Origin: Firmicutes bacterium HGW-Firmicutes-14
GTDB taxonomy: Bacteria > Bacillota > Thermincolia > Thermincolales > UBA2595
Direction: 5' to 3'
DNA length: 64,000 nt
Assembly: GCA_002840275.1 (NCBI GenBank)
Contig: PHAB01000001.1
Coordinates: 1-64,000 of the forward strand
A program made the translations under genes and the position numbers. Position 1 is the stretch's first letter; the number at the start of each line of letters is the position of its first letter. The notes under the pieces are model-generated. The model saw only the letters and a list, made by a program, of their open reading frames with translations. It was not told the origin of the DNA and did not search any database. Shown here piece by piece: positions 1 to 64,000 of the stretch.

Positions 1-114
1 CCCGCACGGCGCTTCTATTTCTACACCGAGTTCATATGAGGCTTCCAGCAGGGTCTTGCCTTCGGCAACCTTTCCCCGGCGGCCGGACGGCTGAAAAATT
101 ATATTGTACTCCAT
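1..114 (-). CDS. RamA-like corrinoid activation protein, N-terminal fragment (runs off window)
   Basis: Only the first 38 codons are inside the window. They read MEYNIIFQPSGRRGK, then VAEGKTLLEA, and end at APCG, which is where the first cysteines of a plant-type [2Fe-2S] domain are expected. This start is typical of ASKHA/DUF4445 proteins that reductively reactivate Co(II) corrinoid proteins using ATP. The start ATG at 114 follows a strong AGGAGGG site about 10 nt upstream. It is the last visible gene of the unit headed by the sigma-54 promoter at 2374-2389, downstream of the MtaA-like and QueG-like genes, which fits reactivation of a methylamine corrinoid protein. The family call rests on the N-terminus and context only; the ATPase part is not visible. 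Confidence 0.6.
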   Translation of the reverse strand, partial: MEYNIIFQPSGRRGKVAEGKTLLEASYELGVEIEAPCG

Positions 115-143
115 TATCGTTATATCCCTCCTTATTATAAAAA

Positions 144-1163
144 TTATTTGGCTGCGTTCTTGACTGTTTCTACAATTGCTGTCAGGTTTTCCGTCTTGGT
201 GGCCGGGGGTACAGCACATCCCGGTGAAATCATGGAAAAGCCTTTAGCTATGTTGTCCGCGGTTTCTTCCCTGACCCGGGCCACATCCCCCTGGAACAGG
301 GCATTTACCGGGTCAACGGCTCCTACCAGCGGTGTGGTGATTCCCTCTTCTTTGAATTTTTCCAGCGCTCCGGTCACATTCACTACCGGTTCCACACTTA
401 TGGCGGCACAACCGGTCTTGGCGATATCTACCATAATCCTGTCAAGTTTGCCGCAGATATGGATGACGGTCGGCACAGACAAGGCTTCTACCTGTTTCTT
501 CTCATAGGGTTGAGCCAGCTGGCGGTAAATGGGCGGGCTGATCATGTCCAGGGAAGCCATCATGTCTTCGATGACAATTACATCGGCACCGGCGTCAATC
601 ATCGCTTTACCCAGTGTTGTCCCCGCCTTTTCACCCATTTCCACGTAATGGACTATGTTGTCCGGTTTTTTGTAGGCTTCCATCAGCATTGAGGTTACCT
701 CCAGGATTTGGCCGGCAATGCTGAAGGGGCCGATTATGCCGCCCATCACGATAACCTTGTCACCCAGAGTATCTTTCAGGATGCGGATTGCTTCCAGAAG
801 TTTTGGTATCCTCCCCCGCTTGAGGAAATCATCCGGAAAATCCACGGTATCACCAATTTTGTACGGGTGTACCTTCACACTGGGGAGGCCTTCCCTGCCC
901 CCATCCTTCAAAACAGCACCAAAAGCCTCTGCCTCATGGGTCTGGCAGAAGGGCACCCTTACAGCGTCAAAACCAAGAATTGAATATCCTCCGCCCGCCA
1001 GTTTAGCCATCTGTTCAGCATCATATAAGGCATCCGGCCAAAAAGTATTCAGTTTTTCCATCTGTTCATAAGTAGCATGCTGGCATATGCTGACAACCGG
1101 CAGTCGGTCTACCGGTTCACCTTTAAGGGCGGCCATAACTCTTTCACGGCTTGTCATTTCCAT
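144..1163 (-). CDS. Uroporphyrinogen decarboxylase-family methyltransferase, MtaA/MtbA-like
   Basis: About 339 aa, the usual length for methylcorrinoid:coenzyme M methyltransferases and their bacterial relatives. It opens with TSRERVMAALKGEPVDRLPV, the classic UroD/MtaA start. Near the C-terminus it has the zinc site arrangement H-x-C (VIHICGKL) followed by a distant Cys (SPGCAVPP). Family members take the methyl group from a methylated corrinoid protein and pass it to a thiol or pterin. In this bacterial context the acceptor is unknown, and CoM should not be assumed. The start at 1163 is chosen because GAGAGGTG lies 8 nt upstream of that ATG. It lies between the QueG-like and RamA-like genes in the same transcription unit as methylamine-linked genes. 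Confidence 0.8.
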   Translation of the reverse strand: MEMTSRERVMAALKGEPVDRLPVVSICQHATYEQMEKLNTFWPDALYDAEQMAKLAGGGYSILGFDAVRVPFCQTHEAEAFGAVLKDGGREGLPSVKVHPYKIGDTVDFPDDFLKRGRIPKLLEAIRILKDTLGDKVIVMGGIIGPFSIAGQILEVTSMLMEAYKKPDNIVHYVEMGEKAGTTLGKAMIDAGADVIVIEDMMASLDMISPPIYRQLAQPYEKKQVEALSVPTVIHICGKLDRIMVDIAKTGCAAISVEPVVNVTGALEKFKEEGITTPLVGAVDPVNALFQGDVARVREETADNIAKGFSMISPGCAVPPATKTENLTAIVETVKNAAK

Positions 1164-1202
1164 CAATTTTGCACCTCTCTTGTTTTATTTAATGATCAAA
1201 AA

Positions 1203-2018
1203 TTATGTTTTAGCTTCTCCTTTCCCATCTCCCCCCTTCAAATAAGAAACTTTTAATTTTGACAGGTAAATGTTATTCCTGTTGCCAATCGGACATGCCA
1301 CAATACAATGGGCACATATTGACTTACCTATTACCTTGCTGTGATATTCCAACTGTCCGGCGCATTTTTCTATATCCAGCAGAGGACGGTTAGGGTCACC
1401 GCGTGACCAGAGTTCACCCTTTATGGCACCTGCCGGGCAGGCATCAACACAGCGGTTGCAGCTGTTACAGCCTGATTCGGTGTACGGGTTTCCCGCAACC
1501 TTAAGAGGCGCATCTGTCAGAACAGTACCCCAACTAAGACGGGCCCCGTATTCCTTCGTTATTAACAGGCCATTTTTGCCAACCCAGCCTAAACCGGCAC
1601 ACGTTGCTGCCGTCTTATGGGGAAACAACGGATATAACTTCGCAGCGAAGGAATAATCAACCTTATCAGTATCAGGGGGAATAATAAATGCCTTCCAGCC
1701 GAAAGAGCGAAGATATGAAGCGATTCTTTTCTGGATATGCTCCAGGCTCATATCGATTGCAGGAAACTGGTTGGTGTAAGCAATAACGGAATCCTTGCGT
1801 AAGATACTCTCTCCAATGGGGGGATGCGCGATGGCCAGGGAGATTGCCACCGGGATATATTTAAACTCGTATGCCAGGCCTTCCCGTACATCTCCCGCTC
1901 CTGCCAGAGTTGCCCCCCAGGACTTGACCATCTTTAAAAAGGGCCGGCTGTCAATCTGACTATATTTATTTAATAAAGAGTTCCCGGAATAATAAAAATC
2001 AGCGGCTGACCTTTTCAA
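1203..2018 (-). CDS. Epoxyqueuosine-reductase (QueG)-like double [4Fe-4S] cluster protein
   Basis: 271 aa. The C-terminal half carries two cluster-binding motifs, CNSCNRCVDACPAGAI and CAHCIVACPIG, with an extra Cys in KCAGQLEYH between them. This matches the double-cluster domain of QueG-like proteins. The upstream part includes AGLGWVGKNGLLIT, a conserved QueG-family segment near the corrinoid/substrate pocket. QueG proper is a cobalamin-dependent reductase of tRNA modification. Homologues beside corrinoid methyltransferase genes are more likely electron donors or activators for the corrinoid protein; that role is inferred. The start appears to be TTG, preceded by GAGGTGGAG, and overlaps the end of the upstream small gene by 20 nt, indicating translational coupling. 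Confidence 0.7.
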   Translation of the reverse strand: MKRSAADFYYSGNSLLNKYSQIDSRPFLKMVKSWGATLAGAGDVREGLAYEFKYIPVAISLAIAHPPIGESILRKDSVIAYTNQFPAIDMSLEHIQKRIASYLRSFGWKAFIIPPDTDKVDYSFAAKLYPLFPHKTAATCAGLGWVGKNGLLITKEYGARLSWGTVLTDAPLKVAGNPYTESGCNSCNRCVDACPAGAIKGELWSRGDPNRPLLDIEKCAGQLEYHSKVIGKSICAHCIVACPIGNRNNIYLSKLKVSYLKGGDGKGEAKT

Positions 2019-2310
2019 CAGACTCCACCTCGTTCCATTCGCCGGTACGTTGTTTTTTGCGTCGCTGGGAAATATAAATACTGTTTAGTTCTTTCAACAG
2101 TTCCTTGCACTCAGATTTACTTAACCCCAACAGTTCCTCACACGTTACTTCTTTGAGGCTTCCAGTTCGAATTAAAAGGTGCCGCAGACTGATAAGCTGT
2201 TTTAGGGAAGGGGGTTCATATACCCCATAAAGGTTTCTCTGAACCCGGTGACTTGACGATATTGAACGTTGGGTTTCAGGGCCGAGAAATTTGTATAAGA
2301 GTTTTTTCAC
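1999..2310 (-). CDS. Small protein of unknown function, first gene of the sigma-54 unit
   Basis: A 103-aa reading frame if translation begins at the GTG at 2310. An ATG at 2331 is also in frame, but the sequence between them (GGAGGGAGGAG) is an excellent ribosome-binding site ideally placed for the GTG, so the longer form would translate its own Shine-Dalgarno. The protein is basic and contains PPSLKQLISLRHLLIRTG and LGLSKSECKELLKELNS, which look helical and could form a small winged-helix or adaptor. I do not recognise a family. It lies directly downstream of the -24/-12 promoter and overlaps the QueG-like gene by 20 nt, so it is probably cotranscribed with the corrinoid activation genes. 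Confidence 0.55.
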   Translation of the reverse strand: MKKLLYKFLGPETQRSISSSHRVQRNLYGVYEPPSLKQLISLRHLLIRTGSLKEVTCEELLGLSKSECKELLKELNSIYISQRRKKQRTGEWNEVESVEKVSR

Positions 2311-2373
2311 CGCTCTCCTCCCTCCTTTCATGAAACCTGTTTGGCAGATTCACCCGTTAACACCAATTACTAA

Positions 2374-2389
2374 CGCAAAAAACGTGCCA
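2374..2389 (-). promoter_or_regulatory. Sigma-54 (-24/-12) promoter P1
   Basis: On the minus strand the sequence reads TGGCACGTTTTTTGCG, matching the sigma-54 consensus TGGCACG-N4-TTGCA at every position but the last, with the invariant GG and GC pairs in register. It sits about 64 nt upstream of the GTG start at 2310 and would drive the unknown protein, QueG-like, MtaA-like and RamA-like genes. Two palindromes at 2529-2548 and 2693-2712 lie upstream at enhancer distance. Confidence 0.8.
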
Positions 2390-2528
2390 AAAATTCGAGT
2401 TTTCCATTATTCTTTAGACCAAACATCCATAAAACGCCATGGTTACTGGCCTTGCTTATATAAAAAATTTTTCGGTCCCTGTCTTCTTATACTTTTATTT
2501 GTGATTACGCTGATAATCAGTGCCCTTT

Positions 2529-2548
2529 TTGATTCTTTTGGTAATCAA
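2529..2548. promoter_or_regulatory. Candidate activator palindrome S1
   Basis: TTGATTC-TTTTGG-TAATCAA, an inverted repeat with six matching outer bases on each side (TTGATT/AATCAA). It is about 140 bp upstream of sigma-54 promoter P1. The same arm sequence and spacing recur six more times in the island. The surrounding gap (2311-2811) holds no gene I can support; short reading frames there lack ribosome sites or recognisable content. Confidence 0.6.
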
Positions 2549-2692
2549 CTTCTATAAGGCCGGGGAACATATTCCGGGCTTATCTGTTTTCTCTATTTCT
2601 TATTGAAAGGAGATTTCTCTAAAACGCCCTGTTTTCAGGCGTTTCCGCCCCCCTATTTTCCTGTTTTGGGTTCCGGTTTGGCCGGAATTGCA

Positions 2693-2712
2693 TTGATTCT
2701 GCCGGGAATCAA
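2693..2712. promoter_or_regulatory. Candidate activator palindrome S2
   Basis: TTGATTC-TGCCGG-GAATCAA, a perfect inverted repeat with 7-bp arms, about 305 bp upstream of promoter P1 and just beyond the end of pylD. It is the best match to the shared consensus. An imperfect hairpin (AAACGCC...GGCGTTT, near 2620-2645) is also present in this gap. Confidence 0.65.
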
Positions 2713-2811
2713 AGGGAGCCCCTTTTTAAGAAACGGAATCAAAAAGGGCAAAAAAATGTTGAGAGCAAGAGCATCTCTCAACTACGGAAACATTTTAGAA
2801 AGAGGTTAGAG

Positions 2812-3651
2812 TTAATCCCCTGATTTAAAAATGCTTTGGGCAGCCATTACTGCCACACCCAGGGGAAGATTGTCATGTATGAACGCCGGCCCGGCCATTT
2901 CTGCCGCAGCGGGTGTCAGCCCATGGGGGACCCCGGGACAGGAAATGATAGTATGGTCCTTTATCAGGTCTATATCAATTATACCCGATGAAGGGGTGGC
3001 ATCAAGCACATACCCCGTATTGTCCAGCGCTTCCTTTAAACTGCCGGCTTTGGTAACATCCTTATTTGATTCCGCAAAAGTCCTGAGCCTTTCTTCATTG
3101 GTATCATAAACTATAACCCGGGCCTTAAGTTTAATAAGTTCAGCAACGGCATGGGTCCCCACCGGTCCCAGCCCGAGAACCAGGACATCCCGGTCCTCCA
3201 GACCGCAGGATCTTTTTTCCGCTGCCGCTGCCAGGGCATGAACAAAACCTGCGGCTGTAGCCTGGGAATTGTCCGATACTGTCATCCTTTTAAGATTGAA
3301 GGCCAGGAACTTCCTGTCATCAGCGGCAAATAAAAGATCGGCCTTCTTTTTATATGCATCCCCGATGCCTCCTATATCAGTTTCAGATGTAACGCAGGAT
3401 TGCAGACCGATATGATTCAGGATGGCTGCCACAGCCCCCGTAAAACCGGGAATTACCCCTTGCCCTGATGTCACCGGCACCACCGTGGCTTTATAAAACA
3501 TAATTGCGGCAGCCGCAGCGCCGGCCGATACGTTTGCGGCCCGTGCGGCCAGTCCCAGCAGGTTAAGGCCTGTGCTTTTGACAAGGGCTTCTTCTATTGC
3601 CGGCAGGGTATCAGGAATGTCTTTGACTATATCATAATACAACCTGGTCAC
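2812..3651 (-). CDS. pylD: Pyrrolysine biosynthesis protein PylD
   Basis: 279 aa. PylD oxidises L-lysine-Ne-3R-methyl-D-ornithine with NAD+, after which the product cyclises to pyrrolysine. Recognised by VVPVTSGQGVIPGF near the N-terminus, a Rossmann glycine motif VLVLGLGPVGTHAV, LFAADDRKFLAFNL, and the C-terminal SCPGVPHGLT and PLGVAVMAAQSI segments. The start is placed at GTG 3651 because GGGGGA precedes it at good spacing; a longer frame would only translate the end of pylB. It overlaps pylB by 20 nt. In most bacterial clusters pylC lies between pylB and pylD; here the two are directly coupled. Confidence 0.9.
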   Translation of the reverse strand: MTRLYYDIVKDIPDTLPAIEEALVKSTGLNLLGLAARAANVSAGAAAAAIMFYKATVVPVTSGQGVIPGFTGAVAAILNHIGLQSCVTSETDIGGIGDAYKKKADLLFAADDRKFLAFNLKRMTVSDNSQATAAGFVHALAAAAEKRSCGLEDRDVLVLGLGPVGTHAVAELIKLKARVIVYDTNEERLRTFAESNKDVTKAGSLKEALDNTGYVLDATPSSGIIDIDLIKDHTIISCPGVPHGLTPAAAEMAGPAFIHDNLPLGVAVMAAQSIFKSGD

Positions 3652-4747
3652 GGCAATCCCCCAATTCAACTGTTTTTTCTTTCCGGGCTTTAATCCAACC
3701 TTTATAATCATCTGCACCGGCAGCAGTAAGACCTATTTCGGCCAGAATTTTTTTAACCTCGGGAACAGTCCTCAGCCCCTGTTCAATATCCAGAGAACTC
3801 TGAGAGACTCCGGCCAGGCTGTTGCTCGGAGGTATAATTGAAGTCACCACATTGGCCCCGGCTGCGAGACGCATCTTAAGCCCTTTAATTCCGTCAACAT
3901 CCAGAGATGCAGGGATTAGTCTTTCCGGCATGGCTAATCTCATTACGGCGATACATAAATACTCATTGATCCTGGGGACCATAACCCTCCCGGCCAAAGG
4001 CGTCCGGGGCTGGGGCACAAGGCTCATAACCCTGGCCTGATGCACTCCGCTGTGCCTCATGGCCAAAATGGACCTGGCCCTGTCGGCACAGTCCTCACCC
4101 GCACCAAGGAGAATTCCGTCCTCGACCAGCATACCCAGCTTCTTCGCTGTAAATCTCCGGTAATTACGCTCTTCATAGCTCTGCCCAAGACGAAGTTTAC
4201 TATAAAGTTTGGGATTATGGGTTTCCTGGTACAGGGCATACCAATCAACACCGCTGTCTTTAAAAACGTGCAGCACATCATCAGGCACAACTCCGGGAGA
4301 CACCATAACCGGCAAGTCTGTGGCCTGCCTGACCCGATTAATCATTTCATAAAGCACCTCAAAATTTCCCGTATCATGAATTACAGGGTCTTCCCCCATG
4401 GTCAGGTCAATCAGGTGTACCCCCGAATCTGCCAGGCCGGCAGCGATAGTCACTACGTCTTCCAGGGTTTTGCGGTACCTGGGGCTGAGTTCATTGGTCC
4501 TTCTGTAAAAACAGAAAGAACAGTGGTTTCTGCAATAGGTTGAAAAATATATAAAACCATATATAAATATTTTGTCCCCAAAATATTTATCCCGCATCTG
4601 CCGGGCGGTATCCATGACCCTTCCTATATAAACGGGGTTATCCAGGGACAAAAGGTATGCAATCTCCTGGTATGAAAGGGGATGCTCGGCAACAGCTTTA
4701 TTCAATATAGCCTCCAGGCGGCGTTGATCCATCGTAAGCAGGCTCAT
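3632..4747 (-). CDS. pylB: Methylornithine synthase PylB (radical SAM)
   Basis: 371 aa. PylB isomerises L-lysine to (3R)-3-methyl-D-ornithine, the first step of pyrrolysine synthesis. The radical-SAM cluster motif is STYCRNHCSFCFYRRTN (CX3CX2C) near residue 70. Typical family segments DLTMGEDPVIH, MVSPGVVPDDVL, YQETHNPKLYSKL and SLVPQPRTPLAG are all present. Its ATG start (4747) overlaps the TGA that would end a readthrough of pylSc. Its stop overlaps the start of pylD. Members are usually around 350 aa, so this is full length. Confidence 0.92.
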   Translation of the reverse strand: MSLLTMDQRRLEAILNKAVAEHPLSYQEIAYLLSLDNPVYIGRVMDTARQMRDKYFGDKIFIYGFIYFSTYCRNHCSFCFYRRTNELSPRYRKTLEDVVTIAAGLADSGVHLIDLTMGEDPVIHDTGNFEVLYEMINRVRQATDLPVMVSPGVVPDDVLHVFKDSGVDWYALYQETHNPKLYSKLRLGQSYEERNYRRFTAKKLGMLVEDGILLGAGEDCADRARSILAMRHSGVHQARVMSLVPQPRTPLAGRVMVPRINEYLCIAVMRLAMPERLIPASLDVDGIKGLKMRLAAGANVVTSIIPPSNSLAGVSQSSLDIEQGLRTVPEVKKILAEIGLTAAGADDYKGWIKARKEKTVELGDCRDQVVL

Positions 4748-4767
4748 TTCCTTTCCCCCTTTGCACT

Positions 4768-5598
4768 CTATACGTTCAGCCTGGCCCCATCAAGGTATAT
4801 CAGGCTTCGTCCTACCCGCCTGATGTTATTAAAACCCTCTTTTGCCATAATCAGACGTTCCAGGCCGAATCCCACACCGGCCCAACTGTCAGCAATGTCC
4901 CAGTTAACATCAAGAGGATGTGGTCCCGTTGCGCCGGATGCTATTTCCACATCATCCACCATGACATCGGTGGTGTTTCCATATACTTCCGAGTTTTCCC
5001 CCTCAAACCGGTAATCGATCCCGGCTGTTTTCATGACCAGGTCAGCCATCTCTTCCAATCGTTTTTGGGAATCAGCAGAATTTCCCATTTCAACCATGTT
5101 CAGCATGGTGAATTCCGAAAGATGCCTGGCCCCCTTTGATTCCTTGCGGAAACACTGGCCTACTTCGAAGATTCGCACCGGGGAAGGCCAGGTCTTAGAA
5201 AGCCTTCCTAAAAGATAATACAGATTTGGAGCCAGCATGGGACGCAGGCAGGTATTTTTGCCAAGCCAATATACCTGCTCCCATAAAGGGTGTTTTCGGG
5301 TAATGCCCATCTTGCCCAGCATTCCCGCAGACATAGTTGTCGGAGTGGCGACCTCCACAAAACCGGCCTTATTAAGGGCCTGGATCAGCAGGGATTCCAA
5401 CTCCCTTACCGCCGGCCGCATTGTCTCCTCCCGCAGCCGGTGAAGACGCTGTTTATTCTTTTGCACCAGTTCCCGGTTTAGTTCCCTGAAGGAAAGGTCC
5501 CTTTCTTGCTCATTATTAAAGACAAGCCCATCAATATCCCCGGACGCATCCAGTTCAATCAACCGCTGTTGTTGGGTAACAGTAAAGGCAAGCTTCAT
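4768..5598 (-). CDS. pylSc: Pyrrolysyl-tRNA synthetase catalytic subunit PylSc
   Basis: 276 aa, matching the separate bacterial catalytic domain that charges tRNA-Pyl with pyrrolysine. Class II aminoacyl-tRNA synthetase motifs are visible: PTTMSAGMLGKMGI and NTCLRPMLAPNLYYLLGRL (motif 2 and substrate pocket region), RIFEVGQCFRKESKGARHLS, EFTMLNMVEMG, and motif 3 GVGFGLERLIMA. The start at 5598 is chosen because AAGGGGGC precedes it; the longer frame would overlap pylSn. The gene ends in TAG at 4768-4770. Readthrough would add pyrrolysine plus seven residues before a TGA that overlaps the pylB start codon, which is notable for an amber-decoding enzyme. Confidence 0.93.
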   Translation of the reverse strand: MKLAFTVTQQQRLIELDASGDIDGLVFNNEQERDLSFRELNRELVQKNKQRLHRLREETMRPAVRELESLLIQALNKAGFVEVATPTTMSAGMLGKMGITRKHPLWEQVYWLGKNTCLRPMLAPNLYYLLGRLSKTWPSPVRIFEVGQCFRKESKGARHLSEFTMLNMVEMGNSADSQKRLEEMADLVMKTAGIDYRFEGENSEVYGNTTDVMVDDVEIASGATGPHPLDVNWDIADSWAGVGFGLERLIMAKEGFNNIRRVGRSLIYLDGARLNV

Positions 5599-5611
5599 AT
5601 GTCTTGCCCCC

Positions 5612-5941
5612 TTAATGGAAAGAGGTTGAAGAAAATTTCTCCAACTTCCACGCAGGCACTTTGCACCTCGGGCAGGCCCGCACATGCCATTTATTCCTTA
5701 ACCAGCGGGATACACGGCTTGTCTTTGAATTTTTTATCTGGAGTTTATTTCCGCAGTGAGTGACGAATTCAATATACGCCCCTTTACGGGTGATACTTTT
5801 AATTCCATGAAGAACGCCCGTACGGGAAGGCCAGAGTTTTATCTTTTGCAGGACCTCATACAAGTCCTCATGCTTTCGCACATAACGGATCTTCTGTTTC
5901 TTGGTCCCCCTGGTCTCCGTTTTTTTTTCGGGTAAACTCAT
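5612..5941 (-). CDS. pylSn: tRNA-Pyl-binding protein PylSn
   Basis: 109 aa, the stand-alone N-terminal tRNA-binding domain found in bacterial pyrrolysine systems. Diagnostic segments are YVRKHEDLYEVLQKIKLWPS, TGVLHGIKSITRKG and RWLRNKWHVRACPRCKVPAW. The THCG and CPRC elements supply the His/Cys ligands of the known zinc site. The N-terminus carries a lysine-rich extension. It binds the small-variable-loop face of tRNA-Pyl and raises charging efficiency by PylSc. AAGGAGG lies upstream of the ATG at 5941. It sits 47 bp after pylT and 13 bp before pylSc, so pylT, pylSn and pylSc probably share a transcript. Confidence 0.93.
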   Translation of the reverse strand: MSLPEKKTETRGTKKQKIRYVRKHEDLYEVLQKIKLWPSRTGVLHGIKSITRKGAYIEFVTHCGNKLQIKNSKTSRVSRWLRNKWHVRACPRCKVPAWKLEKFSSTSFH

Positions 5942-5988
5942 CTTCCAATACCTCCTTGGTATTTGAGTCCTCGTGCCGTTAATTTTAT

Positions 5989-6060
5989 TGGAGGAGAGTC
6001 CGGGAGTTCAACCCGGCTGTGGAGATTTAGAGTCTCCATGATCTTGCCGATCAACCCTCC
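5989..6060 (-). tRNA. pylT: Amber-suppressor tRNA-Pyl (anticodon CUA)
   Basis: Minus-strand cloverleaf with encoded CCA. The 7-bp acceptor stem is GGAGGGU/ACUCUCC. There is only one base (U) before a 4-bp D stem GAUC/GAUC with a 5-base loop, a 6-bp anticodon stem UGGAGA/UCUCCA with loop CUCUAAA (anticodon CUA at 6030-6028), a 3-base variable loop CAG, and T arm CCGGG/CCCGG. The compact D loop, 6-bp anticodon stem and 3-base variable loop are hallmarks of tRNA-Pyl. The discriminator base reads U (complement of 5992), whereas the tRNA-Pyl sequences I know have G73. It precedes pylSn on the same strand. Confidence 0.95.
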
Positions 6061-6167
6061 ATGTTTATTAACGGCCGGGGCGGCTGGCAATTGCATGCCA
6101 AAGCTCAGCTTTACCTCATCGATAGTTACAGCAGTTATATCTGTATTCTAACCACACAGATAATATA

Positions 6168-6183
6168 TGCAAGATTAATGCCA
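6168..6183 (-). promoter_or_regulatory. Sigma-54 (-24/-12) promoter P2
   Basis: The minus strand reads TGGCATTAATCTTGCA, matching sigma-54 -24 (TGGCA) and -12 (TTGCA) elements at the correct spacing. Transcription would start near 6157, giving a leader of about 100 nt before pylT and then pylSn-pylSc-pylB-pylD. Palindromes S3 and S4 lie 75 and 157 bp upstream, which is normal enhancer distance for a bacterial enhancer-binding protein. Confidence 0.8.
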
Positions 6184-6257
6184 ACTTTATTCACCGGCCT
6201 TAAAGCATTAATACAGGCGCCTCCAGACCTTTAAGGGGATAACGAATATATTGCCGC

Positions 6258-6273
6258 GATTCCATATGGAATC
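6258..6273. promoter_or_regulatory. Candidate activator palindrome S3
   Basis: GATTC-CATATG-GAATC, a perfect 16-bp palindrome, about 75 bp upstream of sigma-54 promoter P2 in the otherwise gene-free interval 6061-6361 between pylT and the APC transporter. Confidence 0.65.
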
Positions 6274-6339
6274 AATTAATTTTTGGCAACATCGGGCAGC
6301 AGGCTATTTAACACCTTTATTTGCAGCTTCCTGAATACT

Positions 6340-6355
6340 GATTCCATAGAGAATC
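6340..6355. promoter_or_regulatory. Candidate activator palindrome S4
   Basis: GATTC-CATAGA-GAATC, same arms and six-base spacer as S3, 82 bp further upstream of promoter P2 (nearly eight helical turns from S3). It lies just beyond the terminator of the APC transporter gene. Confidence 0.65.
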
Positions 6356-6361
6356 AAATGA

Positions 6362-6394
6362 AAAAGCGCCGCATCTGATAAACACGGCGCTTTT
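6362..6394 (-). terminator. Rho-independent terminator of the APC transporter gene
   Basis: Stem AAAAGCGCCG/CGGCGCTTTT with a 13-base loop, 20 bp after the APC stop codon, followed on the minus strand by a short T tract. It separates the transporter unit from the pyl unit, supporting separate promoters for the two. Confidence 0.85.
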
Positions 6395-6414
6395 CCAGCA
6401 ATACTGGTGAAAAA

Positions 6415-8019
6415 TTAAGAAAAAATCATGCTGCTGACAATCACCACAACTACGCCGGCGGCAAAAGTCAGGTTGGGCAGCATCCCGGCCTTCTTTTCAA
6501 GAACCTGGTCAGAGCTAATCTGCAGATCTTCCAGCATGGTTTCAGGGTATTTGCCCTTGTCTGTGACATAATGCCGGTAAAGAAATACCGGAATAATCAG
6601 CGCCGCCCAGACGATGCCGGCAAGAAGTGTCCCCTTACCCCAGACATTGGCGCCGATACCCAGAAATGCGGCATTAACAAAGGCCAGGAAAGTATTGAAC
6701 CCAATCAGCCATGTGGGGGCCCGCCACGGGCGCTCAATATGGGCATTATCTATCCGGTGTATCCAGCCTGAATTCAGGTTCAGGAAATTAAATATGATGT
6801 AGGCCACATTGGAAACAGCCAGTACAAACAGGTAGTCTGACATCATCAGGAGAATCATGTTAAAACCGAGGTCAGTCCACATGGCGCTGGTGGGAGCGCC
6901 GTGTTTATTAACACGGGACAGGTATTTGGGAAGCCAGCCATCGGCTGATGCCTGGTAAAGGGTTCGCGCTGAACCGGCCATGGATGTCATAATAGCCAGC
7001 AGCAGGGCAAAAATCAGCATTATTACAATAATATTTGCCACCATGGCCCCCCCGCCCACCATGCGGGCCATGGCTTGGGCAACCCCTGAACCGTCACTGA
7101 TGCCGGGTTCCAACATACCTTCCACACCCAAAACACCCTGGAATGACAGGGGTACTACCACAAACACGAAAATACATAACAGTCCCGAATAGAAAATAGC
7201 CTTAAAGGTGTCCTTCTTTGGGTCTTTAAATTCTCTGGTATAACATATAGATGTTTCAAAAGCGTAAGTTGACCAGGCTGCTATAAACATACCGCCTATA
7301 AAGAGGGTCCATCCAGCCTTGTCCCACGCCCCGCTTAACGGTACAAGGGGAAGGAAATTGGCCTTGACCACATCCCCGGTTAGAATGGGAACAACCCCGA
7401 TAATAATTAATGGCAAAAGGGAGGCGACAGCCATAATCATTTGTATTTTAGCCGCCTTGGCGATACCATAATGCTGGGCGATAAAAATGGCTAACAAAAC
7501 AACCGCGCCCACAAGAAAGGTCGAATTAATGCGGAGAACAAGCCCGTCTTTCAGCCAGTTCAGGTCCATCAGGGTTAACTGCCAAGTATGAATTACAGAG
7601 CCTTCAGGAAAGAGAGCTGTCAGAATGTAGCCTGCCGCAAGGCCGGTCCCGATGGCCAGCACCGGTGACCAGGCGAACCAGTTACACCAGGTAGATAATG
7701 GAGCAACAAACTTGTTATAGCGGACCCAGGCAATGGCTCCATAAACCGATGCCCCACCCGACTTGTTGGGAAACAAGCCGGCGATTTCCGCATAAGTAAA
7801 GGACTGAAAAAATCCCAGGATAACAGAAAGGGTCCACACCATCCATGACGGTGAACCTATGGTGGCAGCAATACCTCCTATAGAGAACAATACCAGGGCA
7901 GGTACACCGCTGGCTACCCAAAAGGCCCCTGTCCAGTTTATTGCTCTTTGCAACTCATATTGCTGCTCCCCACCTACCGTTTCAGATGACTCAGGCACAT
8001 TTAAGCCAGATTGTGACAT
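6415..8019 (-). CDS. APC-superfamily amino acid/amine permease
   Basis: 534 aa integral membrane protein with about twelve hydrophobic segments. The first, WTGAFWVASGVPALVLFSIG, and the following GGIAA motif fit the APC fold, and the AEIAGLFPNKSGGASVYGAI segment resembles the conserved TM2-TM3 region of APC permeases. Between mttB and the pyl genes, a plausible substrate is a methylated amine or a precursor such as a betaine, but this is inferred. The start at 8019 follows GAGAGGTG; the in-frame GTG at 8028 would overlap that ribosome site. A palindrome (8151-8170) lies upstream, and I saw no convincing sigma-54 promoter of its own, so it may be read from the mttB unit. Confidence 0.8.
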   Translation of the reverse strand: MSQSGLNVPESSETVGGEQQYELQRAINWTGAFWVASGVPALVLFSIGGIAATIGSPSWMVWTLSVILGFFQSFTYAEIAGLFPNKSGGASVYGAIAWVRYNKFVAPLSTWCNWFAWSPVLAIGTGLAAGYILTALFPEGSVIHTWQLTLMDLNWLKDGLVLRINSTFLVGAVVLLAIFIAQHYGIAKAAKIQMIMAVASLLPLIIIGVVPILTGDVVKANFLPLVPLSGAWDKAGWTLFIGGMFIAAWSTYAFETSICYTREFKDPKKDTFKAIFYSGLLCIFVFVVVPLSFQGVLGVEGMLEPGISDGSGVAQAMARMVGGGAMVANIIVIMLIFALLLAIMTSMAGSARTLYQASADGWLPKYLSRVNKHGAPTSAMWTDLGFNMILLMMSDYLFVLAVSNVAYIIFNFLNLNSGWIHRIDNAHIERPWRAPTWLIGFNTFLAFVNAAFLGIGANVWGKGTLLAGIVWAALIIPVFLYRHYVTDKGKYPETMLEDLQISSDQVLEKKAGMLPNLTFAAGVVVVIVSSMIFS

Positions 8020-8150
8020 CAAACTCACCTCTCATTTTTTTATCATGGAGAACTGAACCATCTTTGTAATACTACTGCCCTCAAGCATTTCAATCTCTAT
8101 TAACCATTAGGAAACAACGTCCCATCACCACCTTTACCTCCTCATGGCGT

Positions 8151-8170
8151 TTGATTCCAAAACGAATCAC
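8151..8170. promoter_or_regulatory. Candidate activator palindrome S5
   Basis: TTGATTC-CAAAAC-GAATCAC, same arms and spacing as S1-S4, in the mttB/APC-transporter interval. The nearest downstream candidate -24/-12 element (GGGCAGTAGTATTACA on the minus strand, near 8071-8086) is poor, so this site has no clear promoter partner. Confidence 0.5.
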
Positions 8171-8184
8171 CGGCTCACTCCGGT

Positions 8185-9645
8185 TCAGGATGTCCCGGCC
8201 CGGAGAATAATTTCCCCTATCTCATCTAACACTTCCGCCGGCAGAGGAGTTGGCTTATGGCTGTCCAGTATCTCGACAGCCCTGCGGGCAGCCCGCTCGG
8301 CCATGGAGTATCCTCCCCGGCTCATCCATGCACCCCTGGTCCTCCGGTCAATCATCTTATGGATGGACTGTTCTGCCGCAAGAAACTTCCTGGTATGCTT
8401 CTGCCCCAGAAAATCTCCTCCCGGGCCTACTTCCTTAATAATGTCAACGGCCAGTGTCGCGTCATTTACGTCAATGCCCTGCATTGCCCGCTTAACAACA
8501 GTGACAACTGAGTCATCAATAATAAGCTGTGGATAGCTGAAGGTAACCCCAAGCTCCAGCATACCCATCCCATAGATCAGATTGGCCCCGGCCAGCGCAG
8601 GCAGTATGGCAGTTATCGTTTTTTCGTGTCCCGCCTGAGCGTCGGAAAGTTTAGAGTCCCCCTAGGTGCCTCCCGTACAGCTGGGCAGGCCGTAGAAACC
8701 TGCCAGTTCAGCTACCCCGGAGCTGATTATTGCCAGTTCCGGAGACCCCACAGGAGCAGTAACATGGGTTAAATCAAAGGTTGTGGTGGAACTGCCGTAA
8801 ATCACGGGGGAGCCCTTGCGGGCAGCTTGGGCCAGTACTATCCCGGCCAAAACTTCAGCATTGCTTACAATAATAGCGCCGGCCGGGGTGATTGGGGATG
8901 AAGCTCCTGACATGGCCAGGGACAAAATATTCACAGGGACACCGGCCGTGGCAAACTCAATAATTATTTCACAGGTATTTGTATGAAGCTGAAGCGGACT
9001 CACAGGACAAACCATGGCGGAAATAACCGGTCTGCGCCTCAGGTTTTCCATCCCCCCGGCTATGGCTGAGCCCATTTCGAGAAATCCCCTGGCCCCTGAA
9101 CCTCCAGTCAGATTAAAGTGCTGGCAGTGCTTTGACGTGCCCGATAAGAAAGACTCGGCCTCATGCAGGTCAGCTGTTGACTCCGGCATGTCTTTGGCCA
9201 CAACAGCGCTAAAATAAACATCCACACTATCCAGTGCATCACATACCAGTGCAGTATTTTTTACATCTGCCTTAGTGGATTCCCTTAATTCCCCGGTGTA
9301 TGGGTCAACTATTTGCACACCTGCCCCAAAATTGGCAAAACTTACTCTCCTGTCTTCCAAAACCAAGTCATGCTTCGGGTCCCTGCCAGCCAGCAAAATA
9401 TTTCTTGGCGCCGCCCGGACAGCCCGTTCCACAATGTACTGGGGAATTTTCACCATGCTTGTGGACCTGTCAACCTTGGCTCCGGCACCGTCAAGTATTT
9501 CCAGGGCATTCTCACAAAAGATGTTGATGCCTACCTGTTCCAGGACTTCAAGAGTTGCATTATGGAGCTCCAGGAGTTCCTCCGAAGTAAAAACATTCAA
9601 ACTAAAACCATTCTGTTTAAGTATCCCTGAAAGTTGACTTCTCAC
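8185..9645 (-). CDS. mttB: Trimethylamine methyltransferase MttB with in-frame pyrrolysine
   Basis: 486 residues if the amber codon at 8662-8664 is read as pyrrolysine. Upstream of it the frame runs 327 residues to CTGGT; downstream it continues without a break through GDSKLSDAQAGHEKT, MGMLELGVTFSYPQ and RGGYSMAERAARRAVEIL to a TGA. The Pyl sits in the GGT-O-GDSKL context of true trimethylamine:corrinoid methyltransferases, whereas Pyl-less relatives such as MtgB have an ordinary residue there. MttB moves a methyl group from trimethylamine to its corrinoid protein MttC, which is not in the window. Start is GTG after GGGGGG. The complete pylT/Sn/Sc set nearby supports decoding. Length matches archaeal MttB (about 495). 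Confidence 0.93.
8662..8664 (-). other. Amber codon decoded as pyrrolysine in mttB
   Basis: TAG on the minus strand (CTA on the plus) inside mttB at codon 328. The reading frame is open on both sides and family conservation continues across it, which is the classic sign of pyrrolysine insertion rather than a pseudogene. Confidence 0.93.
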
Positions 9646-9713
9646 TAACGTACCCCCCTGTTATTGGATCGAAGTTCGAAGTTTGTCTGATTGCCTGGGA
9701 AGTAAATGAAAAT

Positions 9714-11399
9714 TTACGAAGTCTTGCGAACACCCTCAAAGAACTCAATATGGTCATCACAAGGTTCTTCCGAAACAGCTGCCAACAGTTCCGGAGACGG
9801 AGGAGGAGCTGTATAGGTCCCTATTATCAGGCCTGCTATCCCGGCAACCACACCGACGACACAATACCCGAGATAAGTCCCGGCAAGGGCCCCGGGGCCA
9901 AAGATCCAGTCAAATACAGGCATATTATAAGAAAATTCCCAAACCTTGTACTCCAGTATATAGAAAATCAACGTGCCTATCCCTCCGGCTATTCCTCCAA
10001 ACATGACTCCTCTCAGGTTTGCCCGCTTCCAGAATAAGGCAAATACAGGTACCGCAACACCTGCAGTCAGGACACCGGATGACAGGTAATATCCGTCGTT
10101 TAGGGAAGCCCCTATATTGGGGTTTTCATATAATTCGGCAATAACAATTGTGGCCAGGACAATAAACATTGAGATACCACGGGACCAGCTGATAATCTTT
10201 TTATCCGACCATTTTTTCTTCCGGTACCACAATGGCTGCAGGATATCATAAGACAGGTTCATCGCACAGACGTTGGTAAAAGTAGCAACTGTAGACATAC
10301 TTAACGCCGATAGTAATACTATGAGTATTACTTTGGCCCACCCCGGCATGTACTCAGTAACAAAGGTGGCAATAACATTGTATCCGCCGGTATCACCGAG
10401 AATCGCAGCGCTTCCCAAAACACCGTCTTTTAATTCCGGCGGAAAAATAATTAAACCCATGAGCCCTATAAAAGAAGCACAAAACAGTACCCAGATTACG
10501 TTGTAGATAAGATTGGCAAATATACCTTTCCGCGCTTCCCTGGTATTCATTGCAGACTGGGCTTTTAACCACCAGTCTTCCTCAATCAGCCAGCCGGGAA
10601 GCAGTGCCACAATCGATACTAACGGAAAGGCTATAGATATATATCCGAAGAGGGTTGATGCTTTTGCCCCTTCCTTAAGAGGGTAGGCAAAACTGTTTAC
10701 TAAATCCTGATTCTGCAATATAGCCCAGACAGAGGTCCCTTGCCCGGCAGCTATCCCCCTGGCAACAACGTAGGAAGCAATAGCCACCACGGTCATAAAG
10801 ATTACAGCCATAAAAAACTGAAGAATGTTTGCACTGATAACCGACCTGAAACCACCCATCCACATGTAAATGGCTACGGGCAGAGAAAAAATAACAATCA
10901 TCCAGGAGACTGGGATTCCCAGAGACGGCGCCATGATTAGTGAAACGGCATATAGTTCGGCAGCCGACCAGATTATAAAACAGAAAATGTTCATTGGTGA
11001 AACCAGCACCCGGGCCGGAAGGCCGAACCGGTTATGAAGCATCTGGGGCTGGGAGATAGCTTTAAGACATCTGACCCGGGGGGTCAGGAATATCATCCCG
11101 AATAATAATATGAACCATGGGATAACCGCAATCCAGATGCCTGATATACCATGTTCATATGTAGCCCATGACATCCAAGTCATAAACCCCATTAAGAGCC
11201 ATCCTGCAGCTATTGACATGCCTACCATGTAGCTGGGCTGGGAACGGCCGGTAATCCAAAAATCGTTATGTTCCTCCTCTTCATTGGTTATAGCCTTTTG
11301 TTTTTGAAAAGCCCTCCATCCAAGGTATAAGACCACGGCAAAGTAAATTAACAGTGCAATCCAATACCACGCAGCATTTAATTGGTTTGCCTCATTCAT
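9714..11399 (-). CDS. Sodium:solute symporter family (SSS) transporter
   Basis: 561 aa with about 13 hydrophobic segments and family features such as DFWITGRSQPSYMVGMSIAA near the N-terminus, VWMGGFRS-like YMWMGGFRSVISANILQFF, and LLSALSMSTVATFTNVCAMN. SSS proteins couple uptake of small organic solutes to sodium. As the first gene downstream of a sigma-54 promoter and directly before mttB, trimethylamine or a quaternary-amine precursor is a reasonable substrate, though not proven. The acidic C-terminal tail after the last membrane segment is cytoplasmic. No mutation or truncation is apparent. Confidence 0.82.
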   Translation of the reverse strand: MNEANQLNAAWYWIALLIYFAVVLYLGWRAFQKQKAITNEEEEHNDFWITGRSQPSYMVGMSIAAGWLLMGFMTWMSWATYEHGISGIWIAVIPWFILLFGMIFLTPRVRCLKAISQPQMLHNRFGLPARVLVSPMNIFCFIIWSAAELYAVSLIMAPSLGIPVSWMIVIFSLPVAIYMWMGGFRSVISANILQFFMAVIFMTVVAIASYVVARGIAAGQGTSVWAILQNQDLVNSFAYPLKEGAKASTLFGYISIAFPLVSIVALLPGWLIEEDWWLKAQSAMNTREARKGIFANLIYNVIWVLFCASFIGLMGLIIFPPELKDGVLGSAAILGDTGGYNVIATFVTEYMPGWAKVILIVLLSALSMSTVATFTNVCAMNLSYDILQPLWYRKKKWSDKKIISWSRGISMFIVLATIVIAELYENPNIGASLNDGYYLSSGVLTAGVAVPVFALFWKRANLRGVMFGGIAGGIGTLIFYILEYKVWEFSYNMPVFDWIFGPGALAGTYLGYCVVGVVAGIAGLIIGTYTAPPPSPELLAAVSEEPCDDHIEFFEGVRKTS

Positions 11400-11527
11400 G
11401 AAGTCACTTCCTTTCTACTTTATACCTGCCCATATAATAAGGCCATTGGGACAACTTCAACCTAATAATTCATCGGCCCTCACCTCCGTGATTTGTCAAA
11501 AAATGCATATCTTCTATGCTTTATCTA

Positions 11528-11543
11528 TGCAAAATCCGTGCCA
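11528..11543 (-). promoter_or_regulatory. Sigma-54 (-24/-12) promoter P3
   Basis: The minus strand reads TGGCACGGATTTTGCA, a perfect match to TGGCACG-N4-TTGCA. It lies about 130 bp upstream of the SSS transporter start and would drive transporter-mttB. Palindromes S6 and S7 are 170-200 bp upstream. Confidence 0.88.
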
Positions 11544-11646
11544 GGTCAACAAATTCGGTCCGTGAGGGTCTCTGCTGCTATTTTTTTAACCCTGATTGAT
11601 ATACTTCGTAATCAGTATTCACAACAGAACCGGGTATACAAAACTA

Positions 11647-11683
11647 AAAACCTCCCGCATACCTGAGGTTTTCGGGAGGTTTT
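11647..11683. terminator. Strong hairpin, possible terminator or insulator upstream of P3
   Basis: Perfect 11-bp stem AAAACCTCCCG/CGGGAGGTTTT around a 15-base loop that itself contains ACCT...AGGT. It lies between promoter P3 and its upstream palindromes. T-rich on both ends, so it could terminate trkH readthrough before the methylamine unit. Confidence 0.6.
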
Positions 11684-11709
11684 AGGGAGGTCCGGAAAAT
11701 TTCCGCCAA

Positions 11710-11729
11710 AAGATTACCTGTGGAATCAA
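11710..11729. promoter_or_regulatory. Candidate activator palindrome S6 (degenerate)
   Basis: AAGATTA-CCTGTG-GAATCAA: the right arm matches the consensus exactly and the left differs at the end positions. It is about 170 bp upstream of sigma-54 promoter P3. Confidence 0.5.
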
Positions 11730-11739
11730 TTTACTATAT

Positions 11740-11759
11740 TTGAGTACATTGCGAATCAG
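11740..11759. promoter_or_regulatory. Candidate activator palindrome S7 (degenerate)
   Basis: TTGAGTA-CATTGC-GAATCAG, two mismatches in the left arm. It lies 30 bp (about three helical turns) from S6, so both would face the same side of the DNA upstream of P3. Confidence 0.45.
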
Positions 11760-11811
11760 TAATGCGTAAAGATTTTCACGCTTTTGTGGGTATGTATGAT
11801 TTGAATCAAGA

Positions 11812-11867
11812 AGGCTGCCGACTATATCGACAGCCTGGGAGCTGGCATAAAGCCAACTCTTTTTTTA
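11812..11867. terminator. Double hairpin after trkH
   Basis: Two adjacent stems: AGGCTGCCGA/TCGACAGCCT (11812-11836) and AGCTGGC/GCCAACT (11840-11858). The second is followed on the plus strand by seven Ts. It lies 4 bp past the trkH stop and presumably ends the trk transcript, but the T tract is oriented for plus-strand transcription, for which I see no gene. Confidence 0.55.
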
Positions 11868-11870
11868 TTC

Positions 11871-13310
11871 CTATTTCCGCCAAAAGCTGGGCAAAAGGAG
11901 AACCAACACAGTGTATATTTCCAGCCTGCCGACCAGCATGAATAAACTCAGCAGGCACTTGGCAGCCGGATGCAGCAATGAGAAATTTTGAGCCGGTCCG
12001 ATATCTCCAAACCCAGGACCGATGTTGCCAAGGGTAGCCAGGATTGATGTGACAGCAGAATCTAAATCCAGGCCGAATCCTGTCATTACAAGGGTCCCGG
12101 TGATAACTAAAATGATATAAATAAAAAAGAACTGTAGAATGCCGGTAATAATATCTTCCGGGAAAGTCCTCCGGCCTATCTTCAATGAAAAGACAGCCCG
12201 CGGATGGAAGTGTTTCTTCACCTGAACCACCGAATGTTTCAGAAGTACCAGGTACCGGCTCACTTTAATGCCTCCACTGGTAGAACCCGCACTCCCCCCT
12301 ATAAACATCCCCAGGAAGAGGGTCCCCTTGGCAAGGCTGGGCCACAAATCAAAATCAGCAGTTGAATATCCCGTTGTGGTTACAATTGAAACCACCTGGA
12401 AGGAACCCAGCCTGATTGCATTCAACCCTCCGTGTTCCGGATAGAGGGTAAACCATGCTATTGCTGTCAACAGCAGGACGATCCCTGTATATAATTTAAA
12501 CTCCTCATTGCGCCAGAAAGCTTTCAGGGATCTATCCCTTGCAGCAGAAAAGTACAAAGAAAAGTTAACACCTGCTGCAAACATAAAAAAAGTAATAATC
12601 CATTCAATTATAGGGTTCTGATAATGGCCAATACTGAGATTCCTGGTTGAAAATCCCCCGGTGGCCATAGTACCAAAAGCATGAGTCAGAGAATCGAACA
12701 AATCCATGCCCGCTAACCAAAGGAGAATTACTTCTAAGAAAGTCAGCAGAACATAAGTCAGCCACAAAATCTTTGCTGTCGTACTTATTTTGGGTTTTAT
12801 CTTTTCAGTAATTGGTCCGGGTGCTTCAGCCCTGAAGACCTGCAAGCCCCCAGCCCCCAATTGGGATAATAAGGCCACGAACAGAACCATAATCCCCATT
12901 CCACCCAGCCAGTGGGTCAGGCTCCGCCAAAAGAGTATACTTTTGGGCAGGCTTTCTATATCTGTGAGAATAGTGGCACCGGTTGTGGTAAACCCTGACA
13001 TGCTCTCAAAAAACGAGTCAACAAACCCCGGAATAGCTCCTGTAAGCCAAAAGGGGAATGCCCCGGCAACGGTTGCGGCCAGCCAGCCAAAGGTTACCAT
13101 GGCAAAGCCTTCCCGGTAACTGACGGTACCATGGGAAGGGACCTTAAAAAACAGACCGCCTCCCAAAGCTGTTGTAACCACGGCAATAATGGCAAGACGG
13201 ACGACATAAGGTTCCTTACTAAAATAACTGATTAAAACCGGGGCCACCATCGCTATCCCCACAATGGTCAGGATCAGTCCGATACTTTTCAGGACTACGT
13301 TAAACTTCAT
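11871..13310 (-). CDS. trkH: Potassium uptake protein, TrkH/KtrB family
   Basis: 479-aa membrane channel subunit for potassium uptake. It shows the four-repeat filter pattern of the family, including ESMSGFTTTGATILTDIES, HAFGTMATGGFSTRN, FQVVSIVTTTGYSTADFD and ILATLGNIGPGFGDIGP. Its partner TrkA is encoded immediately upstream with a 3-bp gap. The stop codon is TAG, followed two codons later by an in-frame TAA (TAG GAA TAA), so amber readthrough would add only two residues. Confidence 0.93.
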   Translation of the reverse strand: MKFNVVLKSIGLILTIVGIAMVAPVLISYFSKEPYVVRLAIIAVVTTALGGGLFFKVPSHGTVSYREGFAMVTFGWLAATVAGAFPFWLTGAIPGFVDSFFESMSGFTTTGATILTDIESLPKSILFWRSLTHWLGGMGIMVLFVALLSQLGAGGLQVFRAEAPGPITEKIKPKISTTAKILWLTYVLLTFLEVILLWLAGMDLFDSLTHAFGTMATGGFSTRNLSIGHYQNPIIEWIITFFMFAAGVNFSLYFSAARDRSLKAFWRNEEFKLYTGIVLLLTAIAWFTLYPEHGGLNAIRLGSFQVVSIVTTTGYSTADFDLWPSLAKGTLFLGMFIGGSAGSTSGGIKVSRYLVLLKHSVVQVKKHFHPRAVFSLKIGRRTFPEDIITGILQFFFIYIILVITGTLVMTGFGLDLDSAVTSILATLGNIGPGFGDIGPAQNFSLLHPAAKCLLSLFMLVGRLEIYTVLVLLLPSFWRK

Positions 13311-13313
13311 GCT

Positions 13314-14666
13314 TTAAATCCCCCGTCTGCCAACTTCAAAAAAGTTATTAACCCTGGTCACTGCATCCGGAAGGGCAAAAATCATGACCCTGTCCAGGGG
13401 TAATATTTGGTCCTCACCCGTTGGGACAATCACAGAATCTCCGCGCATAATGGAGCCGATGATAGCGCCCCTGGGAAACCGGATATCTTTTAATTTTTTA
13501 TAATTAGCCTTACATTTCTCGGGAACGATGATCTCCATAGTTTCGGCATTGGCCCCGCCAAGGAAACTGACTGAAACAACTTCCTGCGGCAGAATCAATT
13601 TCAGAATTGTACTGGCAGTCAAAATCCGGGGGCTTACAACAACATCAATCCCTACCTGTTCCACCAGAGAAATATACTCTGACCTCCTGATAACTGTTGT
13701 GGTGTTTTTTACTCCCAGGTGTTTTGACAGTAAGGATACAAGGAGATTAAGTTTATCATCACCGGTGGCAGCAACAAAAAGGTCGGCCTCTCCGGTCCCC
13801 TCTTCTTTCAGCAGTTCTATATCAGTTCCATCGCCGTTAATAACCAGAGAATTATAGAGCCTGTCGGAAATCAATTTACATTTCTGCTTATCTTTTTCGA
13901 TTATTTTTACCTGAAGCCTTTTTTCTTCCAGTAATCTTGCCAGATAATAACCTATTCTGCCCCCTCCCAGGATTGTTACCTTTTGTATGGAAACCCTTTT
14001 CTGTCCGAGAAGCTTCTCAACCTTTATCATTTCATCTGTCCGGGCTACGACAAATACCACGTCATTGGTTTCCAGCACATCATCACCGCGCGGGATAATC
14101 ATGGAACCTTGTCGTTGAATAGCAACTATTAAAGCATGATGGGAAAGGCCAAGGTCTTTAAGTTTCGTTCCAATTACGGGGCTTGCCGGGGTAAGCCTAA
14201 GCTCAAGAAGCTGTACCTGTCCATCAGCATAATACTCAACCTTAAGGGCCTCGGGAACTTCCATCAGTTTCACAATTTCGTTAGCGGTAACACGCTCGGG
14301 GTTAATAATTACATCAACTCCCAGGGAAAACTGGGAAGACTTATGGGTAGTTTCAACGTACTCGGGATTCCTCACCCGGGCAACGGTTTTGGCTACCCCA
14401 TACTGTTTTGCGATCATGCATGATACTATGTTAAGTTCATCCATTTCAGTGACAGCCACTACCAGGTCAGTTGATGTAACTCCTGCTTCTTCCAGCACCA
14501 CAGGTGAAGCGCCGCTCCCCAGCAAAGTCTGGACATCAAGGCTTTCCTGGACTATGCGCCGGCGCTCTTCATCCTTTTCGATAACGGTAACCTCGTGACC
14601 TTCCAGGGAGAGCATCTGGGCAATGCTGAAGCCCACTTTACCTGTTCCTATGATGATAGCGTGCAT
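13314..14666 (-). CDS. trkA: Trk system potassium transporter regulatory subunit TrkA
   Basis: 450 aa with two tandem RCK units, each an NAD-binding Rossmann fold followed by a TrkA-C domain. Nucleotide motifs are IIIGTGKVGFSIAQML and VTILGGGRIGYYLARLLEE, and MIIPRGDDVLETNDVVFVVA marks a TrkA-C domain. It gates the TrkH channel in the membrane. Start at 14666 is preceded by GGGAGG; an in-frame ATG at 14705 lacks a good site. The gene lies downstream of a minus-strand hairpin terminator at 14816-14840, so its expression may be attenuated in the leader. Confidence 0.92.
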   Translation of the reverse strand: MHAIIIGTGKVGFSIAQMLSLEGHEVTVIEKDEERRRIVQESLDVQTLLGSGASPVVLEEAGVTSTDLVVAVTEMDELNIVSCMIAKQYGVAKTVARVRNPEYVETTHKSSQFSLGVDVIINPERVTANEIVKLMEVPEALKVEYYADGQVQLLELRLTPASPVIGTKLKDLGLSHHALIVAIQRQGSMIIPRGDDVLETNDVVFVVARTDEMIKVEKLLGQKRVSIQKVTILGGGRIGYYLARLLEEKRLQVKIIEKDKQKCKLISDRLYNSLVINGDGTDIELLKEEGTGEADLFVAATGDDKLNLLVSLLSKHLGVKNTTTVIRRSEYISLVEQVGIDVVVSPRILTASTILKLILPQEVVSVSFLGGANAETMEIIVPEKCKANYKKLKDIRFPRGAIIGSIMRGDSVIVPTGEDQILPLDRVMIFALPDAVTRVNNFFEVGRRGI

Positions 14667-14815
14667 AAAAAATTCCCTCCCTAATGTAGATTCCGATAAC
14701 ATCAATAAACATTTCTAGTATAACCCAGTTTATTTAGGGAATCAAACATTTTCAGCAACAGAGCTAACAGCATCAACAGCATCAGAACTGCGTAATATTA
14801 GCCCATAACTAAAAA

Positions 14816-14840
14816 ACCGCCTCTTTAAAAAAGAGGCGGT
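14816..14840 (-). terminator. Terminator in the leader upstream of trkA
   Basis: Perfect 11-bp stem ACCGCCTCTTT/AAAGAGGCGGT with a three-base loop, followed on the minus strand by six Ts. It is 150 nt upstream of the trkA start and on the same strand, which is the position of a leader attenuator or of a terminator for a separate small RNA. Confidence 0.85.
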
Positions 14841-14841
14841 A

Positions 14842-15340
14842 AGAATCAAAATGAAAGCTCCAACGAACCTTTATCGATTTCCAACCCTTCCTGCCATCCA
14901 ACTTCCGCTTCCTGTTGTCAACTTTTCGCTTGACCCCTTCGTCTTCCAGGTTGTACAGCTACTTACTTCCTATAACAATCTTCCCTTCACCTTACCATCT
15001 CCTTCCTGAACTCTAGCTGAGTATCACGAATCAATGGTCAGATGTCGCTGGTCTTGCTATAGTAACCTTTCGCTGGCCCCTTTCAGATATAGTGAATTTT
15101 ACTTCACCGGAACCACCATTATGTTGAAACATTTCGCTTTTGTTTTTTGGCTTTCCAGGTTTTCCATCTTAGGAATTCCTTGGAGCTTGTTTCAATTTTA
15201 CTAAAACCGAGGGGTTTCGTCAAAGGCCGAAAACATCCATATTTTCATTTTATAATGAAACCGGTCACGTTATCTTCCTGTTGCTAATCATATTGACTGT
15301 TTTAGTTTTTTAAATAAATTTTTTTTACTTAATCCTGTGT
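14842..15340 (-). other. Long non-coding interval with repeated GCGAAA motifs, possible structured RNA
   Basis: About 500 bp with no convincing gene on either strand. The minus strand is purine-rich and contains three AGCGAAA boxes (complements of 15132-15138, 15068-15074 and 14924-14930). Two of them share the longer context AAGGGGYCMAGCGAAA. One segment (15032-15120) is closed by AATGGT/ACCATT and contains a GTGAA/TTCAC hairpin. It ends in the minus-strand terminator at 14816-14840. I checked it against the c-di-AMP (ydaO) riboswitch that often precedes potassium transporters and do not see that consensus. Could also be a decayed gene; short minus-strand reading frames are broken. Confidence 0.35.
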
Positions 15341-15347
15341 TACCAAT

Positions 15348-15394
15348 CCTGCTTAAGTTTGGGTATAATTGTGGTACAATATAACTTAAGCAGG
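15348..15394 (+). promoter_or_regulatory. Promoter flanked by a 12-bp perfect inverted repeat
   Basis: CCTGCTTAAGTT (15348-15359) and AACTTAAGCAGG (15383-15394) bracket a TATAAT (15364-15369) and a TACAAT (15375-15380). The right arm runs into the AGGAGG ribosome site of the next gene. It could be an operator of a repressor controlling the kinase-nuclease/HPRT pair, or, if transcription starts further upstream, an RNA hairpin hiding the ribosome site. Confidence 0.6.
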
Positions 15395-15405
15395 AGGTGA
15401 AAGAC

Positions 15406-16419
15406 TTGTTTTTTATGACTGTTTCCAGGCAAACCGGAAGTCTTGGCTACCAGATCACACAGCAGCTTTCAAAACAGCTGGGGCTGGAAGTTATCACTCA
15501 TAATTTTGTGATGAAGGAATGGCTGCCCGAAGTGGCCGGTAAACATGAACTGCACATGCTGACAGAAAGCCCCGGTTTTTACCTGAATATATCTGAATCG
15601 GGGATAAGCTTTGCAGATTATATCCGGAAGAGGCTTGAGGAAGTTGTGGCAAATCAATCTGTAATAATACTGGGGCTCGGTTCCCAGCTTATATTTGCCA
15701 ATCATCCCAATGCCCTTCATGTGAGGGTTATCGCATCAGATGCCATCCGTATGTCCAGGGTAATGGAAACTCACAGGCTGGAAAAGCATGATGCCGAAAG
15801 GTTTCTCGAACTCTCCGACCGCAAACACAGGAGATACATACATACTATCTATGGGAAAGACTGGTCTGACCCGGAGCTTTACCATATCACCCTGAACACC
15901 GACAACATGGGTATTAAGGAAGCAGTATCCCTTCTGGTCTGTATGGCAGAAGTCAAAAAGACAGCTTTGGCCTCCCCGGTAGACCGCGTTGACCCGGAAG
16001 AGACAAAACAGCCGCCTTCCTTCAGGCATGCATCTGAAGAAGAGTTTTCCAAGATTCTGGATATGTACAATATCGCCTGGGACTATGAACCCAGGACATT
16101 CCCTATTGAGTGGGATGCTGAGGGCAATATTACAAAAGCCTTCACACCTGATTTTTACCTGCCCCGTTTTGATACATATATTGAGATTACTACCATGGAC
16201 CAGAAATACGTCACCGAAAAGAACCGGAAAGTCCGCAGGCTTAGGGAATTGTATCCGGGGACAAATATCAGGATTGTCTTCAAAAACGATTTTTATTCAC
16301 TTTTAAAAAGATTTGGCCTGCGGGAAGATTTCGCGGGAAAGGGAATTGATTCGAAAGAAGCCGACGCAAAAGGGATTGAAGGAAAAATAGTTGAAGAAAC
16401 AGGAGTTGAAGGCGAATGA
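15406..16419 (+). CDS. Cytidylate-kinase-like (AAA_26) domain fused to a PD-(D/E)XK-like nuclease domain
   Basis: About 337 aa. Residues 1-185 resemble the cytidylate-kinase-like family: MTVSRQTGSLGYQITQQLSK gives a degenerate P-loop (GSLG), followed by RVIASDAIRMSRVMETHRL and HRRYIHTIYGKDWSDPELY. After a linker, residues ~205-310 read FTPDFYLPRFDTYIEITTM and then KNRKVRRLRELYPG, a PD-(D/E)XK-like core with the usual ExK appearing as EIT. The lysine-rich tail is low complexity. TTG at 15406 is the likely start because AGGAGGTG sits 6 nt before it; a GTG at 15397 overlaps that site. The stop overlaps the HPRT-like start by four bases. Function unknown; nucleotide sensing coupled to nuclease activity is one guess. 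Confidence 0.65.
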   Translation: MFFMTVSRQTGSLGYQITQQLSKQLGLEVITHNFVMKEWLPEVAGKHELHMLTESPGFYLNISESGISFADYIRKRLEEVVANQSVIILGLGSQLIFANHPNALHVRVIASDAIRMSRVMETHRLEKHDAERFLELSDRKHRRYIHTIYGKDWSDPELYHITLNTDNMGIKEAVSLLVCMAEVKKTALASPVDRVDPEETKQPPSFRHASEEEFSKILDMYNIAWDYEPRTFPIEWDAEGNITKAFTPDFYLPRFDTYIEITTMDQKYVTEKNRKVRRLRELYPGTNIRIVFKNDFYSLLKRFGLREDFAGKGIDSKEADAKGIEGKIVEETGVEGE

Positions 16420-16949
16420 GTGTACCAGGCATAGGAAAGATATTCTTCAGTGAAGATGACATCCGGCTCAGGGTTGCGGAAATGGGCCGACAAATCAGTG
16501 CAGATTATAAAGACAAAAACCCCGTTGTAATTGCAATTCTCAAAGGTTCCCTGTACTTTCTGGCCGATTTGACACGACAGCTCACTATTCCATTAAGTAT
16601 CGATTTTCTTTCAATCGGTATCTACCCGGGGGTAACCAGTGAAACAGGCATTGTGCGCATCACCAAAGACCTTGACATTTCCGTGACAGGACGACATATC
16701 CTGATGATTGAGGATGTTATAGGCACCGGCTTAACCCTGGGTTACATATGCCAGCATTTAGAATCCAGCAAACCGGCAAGTTTAAAAATCTGCACCCTGC
16801 TTGATAACCCGTCAGACAGGCTTATCAGTATACCTGTCGATTATTATGGGTTCATACAGCCTGAGGCTTTTGTTGTTGGCTATGGGATGGATTACGAAGA
16901 GAAATACCGGAACCTCCCGTATATTGCGGAGCTTTCCGGCAGTGTTTAG
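16416..16949 (+). CDS. Hypoxanthine phosphoribosyltransferase-like protein, altered active site
   Basis: 177 aa, full length for HPRT. IAILKGSLYFLADLTRQL and the C-terminal FVVGYGMDYEEKYRNLPY purine-site segment are standard. The PRPP-binding loop reads LMIEDVIGTGLTL, whereas HPRT enzymes have EDIIDTGxT; the Asp that acts as general base is Gly here (GGC, one base from GAC). It may therefore bind rather than turn over its ligands, or have shifted activity. Translationally coupled to the kinase-nuclease fusion upstream (ATGA overlap). Its stop is TAG with TAA two codons on. A general purine-salvage HPRT might exist elsewhere in the genome. Confidence 0.82.
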   Translation: MSVPGIGKIFFSEDDIRLRVAEMGRQISADYKDKNPVVIAILKGSLYFLADLTRQLTIPLSIDFLSIGIYPGVTSETGIVRITKDLDISVTGRHILMIEDVIGTGLTLGYICQHLESSKPASLKICTLLDNPSDRLISIPVDYYGFIQPEAFVVGYGMDYEEKYRNLPYIAELSGSV

Positions 16950-17011
16950 GATTAATGCAGGTAATTTTATTCTTTATGCAGTTCATCTGCAAAGGGAATG
17001 GATAGGAGCAT

Positions 17012-17048
17012 AATGAGGCTGAACGGTTTGTTAACCATCAGCCTCATT
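17012..17048. terminator. Bidirectional terminator between HPRT-like gene and purH
   Basis: AATGAGGCTGA/TCAGCCTCATT stem of 11 bp with an inner GGTT/AACC stem, between two converging genes, T-rich on both sides. Confidence 0.85.
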
Positions 17049-17072
17049 TATTTATACCTTAACACTACTCTC

Positions 17073-18242
17073 TTAGTGATGGAACAGCCTTAATCCAGTA
17101 GTTACCATGACCATGCCATATTCATTACACGCTTCGATGACTATGTCATCTCTGAGGGAGCCGCCTGCCTGCACAATATACTTAACCCCACTCTGGGCAG
17201 CCCGGTCAATATTGTCCCTGAAGGGGAAGAAGGCATCAGATCCCAGGGTCACATTTTTCAGGCCTTTAAGCCATTCCTGCCTTTCTTGTTCAGAAAATCT
17301 TTCCGGAACTGTTTCCAGGATATCCTTCAGCATATTCAATTCATAGGCAGTGACATCATTCCTGACAAAAAGATCTTTGGCATTATCCTGGTCAGCTATC
17401 CCAACTCTGGGTTTGAATTTGAAACCCTGTACCTTTGGATGTTGTTTAAGATACCAGATATCGGCCTTATCGCCCGCTAACCTGGTGCAGTGTATCCTCG
17501 ACTGCTGGCCGGCTCCGACCCCGATAACCTGGCCGTCATAGACATAACAGACGGAATTGGACTGGGTATACTTCAGGGTCAGCATTGCCAGGATCATATC
17601 TCTTTTGGCCTCATCAGGCAGGTTTTTATTCTCTGTCACAATATTATTCAGGCCGGCAAAACCTGGAATCACACTATTTCTTTTCTGGAGAAACTCAATA
17701 CCGTAAATAAACCTGGTTTCAATTTCCGGCGGTTCATAGGATGGATCAATTTGTATAACGTTGTATTTCCCGCCCCTTTTCTGTTTAAGAAGTTCAAGGG
17801 CTTCGGGAGTATAACCGGGTGCGATAACCCCGTCAGACACCTCGTTTCTCAGTATCTGCGCGGTGGCCTTGTCCACGGTGTCACTCAGGGCCGCCCAGTC
17901 ACCGAAAGAAGACAGCCTGTCCGCCCCCCTGGCGCGAGCATATGCGGCGGCAAGGGGTGATAAATCAATATCGCTGACATGGCAGGCCTGTTTTTGTTCT
18001 TCTGTCAAGGGCAATCCGATGGCCGCTCCGGCCGGGCTGACGTGTTTAAAGGAAGCTGCCGCCGGCATGTCCAGGGCAGTCCGCAATTCCTTCACCAACT
18101 GCCAGGAGTTCAATGCATCCATAAAGTTAATGTAGCCGGGATTACCGTTCAATACCTGGATAGGAAGCTCACCACCGGCTGAACGTATTTCGGCCGGTTT
18201 CTGATTAGGATTGCAACCGTACTTTAGTTCCAGTGACTTCAT
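17073..18242 (-). CDS. purH: Stand-alone AICAR formyltransferase (PurH C-terminal domain only)
   Basis: 389 aa. It converts AICAR and 10-formyl-tetrahydrofolate to FAICAR in purine synthesis. The catalytic K-H pair lies in AAASFKHVSPAGAAIGLPL, with GAGQQSRIHCTRLAGDKA, SDAFFPFRDNIDRA and VQAGGSLRDDIVIEACN further on, all typical of AICAR transformylase. Bifunctional PurH is about 510 aa; here the N-terminal IMP cyclohydrolase domain is absent, so a separate cyclohydrolase must act. AGAGGAGGGG precedes the ATG. It sits directly behind a ZTP riboswitch, which senses the phosphorylated form of its own substrate, giving substrate-induced expression. Confidence 0.92.
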   Translation of the reverse strand: MKSLELKYGCNPNQKPAEIRSAGGELPIQVLNGNPGYINFMDALNSWQLVKELRTALDMPAAASFKHVSPAGAAIGLPLTEEQKQACHVSDIDLSPLAAAYARARGADRLSSFGDWAALSDTVDKATAQILRNEVSDGVIAPGYTPEALELLKQKRGGKYNVIQIDPSYEPPEIETRFIYGIEFLQKRNSVIPGFAGLNNIVTENKNLPDEAKRDMILAMLTLKYTQSNSVCYVYDGQVIGVGAGQQSRIHCTRLAGDKADIWYLKQHPKVQGFKFKPRVGIADQDNAKDLFVRNDVTAYELNMLKDILETVPERFSEQERQEWLKGLKNVTLGSDAFFPFRDNIDRAAQSGVKYIVQAGGSLRDDIVIEACNEYGMVMVTTGLRLFHH

Positions 18243-18288
18243 AAAAAACCCCTCCTCTTAATAATAAAATGCCACCTAATAATAAAAT

Positions 18289-18395
18289 ACCGCCTGGGCA
18301 CTGTTTCTACCCAGGCGGCCGGTAATCATCACCGGTCATGCTCCCCATGGGTCATTCCCATTTTTCCGCCAGTTACATGACCTGTATGTTTCATA
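18289..18395 (-). promoter_or_regulatory. ZTP (pfl) riboswitch with terminator
   Basis: The minus strand has the conserved pfl core: ACTGGCGG, then GGGGAGCATGACCGG, then CCGCCTGGGTAG. The last element is the left arm of a terminator CCGCCTGGG/CCCAGGCGG (18290-18318) followed by TATTTTATTATT. Ligand binding (ZTP/ZMP, signs of 10-formyl-THF shortage) holds the CCGCCTGGG strand in the aptamer and prevents termination. It directly precedes the AICAR formyltransferase gene, a known target class of this riboswitch. Confidence 0.92.
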
Positions 18396-18475
18396 TTTTT
18401 AAGACAAGTATATTATCAGAAACAGATTATTGTCAACTGTTTCTTTAAGGCTTTGGCAATATCCAGTGCCAATTT

Positions 18476-18739
18476 TCAATCACCATTCTTTTCATATATA
18501 GACAGCGATATACTGAATACCAAAATCTGAATGGCAAAATTAACAGCAAATCCTAAGCTGTAAGCTGTCAAAACCGAAGTAAAAGCCCCTAAAACCACTA
18601 CAAAAAGTGATCCCCATATCAGTGACAGTAATGCTGCCTGCATATTCAATATTATCCAGCAGAGTAATGGTCTCTCCGTCATTGGCTGCTGCCAGCGCTG
18701 CATCAAGGGTTTCGTATGTAGTCTCACCAATCTGACCAC
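18476..18739 (-). pseudogene. Fragment of a repeat-type surface protein
   Basis: In one frame the minus strand encodes GETTYETLDAALAAANDG followed by ETITLLDNIEYAGSITV, a standard segment of secreted Clostridia surface proteins, but it has no start and soon hits a stop. An overlapping 87-codon frame with two hydrophobic stretches exists but looks accidental. It lies downstream of another broken surface-protein gene (19495-20888) and is best read as a remnant of a larger gene lost by rearrangement. Confidence 0.6.
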
Positions 18740-18837
18740 TAAACAGGTATTATATATTTGATTCCGGGCATTGCTTTGGTAGTATAAATTTGATAGAATA
18801 CAGTCAGAATAAAGATATATGAAAGGCGGTTAATACA

Positions 18838-19110
18838 ATGAATATTAAACCTTCTTCAACTATTCGCCAGGACTATAACGGTTTCTCCAAATACTGCCAT
18901 GAACTTGATGAACCGGTAGTGCTTACACGCAATGGAGAAGCAGACTTGGTTGTCATGAGCCATGAAACGTTTCGCCGCATGGAAGCCCGTATTAAACTAC
19001 AATCCAGACTGCTGGCGGCAGAAAAACAGATTGCTGAGGGCGAGCAATTGACTGACCATGATGAAGTCATGGCAAGAATGCGGAGGAAGATCGATGCCGC
19101 GAAGAAGTAA
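18838..19110 (+). CDS. Phd/YefM-family antitoxin, TA module 1
   Basis: 90 aa. The Phd/YefM DNA-binding start (SSTIRQDYNGFSKYCHE) and the LTRNGEADLVVMSHETF core are clear. It binds DNA and its partner toxin and represses the module. GAAAGGCGG precedes the ATG. The toxin gene starts 17 bases before this stop codon. It is clearly paralogous to the antitoxin at 49481-49750. Confidence 0.88.
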   Translation: MNIKPSSTIRQDYNGFSKYCHELDEPVVLTRNGEADLVVMSHETFRRMEARIKLQSRLLAAEKQIAEGEQLTDHDEVMARMRRKIDAAKK

Positions 19111-19420
19111 AGTAAAATATACTCCTGCAGCAGTGGATGATATGGATGAAATTTTCTCATATATATCGAAGGATAATGCGGCCGCTGCTGAATCTTTATT
19201 AGACAAACTTAACGACGAAATAGCCAAACTTGCAGATTTCCCAAATATGGGTTCAGTTTTATCTGAAGAAGAATTCACCCTGGTTAGCCGGGGGTATTGC
19301 TTTATTGTGGCACACCCTTATCTTCTTTTCTACAGGGTAATCAAAGACACTGTTGTCATCCACCGGATATTGCACAGCCGCCGTGACTATATTCGTGAAT
19401 TGTTTGCTATAGAAGAATAG
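19094..19420 (+). CDS. RelE/ParE-family toxin, TA module 1
   Basis: 108 aa with the plasmid-stabilisation toxin fold: VKYTPAAVDDMDEIFSYI, LADFPNMGSVL, YCFIVAHPYLLFYRV and VVIHRILHSRRDY. It starts at 19094, where GGAGGAAG precedes ATG; a longer frame would overlap the antitoxin out of register with that site. It stops with TAG TTA TAA, so an amber readthrough would add two residues. Target (ribosome-bound mRNA or gyrase) is not determinable here. Confidence 0.87.
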   Translation: MPRRSKVKYTPAAVDDMDEIFSYISKDNAAAAESLLDKLNDEIAKLADFPNMGSVLSEEEFTLVSRGYCFIVAHPYLLFYRVIKDTVVIHRILHSRRDYIRELFAIEE

Positions 19421-19445
19421 TTATAAGAAGAATAATCAAAAATTA

Positions 19446-19479
19446 ATCACCCCTCTGCGAATCTCTGCAGAGGGGTGAT
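19446..19479. terminator. Bidirectional terminator between TA module 1 and the S-layer pseudogene
   Basis: 13-bp stem ATCACCCCTCTGC/GCAGAGGGGTGAT with an 8-base loop between converging genes. Confidence 0.85.
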
Positions 19480-19494
19480 ACAATTAAGCAGCGC

Positions 19495-20888
19495 TTATTT
19501 TGCTAACAGGTTATAGAGTACCTGGGCCATTTGGGCCCGGGTAGTTGTTTCTGCCGGACTGAGCATGTTGCCGCTCCCGCTGACGATGCCGCTCCTGACG
19601 AGGGCAGACATGGCTTCGTTTGCCCACGAAGCCACCAGATTAGCATCATTGAAGGTTTCAAGCTCTTTTTCAGTACTGGCTGACGGGAGTTCATCAATTA
19701 CCTTAAGCGCATTATAAAGTAAGACAAACATTTCCTGTCTGGTAATTTCTTTATCCGGGGCAAACATATTGTTACCCACACCATTGGCAATGCCCAGGTT
19801 TTTAGCTGCGGCCAGATAGTTAGTATAGTAAGTATTACCAGCATCTGCAAAGTTGTTGGTGGAGTCACCACTGGCAGGGTCAATCTGGTAGGCATTCATC
19901 AAAAATACAATAAACTGGCCTCTGGTAAGCTTCATCTCCGGGCTATAATTGTTGTCTCCGGTGCCTGAAGTGATCCCGCGTGCTGCGATAAAGTCCACGG
20001 CATCCTTGTACCAGGCATCAGCCCTGACATCATCAAAGGAAACCCGATTATGGCCGATAACAAAATTAGAGAAGTGCGGAGTCTTGAATACCACTGCTCC
20101 CGCTGCCGCGTCAAAGTGTCCCCTGATTGTTTTCAGGTTTCCGTCATCGCTGAGGTAATAGATTACCACAGCATTGGGGTTTTCTCCCGTTTTTAGGGTG
20201 TATGGTATCCGTATTGTTGCATGACCGCCGCCAAAGTGAGAAACCTGCACATCTTCATTCTTAACACTCAGGTCATAGACAGGCCTTCCGGCGACCCTGG
20301 CCCGATCTTTTTCGGAGAGAGTTGTGTCATCGATGATACCGGCGGAAACGGTAATATTTCCTCCGGATGCAGCGCCTGAAATAGTCTCGATGGCCTTGCC
20401 GTCAAAGGTAACGGATATTAAAGGAGAAGTGATCCCAAAGCCTGCATCCGATTTTGCGGCAATCTTATCAAGCCCGGCCTGTGGGATAGTCACTTCAAGT
20501 TTCCTGGTATCTGCCGGGGTATTAACAGAAACCTCGATAACATCTCCTGTGGAAGTTCCGTTCTCTGCCTCAGCCTTGTCAATCAGGGCATCCACAACCG
20601 CAGTGGAAATGCTTGCTGCTGCCTCTCCTGAGGAAGAAGTAACAGAAATTTCAGTTGAGGTCTTTGTGGTTTCATCTGTTTTTTGGGTTGTTACTGTGAT
20701 GGCAGGCGGAGTATAGCTGTTGCCGCTGCTGCTTCCGGTTGAAGCGGCACGTGTCAAGGTAAGGGTATAGGTCGTAGATAAATCGCCATTTTCGACTTCG
20801 AACCGTCCGGCAGGGCAAGGCCATTACCATAAAAGTAAAGGGCATAGTCAAAACCTGAGAAACTATTGTTATAATATCTCACCGTCTT
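19495..20888 (-). pseudogene. S-layer-homology surface protein, 5' end lost and frameshifted
   Basis: The C-terminal 420 codons are open and carry three SLH domains (DDVRADAWYKDAVDFIAARG, FADAGNTYYTNYLAAAKNLG and FNDANLVASWANEAMSALVR), which bind secondary cell-wall polymers. Upstream of the first ATG the coding signal continues without a start (FEVENGDLSTTYTLTLTRAA), then jumps frame near 20800-20812 to FSGFDYALYFYGNGLALPDG and ends at a stop near 20889. No signal peptide is present. I read this as a truncated, frameshifted remnant; the SLH part alone could not be exported unless another start exists. Confidence 0.7.
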
Positions 20889-20925
20889 TTAATTGCCACT
20901 TAATTTATATTACAAAAATTTCCAT

Positions 20926-21405
20926 TTAGTATCCCATTTGTTCCAGTATCCTTGACAAAGTCCTCAGACGCTCACCAAGCAGTTCATCATCATTACTGAG
21001 GGCCTGAGCGAACAGTTTAATATCCTCATCAATCTTTTCATTATCGGTGCATACCGCTACTGTCATGGCATCACCCTGCAGCCCCACCCTGTCAATTACC
21101 GGATTCTCAAGGTCATACAATTTCTCATACCGGTAAGCTTCCTGAAAATGCATTTTTGTCCTGCAGACGAGAATAGCCAGGTCAAGGACCCGGTGGAGGG
21201 GTAACTCCTCAGACTGCCGGGACCACTTCTCTCCCGTGTACCTCCAGACTTTGGCCGAAATATCAACCTTGCCCCGGTCATTCCATTGAGCCAGTCCCAG
21301 TGAAAGGCCTTTTGCATCCGAATTGTAGGCAGACCTGCCGTCAATATTTTCATAGTTGTCAGACACAATAACCGGTTTGTGTTTTAACGTGGTTGGTATT
21401 TTCAT
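20926..21405 (-). CDS. DUF6530-like protein of unknown function
   Basis: 159 aa, soluble, opening with KIPTTLKHKPVIVSDNYENI and containing GLSLGLAQWNDRGKVDISAK and ELPLHRVLDLAILVCRT. I recall this as the DUF6530 family, with no known function. Preceded by AAGGGGG and, 25 bp before the start, by a palindromic operator-like sequence (21430-21452), so it is probably a single-gene unit under its own repressor. Confidence 0.6.
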   Translation of the reverse strand: MKIPTTLKHKPVIVSDNYENIDGRSAYNSDAKGLSLGLAQWNDRGKVDISAKVWRYTGEKWSRQSEELPLHRVLDLAILVCRTKMHFQEAYRYEKLYDLENPVIDRVGLQGDAMTVAVCTDNEKIDEDIKLFAQALSNDDELLGERLRTLSRILEQMGY

Positions 21406-21429
21406 TTTGTTACCCCCTTAAAAAATTAC

Positions 21430-21452
21430 TTACTAAATTAGTCGTTTAGTAA
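21430..21452. promoter_or_regulatory. Palindromic operator-like site
   Basis: TTACTAAA-N7-TTTAGTAA inverted repeat in the AT-rich interval before the DUF6530-like gene, with a further TTAGTAA copy adjoining. MarR- or TetR-type spacing; regulator unknown. Confidence 0.5.
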
Positions 21453-21570
21453 ATTAGTAATTTACTTTTTTATTATATTCCTTCTTCCTTGTTCTTGTCA
21501 ACAGAACCCCTATTTAGAATTTCAGACAGAAAAGTAGTGGAAACAACCGGTATGATGCTGAAATAAGTGA

Positions 21571-21606
21571 AAAGGCCACGATTTTGCATCTAAAATCGCG
21601 GCCTTT
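21571..21606 (-). terminator. Terminator of rsgA
   Basis: 15-bp stem AAAGGCCACGATTTT/AAAATCGCGGCCTTT with one mismatch and six-base loop, about 25 bp past the rsgA stop codon. Confidence 0.88.
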
Positions 21607-21629
21607 CTCTCCGTAATAATCGGATTACC

Positions 21630-22727
21630 TTAATACCTCTTACCCTTGTTTTTCCTGCTTGCATTTTGCACTTTTTTACAAGCATCAAGAGACCCCATCA
21701 TATCAATTACTTTCAGTTTTTCCGCCTGAGCCGGAGTCATTTTGCTTTTACGTTCTTCAAAGACCATCTCCCGCTGAAGTTTTTTGTAGTTTTCAAGGCG
21801 CTCGGCAGCTAGTGTTCCGTTAACGACAGCCTGCCTTACGGCGCAGCCCGGTTCGGATTCATGCCGGCAATCCCTGAAACGGCACTTTTCAGCCAGCTCT
21901 TCAATATCAGCAAATGACCTGGAAAGATCTGCCCCGGCAATCTGCAGCTCCCGCATGCCGGGTGTGTCTATAACCACTCCGCCGCCAGGCAGGACCAGCA
22001 GCTGCCTGTGGGTGGTAGCATGCCTGCCCCTGTCATCATCCCTGATTTCCCTTGTGGCAAGCACTTCCTCACCCATAAGCCTGTTAATCATGGTAGATTT
22101 ACCCACACCTGATGAGCCGATAAAGGCGATGGTCTTTCCTTTGTTTAGGTATTTTTTTATGGTTGTATATCCGTCTTCATTTAAACTTGATGTCACAACC
22201 ACATCTACACCTGCCGCAACCGAATATATCTCCGGCAATTTTGCGGCAACATTATCACACAAATCGGATTTAGTGAGCACAATCACCGGAACGGCCATGC
22301 TGTCCCAGGCGATGGAGAGATAACGCTCAACGCGCCGCAGGTTGAAATTATTATTGAGAGACATACAGATAAACACTGTATCAATGTTTGCGGCTACGGC
22401 CTGGCGGTCATATCCTGTTCCTGCAGCTTTTCGTTCAAAACAGCTTTTCCGGGTGAGAATATGGTGAATTATCGCATCCCCGCCTCCATCATCCACCCTG
22501 TCAGCCAGTACCCAGTCACCCGCAACAGGATAATCTGCCGAAACAGATGCGGAATAACCCAGTTTCCCCGAAACCCGGGCCTGAACTTCTCCACACTCGG
22601 TTATAATCCTGTAGATATCCTTATGCTGTACCGATACCCTGGCCAAATGGAGTTTATCCCCATACATTGCGGCCTCCCGGACGTATCGTTCGGTCAATCC
22701 TATGTCAAATAAATTTATTTTATTCAT
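21630..22727 (-). CDS. rsgA: Ribosome small-subunit GTPase RsgA
   Basis: 365 aa. RsgA (YjeQ/EngC) is a circularly permuted GTPase that assists late 30S maturation. Motifs appear in permuted order: TKSD (G4), then GSSGVGKST (P-loop), then VIDTPGMREL (G3). An N-terminal OB-fold (VSADYPVAGDWVLADRV) and a C-terminal zinc site (KCRFRDCRHESEPGCAVRQA) complete the fold. The C-terminus is basic (SRKNKGKRY). It is monocistronic with its own terminator, and its leader contains a long inverted repeat (22757-22821). Confidence 0.94.
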   Translation of the reverse strand: MNKINLFDIGLTERYVREAAMYGDKLHLARVSVQHKDIYRIITECGEVQARVSGKLGYSASVSADYPVAGDWVLADRVDDGGGDAIIHHILTRKSCFERKAAGTGYDRQAVAANIDTVFICMSLNNNFNLRRVERYLSIAWDSMAVPVIVLTKSDLCDNVAAKLPEIYSVAAGVDVVVTSSLNEDGYTTIKKYLNKGKTIAFIGSSGVGKSTMINRLMGEEVLATREIRDDDRGRHATTHRQLLVLPGGGVVIDTPGMRELQIAGADLSRSFADIEELAEKCRFRDCRHESEPGCAVRQAVVNGTLAAERLENYKKLQREMVFEERKSKMTPAQAEKLKVIDMMGSLDACKKVQNASRKNKGKRY

Positions 22728-22756
22728 TGTATGTTCATTTGTCCTCCCTTTAATTT

Positions 22757-22821
22757 GATAGCATGTTGAGGGGAGGGCAGACCGGATTTATTCTGCATAC
22801 ACCTCCCCTTTAACTGCTATC
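22757..22821. repeat. 65-bp extended inverted repeat in the rsgA leader
   Basis: Nested arms GATAGCA/TGCTATC, AGGGGAGG/CCTCCCCT and GCAGA/TCTGC lie symmetrically around a short loop. It is 30 bp upstream of rsgA on the minus strand and 215 bp upstream of blaI on the plus strand. It may be an RNA control element or a terminator; the rest of the interval 22822-23035 is the blaI promoter region. Confidence 0.6.
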
Positions 22822-22945
22822 TCCACACTATATGTTTTAAACATAAATATCAGCTCCTTTTCATTTTATCTTATTATACCATGTTACCCTATTATATCAA
22901 TTATATCATGCTGACTGCATCAGGAATAATCTTTTTTATTACCAC

Positions 22946-23001
22946 TTGACAAAATAGGTTTATTACAATAAACTTGCTTTAGAAGGTTTATTGTAATAAA
23001 C
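22946..23001 (+). promoter_or_regulatory. blaI promoter with two BlaI-type operators
   Basis: TTGACA (22946-22951) is followed after 17 bp by TAAACT (22969-22974). Two 16-bp dyads, GTTTATTACAATAAAC (22958-22973) and GTTTATTGTAATAAAC (22986-23001), are 28 bp apart. The first overlaps the -10 box, as expected for autorepression. Confidence 0.8.
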
Positions 23002-23035
23002 CCCTGTATCGGGGTGGGATAAATGGAGGCAGGCA

Positions 23036-23395
23036 ATGAAGCAGTATAAACTTTATGATGCCGAATATAAATTTGTTTCTCTCATATGGGAAAATGAGCC
23101 GGTCAATTCAACGGAGCTCGTTAAGCTTTGTCATGAGAAACTGGGCTGGAAAAAATCTACCACCTATACAGTCCTGAGAAAACTTTGTAAACGTGGTGTC
23201 CTGCAAAATCAAAATGCAGTTGTAACCACCCTTATTAAACGGGAAGACACACAGAAATATGAAAGCGAAGCCTTAATAAATAAGGCTTTTGACGGCTCAC
23301 TGCCCCAGTTCCTGACCGCTTTTTTGGGCAAAAAGAAAATTACTGAAGAAGAAGCAAAAGAAATTAAGCGTATTATTGAGGAGGCGACAGAATGA
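23036..23395 (+). CDS. blaI: BlaI/MecI/CopY-family transcriptional repressor
   Basis: 119 aa winged-helix repressor. LYDAEYKFVSLIWENEPVNS, KLGWKKSTTYTVLRKLCKRG and the C-terminal FLGKKKITEEEAKEIKRIIE dimerisation helix are family features. It is cleaved or released when the partner BlaR1 sensor is activated. Its stop codon overlaps the start of blaR1 by four bases. Twin dyads upstream are its likely operators. No beta-lactamase gene is adjacent, so the regulated target may be only this pair or lie elsewhere. Confidence 0.9.
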   Translation: MKQYKLYDAEYKFVSLIWENEPVNSTELVKLCHEKLGWKKSTTYTVLRKLCKRGVLQNQNAVVTTLIKREDTQKYESEALINKAFDGSLPQFLTAFLGKKKITEEEAKEIKRIIEEATE

Positions 23396-25077
23396 CCGGC
23401 CTTTTCACCTCTGTGCTGAATATGAGTATTACCGCAAGTTTTGTGGCCCTGGCCGTTATTGCCGCAAGGCTGCTCTTAAAAAGGGCGCCCAGGGTTTTTT
23501 CTTATGCCCTGTGGCTGGCAGTGCTGGTAAGGCTTATCTGTCCTTTCAGTATTAACTCCGCATTCAGCTTTTTAAGCTTTTTAAAACCTAATGTTCACCC
23601 AGGCACGGGAACATTGGAGTATATTCCCCAAAATATTGGTTTAATGCAGAACCCTGTAATCAATATCGGAACCGGCGGAATAAATGATGCTCTTAATTCG
23701 TCCCTTCCGCCTGCAACACCGTTGGCAAGCGCAAATCCAATGCAAATCATAATGGATTCCGCCGGTATTGTCTGGGCTGCGGGAATAGCAGTGCTCCTGA
23801 TCTACACCGTTATTTCATACCTGAAATTAATATACAGTATGAAAACTGCAACCCTGGTAAGAGATAACATCTTTGAAACCGATAGGATTACTTCACCGTT
23901 TGTATGCGGATTTATCAAACCGAAAATATTGATTCCCACAGGGTTAAGTGAAGACGAACTGCCCTATATCCTGGCCCATGAACGGGTACATATCAGAAGG
24001 CTTGATTACCTGGTTAAGCCATTGGCATTTTTGGCCCTTATCGTTCACTGGTTCAATCCGTTAATGTGGATCTCCTTTGCATTAATGAGTAAGGATATGG
24101 AAATGTCCTGTGATGAGAGTGTGCTTAAACAATTGGGGAATGATGTGAGATGCGGATATTCAAATTCACTTCTTTCGCTTTCAATTAGAAGAAGCGGTTT
24201 TATTCTTGGCAGTCCCCTGGCCTTTGGTGAAAGTGATATTAAGTCAAGAATCCAAAACATCCTGAACTATAGAAAACCGGCCTTATGGGGTGTCGCCCTG
24301 GGGGTTGTTGTGACCGCTGCGCTGGTTTGGTCGTTTACGGCCAACCCCAAAAATGAAAAACCGGCGGCGCCAACAACTTACCTTGGATACGACATTGAAG
24401 CCATGATGGATAATTATACTCCATATGTGGGTGACAACAGCAAGGTTGTTGCCCTGATCAATGCCATGCCCTGGCCTGCAGGTACCAAGCGCGACAGGGT
24501 CGAGCTTCATACAGCCTCTCCACCCTATGGAATAACAATTAATTTCATTATGAACGATGCTTCCGGCATCAAGGCGGATGGAACCCTCAGCGGTGACGCT
24601 TTCTATCGTAATTCCGTAATGCTCTTTAGCCTGATTGATAATGTTGATATCATAAACTGCAATATTACTGACAATTCAGGGAATTACGACGGGGCATCAT
24701 ATAATCTCTCTTATATGAGAGAAAATGCAGAAAACCTGTTCGGCAGAGAGATACTTCATTTTGCAGACAGCGCAGAGCACCTTAAAAACCTCATCGACCG
24801 GCTGAGGAATGTTACAATTGACACAAATATTATTGCCCGGTCAACTGACCAGGCAACAAAAGCCGAAATAGAAAATTATCTGGAAATTATCATGTCCTCT
24901 CCCAAAACTTCCTCCAATCCTTACGATTATATCGAGGCCCACCGGAATGAATATGACAGCATAGTCAAAATGGGGGATGAGGCTCTTGATTACCTGCTCC
25001 CACAGATTAAGAAAAGCCCCCAAAAGAGTCTCAGGGACTATATTATTACAGCTTTGATTAATGACCTTAGTAAATAA
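23392..25077 (+). CDS. BlaR1/MecR1-type M56 metalloprotease sensor
   Basis: 561 aa. Four membrane segments in the first ~330 residues surround a zinc metalloprotease site LAHERVHIRRLDYL (HExxH) with downstream KDMEMSCDESVLKQLG. FVCGFIKPKILIPTGLSEDE is the usual stretch before the motif. After the fourth segment (WGVALGVVVTAALVWSF) the extracellular part is about 240 aa and does not look like a penicillin-binding domain; it ends in an acidic/helical region (YDYIEAHRNEYDSIVKMGDE). The inducer is therefore unknown. Coupled to blaI. Confidence 0.85.
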   Translation: MTGLFTSVLNMSITASFVALAVIAARLLLKRAPRVFSYALWLAVLVRLICPFSINSAFSFLSFLKPNVHPGTGTLEYIPQNIGLMQNPVINIGTGGINDALNSSLPPATPLASANPMQIIMDSAGIVWAAGIAVLLIYTVISYLKLIYSMKTATLVRDNIFETDRITSPFVCGFIKPKILIPTGLSEDELPYILAHERVHIRRLDYLVKPLAFLALIVHWFNPLMWISFALMSKDMEMSCDESVLKQLGNDVRCGYSNSLLSLSIRRSGFILGSPLAFGESDIKSRIQNILNYRKPALWGVALGVVVTAALVWSFTANPKNEKPAAPTTYLGYDIEAMMDNYTPYVGDNSKVVALINAMPWPAGTKRDRVELHTASPPYGITINFIMNDASGIKADGTLSGDAFYRNSVMLFSLIDNVDIINCNITDNSGNYDGASYNLSYMRENAENLFGREILHFADSAEHLKNLIDRLRNVTIDTNIIARSTDQATKAEIENYLEIIMSSPKTSSNPYDYIEAHRNEYDSIVKMGDEALDYLLPQIKKSPQKSLRDYIITALINDLSK

Positions 25078-25094
25078 TCTGATTCGTTATTTGA

Positions 25095-25289
25095 TTAAGC
25101 GCCTATTTCAAGTTTTTCTACTCTCTTTTCCAGATTTGCTATATCCCGCCATCTATACTCCGTTTGTTTCTTAACAACCCTCATATCGCTTTTTAGCTCT
25201 TCCAATTCCGGTTGTATCAATTCTTTTATTGCAGTTCTTATTTCTTCTTTCATTATGGTCCGTAAAGCTTCAATCAGTTCCAGATCCAT
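25095..25289 (-). CDS. Small coiled-coil protein after jetD
   Basis: 64 aa (MDLELIEALRTIMKEEIRTA, then a charged helix ending VEKLEIGA). GAAGGAGG precedes the ATG at 25289. Almost wholly helical with heptad-like spacing; no family recognised, though short phage- or plasmid-type proteins look similar. It lies 23 bp beyond the jetD stop on the same strand and may be a passenger of the Wadjet operon. Confidence 0.6.
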   Translation of the reverse strand: MDLELIEALRTIMKEEIRTAIKELIQPELEELKSDMRVVKKQTEYRWRDIANLEKRVEKLEIGA

Positions 25290-25312
25290 ATTCCTGCCTC
25301 CTTCTTCTAAGA

Positions 25313-26599
25313 TTATATCACATACATATCTGGAAAAAAACATTCGGCTGCAACTTCATCCTCTGCCAAGAGGGCTTCCTGTTCCAAACGTATTTTTTCC
25401 TGCAGCATTAATCTGATTACCGGCCGGAAATTGTCGTATTCCTTTTTGTCTAAAAGCTTCTCCAACTGCTTAATATAGTTTTCTTCCAGCTCATCACAAT
25501 AGTCCCTGTACTTAAGCAATGTGACCTCATCCATAAAAAGAGGTTCCAGTCCCGGAATCGTTTTTCTTAAGGCGCTAAATATCCTAAACCCGCCTAGATC
25601 TATGTCTCCCCAGTGATAAAAGGGAATATCCGGATTCAATCTATACAGGTGCGCTAAGAAACTTCTCTTGCGGGGTCCGGGGAACCCCCCCAGGTAAACC
25701 AGAAGAATACCGTCGGCAGGCCGGCGGCTTACCAGGTAGTGAAAATTCGCCTTGTTTTCGATAGTAATGATCTTTTTTGCCTTAACGGAACTGATTTTCA
25801 TTCCGGCCAAATACCTGGTATCAATTACACCGCCAAACGGAAAAACCGAATAGTCTATTTCCTTTTCTCCATAAAGGAAACTGACCGCACCCCAGATCAG
25901 TACTTCCTCTGAATTTCTTTCTATACCCAATTCTGCTATTATTTCATCCTCAGTCATCTCCTGATGATGTAATGTCTGCTCATTTATCAGGTAACGGTTC
26001 GCTATGCGGGCCAACCGGGTCTTGACTTCTCTCTGAAAAACCTTGCTGTGGCCCAGGTATTTTATACTGAATACCCGTTCCAGCAGTACATTGTCTTTTT
26101 TATCTTCCAAACCCAAAAAGGCCCTGAATAATAACTCCATATCCTCTTTTTCAGCCGGCAGCATCGCCGGAAAATCACTTTTATCCCGCAATTCTGCCAG
26201 ACAATCTTCAAGAAAATTCTTTACCCACTCCAGAGTGACTTTAAATAAAAGGTCCTCTATCTCCTTTGCAGCTTCTTTTGCTTTGTCTTTCTTGGGTGTC
26301 CGGCCAATTGAACTGTAAGCTGAATCTATGTTCTCCAGGTTGAGCCAGGCACAATCCAAAAGATTACCCTTCTCAAAGGCCATCCACTTGTATGATATGA
26401 TACCCCGCCCGGCCAAATCTGCTATTACCTGATGGACGGCTTTTTTAAGATACGGCCGCTCACTGTCCCAGTACCAGGGAAAGCTTTTGGCATTAAAGGA
26501 AATGGCGATTTTCCGGTTGACTTTAGCCTGCCCCCGGTAATGAATGCTGTTTTCGTATTTATCCAGCAGCCTGTTTAATATAAGGTCTTTAAAATCCAT
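25313..26599 (-). CDS. jetD: Wadjet nuclease subunit JetD
   Basis: 428 aa. JetD is the toprim-type nuclease that cuts circular DNA after loop extrusion by the JetABC SMC complex. The N-terminal half matches the DUF3322 region; the C-terminal half is the DUF2220 toprim-like domain with the acidic residues in KIITIENKANFHYLVS (Glu) and FYHWGDIDLGGFRI (DxD). The start at 26599 is one base beyond the jetC stop and follows GGGGGC. It ends TAA. All four jet genes are intact, so the system is likely functional against incoming plasmids. Confidence 0.88.
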   Translation of the reverse strand: MDFKDLILNRLLDKYENSIHYRGQAKVNRKIAISFNAKSFPWYWDSERPYLKKAVHQVIADLAGRGIISYKWMAFEKGNLLDCAWLNLENIDSAYSSIGRTPKKDKAKEAAKEIEDLLFKVTLEWVKNFLEDCLAELRDKSDFPAMLPAEKEDMELLFRAFLGLEDKKDNVLLERVFSIKYLGHSKVFQREVKTRLARIANRYLINEQTLHHQEMTEDEIIAELGIERNSEEVLIWGAVSFLYGEKEIDYSVFPFGGVIDTRYLAGMKISSVKAKKIITIENKANFHYLVSRRPADGILLVYLGGFPGPRKRSFLAHLYRLNPDIPFYHWGDIDLGGFRIFSALRKTIPGLEPLFMDEVTLLKYRDYCDELEENYIKQLEKLLDKKEYDNFRPVIRLMLQEKIRLEQEALLAEDEVAAECFFPDMYVI

Positions 26600-26600
26600 C

Positions 26601-29600
26601 TTAAGCCCCCAATTCCTCAAGTTCCCTAGGGTCAAAAGATTTTATCACAGTCTCGTTCTTTATTCTGGTAATACAGAGGTTCCTGTCAACAAAAGGCGCT
26701 ATGTCCCCGATTTTTTCCGTAGGGGCTGACAGGATTACCTGCAGGCCTAACTTCCGGATAAGGTTGATACTTTCCTTAATCCGCTGGTGGTCCATTTTGC
26801 TGTAAGCCTCATCAAAAACAATGATCCGCACCGTGTTGTCCTGGTTCCTGCTCTTAATCCTGTATAACTGGACAAAAGAGGCCAAAACTGAGATATAAAA
26901 CGGTGTCTGGGTCTCCCCGCCTGATTTTTTGGCGATCACCCTGGACAGCCTGGACTCTATGCCCCGGTCATCAGTTACCATCAGGTCAAAATCCAGGTAA
27001 GTCCTATAATCGGTGAACTTATCCAGGTTTTTGTTCAGTTCTTCTCTCCTGTCAGCACTTAACAGGCCCTCATCCACATCAATTATCTGGCGGAAGAGTT
27101 CCTCAACCACGTCCCGGTATTTACCCTGAAAAGATGTGGAGAAAAGGGTTAACCCCTCCAGCAGCATATCATCGGTAATCATATCATAATACTTTTTGTA
27201 CTGGCTGTTTGGGCTAACCTTAAACCTGTATTTGTCCCGCCCGAAGGGGACATCCTTCAGGGCTTTGTTCAAATCATTGATCTGTTCCTGGGCATCATCA
27301 ATATTTTTCTTCAGTTTACTGATAAAATCTTCCTTAAACTGCTCCTGGGCCTTTTCTTTGGCATCCCTTATTTTTTCTTCATATTGTACCAGCAAAGTGT
27401 CTTCCAATGTTTGCAGTTCCCCGTTATAAGCGGAATTATCCGGTGCATTGACATCCCGGGCGCCATTATAATCCCGGTTATAATTAACCCTGGTATTAAG
27501 CAAAGCATTCCACTTGTTTTCAATGCGGCTTTGGGTGCCTTTTACAGCAGTAACAAAAGCGCTGACTATAGCGACGGGGTCTTTGCGCTGGTTCAGCTCC
27601 TGCCGGAACCGTGGTTCACCTGTTGTTTCTATCCAAGCTGCCTCGTATTTTTTAATCATCTCGTCTCTCTTAGCTTCAAATTCCGCTTCCAGCAGGGGCC
27701 GGGCTTTTTCATTCTCCTCCTTTTGGTTCAGATACTTGCCCCGGGATTCTGCCAGCTTCTGTTTCTGGCTATCCACCAGTTTGACAGTATCCTCTGCTTT
27801 ACTTAAAGCCTCTTCCAGCCTGGTCAGGTAGCTGAGGTCCAGGGCTCCCAGCTGCCCTGCGGCGTCCGTGAGGTCATCCTTTAACCGTGGCAGCCGGTCA
27901 GCAGCCAGTTTGTTCTGCAGCATACTCCGGATATTTTCATCATTGATATTGCCGGTATTCCTCAATTGACCCAGTTTATCCACTACCCGCTCCACAGTAC
28001 CGGCCTGTTTGGAAACTGCCGCAAACCTTATTTCTTTAAGCTTTAACTGTTCAACAACTGCCTTCTGCCCGATATAAGGGGTTTCATACCTCTGGGGATT
28101 AATCTGGCGGGCCACATAATTATGATAAAGCATACAACTGGGTGTAATCGATGTCCTGAAACTGCGCAGGTCCTCAACCTTTTCACATTTGATCACATGG
28201 CCCAGCAGGTAGTTGGCATAAGCCCGGGCATAAGGATTACCGGTTTCAATTTCTTCGGCCAGGCTGTTAACCTTGGGTTGTGGATTCCTGGCCATGACTT
28301 TTTCAATATCAACCAGGCCCACATCATATATTTTATGGGTAAATTTAAATTCATCATAAATTTTAAGGGCTTCCACGAAGTATTGCGGTTCTACCAAAAG
28401 ATAGAACTTTTGCGTATTCAGGTACCCCTCAACGGCATTTCGCCATTTATCACTTCTGATTTCCAGCAGGTCAGCAAAGACCTGTGGTTTGATATCCCGT
28501 TGGTGTTTTTCGCTGAGCTGCCGGGCTACTATATTTTTCAATTCAATGACAGCGGGAGGAAAAGCCTTGATGCCCTGCTTCAGGTTTTGGATTTCCTTAT
28601 CCAGCGCTGCCAGTTCCTGTTTTATGGTCTCCAGCCCTGTTTTTTGCATTATAAAGGATTCATTTATCCTGTTAATATACTCCTGAAAACCCTCTTTGAC
28701 AGACCCCAGATTTTCCTCAGTGATAAGCTCAAACCTGCCATCTGAGATATCTGACAGCATCTCTATCTCCTGTTCCAGAGAGGGCATGTCCTCCAGGTTA
28801 TCCCGGCACCAGTAATAAACTTCACGCCAGGTATAGCAAGTGCTTCTGACCAGATCAATCAGAACTTTTTTGCATTGTTCCGCGGCCGTTATTTCATTTT
28901 CCAGGAACTTAATCCGTTCTTCCAGTTCTTTTCTTTTTTTAAATACATCGGAATTTATCTTTTCTTCAAAAAGACGGTCCCGTTCCTTATTCAGGGAATC
29001 AAGTTCAGCCTCTTTAGCCTGCAGGTTTTCATCGGTTTCCGCAATTTTAGCCTGTAATTTCCTGATATCATCTGAAATGCCGGTAATCCTGTTTTGCAGC
29101 TGTTCCTCCATACCCCGGTCAATCAGATATTTCTGTATCTGGAGTCTCTGCAGCTCTTCACTGTACGAATAATGCTGGGTTTTAATTTCTTTCAGAAGTT
29201 CTATTTTTTTCTTAACTATCTCTGATTCGTGTTCCAATTGTTTGTAATAGCGAATATTCTCCTGCATATCGGTAATGTCTATCTTGTTTTCCACATCACA
29301 CACAAATTCGCTGATAAACCCTTTAATATCCATAATCGGCGAAAAAGGCACAGCTTTTTTCAGAAGCCGGAAGAACTTTTTGTTGACCTGCCCCAGTTTG
29401 CCCAGGGCCACCTCCTGATACTTACTGTTAGTTTCAAAAAACTCATATTTGCCCCTGGCATAGTTATTGAAAAAGAACGCCTTAAGCCCTTTGCGGTTTA
29501 GCTCTGTTCCGTCAGCAATAAAGTGGCTGCCGGGTAACATATCATTTAAATAAAAGAACTGGTGGTCATGGCTGCCGTCATCATAACAGTCAAAAACAAC

Positions 29601-29936
29601 CCCCAGGCAGAAGTGCCGGTTACTCTTCTTGTCATGAAACTCCAGGACCAGATAGCTGGAAAAGTCATTATTCCTTAAATAGACAGTATTGGTTTCCTCA
29701 TCTTCAGCCACCTCACCCCGCAGGTACCCCTTTAATGTCCGCTGGGACTTATCATTGGCCGCCTTATTAAAATAGTAGCCGCCGGTATCCCCCATCAATA
29801 CCAGCTGCAGGGCATCAATAACAGTGGATTTCCCTGACCCGTTTTTTCCTGTTAAGAAGTTAATGTCAGAAAAGTCTATCACCTGGTATTTTATATAGTG
29901 CCAGTTAATCAATAACATCCTGGTCAGCAGTTTCAT
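26601..29936 (-). CDS. jetC: Wadjet SMC-like ATPase JetC
   Basis: 1111 aa. MukB-like ATPase: Walker A FLTGKNGSGKST near residue 30, two long coiled-coil arms with a hinge around residues 490-650, ABC signature KSGGETQTPFYI and Walker B RIIVFDEAYSKMD near the C-terminus. It forms the motor ring that extrudes plasmid DNA loops. The start at 29936 lies inside jetB (32-nt overlap) behind GGTGAAG; a longer in-frame extension would be translated from within jetB and is unlikely. The next gene, jetD, follows after one base. Confidence 0.9.
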   Translation of the reverse strand: MKLLTRMLLINWHYIKYQVIDFSDINFLTGKNGSGKSTVIDALQLVLMGDTGGYYFNKAANDKSQRTLKGYLRGEVAEDEETNTVYLRNNDFSSYLVLEFHDKKSNRHFCLGVVFDCYDDGSHDHQFFYLNDMLPGSHFIADGTELNRKGLKAFFFNNYARGKYEFFETNSKYQEVALGKLGQVNKKFFRLLKKAVPFSPIMDIKGFISEFVCDVENKIDITDMQENIRYYKQLEHESEIVKKKIELLKEIKTQHYSYSEELQRLQIQKYLIDRGMEEQLQNRITGISDDIRKLQAKIAETDENLQAKEAELDSLNKERDRLFEEKINSDVFKKRKELEERIKFLENEITAAEQCKKVLIDLVRSTCYTWREVYYWCRDNLEDMPSLEQEIEMLSDISDGRFELITEENLGSVKEGFQEYINRINESFIMQKTGLETIKQELAALDKEIQNLKQGIKAFPPAVIELKNIVARQLSEKHQRDIKPQVFADLLEIRSDKWRNAVEGYLNTQKFYLLVEPQYFVEALKIYDEFKFTHKIYDVGLVDIEKVMARNPQPKVNSLAEEIETGNPYARAYANYLLGHVIKCEKVEDLRSFRTSITPSCMLYHNYVARQINPQRYETPYIGQKAVVEQLKLKEIRFAAVSKQAGTVERVVDKLGQLRNTGNINDENIRSMLQNKLAADRLPRLKDDLTDAAGQLGALDLSYLTRLEEALSKAEDTVKLVDSQKQKLAESRGKYLNQKEENEKARPLLEAEFEAKRDEMIKKYEAAWIETTGEPRFRQELNQRKDPVAIVSAFVTAVKGTQSRIENKWNALLNTRVNYNRDYNGARDVNAPDNSAYNGELQTLEDTLLVQYEEKIRDAKEKAQEQFKEDFISKLKKNIDDAQEQINDLNKALKDVPFGRDKYRFKVSPNSQYKKYYDMITDDMLLEGLTLFSTSFQGKYRDVVEELFRQIIDVDEGLLSADRREELNKNLDKFTDYRTYLDFDLMVTDDRGIESRLSRVIAKKSGGETQTPFYISVLASFVQLYRIKSRNQDNTVRIIVFDEAYSKMDHQRIKESINLIRKLGLQVILSAPTEKIGDIAPFVDRNLCITRIKNETVIKSFDPRELEELGA

Positions 29937-30537
29937 TGTCTTCACCTTCTTCCACCTGGTCATTGTACAGGCTGCTGATCTTCTCATTGGTAACCAGCAG
30001 TTCAATCGAAGGATATATTATTATCCTGGTATCAGCCCTGGTCCATTCACCTTCGATTTTTTCAATAATGCTGAAGCGCTTCAGGGTGTTCAACCCCTCT
30101 CTCAAACCGGTATCAGGCGGTTTTTTGTCAACCAGCCCCAGGTAAAACATCTTTTCCACCATTTCGCCTACAGTTGTGATACACTGCTTGGATAACGCTA
30201 TTTTTTCCCGGCTCTCTTCATAGATCAGTCTTAAGGTATATAAGAAATATGTGGTGTATTTATCAAGCCGGTAACGGTTTGTCCCAAACCTGTTATAAGC
30301 CGCCATAACTCCCCTGTAAGAATCATTCTGGACATGCCAGCCGGCAACGCTTAAATACTCTTCAATAAGGGAGTGGTGCCTCTCAATATAACGGAAATCC
30401 CTGTTGATAACCATGTTTTTGGTTTTACTGTCATACTCGTCCCGCAGGATAAAGGTTTTATTCAGGAGCAGGTTGACCACCCGGGTAAACCCCTCTTTAT
30501 CCCGTTCGGTTAACTTTTCCCATTTTTCAGCCCACAT
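29905..30537 (-). CDS. jetB: Wadjet kleisin-associated subunit JetB (DUF4194)
   Basis: 210 aa, winged-helix KITE-type subunit (DUF4194). Seen: FTRVVNLLLNKTFILRDEYD, HVQNDSYRGVMAAYNRFGTN and RLIYEESREKIAL. It bridges the kleisin JetA and the SMC heads of JetC. Its ATG overlaps the jetA TGA. Acidic C-terminal tail. Confidence 0.87.
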   Translation of the reverse strand: MWAEKWEKLTERDKEGFTRVVNLLLNKTFILRDEYDSKTKNMVINRDFRYIERHHSLIEEYLSVAGWHVQNDSYRGVMAAYNRFGTNRYRLDKYTTYFLYTLRLIYEESREKIALSKQCITTVGEMVEKMFYLGLVDKKPPDTGLREGLNTLKRFSIIEKIEGEWTRADTRIIIYPSIELLVTNEKISSLYNDQVEEGEDNETADQDVID

Positions 30538-31943
30538 CAGGAAATCTTCTCCTTCTTTTTGGCAATTAAGAGGTCAGGTATCCTGTAACCGTTTACCATC
30601 AGGTAATCATCTTTGAACTCAATATTATACGGCACATCAGGTTCATCATTTTTGACACAGGCCAGGATGAGCCGGATAAAGTCGTCATCAGCCCCAAGCT
30701 TCAGGTCCTTGGCCCTGAGGACACCCTGCCGGACCAGCTGTTCCATGATATATTCAATTACCTTATGATGGGTATAGACCTTTCCCAGCCGTTTTTTGAA
30801 ATCATTCATTTCTGCTTCGAACTCTTCTTTGTTGACCAGGCTGTATAAATCAGTTGTCCCGGGACTGTGTTCCTTCCTCCTGGCCGGCTCGGTATACAGG
30901 GATTCTTCATCGGTATAACTTTGCCGGAACAGGGGGAGGTTATTACTTAAGCGGCGGATTTCCTTTTCGCCGGCTTTATCGTTAATATTAGGCAGTTTTT
31001 TCAGAATCTCTACCAATTTGCCTTTAATATCCCTTTCGGTGTTTATATAGTACTGCATCCGTTCCACAGAAGCCCTGGTATATGCCGCGTTTTTCTTATC
31101 TATAGATTTTAGCAGCTGATCAATTCCCTCATAAGTATCAATCATTTCCCCAATCATCGCTATTACTGCCTGCCTGCAGGTATCTGGGTCCAGGTCATAA
31201 CCCCTTTTGTGAGCAATAAGGGCTATCTCATCAATAAGCCCGGGATTGGTCAGCCAGTCCTTAAGAATTTTGAGGATTCTGTTCTTAAAACGCGGCACAC
31301 TGTCAAAGGTCTTTAAAGGATGATAGATTTTATCAGAGATTTTTTGCCGGAAAAGGTCAAAGTGTTCAGCCAAAATCTCTTTAACCTCCACCTGTTCCTG
31401 GAGCCTTTGGTGGTAAAACCTGAGATTGGCAAGCAGTTCCCGTAAAGCATTGCCCAGGTTTTCTGTCAGCCGGTGGGCCTGGCGCAGCCCGTCATACATA
31501 TATTCATCCCGTTCAATATCGGCGGTCTTTAATATTGAATAGGCTGAATAGACAAAGCCATTATATTCGGTCATTTTACCACTGACCAAATCATAAAAGA
31601 CATTCAGAAGTTTACTGGCATATACAGGTACCACAAACTGTTCCGCAAAACTCTGGGTATCCTGCTCCCTTTCCAGCCACCCGGTTTCCAGAAACTTTCG
31701 AATCAAAAAATGAGCCCTGCCCGAAAGATTGTCTTCTAAAGCCGAAATGCCCTCTTCATCTTCCAGGTCCAGAATCTGATTTTCCAGATTGGCTATCAAA
31801 CTGCTTACCAAATCCTCTTTGGAAATAATGGCCGAGTGCTGATAAGCCTTCCTGATAACAAACAATGCCTCTATGTAGATTCTTTTATTTGGCGAAATTA
31901 ACACTGAGAAAAAGTTCTCAGGATACAGGTCAAAAAATTTCAT
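30537..31943 (-). CDS. jetA: Wadjet kleisin subunit JetA (DUF5716 type)
   Basis: 468 aa. The start MKFFDLYPENFFSVLISPNK and the IYIEALFVIRKAYQ segment resemble the DUF5716 form of JetA, found in type II Wadjet systems, rather than the DUF3375 form of type I. JetA is the kleisin that closes the SMC ring. GAGGT precedes the ATG at 31943; an in-frame upstream ATG at 31991 has no ribosome site. First gene of the operon jetA-jetB-jetC-jetD. The type assignment is from memory of the family and is less certain than the Wadjet call. Confidence 0.85.
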   Translation of the reverse strand: MKFFDLYPENFFSVLISPNKRIYIEALFVIRKAYQHSAIISKEDLVSSLIANLENQILDLEDEEGISALEDNLSGRAHFLIRKFLETGWLEREQDTQSFAEQFVVPVYASKLLNVFYDLVSGKMTEYNGFVYSAYSILKTADIERDEYMYDGLRQAHRLTENLGNALRELLANLRFYHQRLQEQVEVKEILAEHFDLFRQKISDKIYHPLKTFDSVPRFKNRILKILKDWLTNPGLIDEIALIAHKRGYDLDPDTCRQAVIAMIGEMIDTYEGIDQLLKSIDKKNAAYTRASVERMQYYINTERDIKGKLVEILKKLPNINDKAGEKEIRRLSNNLPLFRQSYTDEESLYTEPARRKEHSPGTTDLYSLVNKEEFEAEMNDFKKRLGKVYTHHKVIEYIMEQLVRQGVLRAKDLKLGADDDFIRLILACVKNDEPDVPYNIEFKDDYLMVNGYRIPDLLIAKKKEKIS

Positions 31944-32059
31944 GTTTACCTCACAAAACTGTTTTTCTAGTAGTTTAGACAAAAAAATCAAAAAACCTGC
32001 ATAATGTCCCTAATTAAAAATGCCCCGCTTTTTTGCCATGAAAACAGGGACAGGCAGAT

Positions 32060-32250
32060 ATATGGGCTTGTCGACAAATTTCGTTTAGAAAAAACAAGGC
32101 AGGAAGGGTGTATTCCTCAGAGCGGCAACGATTCAGCCGTCTAGCCAATCGCGCTTACGCGCTCTTGGGACGGCGGACATCAGACACGCTCTCTGGAATA
32201 CACCCTTCCCGCTTAAGTTCACATAATGGTATTTGTCAACAAGCCCATAT
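32060..32250. mobile_element. 191-bp palindromic MITE-like element
   Basis: Terminal inverted repeats ATATGGGCTTGTCGACAAAT (32060-32079) and ATTTGTCAACAAGCCCATAT (32231-32250) differ at one base. Inside are nested arms GGAAGGGTGTATTCC/GGAATACACCCTTCC, AGAGCG/CGCTCT, GCCGTC/GACGGC, CCAA/TTGG and GCGC/GCGC, so nearly the whole element can fold into one long hairpin. It has no coding capacity. No clear target-site duplication is visible. It occupies the gap between jetA and the Uma2 gene. Confidence 0.75.
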
Positions 32251-32351
32251 CCCACCTTTGCCGTTTCGCACATCAACAAAGAAGTTGATTCTGGTTTATT
32301 TTACTTTACTTTGGTTGATATATTGTATATAATAAGGGTGGAGGTGATATT

Positions 32352-33107
32352 GTGGCCGATAATAACGATCTGATAACCGCCCATGTACTGGCTGCTTCTC
32401 TAAACCTGGCTGTTGACACCATCTGGAGATACACAAGGGAGAACAAAATTCCTTACGTGGACCTGGGCAATAAACAATACCGTTACCGTTATGCCGATGT
32501 AATCAAAGCCCTGGCCGGGTCAACCGTCCGGGAAAACGAACCACTGTACGAAATCGACCCCAATAAAAAATATACTTATCAGGACTACCTGGAACTCCCG
32601 GAGGAACCGGGATACCGGTTCGAAATTCTCGAGGGCATGCTGGTCAGAGACCCCTCACCCAATGTTATGCACCAAAGGGTATCCCGCCGGCTCCAGCGGA
32701 TTCTGGAAGACTACTTCTGGCAGGCCGACCCTGGGGGCGAAATCTTTAATGCTCCTTTGGATGTGACCTTCCAGGACATTACAGTTGTCCAGCCGGATGT
32801 GTTCTATATTTCAGGGGAACAAAAACCGATCGTAAAGGAAAAGCGCATTGACGGCCCCCCCAAACTGGTGGTCGAAGTCATATCCCCTTCGACAAGCCGC
32901 AAAGACAGGCTGAAAAAGATGCAGATTTATCAGAAGACCCAGGTCCAGCACTATTGGCTTGTGAACCCGGATGATAGAAGTCTCGAATGTTTTTCCCTGC
33001 GGGACAGTATATATGCCATAGTTGCGTCCGGGATGGATGAAGATGTTGTCGAGCACCCGGATTTTCCGGGGTTGGTCATTGAGTTAAAGGCCTTATGGCA
33101 GACTTGA
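32352..33107 (+). CDS. Uma2-family endonuclease-like protein with N-terminal helix-turn-helix
   Basis: 251 aa. Residues 1-60 look like a MerR/excisionase DNA-binding domain (ITAHVLAASLNLAVDTIWRY and KQYRYRYADVIKAL). Residues 70-250 are a Uma2 (DUF820) PD-(D/E)XK fold: FEILEGMLVRDPSPN, VVQPDVFYIS and PKLVVEVISPSTSRKDRLKK. GGAGGTGAT precedes the GTG start. Uma2 proteins are abundant in cyanobacteria and some Bacillota and their role is not settled; the added DNA-binding domain suggests site-directed binding. Adjacent to a MITE and Wadjet. Confidence 0.8.
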   Translation: MADNNDLITAHVLAASLNLAVDTIWRYTRENKIPYVDLGNKQYRYRYADVIKALAGSTVRENEPLYEIDPNKKYTYQDYLELPEEPGYRFEILEGMLVRDPSPNVMHQRVSRRLQRILEDYFWQADPGGEIFNAPLDVTFQDITVVQPDVFYISGEQKPIVKEKRIDGPPKLVVEVISPSTSRKDRLKKMQIYQKTQVQHYWLVNPDDRSLECFSLRDSIYAIVASGMDEDVVEHPDFPGLVIELKALWQT

Positions 33108-33126
33108 TTATAGGAAGCTAATAATC

Positions 33127-34629
33127 TTATCCTAGAATTTTATCTATCTTTTCCCCTGCTTCCTTAGTAAGTAAATCAACCTCATGACCGGTTAAACGCC
33201 CGCCTGATTGCAGTAAATTTAAATTATCTTCAAAAACGTCCACCAGGAGCCGGTTCACCCCGGCATATTTCTCCCTGGCGTCTTTCGGTTCTGCAACTTT
33301 ACCGCTCCATATTCCGTCCATGCGGTTAAACAGGAAGTTGGTCACCCTGCGCATTATATCCGCCAGCGCAGCTACCTGTGCGTCAACAAACATGGCAGCA
33401 CCCTCGTAAGAAGAATCATTTTGCATGATGAGCCGCCCTTCCCGGCGGATTTTTTTATAAGCCGGTGTTCCTTTTAAAATAATCTGGTGATGGTAAAGTA
33501 CATTGGCGGTAATCGGGAGATTTTTTAACAGGTCGTTTCTTTTCAGGAATTCAAAATTCGTCCGGATGTCTTCAAGAGCAGCATCTGGTTCAAACATGAT
33601 AAACCCGATATTGGGTTCGATGCCGTTTTTTCTGAGAATCCGTATGGCTTCCTTATTTTGAGCGACAGTGGTCATTTTATTCATTCTCCTGAGGGAGCTG
33701 TCTTTGCCACTTTCCAGCCCGATTAGAATATGGCGCAGCCCTGCCTCCACCAGTGCGCTGATAGTTTCATCGTGAATATCATTAACCCGGCCCTCGATGC
33801 CGAACCGGATATTCCGGGGCTTCAGCAGGGCAGCCAGTTTTCGTGCCCGTTCCTGGCCCATTTCCCCCGGGCCAAAGAAGTTGGGGTCAGTAAAATAAAA
33901 ATCCCTGACACCCCGTTTCTCAATAACGGCATCTATCTCTGCCACGATGTTTTCCGGTGACCGCCCCCGCCAGCGGGAACCATATCCATAAAACGGGTTA
34001 ATATAGCAAAAGGTGCACCCCCCGTAGCATCCCCTGCTCCCCTGAATATTTACTTCCGGCAGGCGAAAGGCGGCTTCAGTGCGGACCGGAAACGGCAGGC
34101 TGTCCAGGTCTTCTATAAGGGGACAGCGCTTACAGATAATTTCCCCTGCTCCGTTCCTTAGGGCCAAACCGGGGAAATCCGGATTTGCTCCCGGATTTGC
34201 TCCCGGATTCGCTGCCAGTTCGGCAAAGGTGAGTTCCGGTTCTCCCACGATAACTGAATCGACAGCCCCACATTTTTGCAGGATATCTTCATAGGCAATG
34301 GTGGGATAAAACCCGTAAGCTGTTATATATTTAGCATGCCCCAGGCCTTTTATCTGCTGCAGAAAACCGTAAAGCTCAAGATTGTCCTGCCAGTAGTAGA
34401 CCATATGGACACCCAGGATATCAGGCTTAAATCTCCTCACCGAGTCTTCGATATCGTCCCATGACATCCTGTCCATATATCCTTCAACTATTTCAGTCTC
34501 ATGCCCCTCACTTTTCAGCACACCTGCCGTATAGCCGCTCAACATGCAGGAGGAAAGGGGCGTATTGGCAATATCGTTACAGCGGTCCGGGCATATTGTT
34601 CGTGGATGTTCCAGTAAAAGTATCTTCAT
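33127..34629 (-). CDS. bzaE: B12-binding radical SAM protein, BzaE-like
   Basis: 500 aa. N-terminal cobalamin-binding Rossmann region (DILGVHMVYYWQDNLELYGF), radical-SAM cluster GSRGCYGGCTFCYINPFYGY (CX3CX2C) and HILIGLESGKDSSLRRMNK further on. A short tandem repeat ANPGANPGANP marks the linker near residue 140. Last gene of the lower-ligand operon; by position and family it corresponds to BzaE of Eubacterium limosum, needed to convert methoxy-methylbenzimidazole to 5,6-dimethylbenzimidazole. Assignment of D versus E relies on gene order. Confidence 0.78.
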   Translation of the reverse strand: MKILLLEHPRTICPDRCNDIANTPLSSCMLSGYTAGVLKSEGHETEIVEGYMDRMSWDDIEDSVRRFKPDILGVHMVYYWQDNLELYGFLQQIKGLGHAKYITAYGFYPTIAYEDILQKCGAVDSVIVGEPELTFAELAANPGANPGANPDFPGLALRNGAGEIICKRCPLIEDLDSLPFPVRTEAAFRLPEVNIQGSRGCYGGCTFCYINPFYGYGSRWRGRSPENIVAEIDAVIEKRGVRDFYFTDPNFFGPGEMGQERARKLAALLKPRNIRFGIEGRVNDIHDETISALVEAGLRHILIGLESGKDSSLRRMNKMTTVAQNKEAIRILRKNGIEPNIGFIMFEPDAALEDIRTNFEFLKRNDLLKNLPITANVLYHHQIILKGTPAYKKIRREGRLIMQNDSSYEGAAMFVDAQVAALADIMRRVTNFLFNRMDGIWSGKVAEPKDAREKYAGVNRLLVDVFEDNLNLLQSGGRLTGHEVDLLTKEAGEKIDKILG

Positions 34630-34633
34630 TCTG

Positions 34634-35956
34634 CTACCTCACTTCCTGCCACATAAATACATTTTTACACAGGCTCATCGTCTCCAGTTTGTACCTGAAC
34701 CGGTCAAAGGGAGGCGGGTTATAATATGCCGGGTACAGAAGGTCGGTATCAGGTCCGATGACCCCGTTTTTCCTGGCTATGGCTTCAATCGGTGTGCCAG
34801 GCAGAATGCGAATATTATTCAGCACCACTGCCCCCAGGTTTCTCTTCCCGGCGTGCAGACCATAAATCCGTTCCAAAAAATCCATCCCCTTCCGTGCCGT
34901 CTGTTCCGTCTCGCCGGGAACATTAACCATGAAATGATAAACACTGATTACCTCCGTCCGGGCAGCCAGACCGGCCGCTCTCAAAATCTGCTCCTCAGTA
35001 AGCCCTTTATTCAGTACATCTAGGGCTTCCTGGCAGAGACCGTCGGGAGAAAACGAGAAACATTCACATCCGGCCTCCTCAAAAAGAAAAACATTCTCTT
35101 CATTCAGCCGGTCTTCCCGCATAAAACCATCCCACCGGATCCTGAGTCCCCGCCGTAGGAGTTCCCGGCAAATATCCTCCAATTGACCGTCCGGGATATT
35201 TAGCACCGGGTCTGTAAAATGGAAACTCTCTATTCCGTATTCCTTGTGCAGGACTTCCATTTCATCCACGACCGCGCTGGCGGGACGGCATCTCAGCCTG
35301 CTGCCCTGGAGTTTGGGATAAACACAGTAAGCACAGTTAAACGGGCAGCCCCTTTTGGTCTCTATCCCCACAGCAGGGACATAATTGTTAATCCCTGTAT
35401 AAAGGGAAGGCTCCAGCAGTTTCCTGTCCGGCACAATATAACCGGCCATGTCGAATTCCTGCGACGGCGGCAGCACCCGGATTTTCCCGTTCTCACGCCA
35501 GCAAAGCCCTTTTATATGAGGTGGGTTTTCCAGGGAAGCAAGCAGCAGAGGAAGGGATTCTTCCGCTTCCCCCACAATGCCGTAATCTATTTCCGGCAGT
35601 TCATGCATCAACCTGTCCGGGAACAGGGAAAATGCCGTCCCGCCCGCAATCAGCCAGGATTCCGGCAGAACAGCCGAGACCAGGCGGACTGTAACAATGA
35701 ACGGGGGAACAAGTGAACTGGTCTTGTTAGCCAGGGGGTCAATATTCCTCAGTGAAAATGCCACTGCTTCGGGCTGAAAACTCAACAGTTTTTCCTTCAG
35801 CTTTCCGTAGGGGTCAGCTTCCAGGTTCATGTCCAGGATTTCTATCTCGTGACCGCTGTCCACAATACGGCCAGCCAGGGTTACAATGCCTATGGGATAT
35901 ACCCTTTCCTGGCTAATTCCCTCAACTGAAGGGGTCTGAATCATTAATACACGCAT
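34634..35956 (-). CDS. bzaD: B12-binding radical SAM methyltransferase, BzaD-like
   Basis: 440 aa. B12-binding domain (SEGISQERVYPIGIVTLAGR, then GGTAFSLFPDRLMHEL) followed by radical-SAM motif GIETKRGCPFNCAYCVYPKL (CX3CX2C) and HFTDPVLNIPDG. By order it corresponds to BzaD, which C-methylates 5-methoxybenzimidazole at C6. It ends in TAG, 4 bp before bzaE; amber readthrough would append 18 residues after pyrrolysine before TAA, running over the bzaE start. Confidence 0.78.
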   Translation of the reverse strand: MRVLMIQTPSVEGISQERVYPIGIVTLAGRIVDSGHEIEILDMNLEADPYGKLKEKLLSFQPEAVAFSLRNIDPLANKTSSLVPPFIVTVRLVSAVLPESWLIAGGTAFSLFPDRLMHELPEIDYGIVGEAEESLPLLLASLENPPHIKGLCWRENGKIRVLPPSQEFDMAGYIVPDRKLLEPSLYTGINNYVPAVGIETKRGCPFNCAYCVYPKLQGSRLRCRPASAVVDEMEVLHKEYGIESFHFTDPVLNIPDGQLEDICRELLRRGLRIRWDGFMREDRLNEENVFLFEEAGCECFSFSPDGLCQEALDVLNKGLTEEQILRAAGLAARTEVISVYHFMVNVPGETEQTARKGMDFLERIYGLHAGKRNLGAVVLNNIRILPGTPIEAIARKNGVIGPDTDLLYPAYYNPPPFDRFRYKLETMSLCKNVFMWQEVR

Positions 35957-35962
35957 ATCTTC

Positions 35963-37540
35963 TCACTCCAATAGCAATAAAGCAAAGTATTTTACAAATT
36001 CATCCTGGTTCTTTAATGTTTTAAGGTCAATCCCCGCTCTCCTGACAGTCTCGAATACATCGATCCCGGCCCCTTCCATGGAAGGCCTGGGTTTACCGGG
36101 ATTGCGGCAGACACCGTCTCCAGGATATGGACCACAGGCGGAACAATCACCACATATGGAACATGGGCCTGCCCAGTAGGCGAAAGCCTTATGGAATCCG
36201 GCCTTAAAAGCCTCCTTTTCGGCTACCAGCACTTGCTGCTGAAAAGCGCCCGTTGGGGGTTCACCCTCCAAAAGCAGGGCATACCGGTAATCCTTGATGA
36301 TTTCCCTTGTTTTGGCGGGGGATTGGCAGCGGGGAGGGCAGTGCCGCTTCCCATACCCGCTGCAGCCAAACCGGCATTTCATCTCTGTCCAGTCAGGAAC
36401 GTGGATGTCTCCGGCACCTATCCGGCAAACCCGGTTAAACCCAATCTCCCTGATTCTTACGGCTAAATGGGTTTTTGCATCAAGACACAGATTTGCCAGG
36501 CTATGCTCGTTTTTTGAGGCAAAAATAACTGCCGTATCCGTCTTCAGGGGAACCATGCCGGTTGAATACAGGTTTAGTGATGTTAACTGTTCACAGACCC
36601 ACTCTTGGGAAAACACCTTACCGTTATACGTATTTATGAACATGTTCAGATCAAACAGCCCTGCCTTGGAAGGGACATGTTCAAAAAAGAAATCATGGAT
36701 AATCATTATTCCATCCGGTTTAAGGAATTTCGCGGCCTGTTTCAGGATGCCTGAGATTTCATCCCCGGCATAGGCGTGGACAATATTGGACAGGACAACC
36801 AGGTCGAAGAGTTTCCTCCCGAAGGGCCACGATTCCAGAAGGTTGACCGGGCAATAGGCGACCCTTTCCTCATGCCCCCTGGCCAGCATCAATTCCCGGG
36901 TGTACTCCAGCACTTCGGGAAGGTCCGCCAGGGTGGCCCGTATAGAAGGAAAGTGTTCAAGAAAACCCGCTGCCACAGCCCCGGAACCGGTTCCTGCATC
37001 CAGAATCTCACCTTTTAAATGAAACCCTTCAAAAAAGGGGAGCATCTCCAAAACCTTGGTCCTGGCAACACGATCCATGGCGTTAATATACCTGCGGATT
37101 CTCCCGGCAAGTTGACCGGGGTCCTCCTCTGTAGGGCTGTAATCAACCCTGCCGCCGGTCCGGATACATTCTGCCAGGTTCCGCCAGCCGTCAGCAAGGT
37201 ATTTGCGCCACAAAACTGAATCCCCCTGGTAGAGGTCTGTTCCTTTCACCAGGTAACAGCCGGACATTTTGGTATTAAAATATTTTTCACTGTTACAACT
37301 TACTAAACCCATCAAACTGAGGGTATGAAGAAATCGCTTAACACCACCGGCATCTGCTTCCAGCGCTCCGGCAATTTCGCCTGCGGTTTTCCCTTCCGGT
37401 TCAAGGAGGGTGAAAATTTCCATTTCCACCGCGGTGAAAAGCGCTTCAGAAAACCAGTACCCTGTTGCCAGGTCCTCCAGGTACTGCGGTCCATCATCCT
37501 GGGGGTCATGGTTTAAAAATGGTAAAGGTTTATTAATCAC
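35963..37540 (-). CDS. bzaC: Methyltransferase BzaC fused to a DUF2284-type metal-binding domain
   Basis: 525 aa. Residues ~15-335 form an O-methyltransferase: winged-helix dimerisation part (EIFTLLEPEGKTAGEIAGAL) and SAM site LKGEILDAGTGSGAVAAGFL. BzaC methylates the hydroxyl of 5-hydroxybenzimidazole. Residues ~340-525 contain Cys-rich motifs CRFGCSGYGKRHCPPRCQSP and GPCSICGDCSACGPYPG, matching predicted metal-binding DUF2284 proteins and probably holding an Fe-S cluster. The two parts are separate genes in many genomes; whether the fusion is usual for BzaC I cannot say. Ends TGA, 6 bp before bzaD. Confidence 0.78.
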   Translation of the reverse strand: MINKPLPFLNHDPQDDGPQYLEDLATGYWFSEALFTAVEMEIFTLLEPEGKTAGEIAGALEADAGGVKRFLHTLSLMGLVSCNSEKYFNTKMSGCYLVKGTDLYQGDSVLWRKYLADGWRNLAECIRTGGRVDYSPTEEDPGQLAGRIRRYINAMDRVARTKVLEMLPFFEGFHLKGEILDAGTGSGAVAAGFLEHFPSIRATLADLPEVLEYTRELMLARGHEERVAYCPVNLLESWPFGRKLFDLVVLSNIVHAYAGDEISGILKQAAKFLKPDGIMIIHDFFFEHVPSKAGLFDLNMFINTYNGKVFSQEWVCEQLTSLNLYSTGMVPLKTDTAVIFASKNEHSLANLCLDAKTHLAVRIREIGFNRVCRIGAGDIHVPDWTEMKCRFGCSGYGKRHCPPRCQSPAKTREIIKDYRYALLLEGEPPTGAFQQQVLVAEKEAFKAGFHKAFAYWAGPCSICGDCSACGPYPGDGVCRNPGKPRPSMEGAGIDVFETVRRAGIDLKTLKNQDEFVKYFALLLLE

Positions 37541-37568
37541 TTATCTTACCTCCGAAAAGACTTTAAAA

Positions 37569-38354
37569 TTACAGAATAATCAGCAGGACGACCAGGGCCA
37601 GGACCTCAGCCAGTTCATTCACAGCCCCCAAAGTGTCTCCTGTCATACCGCCGATTTTTCGTGAGATATACCGCCCGAAAGCGGCTGTACCTGCAAAAAC
37701 AACAATACCGGCAAGAATAGCAGTACCTGCAGCAACAACAGCGCCCGTAAAAACAGTTCCAGTAAAGATCATGCTTTTCAGATAAAACAGAGCTGCACCT
37801 GCGGCTGCTACGGTCAGGGAAGCCCAAATCAATTCACGGGTTCCGACGAAGTCCGAAAAACCTCCCGTACCTCCGCCGCTCCTGGCATATGGATAAACAG
37901 CCGCACAGTACACCTGGGCCCAGCGGCCCACAGCCGGCATAAGAACTAACGCCATCCATTTGGCCCCCGGTGGTATCTGGCCCAGGAGTATAAATTTAGC
38001 CAGTAAAACCAGCATCCCGGCCATCACCCCGTGAGAACCGACCCGGCTGTCCCGCATTATTTCCAGAATGCGCTCAGGCGGTTTCCCGCTGTAAATCCCG
38101 TCAGCGGTATCCATTAACCCGTCACCATGCATGTTTCCGGTAACCAAAACCATAGCCGCAATAACCGTAAGGTCACATACACTGCCCGGAAGAACCCTTG
38201 ACAGCAAAGCATTTAATACTGCCAGGAATGCACCCAGCAGTAAACCGATTACCGGGAAACAGGCCATTGACCTGGCGATGTCCCTGGTATCAACAAGCCT
38301 GCTCATATTCACGGGAACTCGCGTAAGAAACTGTAATGAAATAAGAAATCCCAC
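37569..38354 (-). CDS. cobS: Adenosylcobinamide-GDP ribazoletransferase CobS
   Basis: 261 aa integral membrane protein. CobS joins adenosylcobinamide-GDP to alpha-ribazole, the last main step of cobalamin assembly. The Mg-binding motif GNMHGDGLMDTADGIYSGKP, PERILEIMRDSRVGSHGVMA and C-terminal RKIGGMTGDTLGAVNELAE are diagnostic. A segment near residue 195-225 is repetitive (alternating FTG/VAAG/VVFAG). It sits inside the bza operon, coupling lower-ligand synthesis to attachment; E. limosum has cobT at the equivalent place. Confidence 0.9.
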   Translation of the reverse strand: MGFLISLQFLTRVPVNMSRLVDTRDIARSMACFPVIGLLLGAFLAVLNALLSRVLPGSVCDLTVIAAMVLVTGNMHGDGLMDTADGIYSGKPPERILEIMRDSRVGSHGVMAGMLVLLAKFILLGQIPPGAKWMALVLMPAVGRWAQVYCAAVYPYARSGGGTGGFSDFVGTRELIWASLTVAAAGAALFYLKSMIFTGTVFTGAVVAAGTAILAGIVVFAGTAAFGRYISRKIGGMTGDTLGAVNELAEVLALVVLLIIL

Positions 38355-38369
38355 AATTTACACCCCTGT

Positions 38370-39650
38370 TCAGGCGATCCCAAAATACCTGGCTGCAACC
38401 TGAGCGGCACATTCCTCCCCGCAGACAGCACAGTGGTCATGGTCATGAAATTCACTCAAACCCGCTTTAACCTTCCCAGGGTCAAGGGAAAGGCTGATTT
38501 GCCGGTTTATGTCAAGCTCTACCCGGGCCCTGGCCATCTGCAGGTCCCTGTCCCAGGCCTGTTTATTGCCCCTGGCCAGGTCGGCGGCATGGGCGGCAAT
38601 ACGTGTCGCCATTACCCCGTCTTTGACATCCTGCTCAGTGGGCAGTCCCAAATGCTCAGCAGGAGTCACATAGCACAGGAAATCCGCTCCGGCCGCACCG
38701 GCAATAGCTCCTCCTATGGCTGAGGTAATATGGTCATAACCGGGAGCTACATCGGTAGCCAAAGTACCCAGGATAAAATAAGGCGCATTGTTGCATAACC
38801 GTTTTTGCAGCAGCATAGTAGCTTCGACATGATGCATCGGTACGTGTCCCGGGCCTTCCACCATTATCTGAACCCCGGCCGCCTGCGTCCTGGCCACCAG
38901 TTCCCCGGCCACAATCAACCCCTGGAGCTGGGCTGCATCCAGTGAATCCGCGGTGCAGCCGGGCCTTATCGCATCACCGAGACTCAGGGTCACATCATAT
39001 TTCTTAAGAATCTCTAAGAGCCGGTCAAATTGTTCATATAAGGGGTTTTCCCGGTTATTATGCAGCATCCAGGCCGTCAGAAAGGACCCGCCCCGGCTGA
39101 CCACATCCGTTACCCGGCCCGTTTCCTGCAGCCTTTTAACAACACTGAAATTCAGAGCGCTGTGAATTGCCATAAAATCTATCCCGTCTGCGGCATGTTT
39201 TTCCACGGCTTCAAACATGTCATCAGCGGTCATGGCCACAATAGCGCCTCTCTTTTCGATAGCTTCTATGGCCGCCTGGTAAACAGGCACACTGCCGACT
39301 GCAATACTGGCTTTATCCAGGCACAACCGCCTCATCCCGTCGATATTGCCGCCTGTGCTCAAATCCATCATGGAATCACAGCCCGCATCTTCAACAAAGT
39401 TCAGTTTGGTTTCCTCCATGGCCAGGTCATCACGGTTGCTGGAAGTCCCGATCAGGGCATTAACCTTGATCCGCAATCCACGGCCAATTCCACAGTAATT
39501 GAATTCTTTGCGTTTGATATTTCTGGGGATTACTATTGTTCCGGAAGCAACTCCCTCCCGAATGTACTCCGCATCCAGGTTTTCTCCGGCAGCCACAAAC
39601 TCCATTTCCGGAGTGATTTTGCCCGCCCGGGCAGCTAATACCTGAGTCAT
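38370..39650 (-). CDS. bzaB: 5-hydroxybenzimidazole synthase subunit BzaB (ThiC paralogue)
   Basis: 426 aa. ThiC-like radical SAM protein converting 5-aminoimidazole ribotide towards 5-hydroxybenzimidazole together with BzaA. The C-terminal cluster motif is CAVCGEECAAQVAARYFG (CX2CX3C), and VEGPGHVPMHHVEATM, LGTLATDVAPGYDHIT and SLGDAIRPGCTADSLDAAQ are conserved ThiC-family segments. Start MTQVLAARAGKITPEM at 39650 parallels that of BzaA and follows GGAAAGG. It is about a third identical in visible motifs to its neighbour, consistent with duplication. Confidence 0.88.
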   Translation of the reverse strand: MTQVLAARAGKITPEMEFVAAGENLDAEYIREGVASGTIVIPRNIKRKEFNYCGIGRGLRIKVNALIGTSSNRDDLAMEETKLNFVEDAGCDSMMDLSTGGNIDGMRRLCLDKASIAVGSVPVYQAAIEAIEKRGAIVAMTADDMFEAVEKHAADGIDFMAIHSALNFSVVKRLQETGRVTDVVSRGGSFLTAWMLHNNRENPLYEQFDRLLEILKKYDVTLSLGDAIRPGCTADSLDAAQLQGLIVAGELVARTQAAGVQIMVEGPGHVPMHHVEATMLLQKRLCNNAPYFILGTLATDVAPGYDHITSAIGGAIAGAAGADFLCYVTPAEHLGLPTEQDVKDGVMATRIAAHAADLARGNKQAWDRDLQMARARVELDINRQISLSLDPGKVKAGLSEFHDHDHCAVCGEECAAQVAARYFGIA

Positions 39651-39681
39651 TCCCATCACCCTTTCCTATTAAAAATTATTT

Positions 39682-40980
39682 CTAGCAGGTTACCTTGCTG
39701 GTACCCAAATATTTTGAAACCACATCCATGGCACAATACTTGCCGCACATGGCACAACCCGCTACCGTATCATCACTTCTGGTCTTTCTCATATATTCGG
39801 CCCGCTCAGGATCGATAGCCAGTTCAATCTGTTTCTGCCAGTCCAGCTTCTTCCTGGCCCTGGATAATGCCAAATCCCATTCGGCCGCATTGGCATGGCC
39901 CTTGGCCAAATCGGCGGCATGGGCTGCTATGCGGGCAGCTACTACCCCTTCCCTGATCTGTTCAGCGTCAGGTAAACCGATATGTTCAGAAGCAGTCACA
40001 TAACAAATAAACTCGGCGCCCGCCCAGGCGCTGACAGCCCCTCCGATAGCAGCGCTGATATGGTCATATCCGGCAGCGATATCTGTCACAACAGGTCCAA
40101 AAACAAAATACGGGGCGCCCTTGCAAAGACTTTTCTGCAGGGTAACCGTTGCTCTCAGCTGGTTTAGGGGCACATGCCCGGGTCCTTTAACCATAACCTG
40201 GACTCCCGCTTCCCTGGCCCGCCTGACCAGTTCCCCAATGACCACCAGTTCCTGCACCTGGGCGCCATCCAGCGAATCAGCCAGACAGCCCGGCCTCATG
40301 CCGTCAGCAATGCTGACAGTTACATCGTACCTGCGGGCAATCTCAAGTATCCGGTCATAGTATTCATACAGCGGATTTTCCCGCTTGTTATATAACATCC
40401 ATCCAAACAGGTGCGAACCACCGTAACTTACCAGCGGGTCAATCCTCTTTTCCTGTTTGGCGCGTTCCACAATACTCATCGTCGTTCCACAGTGCAGGGC
40501 GAGAAAATCAACCCCGTCAGCGGCCTGGCGTTCGATAACTTCAAACAGTTCTTCAACTTCCATCCTGACTGAAGACCCGTGTTTTTGAGCTGCCTCAGCC
40601 ACAGCCTGATACATGGGGAGAGTCCCAACGGGCGTAGTTGCAGCGGCAAGGGACTCTTTACGCATCGCGTCTATATCGCCGCTGACGCTCAGATCCATTA
40701 TGGCATCAGTCCCTGCTGCAACAGCCGCCTTAATCTTAGCGGTTTCGATACTGATGCTTCCCTTGTTCCCGTAAACCCCAATGCTGGCGCTCACCTTAGT
40801 AGAAAGACCCGTACCTATCCCGGCAGGACTAATGTTCTGCCGCCGGATATTGCGCGGTATCACAATGGTACCCCCGGCAATACCCTGCCTGACAAATTCC
40901 GGAGTAACTCCTTCCCGGGCTGCCACTTGTTTCATCTCAGGTGTTATTTCACCCTTTAAAGCGCTTTGTAACTGGGTCAT
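39682..40980 (-). CDS. bzaA: 5-hydroxybenzimidazole synthase subunit BzaA (ThiC paralogue)
   Basis: 432 aa, first gene of the lower-ligand operon behind the twin cobalamin riboswitches. ThiC-family features: TIVIPRNIRRQNISPAGIG, MVKGPGHVPLNQLRATVTLQ, VVTDIAAGYDHISAAIGG, and C-terminal cluster ligands CAMCGKYCAMDVVSKYLG. Works with BzaB. Thiamine ThiC proteins have CX2CX4C; both proteins here have one residue fewer between the last two cysteines. Stop is TAG AAA TAA, so readthrough adds two residues. Start ATG follows AGGAGATAA. Confidence 0.88.
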   Translation of the reverse strand: MTQLQSALKGEITPEMKQVAAREGVTPEFVRQGIAGGTIVIPRNIRRQNISPAGIGTGLSTKVSASIGVYGNKGSISIETAKIKAAVAAGTDAIMDLSVSGDIDAMRKESLAAATTPVGTLPMYQAVAEAAQKHGSSVRMEVEELFEVIERQAADGVDFLALHCGTTMSIVERAKQEKRIDPLVSYGGSHLFGWMLYNKRENPLYEYYDRILEIARRYDVTVSIADGMRPGCLADSLDGAQVQELVVIGELVRRAREAGVQVMVKGPGHVPLNQLRATVTLQKSLCKGAPYFVFGPVVTDIAAGYDHISAAIGGAVSAWAGAEFICYVTASEHIGLPDAEQIREGVVAARIAAHAADLAKGHANAAEWDLALSRARKKLDWQKQIELAIDPERAEYMRKTRSDDTVAGCAMCGKYCAMDVVSKYLGTSKVTC

Positions 40981-41086
40981 AATTATCTCCTCCTGTTTTT
41001 TAGACTTTTACTTTTTAACCGCGGATCACAATCCTAAAAGGTTCCACCTCCAATCCTTTATGTTAAGGAAACTTATTTCAGTAAAA

Positions 41087-41320
41087 ACAAAAGCCCACAC
41101 CAACTAAGGGCGTGGACTTTACCTTCATCCTCACCTAAACAGCCTTTATACACGAGGCCGCATAGTTTTGTTCCAGGCAGGTCTCCTGACTCAGGCTCAT
41201 CGCTTTGACTGCCCCTTCCCCCTTACCGGAGTGGCTTGGCAGCAGCTAACCTTTACAGTGGCGGGTCCGTCCGGGATTTGCACCCGGTTCCCTATTCTCC
41301 CTTGCGGACACCTGGAACCA
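41087..41320 (-). promoter_or_regulatory. Cobalamin riboswitch, promoter-proximal copy to bzaA
   Basis: Aptamer 41166-41320 with all landmarks on the minus strand: GGTGTCCGCAAGGG, GGGAACCGGGTGCAAATCCC, the B12-box-like GGACGGACCCGCCACTGT and the closing GAGACCTGCCTGG. A terminator with a 12-bp stem follows (41089-41119, AAAGTCCACGCC/GGTGTGGGCTTT plus T tract). High cobalamin should stop transcription of the bza operon. It is the copy nearer the gene. Confidence 0.94.
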
Positions 41321-41330
41321 TATTAAATTA

Positions 41331-41561
41331 AAAAATCCATGCCTTATAATGGGCATGGATTTTACCTTCATCCTTACCTAAACAGCCTTTGCACGCGAGG
41401 CCGCATAGTATTGTTCCAGGCAGGTCTCCTGACTCAGGCTCATCACTTGACTGCCCCTTCCCCCTTATTGGAGTGGCTTGGCAGCAGCTAACCTTCACAG
41501 TGGCGGGTCCGTCCGGGATTTGCACCCGGTTCCCTATTCTCCCTTGCGGGCACCTGAAACC
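41331..41561 (-). promoter_or_regulatory. Cobalamin riboswitch, distal tandem copy
   Basis: A nearly identical aptamer (41406-41561) ending in GAGACCTGCCTGG, with its own terminator (AAAATCCATGCC/GGCATGGATTTT, 41332-41363). Together with the copy at 41087-41320 it forms two complete aptamer-terminator units in series on the same strand. The 180 bp beyond it (41562-41741) hold no gene I can see beyond the promoter for these and the divergent small gene. Confidence 0.94.
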
Positions 41562-41741
41562 ATTTGTTGTTGGTTTTTATATTACATCCTGGTCTTCTTT
41601 ATGTCAAGGGTCAATTTTAAACATGGTGCTATTTCGGTCAACAACTCTATTTATTGGTACTTCATGGTGTTATAGTTTTAACTGATAAAACAAATTAAAA
41701 ACTACTTTACACTACTATTTTGGTTTACAAAGGGTGAGCTT

Positions 41742-41948
41742 ATGAAAAACAAAAAATTGAAGGTTATTGTCACAGGCAATGATATTGGAAAATTCTTAGC
41801 TTTTTACTTTGATGAAGAATGTTTTAAAGATTATAAAGATAAAGAATGGGAATTATCATTTTATAAAGGTGGCAAAGTTATTCCAGATATTCAAGAGTTC
41901 CAAGAAACAGCCGGTAAATTTGGTTGTTTGTGTTACATAGAAAAATAA
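41742..41948 (+). CDS. Small hypothetical protein
   Basis: 68 aa (MKNKKLKVIVTGNDIGKFLA at the start, ending FGCLCYIEK). AAGGGTGA lies upstream of the ATG and a terminator follows the stop, so it is likely real. AT-rich compared with neighbours, mixed charge, two Cys near the C-terminus. No family recognised. Confidence 0.55.
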   Translation: MKNKKLKVIVTGNDIGKFLAFYFDEECFKDYKDKEWELSFYKGGKVIPDIQEFQETAGKFGCLCYIEK

Positions 41949-41955
41949 AAAAAAA

Positions 41956-41977
41956 AGCCCCTGGAAAAATAGGGGCT
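41956..41977. terminator. Terminator shared by the 68-aa gene and the arsA unit
   Basis: AGCCCCT/AGGGGCT stem with eight-base loop; long T tract on the minus strand (ten bases), A tract on the plus side. Confidence 0.85.
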
Positions 41978-41984
41978 ATATACA

Positions 41985-42098
41985 TCAATCAACAGGGACA
42001 TTATAAAGTTCATCTGAAGACCTGGCTCTTTTAGCCGGCCGCTCCTCCATTTCCTGAGAGATTTCGTTAACACTCCGGATGATCAATATTTTATTCAT
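41985..42098 (-). CDS. 37-aa small protein coupled to the ArsA-type ATPase
   Basis: MNKILIIRSVNEISQEMEER followed by PAKRARSSDELYNVPVD and TGA. Its ATG overlaps the end of the ArsA-like gene (ATGAATAA) behind GGGAGGGG, a strong coupled site. Too short for family recognition; the second half is highly charged and probably disordered. A terminator follows 8 bp after the stop. Confidence 0.5.
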   Translation of the reverse strand: MNKILIIRSVNEISQEMEERPAKRARSSDELYNVPVD

Positions 42099-43266
42099 GG
42101 TCACCCCTCCCAAACCATATCTTTAACATCTCTTCCTCGAACTTGGCCCTTTTTATCGAATAATCCAGGAGAGTCCTTGGCAGAGTGATATTCCTCTTTA
42201 TATTTCCGGCCTTTATAATCAGCTGGTCACCTTTCTGGTTCAGGGAAAGTTCCTTTTTCTCTGTGAAGGGCATATTTATCGCAAAGATATAATCATCCCC
42301 ATCCTTATCAACCCTCTGTGCCCTTCCCCTGAATTTGATTTCAGCGGGATCCTCATCCTTAAAGATTTCATCAGCCATTCTTTTAAGCATTGCCGTTCCC
42401 ACAACCTCATTTTCAAATAAGGGGGCATAATATATTGGTATCGGTGAAAAGCTGTCAACTATCTCCTCCCTGTACTTCCTCTGAATATCCTTCCATGCCT
42501 TGAAGTAGTCATCTGTAACATCATCGGGAATTACCCTGTTGACAACCACCGCATCAACATTGAAGTCATAGATGTTCAGATAAGTAAAGCTTCTCTGGGT
42601 CTCTTTGATTACCATTTTTTCCGGATTTACCACAATTCTTATACTTGTCACATCCCGGTCGGAGAATACTTTTTTCATCTCATCAAGCTGGTAATACATC
42701 TTATCAATCTCATCCAGAACCTGCCCGGATGGCATCGGTATCTTCAAAATGGCTTCAGCAACAGGTCCGGCAATCTTGATAGCCTTTTTCTTAACCGGGA
42801 AAAGCTTTTCCATCCACCACCTGAGCATTTCGGGAAAACTCAGCAGGGCCAGGGTTTCTCCAGTCGGCGCACAATCAATAATGATTAAATCAAACCGGTT
42901 TTCCTTGTAATAACGCAGTATCCGGAGCAGGCTGAGCAGGTCTTCGATCCCCGGAAACACAGTTAGCTCCTGGGTGGTGATATCTTTGACAGCCCTGGCC
43001 GTAAAAAGCTCGGTGAGATATTTCTGGACCTTGCCCCAGCCTTCTTCAACCTCATGTATCGCGTCTATCTCCTGGGCCCAGAGGTTCGTCATAATTTCCA
43101 CAGGTTCATTTGATAACTTCATATCAAGGGAATCTCCCAGGCTGTGAGCCGGGTCGGTACTGACCACCAGGGTTTTCAATCCCTGTTCCGCACTTTTTAC
43201 CGCGGTTGCCGCAGCTATACTTGTTTTACCAACTCCGCCTTTACCGGTATACAGTATTATTCTCAT
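42091..43266 (-). CDS. ArsA/TRC40-family ATPase with C-terminal HSP20-like domain
   Basis: 391 aa. Deviant Walker A LYTGKGGVGKTSIAAATA, switch I DPAHSLGDSLD and switch II DLIIIDCAPTGETLALLSFP are those of ArsA/GET3 ATPases. Residues ~305-385 resemble the ArsA HSP20-like domain (GDDYIFAINMPFTEKKELSL). Single-unit members dimerise. No arsenic transporter is adjacent, so arsenite export is not supported; a role in protein handling or small-molecule response is possible. MarR-regulated from the gene upstream is likely: the interval contains 14-bp tandem repeats (43316-43356). Confidence 0.85.
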   Translation of the reverse strand: MRIILYTGKGGVGKTSIAAATAVKSAEQGLKTLVVSTDPAHSLGDSLDMKLSNEPVEIMTNLWAQEIDAIHEVEEGWGKVQKYLTELFTARAVKDITTQELTVFPGIEDLLSLLRILRYYKENRFDLIIIDCAPTGETLALLSFPEMLRWWMEKLFPVKKKAIKIAGPVAEAILKIPMPSGQVLDEIDKMYYQLDEMKKVFSDRDVTSIRIVVNPEKMVIKETQRSFTYLNIYDFNVDAVVVNRVIPDDVTDDYFKAWKDIQRKYREEIVDSFSPIPIYYAPLFENEVVGTAMLKRMADEIFKDEDPAEIKFRGRAQRVDKDGDDYIFAINMPFTEKKELSLNQKGDQLIIKAGNIKRNITLPRTLLDYSIKRAKFEEEMLKIWFGRGDHE

Positions 43267-43315
43267 GATAATCCTCCTTATTTAATTCAGTATATTTTTA
43301 CATAATATTGATAAC

Positions 43316-43356
43316 TTTACTTCTCTTAATTTACTTCTCTTAATTTATTTCTCTTT
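43316..43356. repeat. Three tandem 14-bp repeats before the ArsA-like gene
   Basis: TTTACTTCTCTTAA twice exactly, then TTTATTTCTCTTT, in the ArsA-like promoter interval. Could be regulator half-sites or replication slippage. Confidence 0.6.
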
Positions 43357-43395
43357 TCGAATACTACGTAATGCGAAATATATGTTCCGAAAAAT

Positions 43396-43410
43396 GCCCA
43401 TTAAATGGGC
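43396..43410 (-). terminator. Short terminator of the MarR gene
   Basis: GCCCATT/AATGGGC stem with one-base loop, followed on the minus strand by ATTTTT, 6 bp past the marR stop. Confidence 0.6.
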
Positions 43411-43415
43411 GGTGG

Positions 43416-43901
43416 TTATTCAATATCTATTTTCTTTAATACCTCCTCGTTTTTTTCAGCAGATTGACTGGCATTCAACTTCTTTTGCAGGGTGTTCATT
43501 ACTTTGAGAATCACGCGGGTCAGGAATTCTTTTTCTTCGTCAGTCAGCTCATCAACTACCATACTAATGTACCCCGATATCATTTCCTTCAGGCCTTTGA
43601 CCAGCTGTGCCCCCTCACCGGTGAGCCTTATTATTACTATTCTCCTGTCTGTTTCACTCCTGTCCCTCTTGACATACCCGCTCTTCACCAGCCTGTCAAC
43701 TATCCCTGTCGCAGTGCTCATAGGAGAATTTATATATTCGACCAGCTCAGTCATGGTAACCTCTTTTTGCTTGTCAAGAAAGAGCATGGTAAATATCTCG
43801 AATTTGGAGAACTTCAGATCAAGGTTAATCCATTCCTCAGGGAAATAGAGCTTTTTTATGTTTTCGATAAGCAAGTCTACAATGCTGTCCACATCAAACA
43901 T
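43416..43901 (-). CDS. MarR-family transcriptional regulator
   Basis: 161 aa winged-helix regulator. FEIFTMLFLDKQKEVTMTEL, INSPMSTATGIVDRLVKSG (recognition helix) and the wing RDRSETDRRIVIIRLT are typical. The start at 43901 lies behind GGAGGGAG. A perfect ATATTTC-N7-GAAATAT palindrome directly upstream (43917-43937) is its probable autoregulatory site. The ArsA-like gene follows 150 bp downstream on the same strand, across a weak terminator. Confidence 0.88.
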   Translation of the reverse strand: MFDVDSIVDLLIENIKKLYFPEEWINLDLKFSKFEIFTMLFLDKQKEVTMTELVEYINSPMSTATGIVDRLVKSGYVKRDRSETDRRIVIIRLTGEGAQLVKGLKEMISGYISMVVDELTDEEKEFLTRVILKVMNTLQKKLNASQSAEKNEEVLKKIDIE

Positions 43902-43916
43902 TACTTCTCCCTCCAA

Positions 43917-43937
43917 ATATTTCAGTATACGAAATAT
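43917..43937. promoter_or_regulatory. Probable MarR operator
   Basis: ATATTTC-AGTATAC-GAAATAT: 7-bp arms with a near-palindromic centre, immediately upstream of the marR ribosome-binding site. Confidence 0.7.
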
Positions 43938-44002
43938 CTTAAGTTAAGAATACTCTTTAAAACTGGTTCTGTCAATATACTTCAGCAGGAAAAATTAAAA
44001 CG

Positions 44003-44027
44003 CCCCTCCGCAGGCTCCTGCAAAGGG
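44003..44027. repeat. Repeated hairpin element, copy 1
   Basis: A 25-bp sequence containing CCGCAGGCTCCTGC flanked by CCCCT and AAAGGG; identical to 50951-50975. It folds as a stem GCAGG/CCTGC inside CCC/GGG and probably terminates the YoeB/YefM unit. Confidence 0.65.
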
Positions 44028-44055
44028 TGCGATTAGTATTAATGAATACCGGATG

Positions 44056-44316
44056 TTAATTATGATAGTGTCCACGGCAACTAATAATATTTATATTTAT
44101 CCCGTCAATTGAGTAAATTAACCGGTGTTCATCCGTAATCCTCCTGCTCCAGAAACCGGATAATTCAAATTTTAAAGCTTCTGGTTTTCCAATACCCCTG
44201 TTTCCATTCCGCTCTATATCTTTAATAAGCTCATTGATTCTTTTTAATATCTGTTTATTTTCTATCTGCCAGTATACATACTCTTCCCACGCCGTTTTGG
44301 TGAAAACTTTATTCAC
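44056..44316 (-). CDS. YoeB/Txe-family mRNA interferase toxin, TA module 2
   Basis: 86 aa, complete. TKTAWEEYVYWQIENKQILK, LIKDIERNGNRGIGKPEALK and the C-terminal SGFWSRRITDEHRLIYSI and CRGHYHN segments are those of YoeB, with the catalytic R, H and Y residues present. It cleaves mRNA in the ribosomal A site when free. Overlaps the antitoxin stop by 8 nt. Confidence 0.93.
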   Translation of the reverse strand: MNKVFTKTAWEEYVYWQIENKQILKRINELIKDIERNGNRGIGKPEALKFELSGFWSRRITDEHRLIYSIDGININIISCRGHYHN

Positions 44317-44563
44317 TGGTGAGTTCCGCCTTTATTGTTTGACCTGCTTTCAATTCCTCAATGGAGCGCATAAGTTTGTTGTAGTATTCGCGGTCACTTC
44401 TTACGTAAAGGTTCTCCATCAAATTATTGTACTCATCCTCTGATATGAGAACTACATTTCCACCACTTTTTCTTGTCACAATTATCGTTTCAAAATCTTC
44501 ATTGGCAGTATCACAGTATTTCTTAAGATTTTCTCTTAATGTAGAATAGTTCACTGCAAGCAT
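44309..44563 (-). CDS. YefM-family antitoxin, TA module 2
   Basis: 84 aa. LAVNYSTLRENLKKYCDTAN start, VTRKSGGNVVLISEDEYNNL core, then a toxin-wrapping helix (YVRSDREYYNKLMRSIEELK). Start at 44563 preceded by AGGGGGTG. A palindromic operator (44579-44594) lies immediately upstream. Confidence 0.92.
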   Translation of the reverse strand: MLAVNYSTLRENLKKYCDTANEDFETIIVTRKSGGNVVLISEDEYNNLMENLYVRSDREYYNKLMRSIEELKAGQTIKAELTSE

Positions 44564-44578
44564 AAAAAACACCCCCTC

Positions 44579-44594
44579 GTACAATATATTGTAC
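44579..44594. promoter_or_regulatory. YefM-type operator
   Basis: GTACAATATATTGTAC, a perfect 16-bp palindrome with the TGTACA-like core typical of YefM-YoeB operators, directly upstream of the antitoxin. Confidence 0.75.
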
Positions 44595-44659
44595 AATAAA
44601 CACTGTTTTTATGCAAGCATTTTTTAGATCACCAACGTAGACATGTGGGAATGAAGGGA

Positions 44660-46504
44660 TCAGTACCCCAAGGCGTTTAGCCGGGCCTGTTCCTTCTGTA
44701 TATAGACCTGTTCGTAACCTTCGGCTTCCAGTTCCGGGCGGCCGGCGGTGTAACCGGTGACCATAATCTTGGGCTGTTTTCCATCGTAGGTTCCTGTTTG
44801 GGGGTCAAAGGATGGAAGCAGCACATAATTGCAGACATTTAGATGCTGCATCCCTGCGTCTGTTGCGGAATAAAAAGATACCACACTGCCGCTTCCGTCT
44901 TTTACAAAACCGGCAATTGAAATACCGTGTTCCGGAACATTGCTCAAAAAGACGTGTTCGGTTCCGTCATGGTCAATCATAACAATCTGGTCACCGCCGC
45001 TGCGGTTAGCACCATGTATACGTTTACCGGGATCATGGGTCAGTATAATATAACGGTCATCCATGCGGAAGGCGGTTATGTCAAGCGCCGGACGCTGAGT
45101 TACCTGGTTTAGCCTTCCGGTTTCACTGTTCAGCACATACAGGCCAGCTTCACCGTAAAAGCGCCCATAACCCTCTGCCTTAATTGTGCGGCGGCTTGAA
45201 TCATCATCTATATCCTGGTTAACGGTGTAGGTATCCACCGCTGCGCCATCCGCCGCCCGCAGACAGGATATGGTGGTATTTTCTTCGTTCACAAGCTGGG
45301 TGACGATGCTTTTTCCGTCAAAGCCGAGCACCTGTGTGCCGGCGGCATAGGCATGATGACTGATACCGTCCCGGTTCAGGAGATAATACCGTTCATGGCC
45401 GGCAATCAGCAGCATATCATTTGTCACCAAGTAGTTCCCATCCAGGACAGGTAACACACTTTCCTCATAGAATTTAAAGTCCCGCAGGACGGTGTGCAGC
45501 CTGCCGTCTTCGCATACAACCAGGTTCACCGTATTTACGGTTTTTGAGTGCTCAAACAAATAATCTAATCCATTAACAGTTAAGGCATATGTATACATCC
45601 AGTCTTGGCTGCTGCCGGGCTTGGCTGCCGGTGAGATCCTGGCGCTTTCCATCGTTTTGCAGTCAATCCGGTACAACACTGCATCCTCCCCCTCTTGTCT
45701 GCTGGCGAAGAAGTAGGGAAGCGGGCTGCCGGTACCGGTCATGTTATAAAGGTGGTCAATTTCAGTTACCCCCACCGTCACCCCGGCAATAGTATTATAG
45801 ATATGGTCCTCGCTGTCAAGATACAAATACTTTGGTGGCAGCACGCCCCAGGCTGCATCCAGAAGCTGTTCCGGGGTGAATACCCCGTGGTCAGCCAGGT
45901 ACTGGGCCATGGTATAGGTGTAATTGCCGTTTCGCGTATAGGTCAAGGTCAGGGCGCGCGTGGAGAGTCCAACCGCAGCGGCCCGGGAGAAAAAGCCGTT
46001 GTCCCGGTCCCACAGCCTGACCTCATCCGCTGCAGCCACGCCGTTGGCTTCCCAGTTATCATTGCCGCTGATGGCCCGGCTTAGAAATATGGCATACTGT
46101 TCCAGGGTGGTGTTCTGGGCCGCGCCGTATTTCGTTTTGCTTACCCCCACGGTCAGCCCGCTCTGGTAGAGCCAGCCGACATGCTTATCTGCCCACTGAG
46201 GCACATCGGTGAAAGGGTGCTTCCATGTTCCGGCGAGCGCCTTGTCCTCGGCGCCCAGAAAACGCACCAGCATCACTGCCGCCTCCGCCCGGGTTAAATT
46301 CCGTTCCAGTTCAAAACCCTGGTCTGTGCCCAGAAAGAGTCCCAGCTGTTTCAACATTGCGGCCTGATCATATGGATCATTATTGATCCCGTCGGTATGT
46401 ACGCCGGTCATCCAGTAAGCATTGGTATTCTCCAGGGTAACTGCGCCCACAGACGGTGTCATCAGAAGCAAAAAAAGGAGCAGCATGCTTATTAATCTTG
46501 GCAT
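44660..46504 (-). CDS. Secreted S-layer-homology protein with a repetitive (propeller-like) C-terminal region
   Basis: 614 aa. Signal peptide (LISMLLLFLLLMTPSVGAV), then SLH domains (FELERNLTRAEAAVMLVRFL and HPFTDVPQWADKHVGWLYQS) that anchor to the cell wall. Residues ~230-590 alternate short beta-like units (YLYLDSEDHIYNTIAGV, VNGLDYLFEHSKTVNTV and similar) suggesting a propeller-like domain, as in DUF5050 proteins. Function outside anchoring unknown. GGGAGG precedes the ATG. Complete, unlike the SLH remnant at 19495-20888. Confidence 0.78.
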   Translation of the reverse strand: MPRLISMLLLFLLLMTPSVGAVTLENTNAYWMTGVHTDGINNDPYDQAAMLKQLGLFLGTDQGFELERNLTRAEAAVMLVRFLGAEDKALAGTWKHPFTDVPQWADKHVGWLYQSGLTVGVSKTKYGAAQNTTLEQYAIFLSRAISGNDNWEANGVAAADEVRLWDRDNGFFSRAAAVGLSTRALTLTYTRNGNYTYTMAQYLADHGVFTPEQLLDAAWGVLPPKYLYLDSEDHIYNTIAGVTVGVTEIDHLYNMTGTGSPLPYFFASRQEGEDAVLYRIDCKTMESARISPAAKPGSSQDWMYTYALTVNGLDYLFEHSKTVNTVNLVVCEDGRLHTVLRDFKFYEESVLPVLDGNYLVTNDMLLIAGHERYYLLNRDGISHHAYAAGTQVLGFDGKSIVTQLVNEENTTISCLRAADGAAVDTYTVNQDIDDDSSRRTIKAEGYGRFYGEAGLYVLNSETGRLNQVTQRPALDITAFRMDDRYIILTHDPGKRIHGANRSGGDQIVMIDHDGTEHVFLSNVPEHGISIAGFVKDGSGSVVSFYSATDAGMQHLNVCNYVLLPSFDPQTGTYDGKQPKIMVTGYTAGRPELEAEGYEQVYIQKEQARLNALGY

Positions 46505-46568
46505 TTGAGATTTCCTCCCTGCTAATGAGCCGTATTTCGCCGCTGAAAACGCAACTATTTACCTAAAA

Positions 46569-46724
46569 TTATTTATACTGCATCAATCGGGGTTGTTCGT
46601 TAATTCCTCCATAGAAAAACTTGCCATAGAACTCCTCGAACGCCAGGGCTACCACTACATCTAAGCTCCCGACATTGCACCTGACAAATACATCTCCCAA
46701 TTTACATTCCTTCCACTCACTCAT
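46569..46724 (-). pseudogene. hsdS 5' stub (type I restriction specificity subunit)
   Basis: Reads MSEWKECKLGDVFVRCNVGS, the usual first dozen residues of HsdS, but then diverges and stops after 51 codons; HsdS is normally about 400 aa. It starts inside the KilA-N stop codon (ATGAGTGA overlap). The specificity subunit is therefore lost from this locus. Confidence 0.65.
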
Positions 46725-47541
46725 TATTCTTGCCCTCCAGCATTCTGTGCCTTGCACCGTCAGCTAAAATCCGCATCTGCTGAATGGCAATTTTATTTAA
46801 TCTGTCAAGCCGGGCTTCTTGCGGCATTCCCTCATTTATAAAAAGAGCATTAAGATTTTCCAGGTTTGCCAGGCAGACCAGCTGTGAAACATCGGCATAG
46901 TCCCTGATGTTCCCTTTTTTATCAGGGTTCTTATCCCGCCACTGGGCAGCCGTCGTGCCAAAGAGCGCCATATTCAGGATGTCTGCCTCAGATGCGTAAA
47001 TGTAGTTGATTTGGTCTTTACTCAGCTTTGCCGGAATAAGGTTTTCCTTAATGGCATCAGTATGAATTCGGTAGTTTATTTTAGCCAGGTTTCTTCTGAT
47101 ATCCCAGCCGAGCTGTTTTCTTTCCTGGTCTTTAAGCCGCTGAAACTCTTTAATAAGATACAGTTTGAATTCAACTGAAATCCAGGAGGCAAATTCAAAG
47201 GCAATATCTTTGTGAGCATATGTTCCGCCGTAACGGCCGGATTTAGAGATTATTCCAATAGCATTAGTGGTTTCTATCCATTGTTTAGGAGTAAGGGTAA
47301 AACTGTTAAGTCCAGCCGTCTTTCTAAACCCGTCGAATTCGACGGGTTTAAAATCCGGGTTGTTAAGCTGCTCCCATATACCTAAAAACTCAATTGTATT
47401 GCGATTTCGAATCCAGTTTCTGATAATATCATCAGAACCATCTTCCTTTTTAAATTTCGCAATATCAGTGATACAGATATAATCGTCCTCATTGACGGTA
47501 TAAAATGATATTTCCTTATTCATCACATTGATCTTAGCCAT
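46717..47541 (-). CDS. KilA-N domain protein
   Basis: 274 aa. N-terminal KilA-N DNA-binding domain (DYICITDIAKFKKEDGSD, IIRNWIRNRNTIEFLGIWE, SGRYGGTYAHKDIAFEFASW, ISVEFKLYLIKEFQRLK). C-terminal half is unassigned and helical. Such genes are common in phages and inside type I restriction loci, where their role is unclear. Its ribosome-site junction (CAGGGTGGTG before the ATG) closely resembles that of rhuM upstream. Confidence 0.85.
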   Translation of the reverse strand: MAKINVMNKEISFYTVNEDDYICITDIAKFKKEDGSDDIIRNWIRNRNTIEFLGIWEQLNNPDFKPVEFDGFRKTAGLNSFTLTPKQWIETTNAIGIISKSGRYGGTYAHKDIAFEFASWISVEFKLYLIKEFQRLKDQERKQLGWDIRRNLAKINYRIHTDAIKENLIPAKLSKDQINYIYASEADILNMALFGTTAAQWRDKNPDKKGNIRDYADVSQLVCLANLENLNALFINEGMPQEARLDRLNKIAIQQMRILADGARHRMLEGKNNE

Positions 47542-47589
47542 TCTTACACACCACCCTGGTACATCTTTCTATAACCTCTCTCAACTACC

Positions 47590-48609
47590 TCACTTATCAG
47601 CCTTTTTCGTCAGCTTCTTCAGTTTTTTCTCAGCCTCAAAAAAGTGCCTTTCTACCTGTGTTGGCAAATCCCTGGTACGCTCCCGGTATATTTCATATTC
47701 CCGGCGGGCTTTTTCCAATGCCTCGGCATGGTAAACCGTGCCGCTGTGGGTGAGTATGTCCCGCTCGCTGGTCCGTAGGAAATCATCCAGCTTTTTGGCC
47801 CAATCCTTCATATACATCGGCTTGCCATTTAAAGCCTGAAGCTCGGCAAAATCCAGATACATGGAGACAATACGGTTTAAGACATCCAGCTCTTTTTCAT
47901 CCAAACAGTTTTTGGCGACCTTCGCTTCTTCGAGTGTTGGCCTGGAACCAATTAAACCGGTCATACCCATGTTTTCTTTTGTCCCATCGGCCCTGTCAAA
48001 AACTATCTCAGCCGCAGTATGCCCATGGGCTGCCCAGTGCATTTTGTTCTGCACGGTTTTAAAAAAAGTTTGGGTGATCTCCGCTCTGGAATCATAATCG
48101 ATGCTGGTAGCATATATGTCCAGGACCTGCCGCCAGAAAACCTTTTCAGACGACCGAATATCCCGAATGCGGGCAAGCAATTCCTTAAAGTAGTTGCCCC
48201 CGCCGGCCTGTTTCAGCAGGTCATCATTCATGGTAAAACCTTTGATGATATATTCCTTCAGCCTCTGGGTGGCCCATATTCTGAACTGGGTACCCCGGTG
48301 GGATTTCACCCGGTAACCCACAGAAATTATGACATCTAAGTTGTAGTAATCAACATTTCTTTCAGCCTTCCTGGCACCCTCATTTTGAACTGTTGCAAAA
48401 TTTGCAACAGTTGCCGAAGGTTCTAATTCTCCTTCTTCGTAGACATTTTTTATATGCCGGGATATAACCGACTTATCCCTTTGGAAAAGCTCCGCCATCT
48501 GGTTAAGGGAAAGCCAGACGGTTTCATCTTCCATTCTGACTTCAATTTTTGTCTGGCCGTCTTCGGTCTGGTACATCAACACTTCATTCGTGTTATCAAT
48601 CTTTGCCAT
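47590..48609 (-). CDS. RhuM-family protein
   Basis: 339 aa. TKIEVRMEDETVWLSLNQMA and ELFQRDKSVISRHIKNVYEE (winged helix), then NVDYYNLDVIISVGYRVKSH and RGTQFRIWATQRLKEYIIKG, all RhuM hallmarks. Probable DNA-binding with a Fic/Bro-like region; often found between hsdM and hsdS. ATG at 48609 overlaps the hsdM stop by 14 nt behind GGTGG. Confidence 0.88.
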   Translation of the reverse strand: MAKIDNTNEVLMYQTEDGQTKIEVRMEDETVWLSLNQMAELFQRDKSVISRHIKNVYEEGELEPSATVANFATVQNEGARKAERNVDYYNLDVIISVGYRVKSHRGTQFRIWATQRLKEYIIKGFTMNDDLLKQAGGGNYFKELLARIRDIRSSEKVFWRQVLDIYATSIDYDSRAEITQTFFKTVQNKMHWAAHGHTAAEIVFDRADGTKENMGMTGLIGSRPTLEEAKVAKNCLDEKELDVLNRIVSMYLDFAELQALNGKPMYMKDWAKKLDDFLRTSERDILTHSGTVYHAEALEKARREYEIYRERTRDLPTQVERHFFEAEKKLKKLTKKADK

Positions 48610-49387
48610 TGTTAACCACCACCCTGGCAAGATTTTCGAGGATCAGTGCATTCAGCCTTTCTTCTTCCTTAAGCTGTTCTTCAAACTCTTTTTTCAGCTT
48701 CGTAAATCTTTCTGCAAAATCAAAATCATCTTCATCATCAGGCAGGCCGACATACCTGCCCGGTGTCAGCACATAATCCAGTTCCCTGACCCTTTCTATA
48801 GGAGCGGAATTGCAAAAACCTTTTATGTCTTCATAATTCCCGTCCGGATTCCGCCAATTATGGTAAGTCCCCGCTATGGTTTGGATATCTTCCTGCGAAA
48901 GTTCCCGAGTCCTCCTGTTTATCAGGTGACCCATATTCCGGGCATCAATAAACAGGATTTCATCTATTCTGTTACGGAATTTGCCGTTTTCCTTGTTTCT
49001 GCTCAGGAACCACAGGCTGGCGGGAATCTGTGTGTTCAAAAAGAGTTTTGCCGGCAGGTTTACAATACAGTCAACCAGCCGGGCTTCGATTAGTTCTTTT
49101 CTTATCTCACCTTCACCGGAGCTCTTGGAGGTCAGAGCCCCTTTGGCCAGGACAAACCCGGCCTGCCCGCTGGGGCTGAGGTGATAGATAAAGTGCTGTA
49201 TCCAGGCATAGTTGGCATTACCGGTGGGCGGTGTGCCGTATTTCCACCTGCCGTCTTTTCTGAGTAAATCACCGCTCCAGTCACTGTCTGGCATCTATGT
49301 TTTTTCTGAGCTTGTCTGCCGCTTTCCAGAGCTGTTTTTCTATTGGTTCTTCTTTACTTCTTTGTTGTTCCTGTTATTCCTGGCCAT
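48596..49387 (-). pseudogene. hsdM pseudogene with frameshift and large internal deletion
   Basis: The 5' part reads MARNNRNNKEVKK and, after a frame change, EEPIEKQLWKAADKLRKNID, the N-terminus of a type I methylase. It then stops and joins abruptly to SDWSGDLLRKDGRW, the region just after the catalytic NPPF motif. From there 230 codons of C-terminal HsdM are open (GQAGFVLAKGALTSKSSGEG, VDCIVNLPAKLF, ELDYVLTPGRYVGL). The SAM-binding and NPPF parts are absent, so methylation activity is lost. No hsdR is in the window. Confidence 0.8.
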
Positions 49388-49480
49388 TTTGCACATCCTT
49401 TTTGGAATTTGTTTTCCTATTTATATTCTAGTAGAATTATAGTATAATTATATCAGAATAAATTAACGGAGGTCATCAAT

Positions 49481-49750
49481 ATGATTATAAAATCATCTAC
49501 AACACTGCGTAATGATTATAGCGCAATTTCAAAACTTGCCCATGAGAAAGCCGAACCGGTGTATATCACCAGAAACGGCGAAGGAGATCTCGTTGTTATG
49601 AGCATTGAGGCATTTGAGCGCAGAGAAGCCATGCTTGATCTGCGTGAAAAACTTTTATTTGCAGAACACCAGCGTCTTTCAGGAGAACCGGTAATATCTC
49701 TTGATGAAGCGCACAAAAGGCTGAAGGACAAAATCAATGAAAAAATATGA
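49481..49750 (+). CDS. Phd/YefM-family antitoxin, TA module 3
   Basis: 89 aa. SSTTLRNDYSAISKLAHEKA and ITRNGEGDLVVMSIEAFERR match the Phd/YefM domain. ACGGAGG precedes the ATG. Paralogous to the antitoxin at 18838-19110. Its stop lies inside the toxin gene. Confidence 0.9.
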   Translation: MIIKSSTTLRNDYSAISKLAHEKAEPVYITRNGEGDLVVMSIEAFERREAMLDLREKLLFAEHQRLSGEPVISLDEAHKRLKDKINEKI

Positions 49751-50060
49751 TGTAAAGTTACTTCCGGCCGCCTATTCAGATTTAGACGAAATATTTGATT
49801 ATATAATGGTTAATAATCAAGAGTCAGCAAACGGAATACTTGATAATATTATTCTGTCTTTGCATCGCCTTGGGAATTACCCGCATTCCGGAGCGCCGCT
49901 GCTCGATTGCTCTCTGAAAAAGTTTAATTTTAAAATGGTGGTCGTTGATCCATATATAGCCTTTTATCGCTTAATCGATGATCAGATTCTTGTATACCGC
50001 ATTTTACACGGCGCAAGGAACTGTCCGCACCTTCTGGAAAAGATGATGAAACTAAAATAA
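49737..50060 (+). CDS. RelE/ParE-family toxin, TA module 3
   Basis: 107 aa. YDVKLLPAAYSDLDEIFDYI, LGNYPHSGAPLLD, VVVDPYIAFYRLIDDQIL and VYRILHGARNCPHLLEKM are RelE/ParE features and resemble the toxin of module 1. Overlaps the antitoxin by 14 nt. Complete. Confidence 0.88.
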   Translation: MKKYDVKLLPAAYSDLDEIFDYIMVNNQESANGILDNIILSLHRLGNYPHSGAPLLDCSLKKFNFKMVVVDPYIAFYRLIDDQILVYRILHGARNCPHLLEKMMKLK

Positions 50061-50192
50061 TCATGCTGCTTCTCCAATTATGTGTGAATTCTCACAGACA
50101 TTTCCAATTTGAATTATTCAACATCTTTCGTTGTTTTCCTTGTTTTTTGTCAAATTCCACCCTCATTTAGGCTAGGCCCCCAAATCAAAAAA

Positions 50193-50225
50193 CCTGCATA
50201 ATTAAGAATAAACTTAATATGCAGG
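50193..50225 (-). terminator. Terminator of TA module 4
   Basis: CCTGCATAATTAAG/CTTAATATGCAGG stem followed on the minus strand by six Ts, 12 bp past the toxin stop. Its left arm and flank (50183-50202) recur exactly at 31986-32005. Confidence 0.85.
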
Positions 50226-50236
50226 CATCCACTCAT

Positions 50237-50563
50237 TTAAATGAACCTTTCCAGCAATATGTCCTCCACATTTCTTCTTCCATCTATTACTGCCAATACC
50301 CATACTTCATTTTCTTCAGTCTTATATATAATTCGCCAGGGTGGGCTGATTAACTCCCGGTAATTTACAATACCAAAAAATCTCAGTTCCGGGACAATTC
50401 TTCCCTGTAAAGGCATATGCCGCATGTTATCAGCCTTATGTTTAATGGCCAGATAAACTTTTTTTGCTTGAATTTCGCTGTCAGAAGCAATATATTCGAT
50501 AATTTTTTTTAAATCCTGCTGGGCAGCCTGAGTCCAGAAAACCCGGTATGTTTTCTTAGTCAT
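50237..50563 (-). CDS. RelE/ParE-family toxin, TA module 4
   Basis: 108 aa. YRVFWTQAAQQDLKKIIEYI, MRHMPLQGRIVPELRFFG, YRELISPPWRIIYKTEENEV and AVIDGRRNVEDIL fit ParE-like toxins. Starts in the antitoxin stop codon (ATGA overlap). Complete. Confidence 0.9.
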   Translation of the reverse strand: MTKKTYRVFWTQAAQQDLKKIIEYIASDSEIQAKKVYLAIKHKADNMRHMPLQGRIVPELRFFGIVNYRELISPPWRIIYKTEENEVWVLAVIDGRRNVEDILLERFI

Positions 50564-50841
50564 GGTCTTTCGATGTCAAAGGCCCGGTCTAAACCTGAAA
50601 AAAAGTCTTCTTGTGATAAGAATTTTCCATTATTAATATCACGTTCACCTTGAGTCAGTAATTTTAATAAGCCGATGGCTTTTTTCATTTTTTCGTAAGA
50701 TTCAGTGTCCAGCAAAACCGCCTTAGCCTCTCCGTTTTGAGTAACATAAACGGGTCTGTGGGTCTCGTTTACTTGTTCCAGAATCTCGGCCGCGTTGGCT
50801 TTAATATAGGAAATGGGCCTGATATCTTCCTTAATATTCAT
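50560..50841 (-). CDS. Phd/YefM-family antitoxin, TA module 4
   Basis: 93 aa from the ATG at 50841. IRPISYIKANAAEILEQVNE, RPVYVTQNGEAKAVLLDTES and a toxin-binding tail GKFLSQEDFFSGLDRAFD. A longer start at 50874 is possible, but GGGGTGATG lies before 50841. Cotranscribed with its ParE toxin. Confidence 0.9.
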   Translation of the reverse strand: MNIKEDIRPISYIKANAAEILEQVNETHRPVYVTQNGEAKAVLLDTESYEKMKKAIGLLKLLTQGERDINNGKFLSQEDFFSGLDRAFDIERP

Positions 50842-50950
50842 CACATCATCACCCCGGTACAAATATGATACCAAATTAAGACCGATTCGTCAAGGATATG
50901 CCTTTGGTCCTGCTAGGACAGATAATTTGGTTCACCAATTAACAAAACCA

Positions 50951-50976
50951 CCCCTCCGCAGGCTCCTGCAAAGGGG
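50951..50976. repeat. Repeated hairpin element, copy 2
   Basis: CCCCT-CCGCAGGCTCCTGCA-AAGGGG; 25 bases identical to 44003-44027. Lies between TA module 4 and the PNPOx-family gene, terminating the latter. Confidence 0.65.
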
Positions 50977-51023
50977 TATTATTCTTTTTGCATTACATTG
51001 TTTTCGCATTACATTGCCGTGGC

Positions 51024-51458
51024 CTACAACTGCACATATTCCTTGGGGGCAAAGTTTGTTTCCATGGTCCAGGTCGTGGCCCGGCCGCCCTTGAGTCTGA
51101 AGACCACAAATGCGTTATAGAAATCCTCTAAAACACCGCTGTCTCTCCATTTCCTGAGAAACTCCCTGGTTGGATGTTCACAGATTTCATCCTTTAGGTT
51201 TTTGTCATCAACTATCTCCAGCACCCCGGTCACCCGTACCTGTATACCCCGATTAAAATCATTGAAACAGAGCTCAGCCTTCGGATTATTCACAACCTGC
51301 CGGTATACATCCTTCATTGTCCCAGAATGGAATACAATTCCGGATTCATCCGCTTTATACAGAAACATTCCCCTCACCCTCGGCTGGTCACCTTCCGCTG
51401 TGGCCAGGAAAATTACCGGATTACTGTTGATTAATTCAAAAATCTCCTGCTTAGTCAT
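51024..51458 (-). CDS. Pyridoxamine-5'-phosphate-oxidase-fold flavoprotein
   Basis: 144 aa split-barrel. PVIFLATAEGDQPRVRGMFL, VFHSGTMKDVYRQVVNNPKA and ELCFNDFNRGIQVRVTGVLE are typical of small PNPOx-like FMN or F420 binding proteins; substrate unknown. AAGGGGG precedes the ATG. Stops with TAG; readthrough would add four residues before TAA. Confidence 0.85.
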   Translation of the reverse strand: MTKQEIFELINSNPVIFLATAEGDQPRVRGMFLYKADESGIVFHSGTMKDVYRQVVNNPKAELCFNDFNRGIQVRVTGVLEIVDDKNLKDEICEHPTREFLRKWRDSGVLEDFYNAFVVFRLKGGRATTWTMETNFAPKEYVQL

Positions 51459-51591
51459 GTCCCTTCCCCCTTTGAAAAATTATGAGTATGTCATATTATA
51501 CCAAAAACCAAGGGGCCTGTCTTGTAAAATATCCTCACTTTGTTCCAAAATCCTGCTCACTTTACGATTCAGATACAGACAATCAGGATCC

Positions 51592-52485
51592 TTATTCGGA
51601 ATAGGAACTCTGGTATTCAGATGGCGCTATCCCCTCGTGTTTGGTGAAAGACGAAGAGAAATGCGATATGCTGTTAAACCCGCATAGTAACGATATTTCC
51701 GTAATACTCATTGCCCCTGCTCTAAGCAGCTTCTTTGCCTTGTCCAGCCGCACCCTGATCAGGTACTCCATGGGGGCCATTCCCGTTTCCTTCTTAAACG
51801 TGCGTATAAAATGTGATTCAGACATGTTTACGGTTTTGGCCAGCCTGCCAACAGACAGCTTTTCCCCGTAGTTTTGATGGAGATAATCTGTCACCCGCCC
51901 AATTTCAAACCTCTCCGGAACAAAATCCGGGGAAACATCGATTTTCAACAGGCCCCTGATAATCTGGTGAGTAATTATCAGCGCCAGGGCTTCCAGAGCC
52001 TGTTCGTTCCCCGGCAGCCTGTTCTCAAATTCGGCCATAAATTTCTTAAGCATAAGCATGATGTCATGTGGGACAAGGAACTGATCCCACAAGTACTGAC
52101 CGGGAGGGTTCCTGTCATATGCCGCGTATTGGGTTTCATACAGTTCCCTGGAAATCATAACCGCAATATACCTGGTGAACGTATCAGTCTGTTCCTCTTC
52201 ATGGGGAACTTCTGGGGCCATGGCTGACACCAGGTAGTGTTCCGGTTTTATTTCAATCTCCACCGGGACAATATTCTGTTCCCCGGAGAAAAACAGAATA
52301 AAGGAATATGCTGGGTGAGTGTGCCGGGGCTGGGTAGCATATTGACAAAACCCCACGCTGGGAATAAATATGCCAAAGTTGTCAGATACATAGTAATCCA
52401 CATACCTGAGGTCATCCTCAGTTATTGGTCCCACGAGGGCCCGGGCTTTTAATATGTCTTTATTGTTTGCACACAAATTTGTCAC
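51592..52485 (-). CDS. AraC-family transcriptional regulator
   Basis: 297 aa. N-terminal cupin-like sensor (HTHPAYSFILFFSGEQN, AMAPEVPHEEEQ) and C-terminal double helix-turn-helix (SVGRLAKTVNMSESHFIRTF, SITEISLLCGFNSISHFSSS). Probably an activator responding to a small ligand. Monocistronic; the PNPOx gene lies 134 bp downstream on the same strand and could be its target. Confidence 0.88.
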   Translation of the reverse strand: MTNLCANNKDILKARALVGPITEDDLRYVDYYVSDNFGIFIPSVGFCQYATQPRHTHPAYSFILFFSGEQNIVPVEIEIKPEHYLVSAMAPEVPHEEEQTDTFTRYIAVMISRELYETQYAAYDRNPPGQYLWDQFLVPHDIMLMLKKFMAEFENRLPGNEQALEALALIITHQIIRGLLKIDVSPDFVPERFEIGRVTDYLHQNYGEKLSVGRLAKTVNMSESHFIRTFKKETGMAPMEYLIRVRLDKAKKLLRAGAMSITEISLLCGFNSISHFSSSFTKHEGIAPSEYQSSYSE

Positions 52486-52531
52486 TCCTTAGCTTGCTAT
52501 CGTGAAGAATATACTGCTGATTTTTGACATA

Positions 52532-52555
52532 AAAGCCCGGCTTAGACCGGGCTTT
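52532..52555 (-). terminator. Terminator of the yidC unit
   Basis: AAAGCCCGG/CCGGGCTTT with a six-base loop, 8 bp past the yidC stop. Confidence 0.88.
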
Positions 52556-52562
52556 CCAATAA

Positions 52563-53216
52563 TCATCCTAAACTTCGAATCATTTCTTCGGCTGATACCA
52601 CTTTCATAAAACGCTGCTGAACAGTTTTTAAAGTCAGGATTTTCTTTTCGATTAAGCATAAAAACGCATTGGCCGCCCAATAGATACTCAGAGCTGCAGG
52701 GGCTTTCCAGAGGAAAACCAGACCCAGGCCTATTGGTAAAACAAAGGTAAGTATACTTCTGTTCTCGGCCGTTAAACCGGCTAATCCCTGGAATAAGCCC
52801 GCTATCACAGGAAGTATGTGAAGTTCGTCTGGCTTACTCAGGCTTAACACCCAGGGGATCAGACTGCTTCCGGCTGCAGTAGTTAAGTTCATCAGTGAAA
52901 AATAAAGTGAGAACAGGACCGGCATCTGAAGTATCATCGTGATTAGAGGGAGCAGTGGATTTACCTTGTGTTGGGTGATAATCCGTACAAAGTTCTCATT
53001 TATTTTGTCCGAATGGTTCCCGTATTTCTTTGACAGGTGTTCTCTTACTCTGTTTAGATTTTGAGTAATAATCATTGCCTTGTGCTGTTTAACAGAAACA
53101 GGGAATAATACAATCTTTACTGCTAATGTTAGCAGCACTATGGCAATCAGCCAATCACCGGTCATTTGGGTCAGGAATTCCAATACCCCTGCAAATGCAT
53201 TGCTGAATATATTCAT
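52563..53216 (-). CDS. yidC: YidC/Oxa1-family membrane protein insertase
   Basis: 217 aa. Oxa1-like core with about five membrane segments: WLIAIVLLTLAVKIVLFPVS, KHKAM-like QHKAMIITQNLNRVREHLSK, HKVNPLLPLITMILQMPVLF and ALSIYWAANAFLCLIEKKIL. No lipoprotein signal is visible, so this is likely an accessory copy rather than the essential SpoIIIJ-type. Start at 53216 preceded by GAGGAGG. The small membrane gene upstream is 22 bp away and probably cotranscribed. Confidence 0.85.
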   Translation of the reverse strand: MNIFSNAFAGVLEFLTQMTGDWLIAIVLLTLAVKIVLFPVSVKQHKAMIITQNLNRVREHLSKKYGNHSDKINENFVRIITQHKVNPLLPLITMILQMPVLFSLYFSLMNLTTAAGSSLIPWVLSLSKPDELHILPVIAGLFQGLAGLTAENRSILTFVLPIGLGLVFLWKAPAALSIYWAANAFLCLIEKKILTLKTVQQRFMKVVSAEEMIRSLG

Positions 53217-53237
53217 TTTGTACCTCCTCATCATTAA

Positions 53238-53507
53238 CTAACTTAATTGAGGAAGACAAAAATGTGGTTCATCATTATCTGTATTTGTTTTAATCATCCT
53301 TCTTATCCTAAAAATGCTTATTTTCAATCTGGGCAGAATGACAGCAGATTCATTAATAATTTTAGAAGTAAGTTCTGCGGTATGGCCATCAAAACCGGCA
53401 GATTTAAAGCACCCACTCTCAAGTAACCTTATTCCGAACCAGGAGAAGGCCAGTAGTAGGCCAATATTCAATAAAATGCCCATAAAAACAGAACTGTCCA
53501 CCTGCAT
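53238..53507 (-). CDS. Small membrane protein upstream of yidC
   Basis: 89 aa with one clear hydrophobic helix (MGILLNIGLLLAFSWFGIRL) and a basic cytoplasmic stretch (LPRLKISIFRIRRMIK). GGAGGTG lies before the ATG at 53507. No family recognised; the pairing with yidC suggests a short accessory or substrate protein. Confidence 0.55.
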   Translation of the reverse strand: MQVDSSVFMGILLNIGLLLAFSWFGIRLLESGCFKSAGFDGHTAELTSKIINESAVILPRLKISIFRIRRMIKTNTDNDEPHFCLPQLS

Positions 53508-53568
53508 CAGGCCCACCTCCGATTTAGTATAATATTATTATAAGCGGTTGCGGTGATAAATACAATAA

Positions 53569-53601
53569 CCCCGGCTGCCAGCTGTCACACAGCTGCCGGG
53601 G
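53569..53601. terminator. Terminator after the MerR/GyrI-like gene
   Basis: CCCCGGC/GCCGGGG outer stem with inner CAGCTG/CAGCTG; T-rich on the plus side and TTATTG on the minus side. 28 bp past the MerR stop. Confidence 0.8.
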
Positions 53602-53628
53602 TCACTGTTTTTCTGTCATATACTCTGC

Positions 53629-54453
53629 TTATCCAACCCTCTTCACCGGAATCTGCACCTCGGTCAGCCACTCCTCCGGGTCCTCCTTGTTCCATATACC
53701 GTCCAGATAAGATTCCCTGGGCGGCCCGGCAATTTCATAGTTGTTATCCTCAATCCATTTCATGGCCGCTCCGTAAGCCCTGCCGATGGTGCTGTAAGGA
53801 CCTTTGTGCAGGACACAGGCAGCTGTTTCAACACCGTCTATTTTCTTAAATTTGACGCTGTCCGAATCTTTTCCGGCCTCCACGACTGCCTGGCAGATTT
53901 CCACATCAATATCTGATTCCCTGTATTCACCGTCATGGTAAATTGTAAAGCAATATTCCGGAACTGCACATCTGCACTTTTGTTCCATCATATATTTACC
54001 CATCTTGGGGTATATGGTGTTAAAGGCATCATAGTTTGGTATCACTGTTCTCATTGAGGCCACAATAACCTCAGGAAGTTCTTTTAAGATAATATTGTAA
54101 CTCATGTTACACTCCTCCTGTTTTAAAAAGTCAATATAGGACACGATTTGGGCCAGTTTAGCCCGCTCAGACTGAATCGTCCGGGCAACTTCCGCCTGCT
54201 TGCCTTCCAGGTATTTAATCATAGTACCGGCATCAATATCCTGTTCCAGGGCAGCCATGATTTCATTAAGGGAAAAACCTATCTGCCTGAGGGCCAGTAT
54301 CCTGTGCAGGCGCGGCATCTGGTCAGCTGAGTAATACCGGTATCCCGTTGTTTCGTCAACAAAGCATGGTTTAAGGAGCCCGATTTCATCATAATGCCTG
54401 AGAGTTTTTACTGTTATCCTGTTAATCTTAGAGAATACACCAATCTTGAACAT
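53629..54453 (-). CDS. MerR-family regulator with GyrI-like effector domain
   Basis: 274 aa. N-terminal MerR HTH (FSKINRITVKTLRHYDEIGL, YRYYSADQMPRLHRILALRQ), a dimerisation helix, then from residue ~117 a GyrI/SOUL-type ligand domain (NIILKELPEVIVASMRTVIP, CVLHKGPYSTIGRAYGAAMK, EEWLTEVQIPVKRV), as in BmrR and related multidrug sensors. The ATG at 54453 is behind GGAGAT. A strong internal AGGAGGAG six bases before an ATG at 54105 could start an effector-domain-only product. Its own promoter shows 19-bp MerR spacing. Confidence 0.88.
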   Translation of the reverse strand: MFKIGVFSKINRITVKTLRHYDEIGLLKPCFVDETTGYRYYSADQMPRLHRILALRQIGFSLNEIMAALEQDIDAGTMIKYLEGKQAEVARTIQSERAKLAQIVSYIDFLKQEECNMSYNIILKELPEVIVASMRTVIPNYDAFNTIYPKMGKYMMEQKCRCAVPEYCFTIYHDGEYRESDIDVEICQAVVEAGKDSDSVKFKKIDGVETAACVLHKGPYSTIGRAYGAAMKWIEDNNYEIAGPPRESYLDGIWNKEDPEEWLTEVQIPVKRVG

Positions 54454-54494
54454 CAATCATAAATCTCCTATGCGCATATTTGACTTATGTCCTA

Positions 54495-54525
54495 ATTATA
54501 AAACCTCCCGTAACAGGAGAGTCAA
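54495..54525 (-). promoter_or_regulatory. MerR-type promoter (19-bp spacer)
   Basis: Minus strand: TTGACT (54520-54525), 19-bp spacer containing the dyad CTCCTGTTACGGGAG, then TATAAT (54495-54500). Overlong spacing with a central dyad is the signature of MerR-activated promoters, here autoregulating the MerR gene. Confidence 0.85.
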
Positions 54526-54531
54526 GAGTTT

Positions 54532-55272
54532 TTACTTCTTAATTAAACTATTCAGGATTTCCTTAATTGACGAAAACGAAATACCGTTATTTTGGCAGTA
54601 TTCACGTACTGTCATTCCAGGTGCGGGTATTTTACCCCCTATTATTTCCTCCACTTGCTGTTCACTGACTCCCCAGCTTATAAGTTCATGGAAAGTCGTT
54701 GTTCCCTTAACCACTCTCTCATCTTGGGTGTTTTCATCAGCCGGCGGTTTTTCAATCAAAGAACCCTGTTCCCCCGGAATATTATCCATGTCAACAACAT
54801 GTATATTTACATAGCCCAACTGTTCCTGCGTCAGGTTCCCTTTTTCAACCAATATATCTGCCGCAGGTTTAGGAAGAAAATATTCTTCATCAAGGTTTAC
54901 AGGCAAACCCAGGTAAAGCCCTGTAAAAACCCGGACCGAACCCGCTCCTATTTCTTTTCCCTGTTCTTTTAAACCAGCATATAGAGATTCTAAATTCTTC
55001 ACCTGGAAACTGTCAATGTCATCAATATTGCTTACTCCAAATGCCATGGCCAGAGTATCAGCAGGAACGGCAAACACATTGTTAATATCCCCGAATGTAT
55101 AGGAACCCCTTATATCAGAAGGGTCAAACTGCCCTTCAAATTCACCTGTCTGATAACGGGCCGGGATTTTTTCCGATGATGTGTTCCACATGTTAAACAA
55201 TGACGAGGCGGCGATACCCCCAAAAATCACAACCAATACAATAAGACCCAAGGCATTAGACTTAACACGCAT
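54532..55272 (-). CDS. Membrane-anchored protein of unknown function
   Basis: 246 aa. One N-terminal membrane segment (ALGLIVLVVIFGGIAASSLF), then a soluble part with two repeated units: FDPSDIRGSYTFGDINNVFA and the similar TTTFHELISWGVSEQQVEEI-IGG segment near the C-terminus, each resembling short helical domains found beside NapH-like ferredoxins. Start at 55272 (in-frame 55305 lies within the upstream gene). It overlaps the ferredoxin gene by 11 nt, so the two act together, probably in electron transfer to the membrane. Confidence 0.6.
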   Translation of the reverse strand: MRVKSNALGLIVLVVIFGGIAASSLFNMWNTSSEKIPARYQTGEFEGQFDPSDIRGSYTFGDINNVFAVPADTLAMAFGVSNIDDIDSFQVKNLESLYAGLKEQGKEIGAGSVRVFTGLYLGLPVNLDEEYFLPKPAADILVEKGNLTQEQLGYVNIHVVDMDNIPGEQGSLIEKPPADENTQDERVVKGTTTFHELISWGVSEQQVEEIIGGKIPAPGMTVREYCQNNGISFSSIKEILNSLIKK

Positions 55273-56095
55273 CCCCGGTCCCTCCTCTGCCAATAGTAAA
55301 ACCAACGGTTTTCTGTACCGGGCAGGCCTCTTCCGAAGAACATTTCAGACATGAAATACACTGGTGGTCACGTATGACTTCACCTTGATCTACTTCTATG
55401 TTCATCGGACAAATATCGGTACATCTGTTACAATTAATACATGTTTCATTGTTTCTCCTGATTTTAAATACCCTGAATATGTTGCTTATACCAAGAAGCG
55501 CCCCATATGGACAGGCGTATTTGCACCAGGGCCGTTCAACCAGCAGCGAGGTTGCCAGTGTGATAGCCAAAACTATCAAACCCCCGGCGGCAAGTTCGTC
55601 AGAAAACAGATGGAACATCGCCGCATATGGGTCTATATCAGCGAAAACAAGTTTGCTGGTCACAGCAACCATATAAATAACCCAAATCAGAATGAAATAC
55701 CTGATATACCTTAAGAACCGGTCATATTTATAAGGGATGAAGTTGTTGTGCTTATGCTTAAAAATTCTCCTGCCGATGCCGGCAACCCACTCCTGAACGC
55801 TTCCCAGGGGACAGACCCAGCCGCAGATAACAGGCCCAAAACCCACTGCCAGAACGAAGGCAATCCACATCAATATGAAGGATGATTCATGAATCTTTTG
55901 TACATATGTCCCTGAAACAAAATATTGATAAACAGATACAACCCCGCCGAAAGGACACAAGGCATGTATTGAAGCATTGGATAACCAACTGATGCCTGCT
56001 CCTGTTTCAGCCAGGCTGTGATTAAGGGTTATTGCTCCTACCATAACAAAAAACAGCACCTGTATTATATACCTCAACCTGATTTTATCGTTCAT
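55262..56095 (-). CDS. NapH-like membrane ferredoxin
   Basis: 277 aa. Five hydrophobic segments with the paired cysteine motifs of NapH/YccM proteins (VICGWVCPLGSVQEW and CKYACPYGALLG), then two 4Fe-4S motifs NCNRCTDICPMN and CLKCSSEEACPVQ. This type moves electrons between the quinol pool and a soluble or periplasmic partner. Start at 56095 behind GTGGTGG. Upstream of the small membrane-anchored gene; both probably follow the DUF2680-like gene. Confidence 0.83.
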   Translation of the reverse strand: MNDKIRLRYIIQVLFFVMVGAITLNHSLAETGAGISWLSNASIHALCPFGGVVSVYQYFVSGTYVQKIHESSFILMWIAFVLAVGFGPVICGWVCPLGSVQEWVAGIGRRIFKHKHNNFIPYKYDRFLRYIRYFILIWVIYMVAVTSKLVFADIDPYAAMFHLFSDELAAGGLIVLAITLATSLLVERPWCKYACPYGALLGISNIFRVFKIRRNNETCINCNRCTDICPMNIEVDQGEVIRDHQCISCLKCSSEEACPVQKTVGFTIGRGGTGDAC

Positions 56096-56132
56096 ATTTG
56101 CCACCACTTTCATGGGAAATTACCCGGAAATT

Positions 56133-56160
56133 GAGCCGGCAAAGTTTCCTTTGCCGGCTC
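56133..56160. terminator. Terminator between the DUF2680-like and NapH-like genes
   Basis: GAGCCGGCAAA/TTTGCCGGCTC, 11-bp stem with a six-base loop; 28 bp past the DUF2680-like stop. Confidence 0.88.
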
Positions 56161-56187
56161 ATTGCTTTTACTTACAACCAACACTCA

Positions 56188-56667
56188 CTATTGGGCATTA
56201 AATCCCATGCCCCTCCCCAAGCCGTTGCCGTTGCCATAACCATTGCCATTGCCGTTTCTCAGGCCTCTTCCCTGTCCCATGCCGCTGCCCTGACCAAACC
56301 CGGCGCCGTATTTTTTGCCTATTGATGCTTTGCCGTCTCCATCACAGCTGGCCTGGTTTTCCTCAATAGCATTAAGGATTTCTTCTGCTTTTTCAGGGGT
56401 CAGCCTGCCGTCATTAACCCTCTGCTCAAGGATCGCTTTCTTCTGTTCCAGCATCTGAACTTTAAACTCTTCCAGCTTCCCGGCCTCCTTGGCAATTGTA
56501 CCGTAAGTTTTACCGGCGGCCCGTTCAGTTCTCAGCTCTTCCACGGTCTTTCCGGTCAATCCCGCCGCAATATCTGCCGGTGTTGTCCCGGCCGCCCAGG
56601 CTGCACCTCCGGCGCCCAGCACCCCTGCAATGGTTAATACCGCTGCAAATTTCTTTAATCTTGTCAT
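56188..56667 (-). CDS. Exported DUF2680-like protein with Gly/Asn-rich tail
   Basis: 159 aa. Signal peptide (KKFAAVLTIAGVLGAGGAAW), a helical DUF2680-type region (TVEELRTERAAGKTYGTIAK and ILEQRVNDGRLTPEKAEEIL) and a low-complexity tail (GLRNGNGNGYGNGNGLGRG). ATG at 56667 behind AAAGGAGCG. Stops TAG directly followed by TGA. It lies immediately downstream of the sensor kinase/regulator unit, so may be its target; function unknown. Confidence 0.75.
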   Translation of the reverse strand: MTRLKKFAAVLTIAGVLGAGGAAWAAGTTPADIAAGLTGKTVEELRTERAAGKTYGTIAKEAGKLEEFKVQMLEQKKAILEQRVNDGRLTPEKAEEILNAIEENQASCDGDGKASIGKKYGAGFGQGSGMGQGRGLRNGNGNGYGNGNGLGRGMGFNAQ

Positions 56668-56790
56668 CAAAACCACGCTCCTTTTGAATTTGTTTTATTT
56701 AGCTTACAGTTTAATTCTAAGGAGCAATTGTGATATAAATATGATATAACAGTGAACAAAAAGTAAAAGATTACAAAAATACTAAGTTAA

Positions 56791-58197
56791 TTATTTGTTT
56801 AATTCAAACCAAAAGGTGGTTCCGGTTTCTTCCTTGCTCATCACACCGTACCTGGCCTTATGGGCTTCCAAGATACTTTTTACGATGGCCAGGCCAAGCC
56901 CGGTTCCCACCATTCTCTTTTCACCCGGCTTATCCGCCCGGTAGTACCTGTCCCAGATATTTTTTATCTTTTCCTCAGGTATTCCGGTTCCCGTATCTAT
57001 AATCTCTACCCTTACGGATTTATCGTCATCAGATAAATTAACTGAGATTTTTCCACCGGCACCGGTGTGGTTAAATGCATTGTTTATCAGGTTACAAAGG
57101 ACCTGTTCAATTCTGCTTTCGTCAGCCCTGACGGTGAATTCCCCTGTCCTCTTTGTTTGAACGGTCACACCTGTTGTCTCACTTAAAATGCCGTATTTTT
57201 CTACAACACGGTCAACCAAATTGTTTAGGGAAAAGCTGCCTGTCTTTAGTTTGAAATATCCGGCCTGCATCTGGGACAGATTCAGCATATCATCTACAAT
57301 CTTACTAAGGCGGTCTGATTCCTCAATAATCACTTCCAGCTGTTTCTCCCGCTTTGCCGGAACATTGCCGCTGACATCCCTGATAGTTTCGGCATAACCC
57401 CGGATTAAACTTAAGGGAGTTCTTAATTCGTGTGAGACATTGGCGATTAAGTCTTTTCTTAACTGCTCAATTTTTGCCAATTCCTGTCCCATAAAATTAA
57501 TTGTCTTAGCCAGCTGGCCGATTTCATCCCGGCTTTTGAATTCTAAGCGGTCAGAAAAATCACCGGCAGCCATTTTTTCTGATACCCGCTTAATTTTAAG
57601 GATTGGCCCGGTAAAAGTTTTTGATATCAGTACTGAAAAGACAGATGCAGCAATTAGGAGAATCAAGGTTATGTAAATAAGCTGCTTTTTCAATATGGAC
57701 ACCGTTTCCTCAACCGGAGCCAATGGCATGTTTATAAAAAGCGCCCCTTGTGTTGTCCCCGATATGTTTACCGGCAAACCAATAAGCATAAACTTATTTC
57801 CAAAGCGGGGATGTGTTAAGGAAATAGAAGCTTCCTTGTTTGCCAGTACCTCTCCCAAAGCCTGATACCTGACGTTATTTCTCATCATCGGGGCGTTGCC
57901 GCCGGCACCCGCCGCACTTTCATAAACCGTGTTCCCTTTGCCGTCCAGTAATTCTATATTCAAATTATTGTTATAGGACAGGGCATCCAGTCTGTCTTCA
58001 ATGCCGGGCTGAATACCGGGTTGACTTATTTGGTCCATTTCCTCAATAATGGAATACCCGGTGCTTTTTATTTCAGATATTCTCATCCGGGTGTAAAAGC
58101 TTTCCAGAAACACTATCTGAAACAACCACAGTAAAATCAGCATGACAGCCACAAGGACCATCAATCCTGCCCACAGCTTAACCCTGATGCTTTTCAT
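56791..58197 (-). CDS. Membrane sensor histidine kinase
   Basis: 468 aa. Two membrane segments (VLVAVMLILLWLFQIVFLES and LIYITLILLIAASVFSVLIS) flank an extracytoplasmic sensor domain. HAMP, then the H-box LIANVSHELRTPLSLIRGYA with phospho-His, N-box NLINNAFNHTGAGG, G1 IIDTGTGIP and G2 GTGLGLAIVK. Pairs with the response regulator upstream; their genes overlap by 4 bp. Signal unknown. Confidence 0.92.
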   Translation of the reverse strand: MKSIRVKLWAGLMVLVAVMLILLWLFQIVFLESFYTRMRISEIKSTGYSIIEEMDQISQPGIQPGIEDRLDALSYNNNLNIELLDGKGNTVYESAAGAGGNAPMMRNNVRYQALGEVLANKEASISLTHPRFGNKFMLIGLPVNISGTTQGALFINMPLAPVEETVSILKKQLIYITLILLIAASVFSVLISKTFTGPILKIKRVSEKMAAGDFSDRLEFKSRDEIGQLAKTINFMGQELAKIEQLRKDLIANVSHELRTPLSLIRGYAETIRDVSGNVPAKREKQLEVIIEESDRLSKIVDDMLNLSQMQAGYFKLKTGSFSLNNLVDRVVEKYGILSETTGVTVQTKRTGEFTVRADESRIEQVLCNLINNAFNHTGAGGKISVNLSDDDKSVRVEIIDTGTGIPEEKIKNIWDRYYRADKPGEKRMVGTGLGLAIVKSILEAHKARYGVMSKEETGTTFWFELNK

Positions 58198-58889
58198 CTC
58201 TTCCCTCCGGCCTCAAATTTATAACCTGTCCCCCACACTGTGACAATGAATTTCCGATATTCTTTCAGACTGTCTCTAAGCATTTTAACATGGGTGTCCA
58301 CAGTCCGGTCCTCACCGGTAAAATCGTAACCCCAAACCGCGTTTAACAACTGTTCCCTGGTCAATACCATGTTGGGATTTTTAATAAAATGGTTTAACAG
58401 CTCATATTCTTTTCTGGTAAGGTCCGCAAGGTTACCGTCAACATATACGTTTCGTGAATCAAATTCGATTACAAGGCCTTCTATTTGAAGCCTGTTGTCA
58501 GAAACAGTAATCCCCTGAACCAAAGTGCTTCTGCGAATGACTGCCTTCATCCGGGCCAGTAGTTCTTTGGGACTGAACGGTTTGACAATATAATCATCAA
58601 CACCCAGCTCAAATCCAAAAAGCTTGTCATATTCCTCGCCGCGGGCGGTGAGCATGATCACGGGAACCCCGGAGATTTTGCGGATCTCCCGGCAGGTGCT
58701 CCAACCATCCATTTTGGGCATCATCACATCAAGGATCACAATTGCATAGTCATGCTGCTTCAGAAGCTCCAATGCCTCCAATCCGTCAGATGCTTCTGAA
58801 ACCTCATAATCTTCCAGGCTGAGATATTCTTTGATCATTTCCCGGATACGTTCCTCGTCATCCACTAAAAGAACCTTCACTTTACTCAT
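58194..58889 (-). CDS. OmpR/PhoB-family response regulator
   Basis: 231 aa. Receiver domain with phospho-acceptor region VILDVMMPKMDGW and Lys in YIVKPFSPKELLAR; C-terminal winged helix (DLTRKEYELLNHFIKNPNMV, VDTHVKMLRDSLKEYRKFIV, TVWGTGYKFE). Coexpressed with the kinase. Likely regulates the adjacent exported-protein unit or itself. Confidence 0.94.
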   Translation of the reverse strand: MSKVKVLLVDDEERIREMIKEYLSLEDYEVSEASDGLEALELLKQHDYAIVILDVMMPKMDGWSTCREIRKISGVPVIMLTARGEEYDKLFGFELGVDDYIVKPFSPKELLARMKAVIRRSTLVQGITVSDNRLQIEGLVIEFDSRNVYVDGNLADLTRKEYELLNHFIKNPNMVLTREQLLNAVWGYDFTGEDRTVDTHVKMLRDSLKEYRKFIVTVWGTGYKFEAGGKR

Positions 58890-59007
58890 ACGGGATCACC
58901 TTTTCCTATATGGTTTTGCCTAAAACTTTACATAATAAGTATAAGACACATTGGTGATAAATTTGTGAAAACCAATAAAAATACTTCAATAAAATTTTAA
59001 TAAACTA

Positions 59008-59038
59008 TTGACATTGACGCAACGTAAGGGTTTATAGT
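59008..59038 (+). promoter_or_regulatory. MerR-type promoter (19-bp spacer)
   Basis: TTGACA (59008-59013), 19-bp spacer TTGACGCAACGTAAGGGTT, then TATAGT (59033-59038). The overlong spacer and the ACGTAAGGGT element fit TipA/Mta-type MerR autoregulation, 42 bp upstream of the gene. Confidence 0.82.
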
Positions 59039-59080
59039 AGGTTTAGCGATGGCCGGGTGCCTTTGCCAGGAGGTGAACAC

Positions 59081-59845
59081 ATGGAGTACACCGTGCAGAA
59101 ATTAAGCAAAATGGCCGGTATCAGTTCAAGAACTATAAGGTATTATGACGAAATCGGCATTCTTAAGCCGGCAAGAATCAGCTCATCAGGATACCGGATC
59201 TATGGTCAAAAAGAGGTTGACAGGCTGCAGCAAATACTCTTTTACCGGGAGCTGGGGCTGAACCTGGAGAACATCAGGGAAATCGTCACCAATCCTGCTT
59301 TTGATGAAACTGAAGCCCTTCATGAACATCATGAAAGGCTTCAGGAAAAAAGAAAGCAGCTGGATCTGTTAATTTCAAATGTGGAAAAAACAATTTCATT
59401 AAAGGAAGGGAGAATAACCATGTCAGACAAGGAAAAATTTGCAGGCTTCAAACAAAAGCTGGTTGATGATAATGAGAAAAAATACGGCGAAGAGGTGAGG
59501 GCAAAATACGGTAATGAATCTGTAGACAAATCCGATCAAAAAGTATTGAATATGACCCAGGAACAGTACGAAGAAGTTACCAGGCTGGAAACTGAATTCA
59601 AGGAAACCCTGAAATCTGCCTTCAAAGCAGGAGACCCGGCCGGGGAACTGGCCCAAAAAGCGGCAGACCTGCACCGCCGGTGGTTAACCTTTTTCTGGGA
59701 CAACTATACAGAGGAAGCCCATGCCGGAGTAGCCCAGATGTATGTTGATGATGAGCGTTTCACCGCATATTATGACAGAGACCAGCCCGGCACGGCTGAA
59801 TTCCTGAGAGATGCCGTTCTGATTTATACCGGAATGAAGAAATAA
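59081..59845 (+). CDS. MerR-family regulator with TipAS-type antibiotic-recognition domain
   Basis: 254 aa. MerR HTH (VQKLSKMAGISSRTIRYYDE, YRIYGQKEVDRLQQILFYRE), coiled-coil linker, then a TipAS globin-like domain (YEEVTRLETEFKETLKSAF, KAADLHRRWLTFFWDNY, MYVDDERFTAYYDRDQPG). Such regulators activate multidrug genes when bound by thiopeptides or similar. The main start at 59081 is behind CCAGGAGGTG. A second, strong GGAAGGGAG lies 7 nt before an in-frame ATG at 59420, exactly at the start of the TipAS domain, as in Streptomyces tipA, where TipAL and TipAS come from one gene. Confidence 0.88.
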   Translation: MEYTVQKLSKMAGISSRTIRYYDEIGILKPARISSSGYRIYGQKEVDRLQQILFYRELGLNLENIREIVTNPAFDETEALHEHHERLQEKRKQLDLLISNVEKTISLKEGRITMSDKEKFAGFKQKLVDDNEKKYGEEVRAKYGNESVDKSDQKVLNMTQEQYEEVTRLETEFKETLKSAFKAGDPAGELAQKAADLHRRWLTFFWDNYTEEAHAGVAQMYVDDERFTAYYDRDQPGTAEFLRDAVLIYTGMKK

Positions 59846-59860
59846 TCGGCAGCCGCTTAA

Positions 59861-60097
59861 TTAAAATGTTTTACCAATTGAAAAGGCACTGCCGGCATTT
59901 TCACCGATACCGTAATATATGTTGTTCCCACGCAGAGGGGCGTATAACAAAGGCTTTATCTTTTCCAGTGAAGGGATGCCGCCTTCTCCCAGTATATCTT
60001 CATCTGCCTTAGCATCCATGATTTCTCCGATAAATTGAGTGTGGAGGCCAATTTCAACAGTATGAATCAGCATAATTATTCGGTCAAATACAACCAA
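59861..60097 (-). pseudogene. C-terminal fragment of a flavin reductase
   Basis: 78 codons, with the second half reading TVEIGLHTQFIGEIMDAKAD, then KIKPLLYAPL and YYGIGE, the C-terminal end of flavoredoxin-type FMN reductases (about 200 aa). There is no N-terminal FMN-binding half and no good ribosome site. A gene remnant next to htpG. Confidence 0.65.
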
Positions 60098-60142
60098 CAG
60101 GATATTATAGTTAGACGCACCCGTTTTGGCCGTTACACATCC

Positions 60143-62023
60143 TTAAAGCATCACTTTCCACATGTTGTTGGTAAATTCCACCGGATCCTTTATCGGCAGT
60201 CCCTCGATAAGCAGCGCCTGGTTATACAGTAAATCTGTATATAGTTTAAGCTTGTCTTTGTCTGTTTCATAAGCTTCTTTCAGTGTTTTAAAGACATCGT
60301 GGTTTGTGTTTATTTCCAGGACTTTATCTGCCTTTATATCCTGGTTATTGGGCATGGAGCTTAAAATCTTCTCCATCTCAATTGTGAGTTCACCTTCGTT
60401 AGACAAACACACAGGATGATTCTTCAGCCTTTTTGATGCCCTTATAGCCGTAACTTTGTCTGATAAAACACCTTTCATATAATCGAACAGTTCTTTATTG
60501 TCTTTATCATCCACACCGGAGGCGCTTTCATTTTCTTCTGACTCTATACCCAAATCACCGCTGGATACAGATTTGAACTCCTTGTCTTTATACGTCCTGA
60601 TCATTTTTATCGCGAATTCGTCCACATCTTCGGTAAAGAATAGTATTTCATAACCTTTTTCCGCTACCAGTTCCGCCTGGGGCAGTTTCTCGATTCTTTC
60701 CACAGATTCTCCTGCAGCATAGTAAATATACTTTTGTTCTTCCGGCATCCTGGATACGTATTCATCCAGCGTGACCGGTTTTTTCTCTTTTGATGAATAA
60801 AACAGCAGTAAATCCTGCAGTACCTCTTTATTGCTGCCAAAATCGCTGTATATACCAAACTTCAATTGCCTGCCAAAGGATTTGTAGAATTCTTCATATT
60901 TGTCTCTTTCAGTTTTTAAGAGGTTTTCCAGTTCATTTTTTATCTTGGATTTGATGTTTTTGGCGATAAACTTCAACTGCCTGTCATGCTGCAGCATTTC
61001 CCTGGATATATTTAGGGACAGATCTTCTGAATCGACCATTCCTTTTACAAAACTGAAATAATCAGGCAGCAGGTCGGCACACTTATTCATGATTAAGACG
61101 CCGTTTGAATACAGCTCAAGGCCTTTTTCATACTCCTTCGTGTAATAATCAAAAGGTATTTTTTCCGGAATAAACAGAATTGCATTATAAGTCACTGTGC
61201 CTTCGGCGCTGATATGAATATGTTTCATCGGTTTATCAAAGCCATAACGCTTTTCAGAATAAAAGTTTTCGTAATCTTCCCGGCTGAGTTCGTTTTTATT
61301 CTTATTCCAGATAGGCACCATACTGTTGATAACCTGTTCTTCTTTATATTCCTCGTATTCTTTATCACTGCCGTCTTTGAGCCTTGTCCCCGTGATTTCC
61401 ATTTTTATGGGGTACCTGATAAAATCGGAGTATTTTTTTATAATGGACCTTAATTTATATTCCTCCAGATATTCGTCAAAATTTTCTTCCCCTGAATTAT
61501 CTTTAATTTTGAGAATAACATCTGTGCCAACCGTGTCTTTTTCGCATGGCTCAACAGTATAACCGTCGGCACCTTTCGATTCCCATTTATAGGCCTCGCT
61601 GCTGCCCAATGCCCTGCTTATAACAGTAACAACTTCAGATACCATAAATGCCGAATAAAAACCAACCCCAAACTGTCCTATAATATCGTAGCCGTCTTTA
61701 ATTTCATTTTCACTTTTAAAGGCCAATGAGCCGCTTTTAGCAATAACCCCCAGGTTATCCTCAAGTTCCTGTTTTGTCATGCCGATACCGGTATCGGATA
61801 CTTTCAACACCCTGTTTGCCTTGTCAGTTTCTATTTTAATATAGTAGCTGTCTTTGTCGAAGCTCAAAGAATCGTCTGTCAAAGCCTTGTAGTAAATCTT
61901 ATCAATTGCGTCACTGGCGTTGGAAATGAGTTCCCTTAAAAAAATCTCCTTATGAGTATAAACTGAGTTAATCATTAGGTCCAGCAATCTCTTTGATTCT
62001 GCTTTAAACTGTTTTTTGGACAT
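60143..62023 (-). CDS. htpG: Molecular chaperone HtpG (Hsp90)
   Basis: 626 aa. GHKL ATPase motifs: [14 protein letters not shown] (E/N site), [13 protein letters not shown] and [15 protein letters not shown]. The middle domain ([20 protein letters not shown]) and C-terminal part ([20 protein letters not shown]) are complete. ATP-dependent folding of stressed proteins. Start at 62023 preceded by GGAAGGAGAGG; an in-frame 62041 lacks a site. A perfect CIRCE operator lies 50 bp upstream. Confidence 0.94.
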
Positions 62024-62072
62024 TTTAACCTCTCCTTCCACTAATAAACTGCGCGTATAACTATTTTTGTTG

Positions 62073-62099
62073 TTAGCACTCTCCCTCTTCGAGTGCTAA
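62073..62099. promoter_or_regulatory. CIRCE operator of htpG
   Basis: TTAGCACTC-N9-GAGTGCTAA, the exact HrcA-binding consensus, upstream of htpG. Binding of HrcA represses htpG until heat or misfolding stress. In several Bacillota htpG is not under HrcA, so its presence here is informative. Confidence 0.95.
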
Positions 62100-62250
62100 T
62101 TCTTATTCTTTATATACCAAAATACAAGTTTTATGTCAAGGTTTTTGGAAGAAAAACTCTCTCCTTATCCCCATTAGGGGAATCTATATTAAATAAAACA
62201 GTCCGGTTGTGGGATACTAGTGTAAATAAATACTTGAGGGATAATGAACA

Positions 62251-63654
62251 ATGGTTAGAAAATGGCCTGACAAGTTACTGCTATATTCCCTGGGAGCATT
62301 CCTGGGCTATGAGGGGATTAAGTTTTTAGGCAGACAGGTTTTTCGGGATGTAAGCACAGATGCTGTGAAAACAATAATGACAGACCTTTACGACGAAAAT
62401 CTATGGGAGTTTGTCTCGGCGACGACTAAGTATACACCCCAGGTAGTTGTGGAAACCAACCTGCGTTCCCAGGAAGGCAAGGTTATTCAGCGTCCTTTGG
62501 GCCCTCCCAAGAAATTCCCGAGCCTTGATCAACTAATGTTTAACATTGCGCAACTGCATGTAATGCCAACACCCCTGGAAACACCGGTAGATACAAAGGT
62601 TATCATCGGTAAGTCATGTGATAAACCTTTGATTATTGATATACCGATTATGGTTTCCGCAATGGCATATGGGGCTGCCCTTTCTGAAAAAGCTAAAATA
62701 GCACTGGCCAAAGGGGCCACTATGGCCGGAACAGCAACCAACAGCGGTGAAGGACCCTTTCTTCCAAGTGAACGAAAAGCAGCCCAAAAGTGGATTCTAC
62801 AGTATAACAGGGGAAGCTGGAACAAATCAGATGAAATACTCAGTCAGGCTGATGCCATTGAAATCCAGTTTGGTCAGGGGGCCTCAGCCGGAACGGGTCA
62901 TGTGAATAAGGTTGGCTTACTAGATTTTAAAATGCAAAAAGGGTTTGGGGTAAGTCCCGGACAAAATGCCCCGCTGCATTCCAGGCATCGTGAAGTTAAT
63001 CATCCGTCCCAATTTCCCAAACTTGTTGAAAAACTCAAGTACATTGCTGGCGATATACCAATCGGGATAAAGATGGGGGCCGGCAAGTACCTGGAAAAGG
63101 ACCTGGAATGGGCTGCAAAAGGGGGGGTTGATTTTATTACAGTGGACGGAGCAGAAGCCGCTACCAAGGCCTCTGCTCCGATACTGCAAGATGATTTTGG
63201 CGTACCAACCGTCTTTGCCATCAACCGCGCAGCACAATTCTTACGCCAACACGGGTTGCAGGACAGGGTTACATTAATCGCCGCAGGGAAAATAAGAACC
63301 CCCGGGGATATCCTTAAGGTACTGGCTTTAGGAGCAGATGTTGCCTATATTGGCGGTATTGCATTATTTGCTATGTCCCACACCCAGGTTTTAAAAGCGC
63401 TGCCCTTTGAACCCCCAACCCAATTGCTTTGGTACGACGGTAAACATGCTGATGAGTTTGATATTGAAACAGGCGCGAAACACCTTATGAAGTTTCTCAA
63501 CTCCTGCAGAGAAGAATTAATCGAAGGAATAAGGGCATTGGGGAAAACCGCCGTTGGGCAGGTTGATAAAAAGGATTTATTTGCTATTGATGAACTGATT
63601 TCCAAAGGTGTTGGTATCCCAATGGCATATGAGCCATACCTTCAGGAAATTTAA
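62251..63654 (+). CDS. FMN-binding glutamate-synthase-like protein
   Basis: 467 aa. An N-terminal helix (KWPDKLLLYSLGAFLGYEG), then the TIM-barrel FMN domain of the GltS alpha subunit: PIMVSAMAYGAALSEKAKIA, GTATNSGEGPFLPSERKAAQ, IEIQFGQGASAGTGHVNKVG, VDFITVDGAEAATKASAPIL and GKIRTPGDILKVLALGADVA. It lacks the glutaminase domain and the cysteine cluster of full GltB, so it is one of the stand-alone "GltB2" proteins whose reaction is unsettled. Ends TAA, then TAG. Confidence 0.85.
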   Translation: MVRKWPDKLLLYSLGAFLGYEGIKFLGRQVFRDVSTDAVKTIMTDLYDENLWEFVSATTKYTPQVVVETNLRSQEGKVIQRPLGPPKKFPSLDQLMFNIAQLHVMPTPLETPVDTKVIIGKSCDKPLIIDIPIMVSAMAYGAALSEKAKIALAKGATMAGTATNSGEGPFLPSERKAAQKWILQYNRGSWNKSDEILSQADAIEIQFGQGASAGTGHVNKVGLLDFKMQKGFGVSPGQNAPLHSRHREVNHPSQFPKLVEKLKYIAGDIPIGIKMGAGKYLEKDLEWAAKGGVDFITVDGAEAATKASAPILQDDFGVPTVFAINRAAQFLRQHGLQDRVTLIAAGKIRTPGDILKVLALGADVAYIGGIALFAMSHTQVLKALPFEPPTQLLWYDGKHADEFDIETGAKHLMKFLNSCREELIEGIRALGKTAVGQVDKKDLFAIDELISKGVGIPMAYEPYLQEI

Positions 63655-63680
63655 TAGTAAAATTGAATATCTGCGGCTTT

Positions 63681-63714
63681 AGAAAGAGTTATCGTTTTCA
63701 CGATAACTCTTTCT
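63681..63714 (+). terminator. Terminator of the glutamate-synthase-like gene
   Basis: 14-bp perfect stem AGAAAGAGTTATCG/CGATAACTCTTTCT with a six-base loop, 26 bp after the stop. The remaining interval to 63898 holds no gene I can see; it has several AT-rich promoter-like stretches. Confidence 0.9.
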
Positions 63715-63898
63715 ATTTCTAAGTAGTATTGTTTATTTTCCCAAGATAAAAAAAATCATTGACTTCAAAAACAATCAATGGTATACTGAAATTTGATGCA
63801 AATGTCCCATGCATGCTTAGTTTTACCCAACTATACTATATCATAAAACATTTTATTTGTCAATAGCCTTCAAAAAAATAATTTGAAAGGAGTAAAAA

Positions 63899-64000
63899 AT
63901 GGGAAACGAATTAATGTTGCTTTTTAACGATATGATAAACAAGCCGGCAGTTTCCGAAATTATAAACTGCAACATAATAACCCTGCGTTTCGGGCTGGCG
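63899..64000 (+). CDS. N-terminal fragment of a protein, possibly MgtC/SapB-like (runs off window)
   Basis: 34 codons inside the window: MGNELMLLFNDMINKPAVSE then IINCNIITLRFGLA. AAAGGAG precedes the ATG. The last stretch (TLRFGLA) is where MgtC/SapB membrane proteins begin their first membrane segment, but 34 residues do not settle it. Confidence 0.35.
   Translation, partial: MGNELMLLFNDMINKPAVSEIINCNIITLRFGLA

Follow-up and report, generated by a model that had tools for sequence, protein, structure and literature searches.

A predicted sigma-54 regulon with shared palindromes for pyrrolysine and methylamine methyltransferase genes

Organization of the pyrrolysine island

The window analyzed here (the whole 64-kb stretch of DNA, from an anaerobic Thermincolaceae bacterium) carries a pyrrolysine operon on its minus strand, comprising the tRNA-Pyl gene pylT with anticodon CUA (5989–6060, identified by ARAGORN), pylSn (5612–5941; TIGR03912, E = 5.7e-34), pylSc for the catalytic part of PylRS (4768–5685, named by its sequence and its place between pylSn and pylB, without a family search), pylB (3632–4747, 64–70% identical to Thermincolaceae family orthologs), and pylD (2812–3717; PylD_N, E = 2.9e-28). 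A second minus-strand operon begins with a 110-aa ORF (1999–2331), for which a Pfam search gave no match, followed by genes for a 4Fe-4S protein (1203–2018, by domain search) and an MtaA/URO-D-like methyltransferase (144–1166; PF01208, E = 1.1e-63), and continues past a contig join with genes for RamA-like, MtrH-like, and MtaA-like proteins and a corrinoid protein. The third, also on the minus strand, consists of an SSF-family transporter gene (9714–11399, by domain search) and an mttB-like gene with one in-frame UAG (8185–9645; 486 aa on read-through). A minus-strand amino-acid permease (APC) gene (6415–8028, by domain search) lies beside the pyl operon, and a minus-strand terminator-like hairpin with an 18-pair stem (6359–6397) separates it from the pyl promoter region.

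Each of these three operons is headed by one -24/-12 promoter that satisfies a strict sigma-54 criterion, an exact match to YTGGCAY-N5-TTGC (GG at -24, GC at -12, N10 between). The promoters, P1 (TTGGCACGTTTTTTGC, 2375–2390) for the operon that begins with the 110-aa ORF, P2 (TTGGCATTAATCTTGC, 6169–6184) for pylT-pylSn-pylSc-pylB-pylD, and P3 (CTGGCACGGATTTTGC, 11529–11544) for the transporter and UAG-mttB, are all on the minus strand and are the only exact matches in the 64 kb; the -24 element of P2 starts 124 bp before pylT. An earlier sequence-only reading had proposed these promoters as the heads of three transcription units, which our search bears out, with each of its coordinates corrected upward by one base. 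To our knowledge, enhancer control of a tRNA gene is unusual.

Upstream of the promoters, we searched for the palindrome TTGATTC-N6-GAATCAA, allowing up to three mismatches, and found 12 matches in the window, a count reached in none of 100 shuffles. The putative enhancers comprise a proximal (2529–2548, one mismatch) and a distal copy (2693–2712, perfect) at P1, a proximal (6256–6275, two mismatches) and a distal copy (6338–6357, one mismatch) at P2, and two copies at P3 (11710–11729 and 11740–11759), starting 91–322 bp upstream of the promoters. The proposed pair per promoter is thus present at all three, although the P3 copies are weak, with three mismatches each, and remain a weak point. 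The previously noted seventh copy is also present (8151–8170, one mismatch), upstream of the permease gene. We rejected it as the mark of a fourth live promoter: the adjoining minus-strand -24/-12 element (TGGGACGTTGTTTCC, 8110–8124) is decayed; it aligns with a promoter that is still intact (TTGGCACTGATTTTGC), that of the orthologous permease in the related genome G006. A match at 5136–5155 was likewise rejected as a site; it falls within the coding sequence of pylSc and recurs at the equivalent place in related genomes.

Genome-wide specificity of the palindromes

Across the genome, we found 28 exact -24/-12 promoters, compared with 2 in a reversed control. Six of them are preceded by at least two palindromes in the 350 bp upstream, and each of the six heads a pyl or methylamine operon; none of the other 22 has two or more, with one stray palindrome near C24:12915. 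Palindromes with at most one mismatch number 8 genome-wide; the reversed control gave 0, and base composition predicts 0.9. The sequence is therefore not at the random frequency that would have refuted the sequence-only reading. Seven of the 8 belong to pyl/methylamine regions; we rejected the remaining one (C15:159754), which seems to fall within an unrelated coding gene. The properties of upstream activating sequences (a dyad, in several copies, about 80–300 bp upstream, and regulon-specific) are met at 6/6 promoters.

The three palindrome-bearing promoters outside the window lie on contigs C23, C10, and C24. Window position 1 adjoins C23 through an exact 99-bp overlap, a join also backed by continuous gene order in the relative G005, and C23 carries its promoter and palindrome pair before mttC-mttB-mtbC-mtbB, followed by two sigma-54 activators. 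UAG is present in the mttB copies and in mtbB. PylC, which might have seemed to be missing, is encoded at C19:1454, and with it the elements of a pyrrolysine cassette are all present: tRNA-Pyl(CUA), PylS, PylB, PylC, PylD, and methyltransferases with in-frame UAG. Most likely, pylC and a second pylB are attached to one mtmC-led operon; the joins from C10 and C24 to C19 cross a repeat absent from the assembly and were inferred from G005 gene order. A search for MtmB recovered only its last 27 residues, indicating that the mtmC-mtmB repeat is missing from the assembly. The three units first proposed as a regulon all stand, but its extent was underestimated: as predicted from sequence, the regulon is at least six promoters, including those of mttC-mttB-mtbC-mtbB and two mtmC-led operons.

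Candidate activators

The genome encodes a single match to rpoN (C37:5293–5769; PF04552, E = 4.9e-64), and AAA+ activators adjoin the island, so a second outcome that would have counted against the sequence-only reading, a genome without rpoN or any AAA+ activator, is also ruled out. The likely activator gene, to be sought to the left of position 1, was found on C23, next to that position. The first of the two activators, EBP1, is encoded roughly 16 kb from P1, on the far side of the contig join, and has the architecture CBS-PAS-PAS-AAA+-HTH_50 (PF00158, E = 7.9e-71; HTH_50, E = 2.7e-13; two PAS stretches; CBS just below the cut-off). With its AAA+ domain, C-terminal HTH, N-terminal sensor, and GAFTGA motif, it has the features of a bacterial enhancer-binding protein. 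TyrR-type proteins carry HTH_50, and the TyrR box is TGTAAA-N6-TTTACA. EBP1 thus resembles TyrR in its HTH, and the two operators share a dyad layout with half-sites 6 bp apart, but the EBP1-linked palindrome has a different half-site, and EBP1 differs in its CBS and PAS sensors and GAFTGA motif.

Full-length EBP1 orthologs (70–73%) were found only in G005–G008, the relatives with pylSn and palindromes; G001, which has pylSn and lacks the palindrome, has no EBP1 ortholog. For the whole sensor part of EBP1, the next best match among 398 sampled Bacillota genomes was 33%. The co-occurrence of EBP1, pyl, and the palindromes across the 10 genomes compared supports EBP1 as the putative binder, in the absence of binding data.

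Adjoining EBP1 is EBP2 (PAS-AAA+-HTH_50), whose HTH KTTREMAEAMGISQSAVVKKMHKYGI is almost identical to that of EBP1, which leaves EBP2, or both proteins, as possible binders. The palindromes of the same sigma-54 regulon might accordingly be bound mainly by EBP2, or EBP1 and EBP2 might integrate different signals, and the clusters of G006 and G007 also hold a second activator with an EBP2-type HTH. EBP1, however, is present in 4/4 pyl-bearing relatives, and the region read in G005 showed no second activator (the G008 contig is short), which makes a leading or joint role for EBP2 unlikely in our view, if still worth keeping in mind.

Conservation in relatives and a second enhancer system

We compared promoters across related genomes. 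The promoter-palindrome arrangement is conserved in four of them, and a de novo search returned the dyad core GATTC-N6-GAATC as its top hit, in 15/17 Thermincolaceae family promoters (maximum 3 in 200 shuffles); the compared lineages are related, so these promoters are not all independent. This conservation bears on whether the palindromes are ordinary repressor or activator sites (GntR/LacI-like) on sigma-A promoters, with the -24/-12 matches incidental or secondary. Short dyads with a 6-bp spacer do fit one-component regulators, and sigma-70-like matches are present in the region. These are near shuffle level, though (23 versus 16.7 expected), and on that ground we rejected sigma-70 promoters for the pyl operon; moreover, palindrome pairs stand 80–320 bp upstream of exact -24/-12 elements at 6/6 methylamine/pyl promoters, with otherwise only the one stray copy, and the conserved arrangement tracks the sigma-54 activator. 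We regard such a sigma-A arrangement as very improbable. That the palindromes are chance matches or functionless copies of a duplicated upstream segment is hardly credible: the family's mtmC-mtmB copies arose by recent duplication, and the same could hold for the DNA upstream of them, but the 6-bp spacer varies among almost all palindrome copies while the arms are kept, and no shuffle reached the window count or the de novo recovery.

The sigma-54 regulon with paired palindromes appears to have a counterpart elsewhere. In Desulfosporosinus, a -24/-12 promoter lies 53–65 bp upstream of pylT itself, and a different element, TRAGTYA-N4-TRACTYA, occurs in 27/32 Desulfosporosinus, Sporomusa, and G001 promoters (shuffle mean 1.0) and in 0/21 Thermincolaceae family promoters; the loci used to refine this motif were also those in which it was then counted. 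It goes with an activator of different HTH (SSYEVAK..ISQSKASRLIRKY), so that the two lineages pair different enhancers with different activator DNA-binding helices, which favors recognition of each enhancer by its activator, again without binding data. In Desulfosporosinus and Sporomusa, an unrelated-looking enhancer/activator pair appears to serve the same function. Most other sampled pyl loci have no strict sigma-54 site near pylT, indicating that sigma-54 control of pyl is one solution among several. The Natroniella pyl loci, which we take to be the closest relatives of Acetohalobium arabaticum in our set, lack strict -24/-12 sites in the flanking sequence retrieved, and the Acetohalobium mechanism is therefore probably different.

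Discussion

We consider it likely that the pyl and methylamine methyltransferase genes form one sigma-54 regulon, in which EBP1 binds the paired palindromes, RpoN initiates transcription, and a methylated amine is the likely signal. This reading is consistent with every computational test that could be applied and is supported to that extent, in the absence of transcription-start, binding, or inducer data. Sequence and comparison support the promoters and the palindromes, how specific and conserved these are, the presence of rpoN, and an activator whose distribution among genomes fits. From there we infer that EBP1, rather than or together with its paralog EBP2, would bind the palindromes 80–320 bp upstream of the -24/-12 promoters and drive open-complex formation by RpoN polymerase, with a methylated amine as the most likely trigger. 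The same signal would then induce tRNA-Pyl, PylRS, pyrrolysine biosynthesis, and the methyltransferases with UAG codons (mttB, mtbB, mtmB) jointly, and UAG would thus be read as pyrrolysine mainly when needed.

A literature search found no paper linking pyrrolysine with sigma-54, in keeping with the earlier statement that no described sigma-54 control of genetic-code expansion was known; substrate-linked pyl expression itself was already known. In Acetohalobium arabaticum, pyl is expressed and UAG read as pyrrolysine when trimethylamine (TMA) is present (Prat et al. 2012, as reported in PMC11467909); no regulator is described there. The betaine cluster of Sporomusa sphaeroides KIAC, which includes mttBC, has SigL (sigma-54) promoters, TGGCA-N6-TTGC, active on betaine (PMC12456013, 2025). 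It resembles the present system in combining sigma-54 promoters with neighboring sigma-54 activators on a methylated-amine cluster, but that study is betaine-centered, and its main text contains neither pyrrolysine nor pyl genes. Given these two precedents, the new part is limited to the sigma-54 and enhancer link to pyl genes.

Among Clostridiales, 39 groups of sigma-54 EBP regulons have been reported (Nie et al. 2019, PMC6615313). They share with our regulon an activator beside its targets and multiple palindromes, mostly 100–250 bp upstream of TTGGCAT-N5-TTGCT; in contrast, several of their motifs are of the form TGT-N10-12-ACA, and the groups in its Table 1 cover no pyl genes or methylamine methyltransferases.

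Until now, the switching of UAG decoding on and off in bacteria has been documented only phenomenologically, through its dependence on TMA in Acetohalobium. The regulon proposed here offers a concrete, testable circuit with a promoter type, an enhancer sequence, an activator gene, and a target list, and, for synthetic biology, a natural substrate-gated pyl expression system.

In G000, G006, G007, and G008, the end of an mttB-like gene that carries a UAG contains both the ribosome-binding site and the start codon of EBP1, an overlap absent in G005. EBP1 synthesis may therefore require translation of that UAG as pyrrolysine, a feedback via the code that we regard as a long shot; if true, it would create a positive loop, with the 22nd amino acid, once present, stabilizing its own genetic-code state.

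Sigma-54 promoters and paired palindromes

The window forms the opening 64 kb of contig C15 in a genome of 3.65 Mb and 67 contigs, most likely that of a Thermincolaceae bacterium (Bacillota), given its nearest relatives in genome collections, Firmicutes bacterium UBA2595 and MAGs of Thermincola ferriacetica. This genome matches the strict −24/−12 pattern 28 times, versus 2 for the reversed control. The sole exact consensus matches in the 64 kb are the three minus-strand elements named in the sequence-only reading, all of which proved real: P1 (2375–2390, TTGGCACGTTTTTTGC), heading a 4Fe-4S/MtaA-like operon; P2 (6169–6184, TTGGCATTAATCTTGC), heading pylT-pylSn-pylSc-pylB-pylD; and P3 (11529–11544, CTGGCACGGATTTTGC), heading transporter-mttB. 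The first gene downstream of P1 is a 110-aa ORF (1999–2331) without a Pfam match. The pair of TTGATTC-N6-GAATCAA-type palindromes, a proposed enhancer, that the same reading had placed upstream of each promoter is present, strong at P1 and P2 and weak at P3 (three mismatches in each copy). The genome scan that it had proposed for this palindrome, at one mismatch or fewer, returned 8 sites versus 0 in the reversed control and 0.9 expected from base composition, with 7 of the 8 falling in pyl/methylamine regions; perfect copies number 3, versus 0.02 predicted from base composition. Counting palindromes with up to three mismatches within 350 bp, we found at least two upstream of 6/28 strict promoters, namely the three in the window and those on other contigs of the genome at C23:4926, C10:85, and C24:18931, and none within 350 bp of the remaining strict promoters, barring one stray match near C24:12915.

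Candidate activators on the adjoining contig

The reverse complement of window bases 1–99 is identical to the first 99 bases of contig C23, and in the related genome G005 the genes of the window's left end and of C23 are continuous on one contig, with no break. The P1 operon extends onto C23 with RamA-like, MtrH-like, MtaA-like, and corrinoid genes, followed, before mttC, by two palindromes (4767 and 4846) and a promoter (4926). Downstream of this promoter lie mttC, UAG-mttB, mtbC, mtbB (also carrying UAG; Dimeth_Pyl, E = 6e-230 by domain search), a small ATPase/VWA pair, a UAG-containing mttB-like gene, and two sigma-54 activators, EBP1 (13448–15535; CBS-PAS-PAS-AAA+-HTH_50 with a GAFTGA motif) and EBP2 (15861–17264; PAS-AAA+-HTH_50); rpoN is at C37:5293. 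The earlier statement that no activator gene is in the window is correct for the window itself, but an activator sits about 16 kb from P1, beside the missing part of the island left of position 1, where that reading had suggested looking for one.

The EBP1 GTG start and ribosome-binding site (C23 13448–13475) overlap the end of the mttB-like gene, as also in G006, G007, and G008, though not in G005, hinting that EBP1 may be translationally coupled to this gene across a UAG. The MoxR/NorQ-like ATPase and VWA-domain-like pair (C23, locus L037, 10074–11866), between the methylamine genes and EBP1, retains its position before EBP1 in the relatives examined.

Conservation in related genomes

Wherever contigs reach the operons, the promoter and palindrome arrangement is the same in G005–G008 for the pyl, mtmC-mtmB, mttC-mttB, and 4Fe-4S/MtaA operons; a second mtmC-mtmB copy in G006 has a promoter without a palindrome. 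Among the relatives, full-length EBP1 orthologs (70–73% identity) occur only in these four genomes, being absent from G001, G002, G003, and G009. G001 has pylSn and sigma-54 promoters but neither palindrome nor EBP1. The 61%-complete G004 encodes an activator that is shorter and nearly identical in its HTH, and at one of its contig ends two palindromes precede a promoter. Among 398 sampled Bacillota genomes, no match to the EBP1 sensor part exceeded 38% outside G005–G008, and the best over its whole length was 33%. A search for any dyad recovered GATTC-N6-GAATC upstream of 15/17 family promoters, with spacer bases varying in nearly all copies; across 200 shuffled sets, no dyad reached more than 3 promoters. 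Because orthologs are among the 17, the 15 cannot be taken as independent occurrences. A second pyl/mtm cluster of G005 (L094, contig C22 of that genome, 7082–13104; pylT, pylSn, pylC, and mtmB) has neither palindromes nor strict sigma-54 sites nearby and is perhaps under different regulation.

Proposed mechanism and precedents

Sequence and comparison across genomes back a sigma-54 regulon in its promoter class, enhancer, specificity, conservation, rpoN, and best candidate activator. We infer that EBP1, possibly with EBP2, would bind the palindromes, and that its CBS-PAS part may sense a methylated amine or downstream metabolite; tRNA-Pyl, PylRS, pyrrolysine synthesis, and the UAG-bearing methyltransferases would then increase together. 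Substrate-linked pyl physiology is precedented, since Acetohalobium arabaticum is described in a review as expressing pylTSBCD sufficiently only with trimethylamine (PMC11467909). In Sporomusa sphaeroides, a 2025 dRNA-seq study assigns SigL promoters and activators to a betaine cluster that includes mttBC, with pyrrolysine unmentioned in its main text (PMC12456013); the main text of a 2019 Clostridiales reconstruction of 39 activator groups contains no pyl or methylamine targets (PMC6615313). The open-access literature yielded no relevant paper joining pyrrolysine to sigma-54, RpoN, or an enhancer-binding protein (subscription journals lay mostly outside the search). The proposed regulon is of the ordinary sigma-54 enhancer type, and its unusual part is the cargo, the machinery for the 22nd amino acid.

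pylC and the orphan palindrome

Contig C19 carries pylC and a second pylB. The last 27 codons of mtmB are identical at the start of C19 and the end of C10, and the ends of C10 and C24 share 99 bp, with a sigma-54 promoter and two palindromes at each. Because the gene order in G005 is promoter, mtmC, mtmB, pyl genes, the simplest reading is that two near-identical mtmC-mtmB copies dropped from the assembly, one of them leading into pylB2-pylC; pylC would therefore belong to the same regulon, the join being inferred. The contigs around the missing duplicated unit are C10 (L036), C24 (L091), and C19 (L238).

An orphan palindrome starting at 8151 (element region 8110–8170) lies upstream of an amino-acid permease gene, whose G006 ortholog has an intact promoter (TTGGCACTGATTTTGC) and two palindromes. 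The aligned window sequence, TGGGAC-GTTGTTTCC, looks like a decayed promoter because it is one base shorter and lacks the GC. A strong terminator-like hairpin (6397–6359) between the permease gene and the pyl promoter region isolates the latter from the former.

A putative second enhancer system

Across 80 pylB loci (1.18 Mb) of other genomes, we found 48 strict −24/−12 sites versus 0 in the reversed control, clustering in Desulfosporosinus, plus Sporomusa acidovorans, Formimonas, Syntrophaceticus, and a few MAGs; the archaeal and actinobacterial pylB loci in the set had none. Of 64 pylT genes inspected, 14 have a strict site within 400 bp (control, 0), among them the pylT of the window, with its site at 124 bp. 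The promoter starts 50–65 bp upstream of pylT in twelve Desulfosporosinus loci (53–65 bp) and one other clostridial MAG (together L155, L157, L159, L161, L164, L165, L168, L172, L183, L191, L195, L211, and L217), where tRNA-Pyl is apparently transcribed from a sigma-54 promoter.

In these loci, de novo search recovered a different dyad, AGTCA-N4-TGACT, in 8/39 promoters (shuffle maximum, 4). Its extended form, TRAGTYA-N4-TRACTYA with at most two mismatches, occurs in 27/32 promoters (an optimistic figure given that the motif was derived from the loci where it was counted) versus a shuffle mean of 1.0, and in 0/21 family promoters and 0/14 further sigma-54 promoters from the genome that contains the window. 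The activators of this second system end C-terminally in SSYEVAK.L.ISQSKASRLIRKY, versus TTREMA..LGISQSAVVKKM in the EBP1 type. Two different recognition helices occur with two different enhancers on the same kind of operon, which is the best indirect evidence, from sequence comparison, that the activators may recognize their respective dyads. The window's genome also encodes an activator with a Desulfosporosinus-type HTH (C4, L040, 2906–4372), with one TRAGTYA-N4-TRACTYA-like site at C4:4355.
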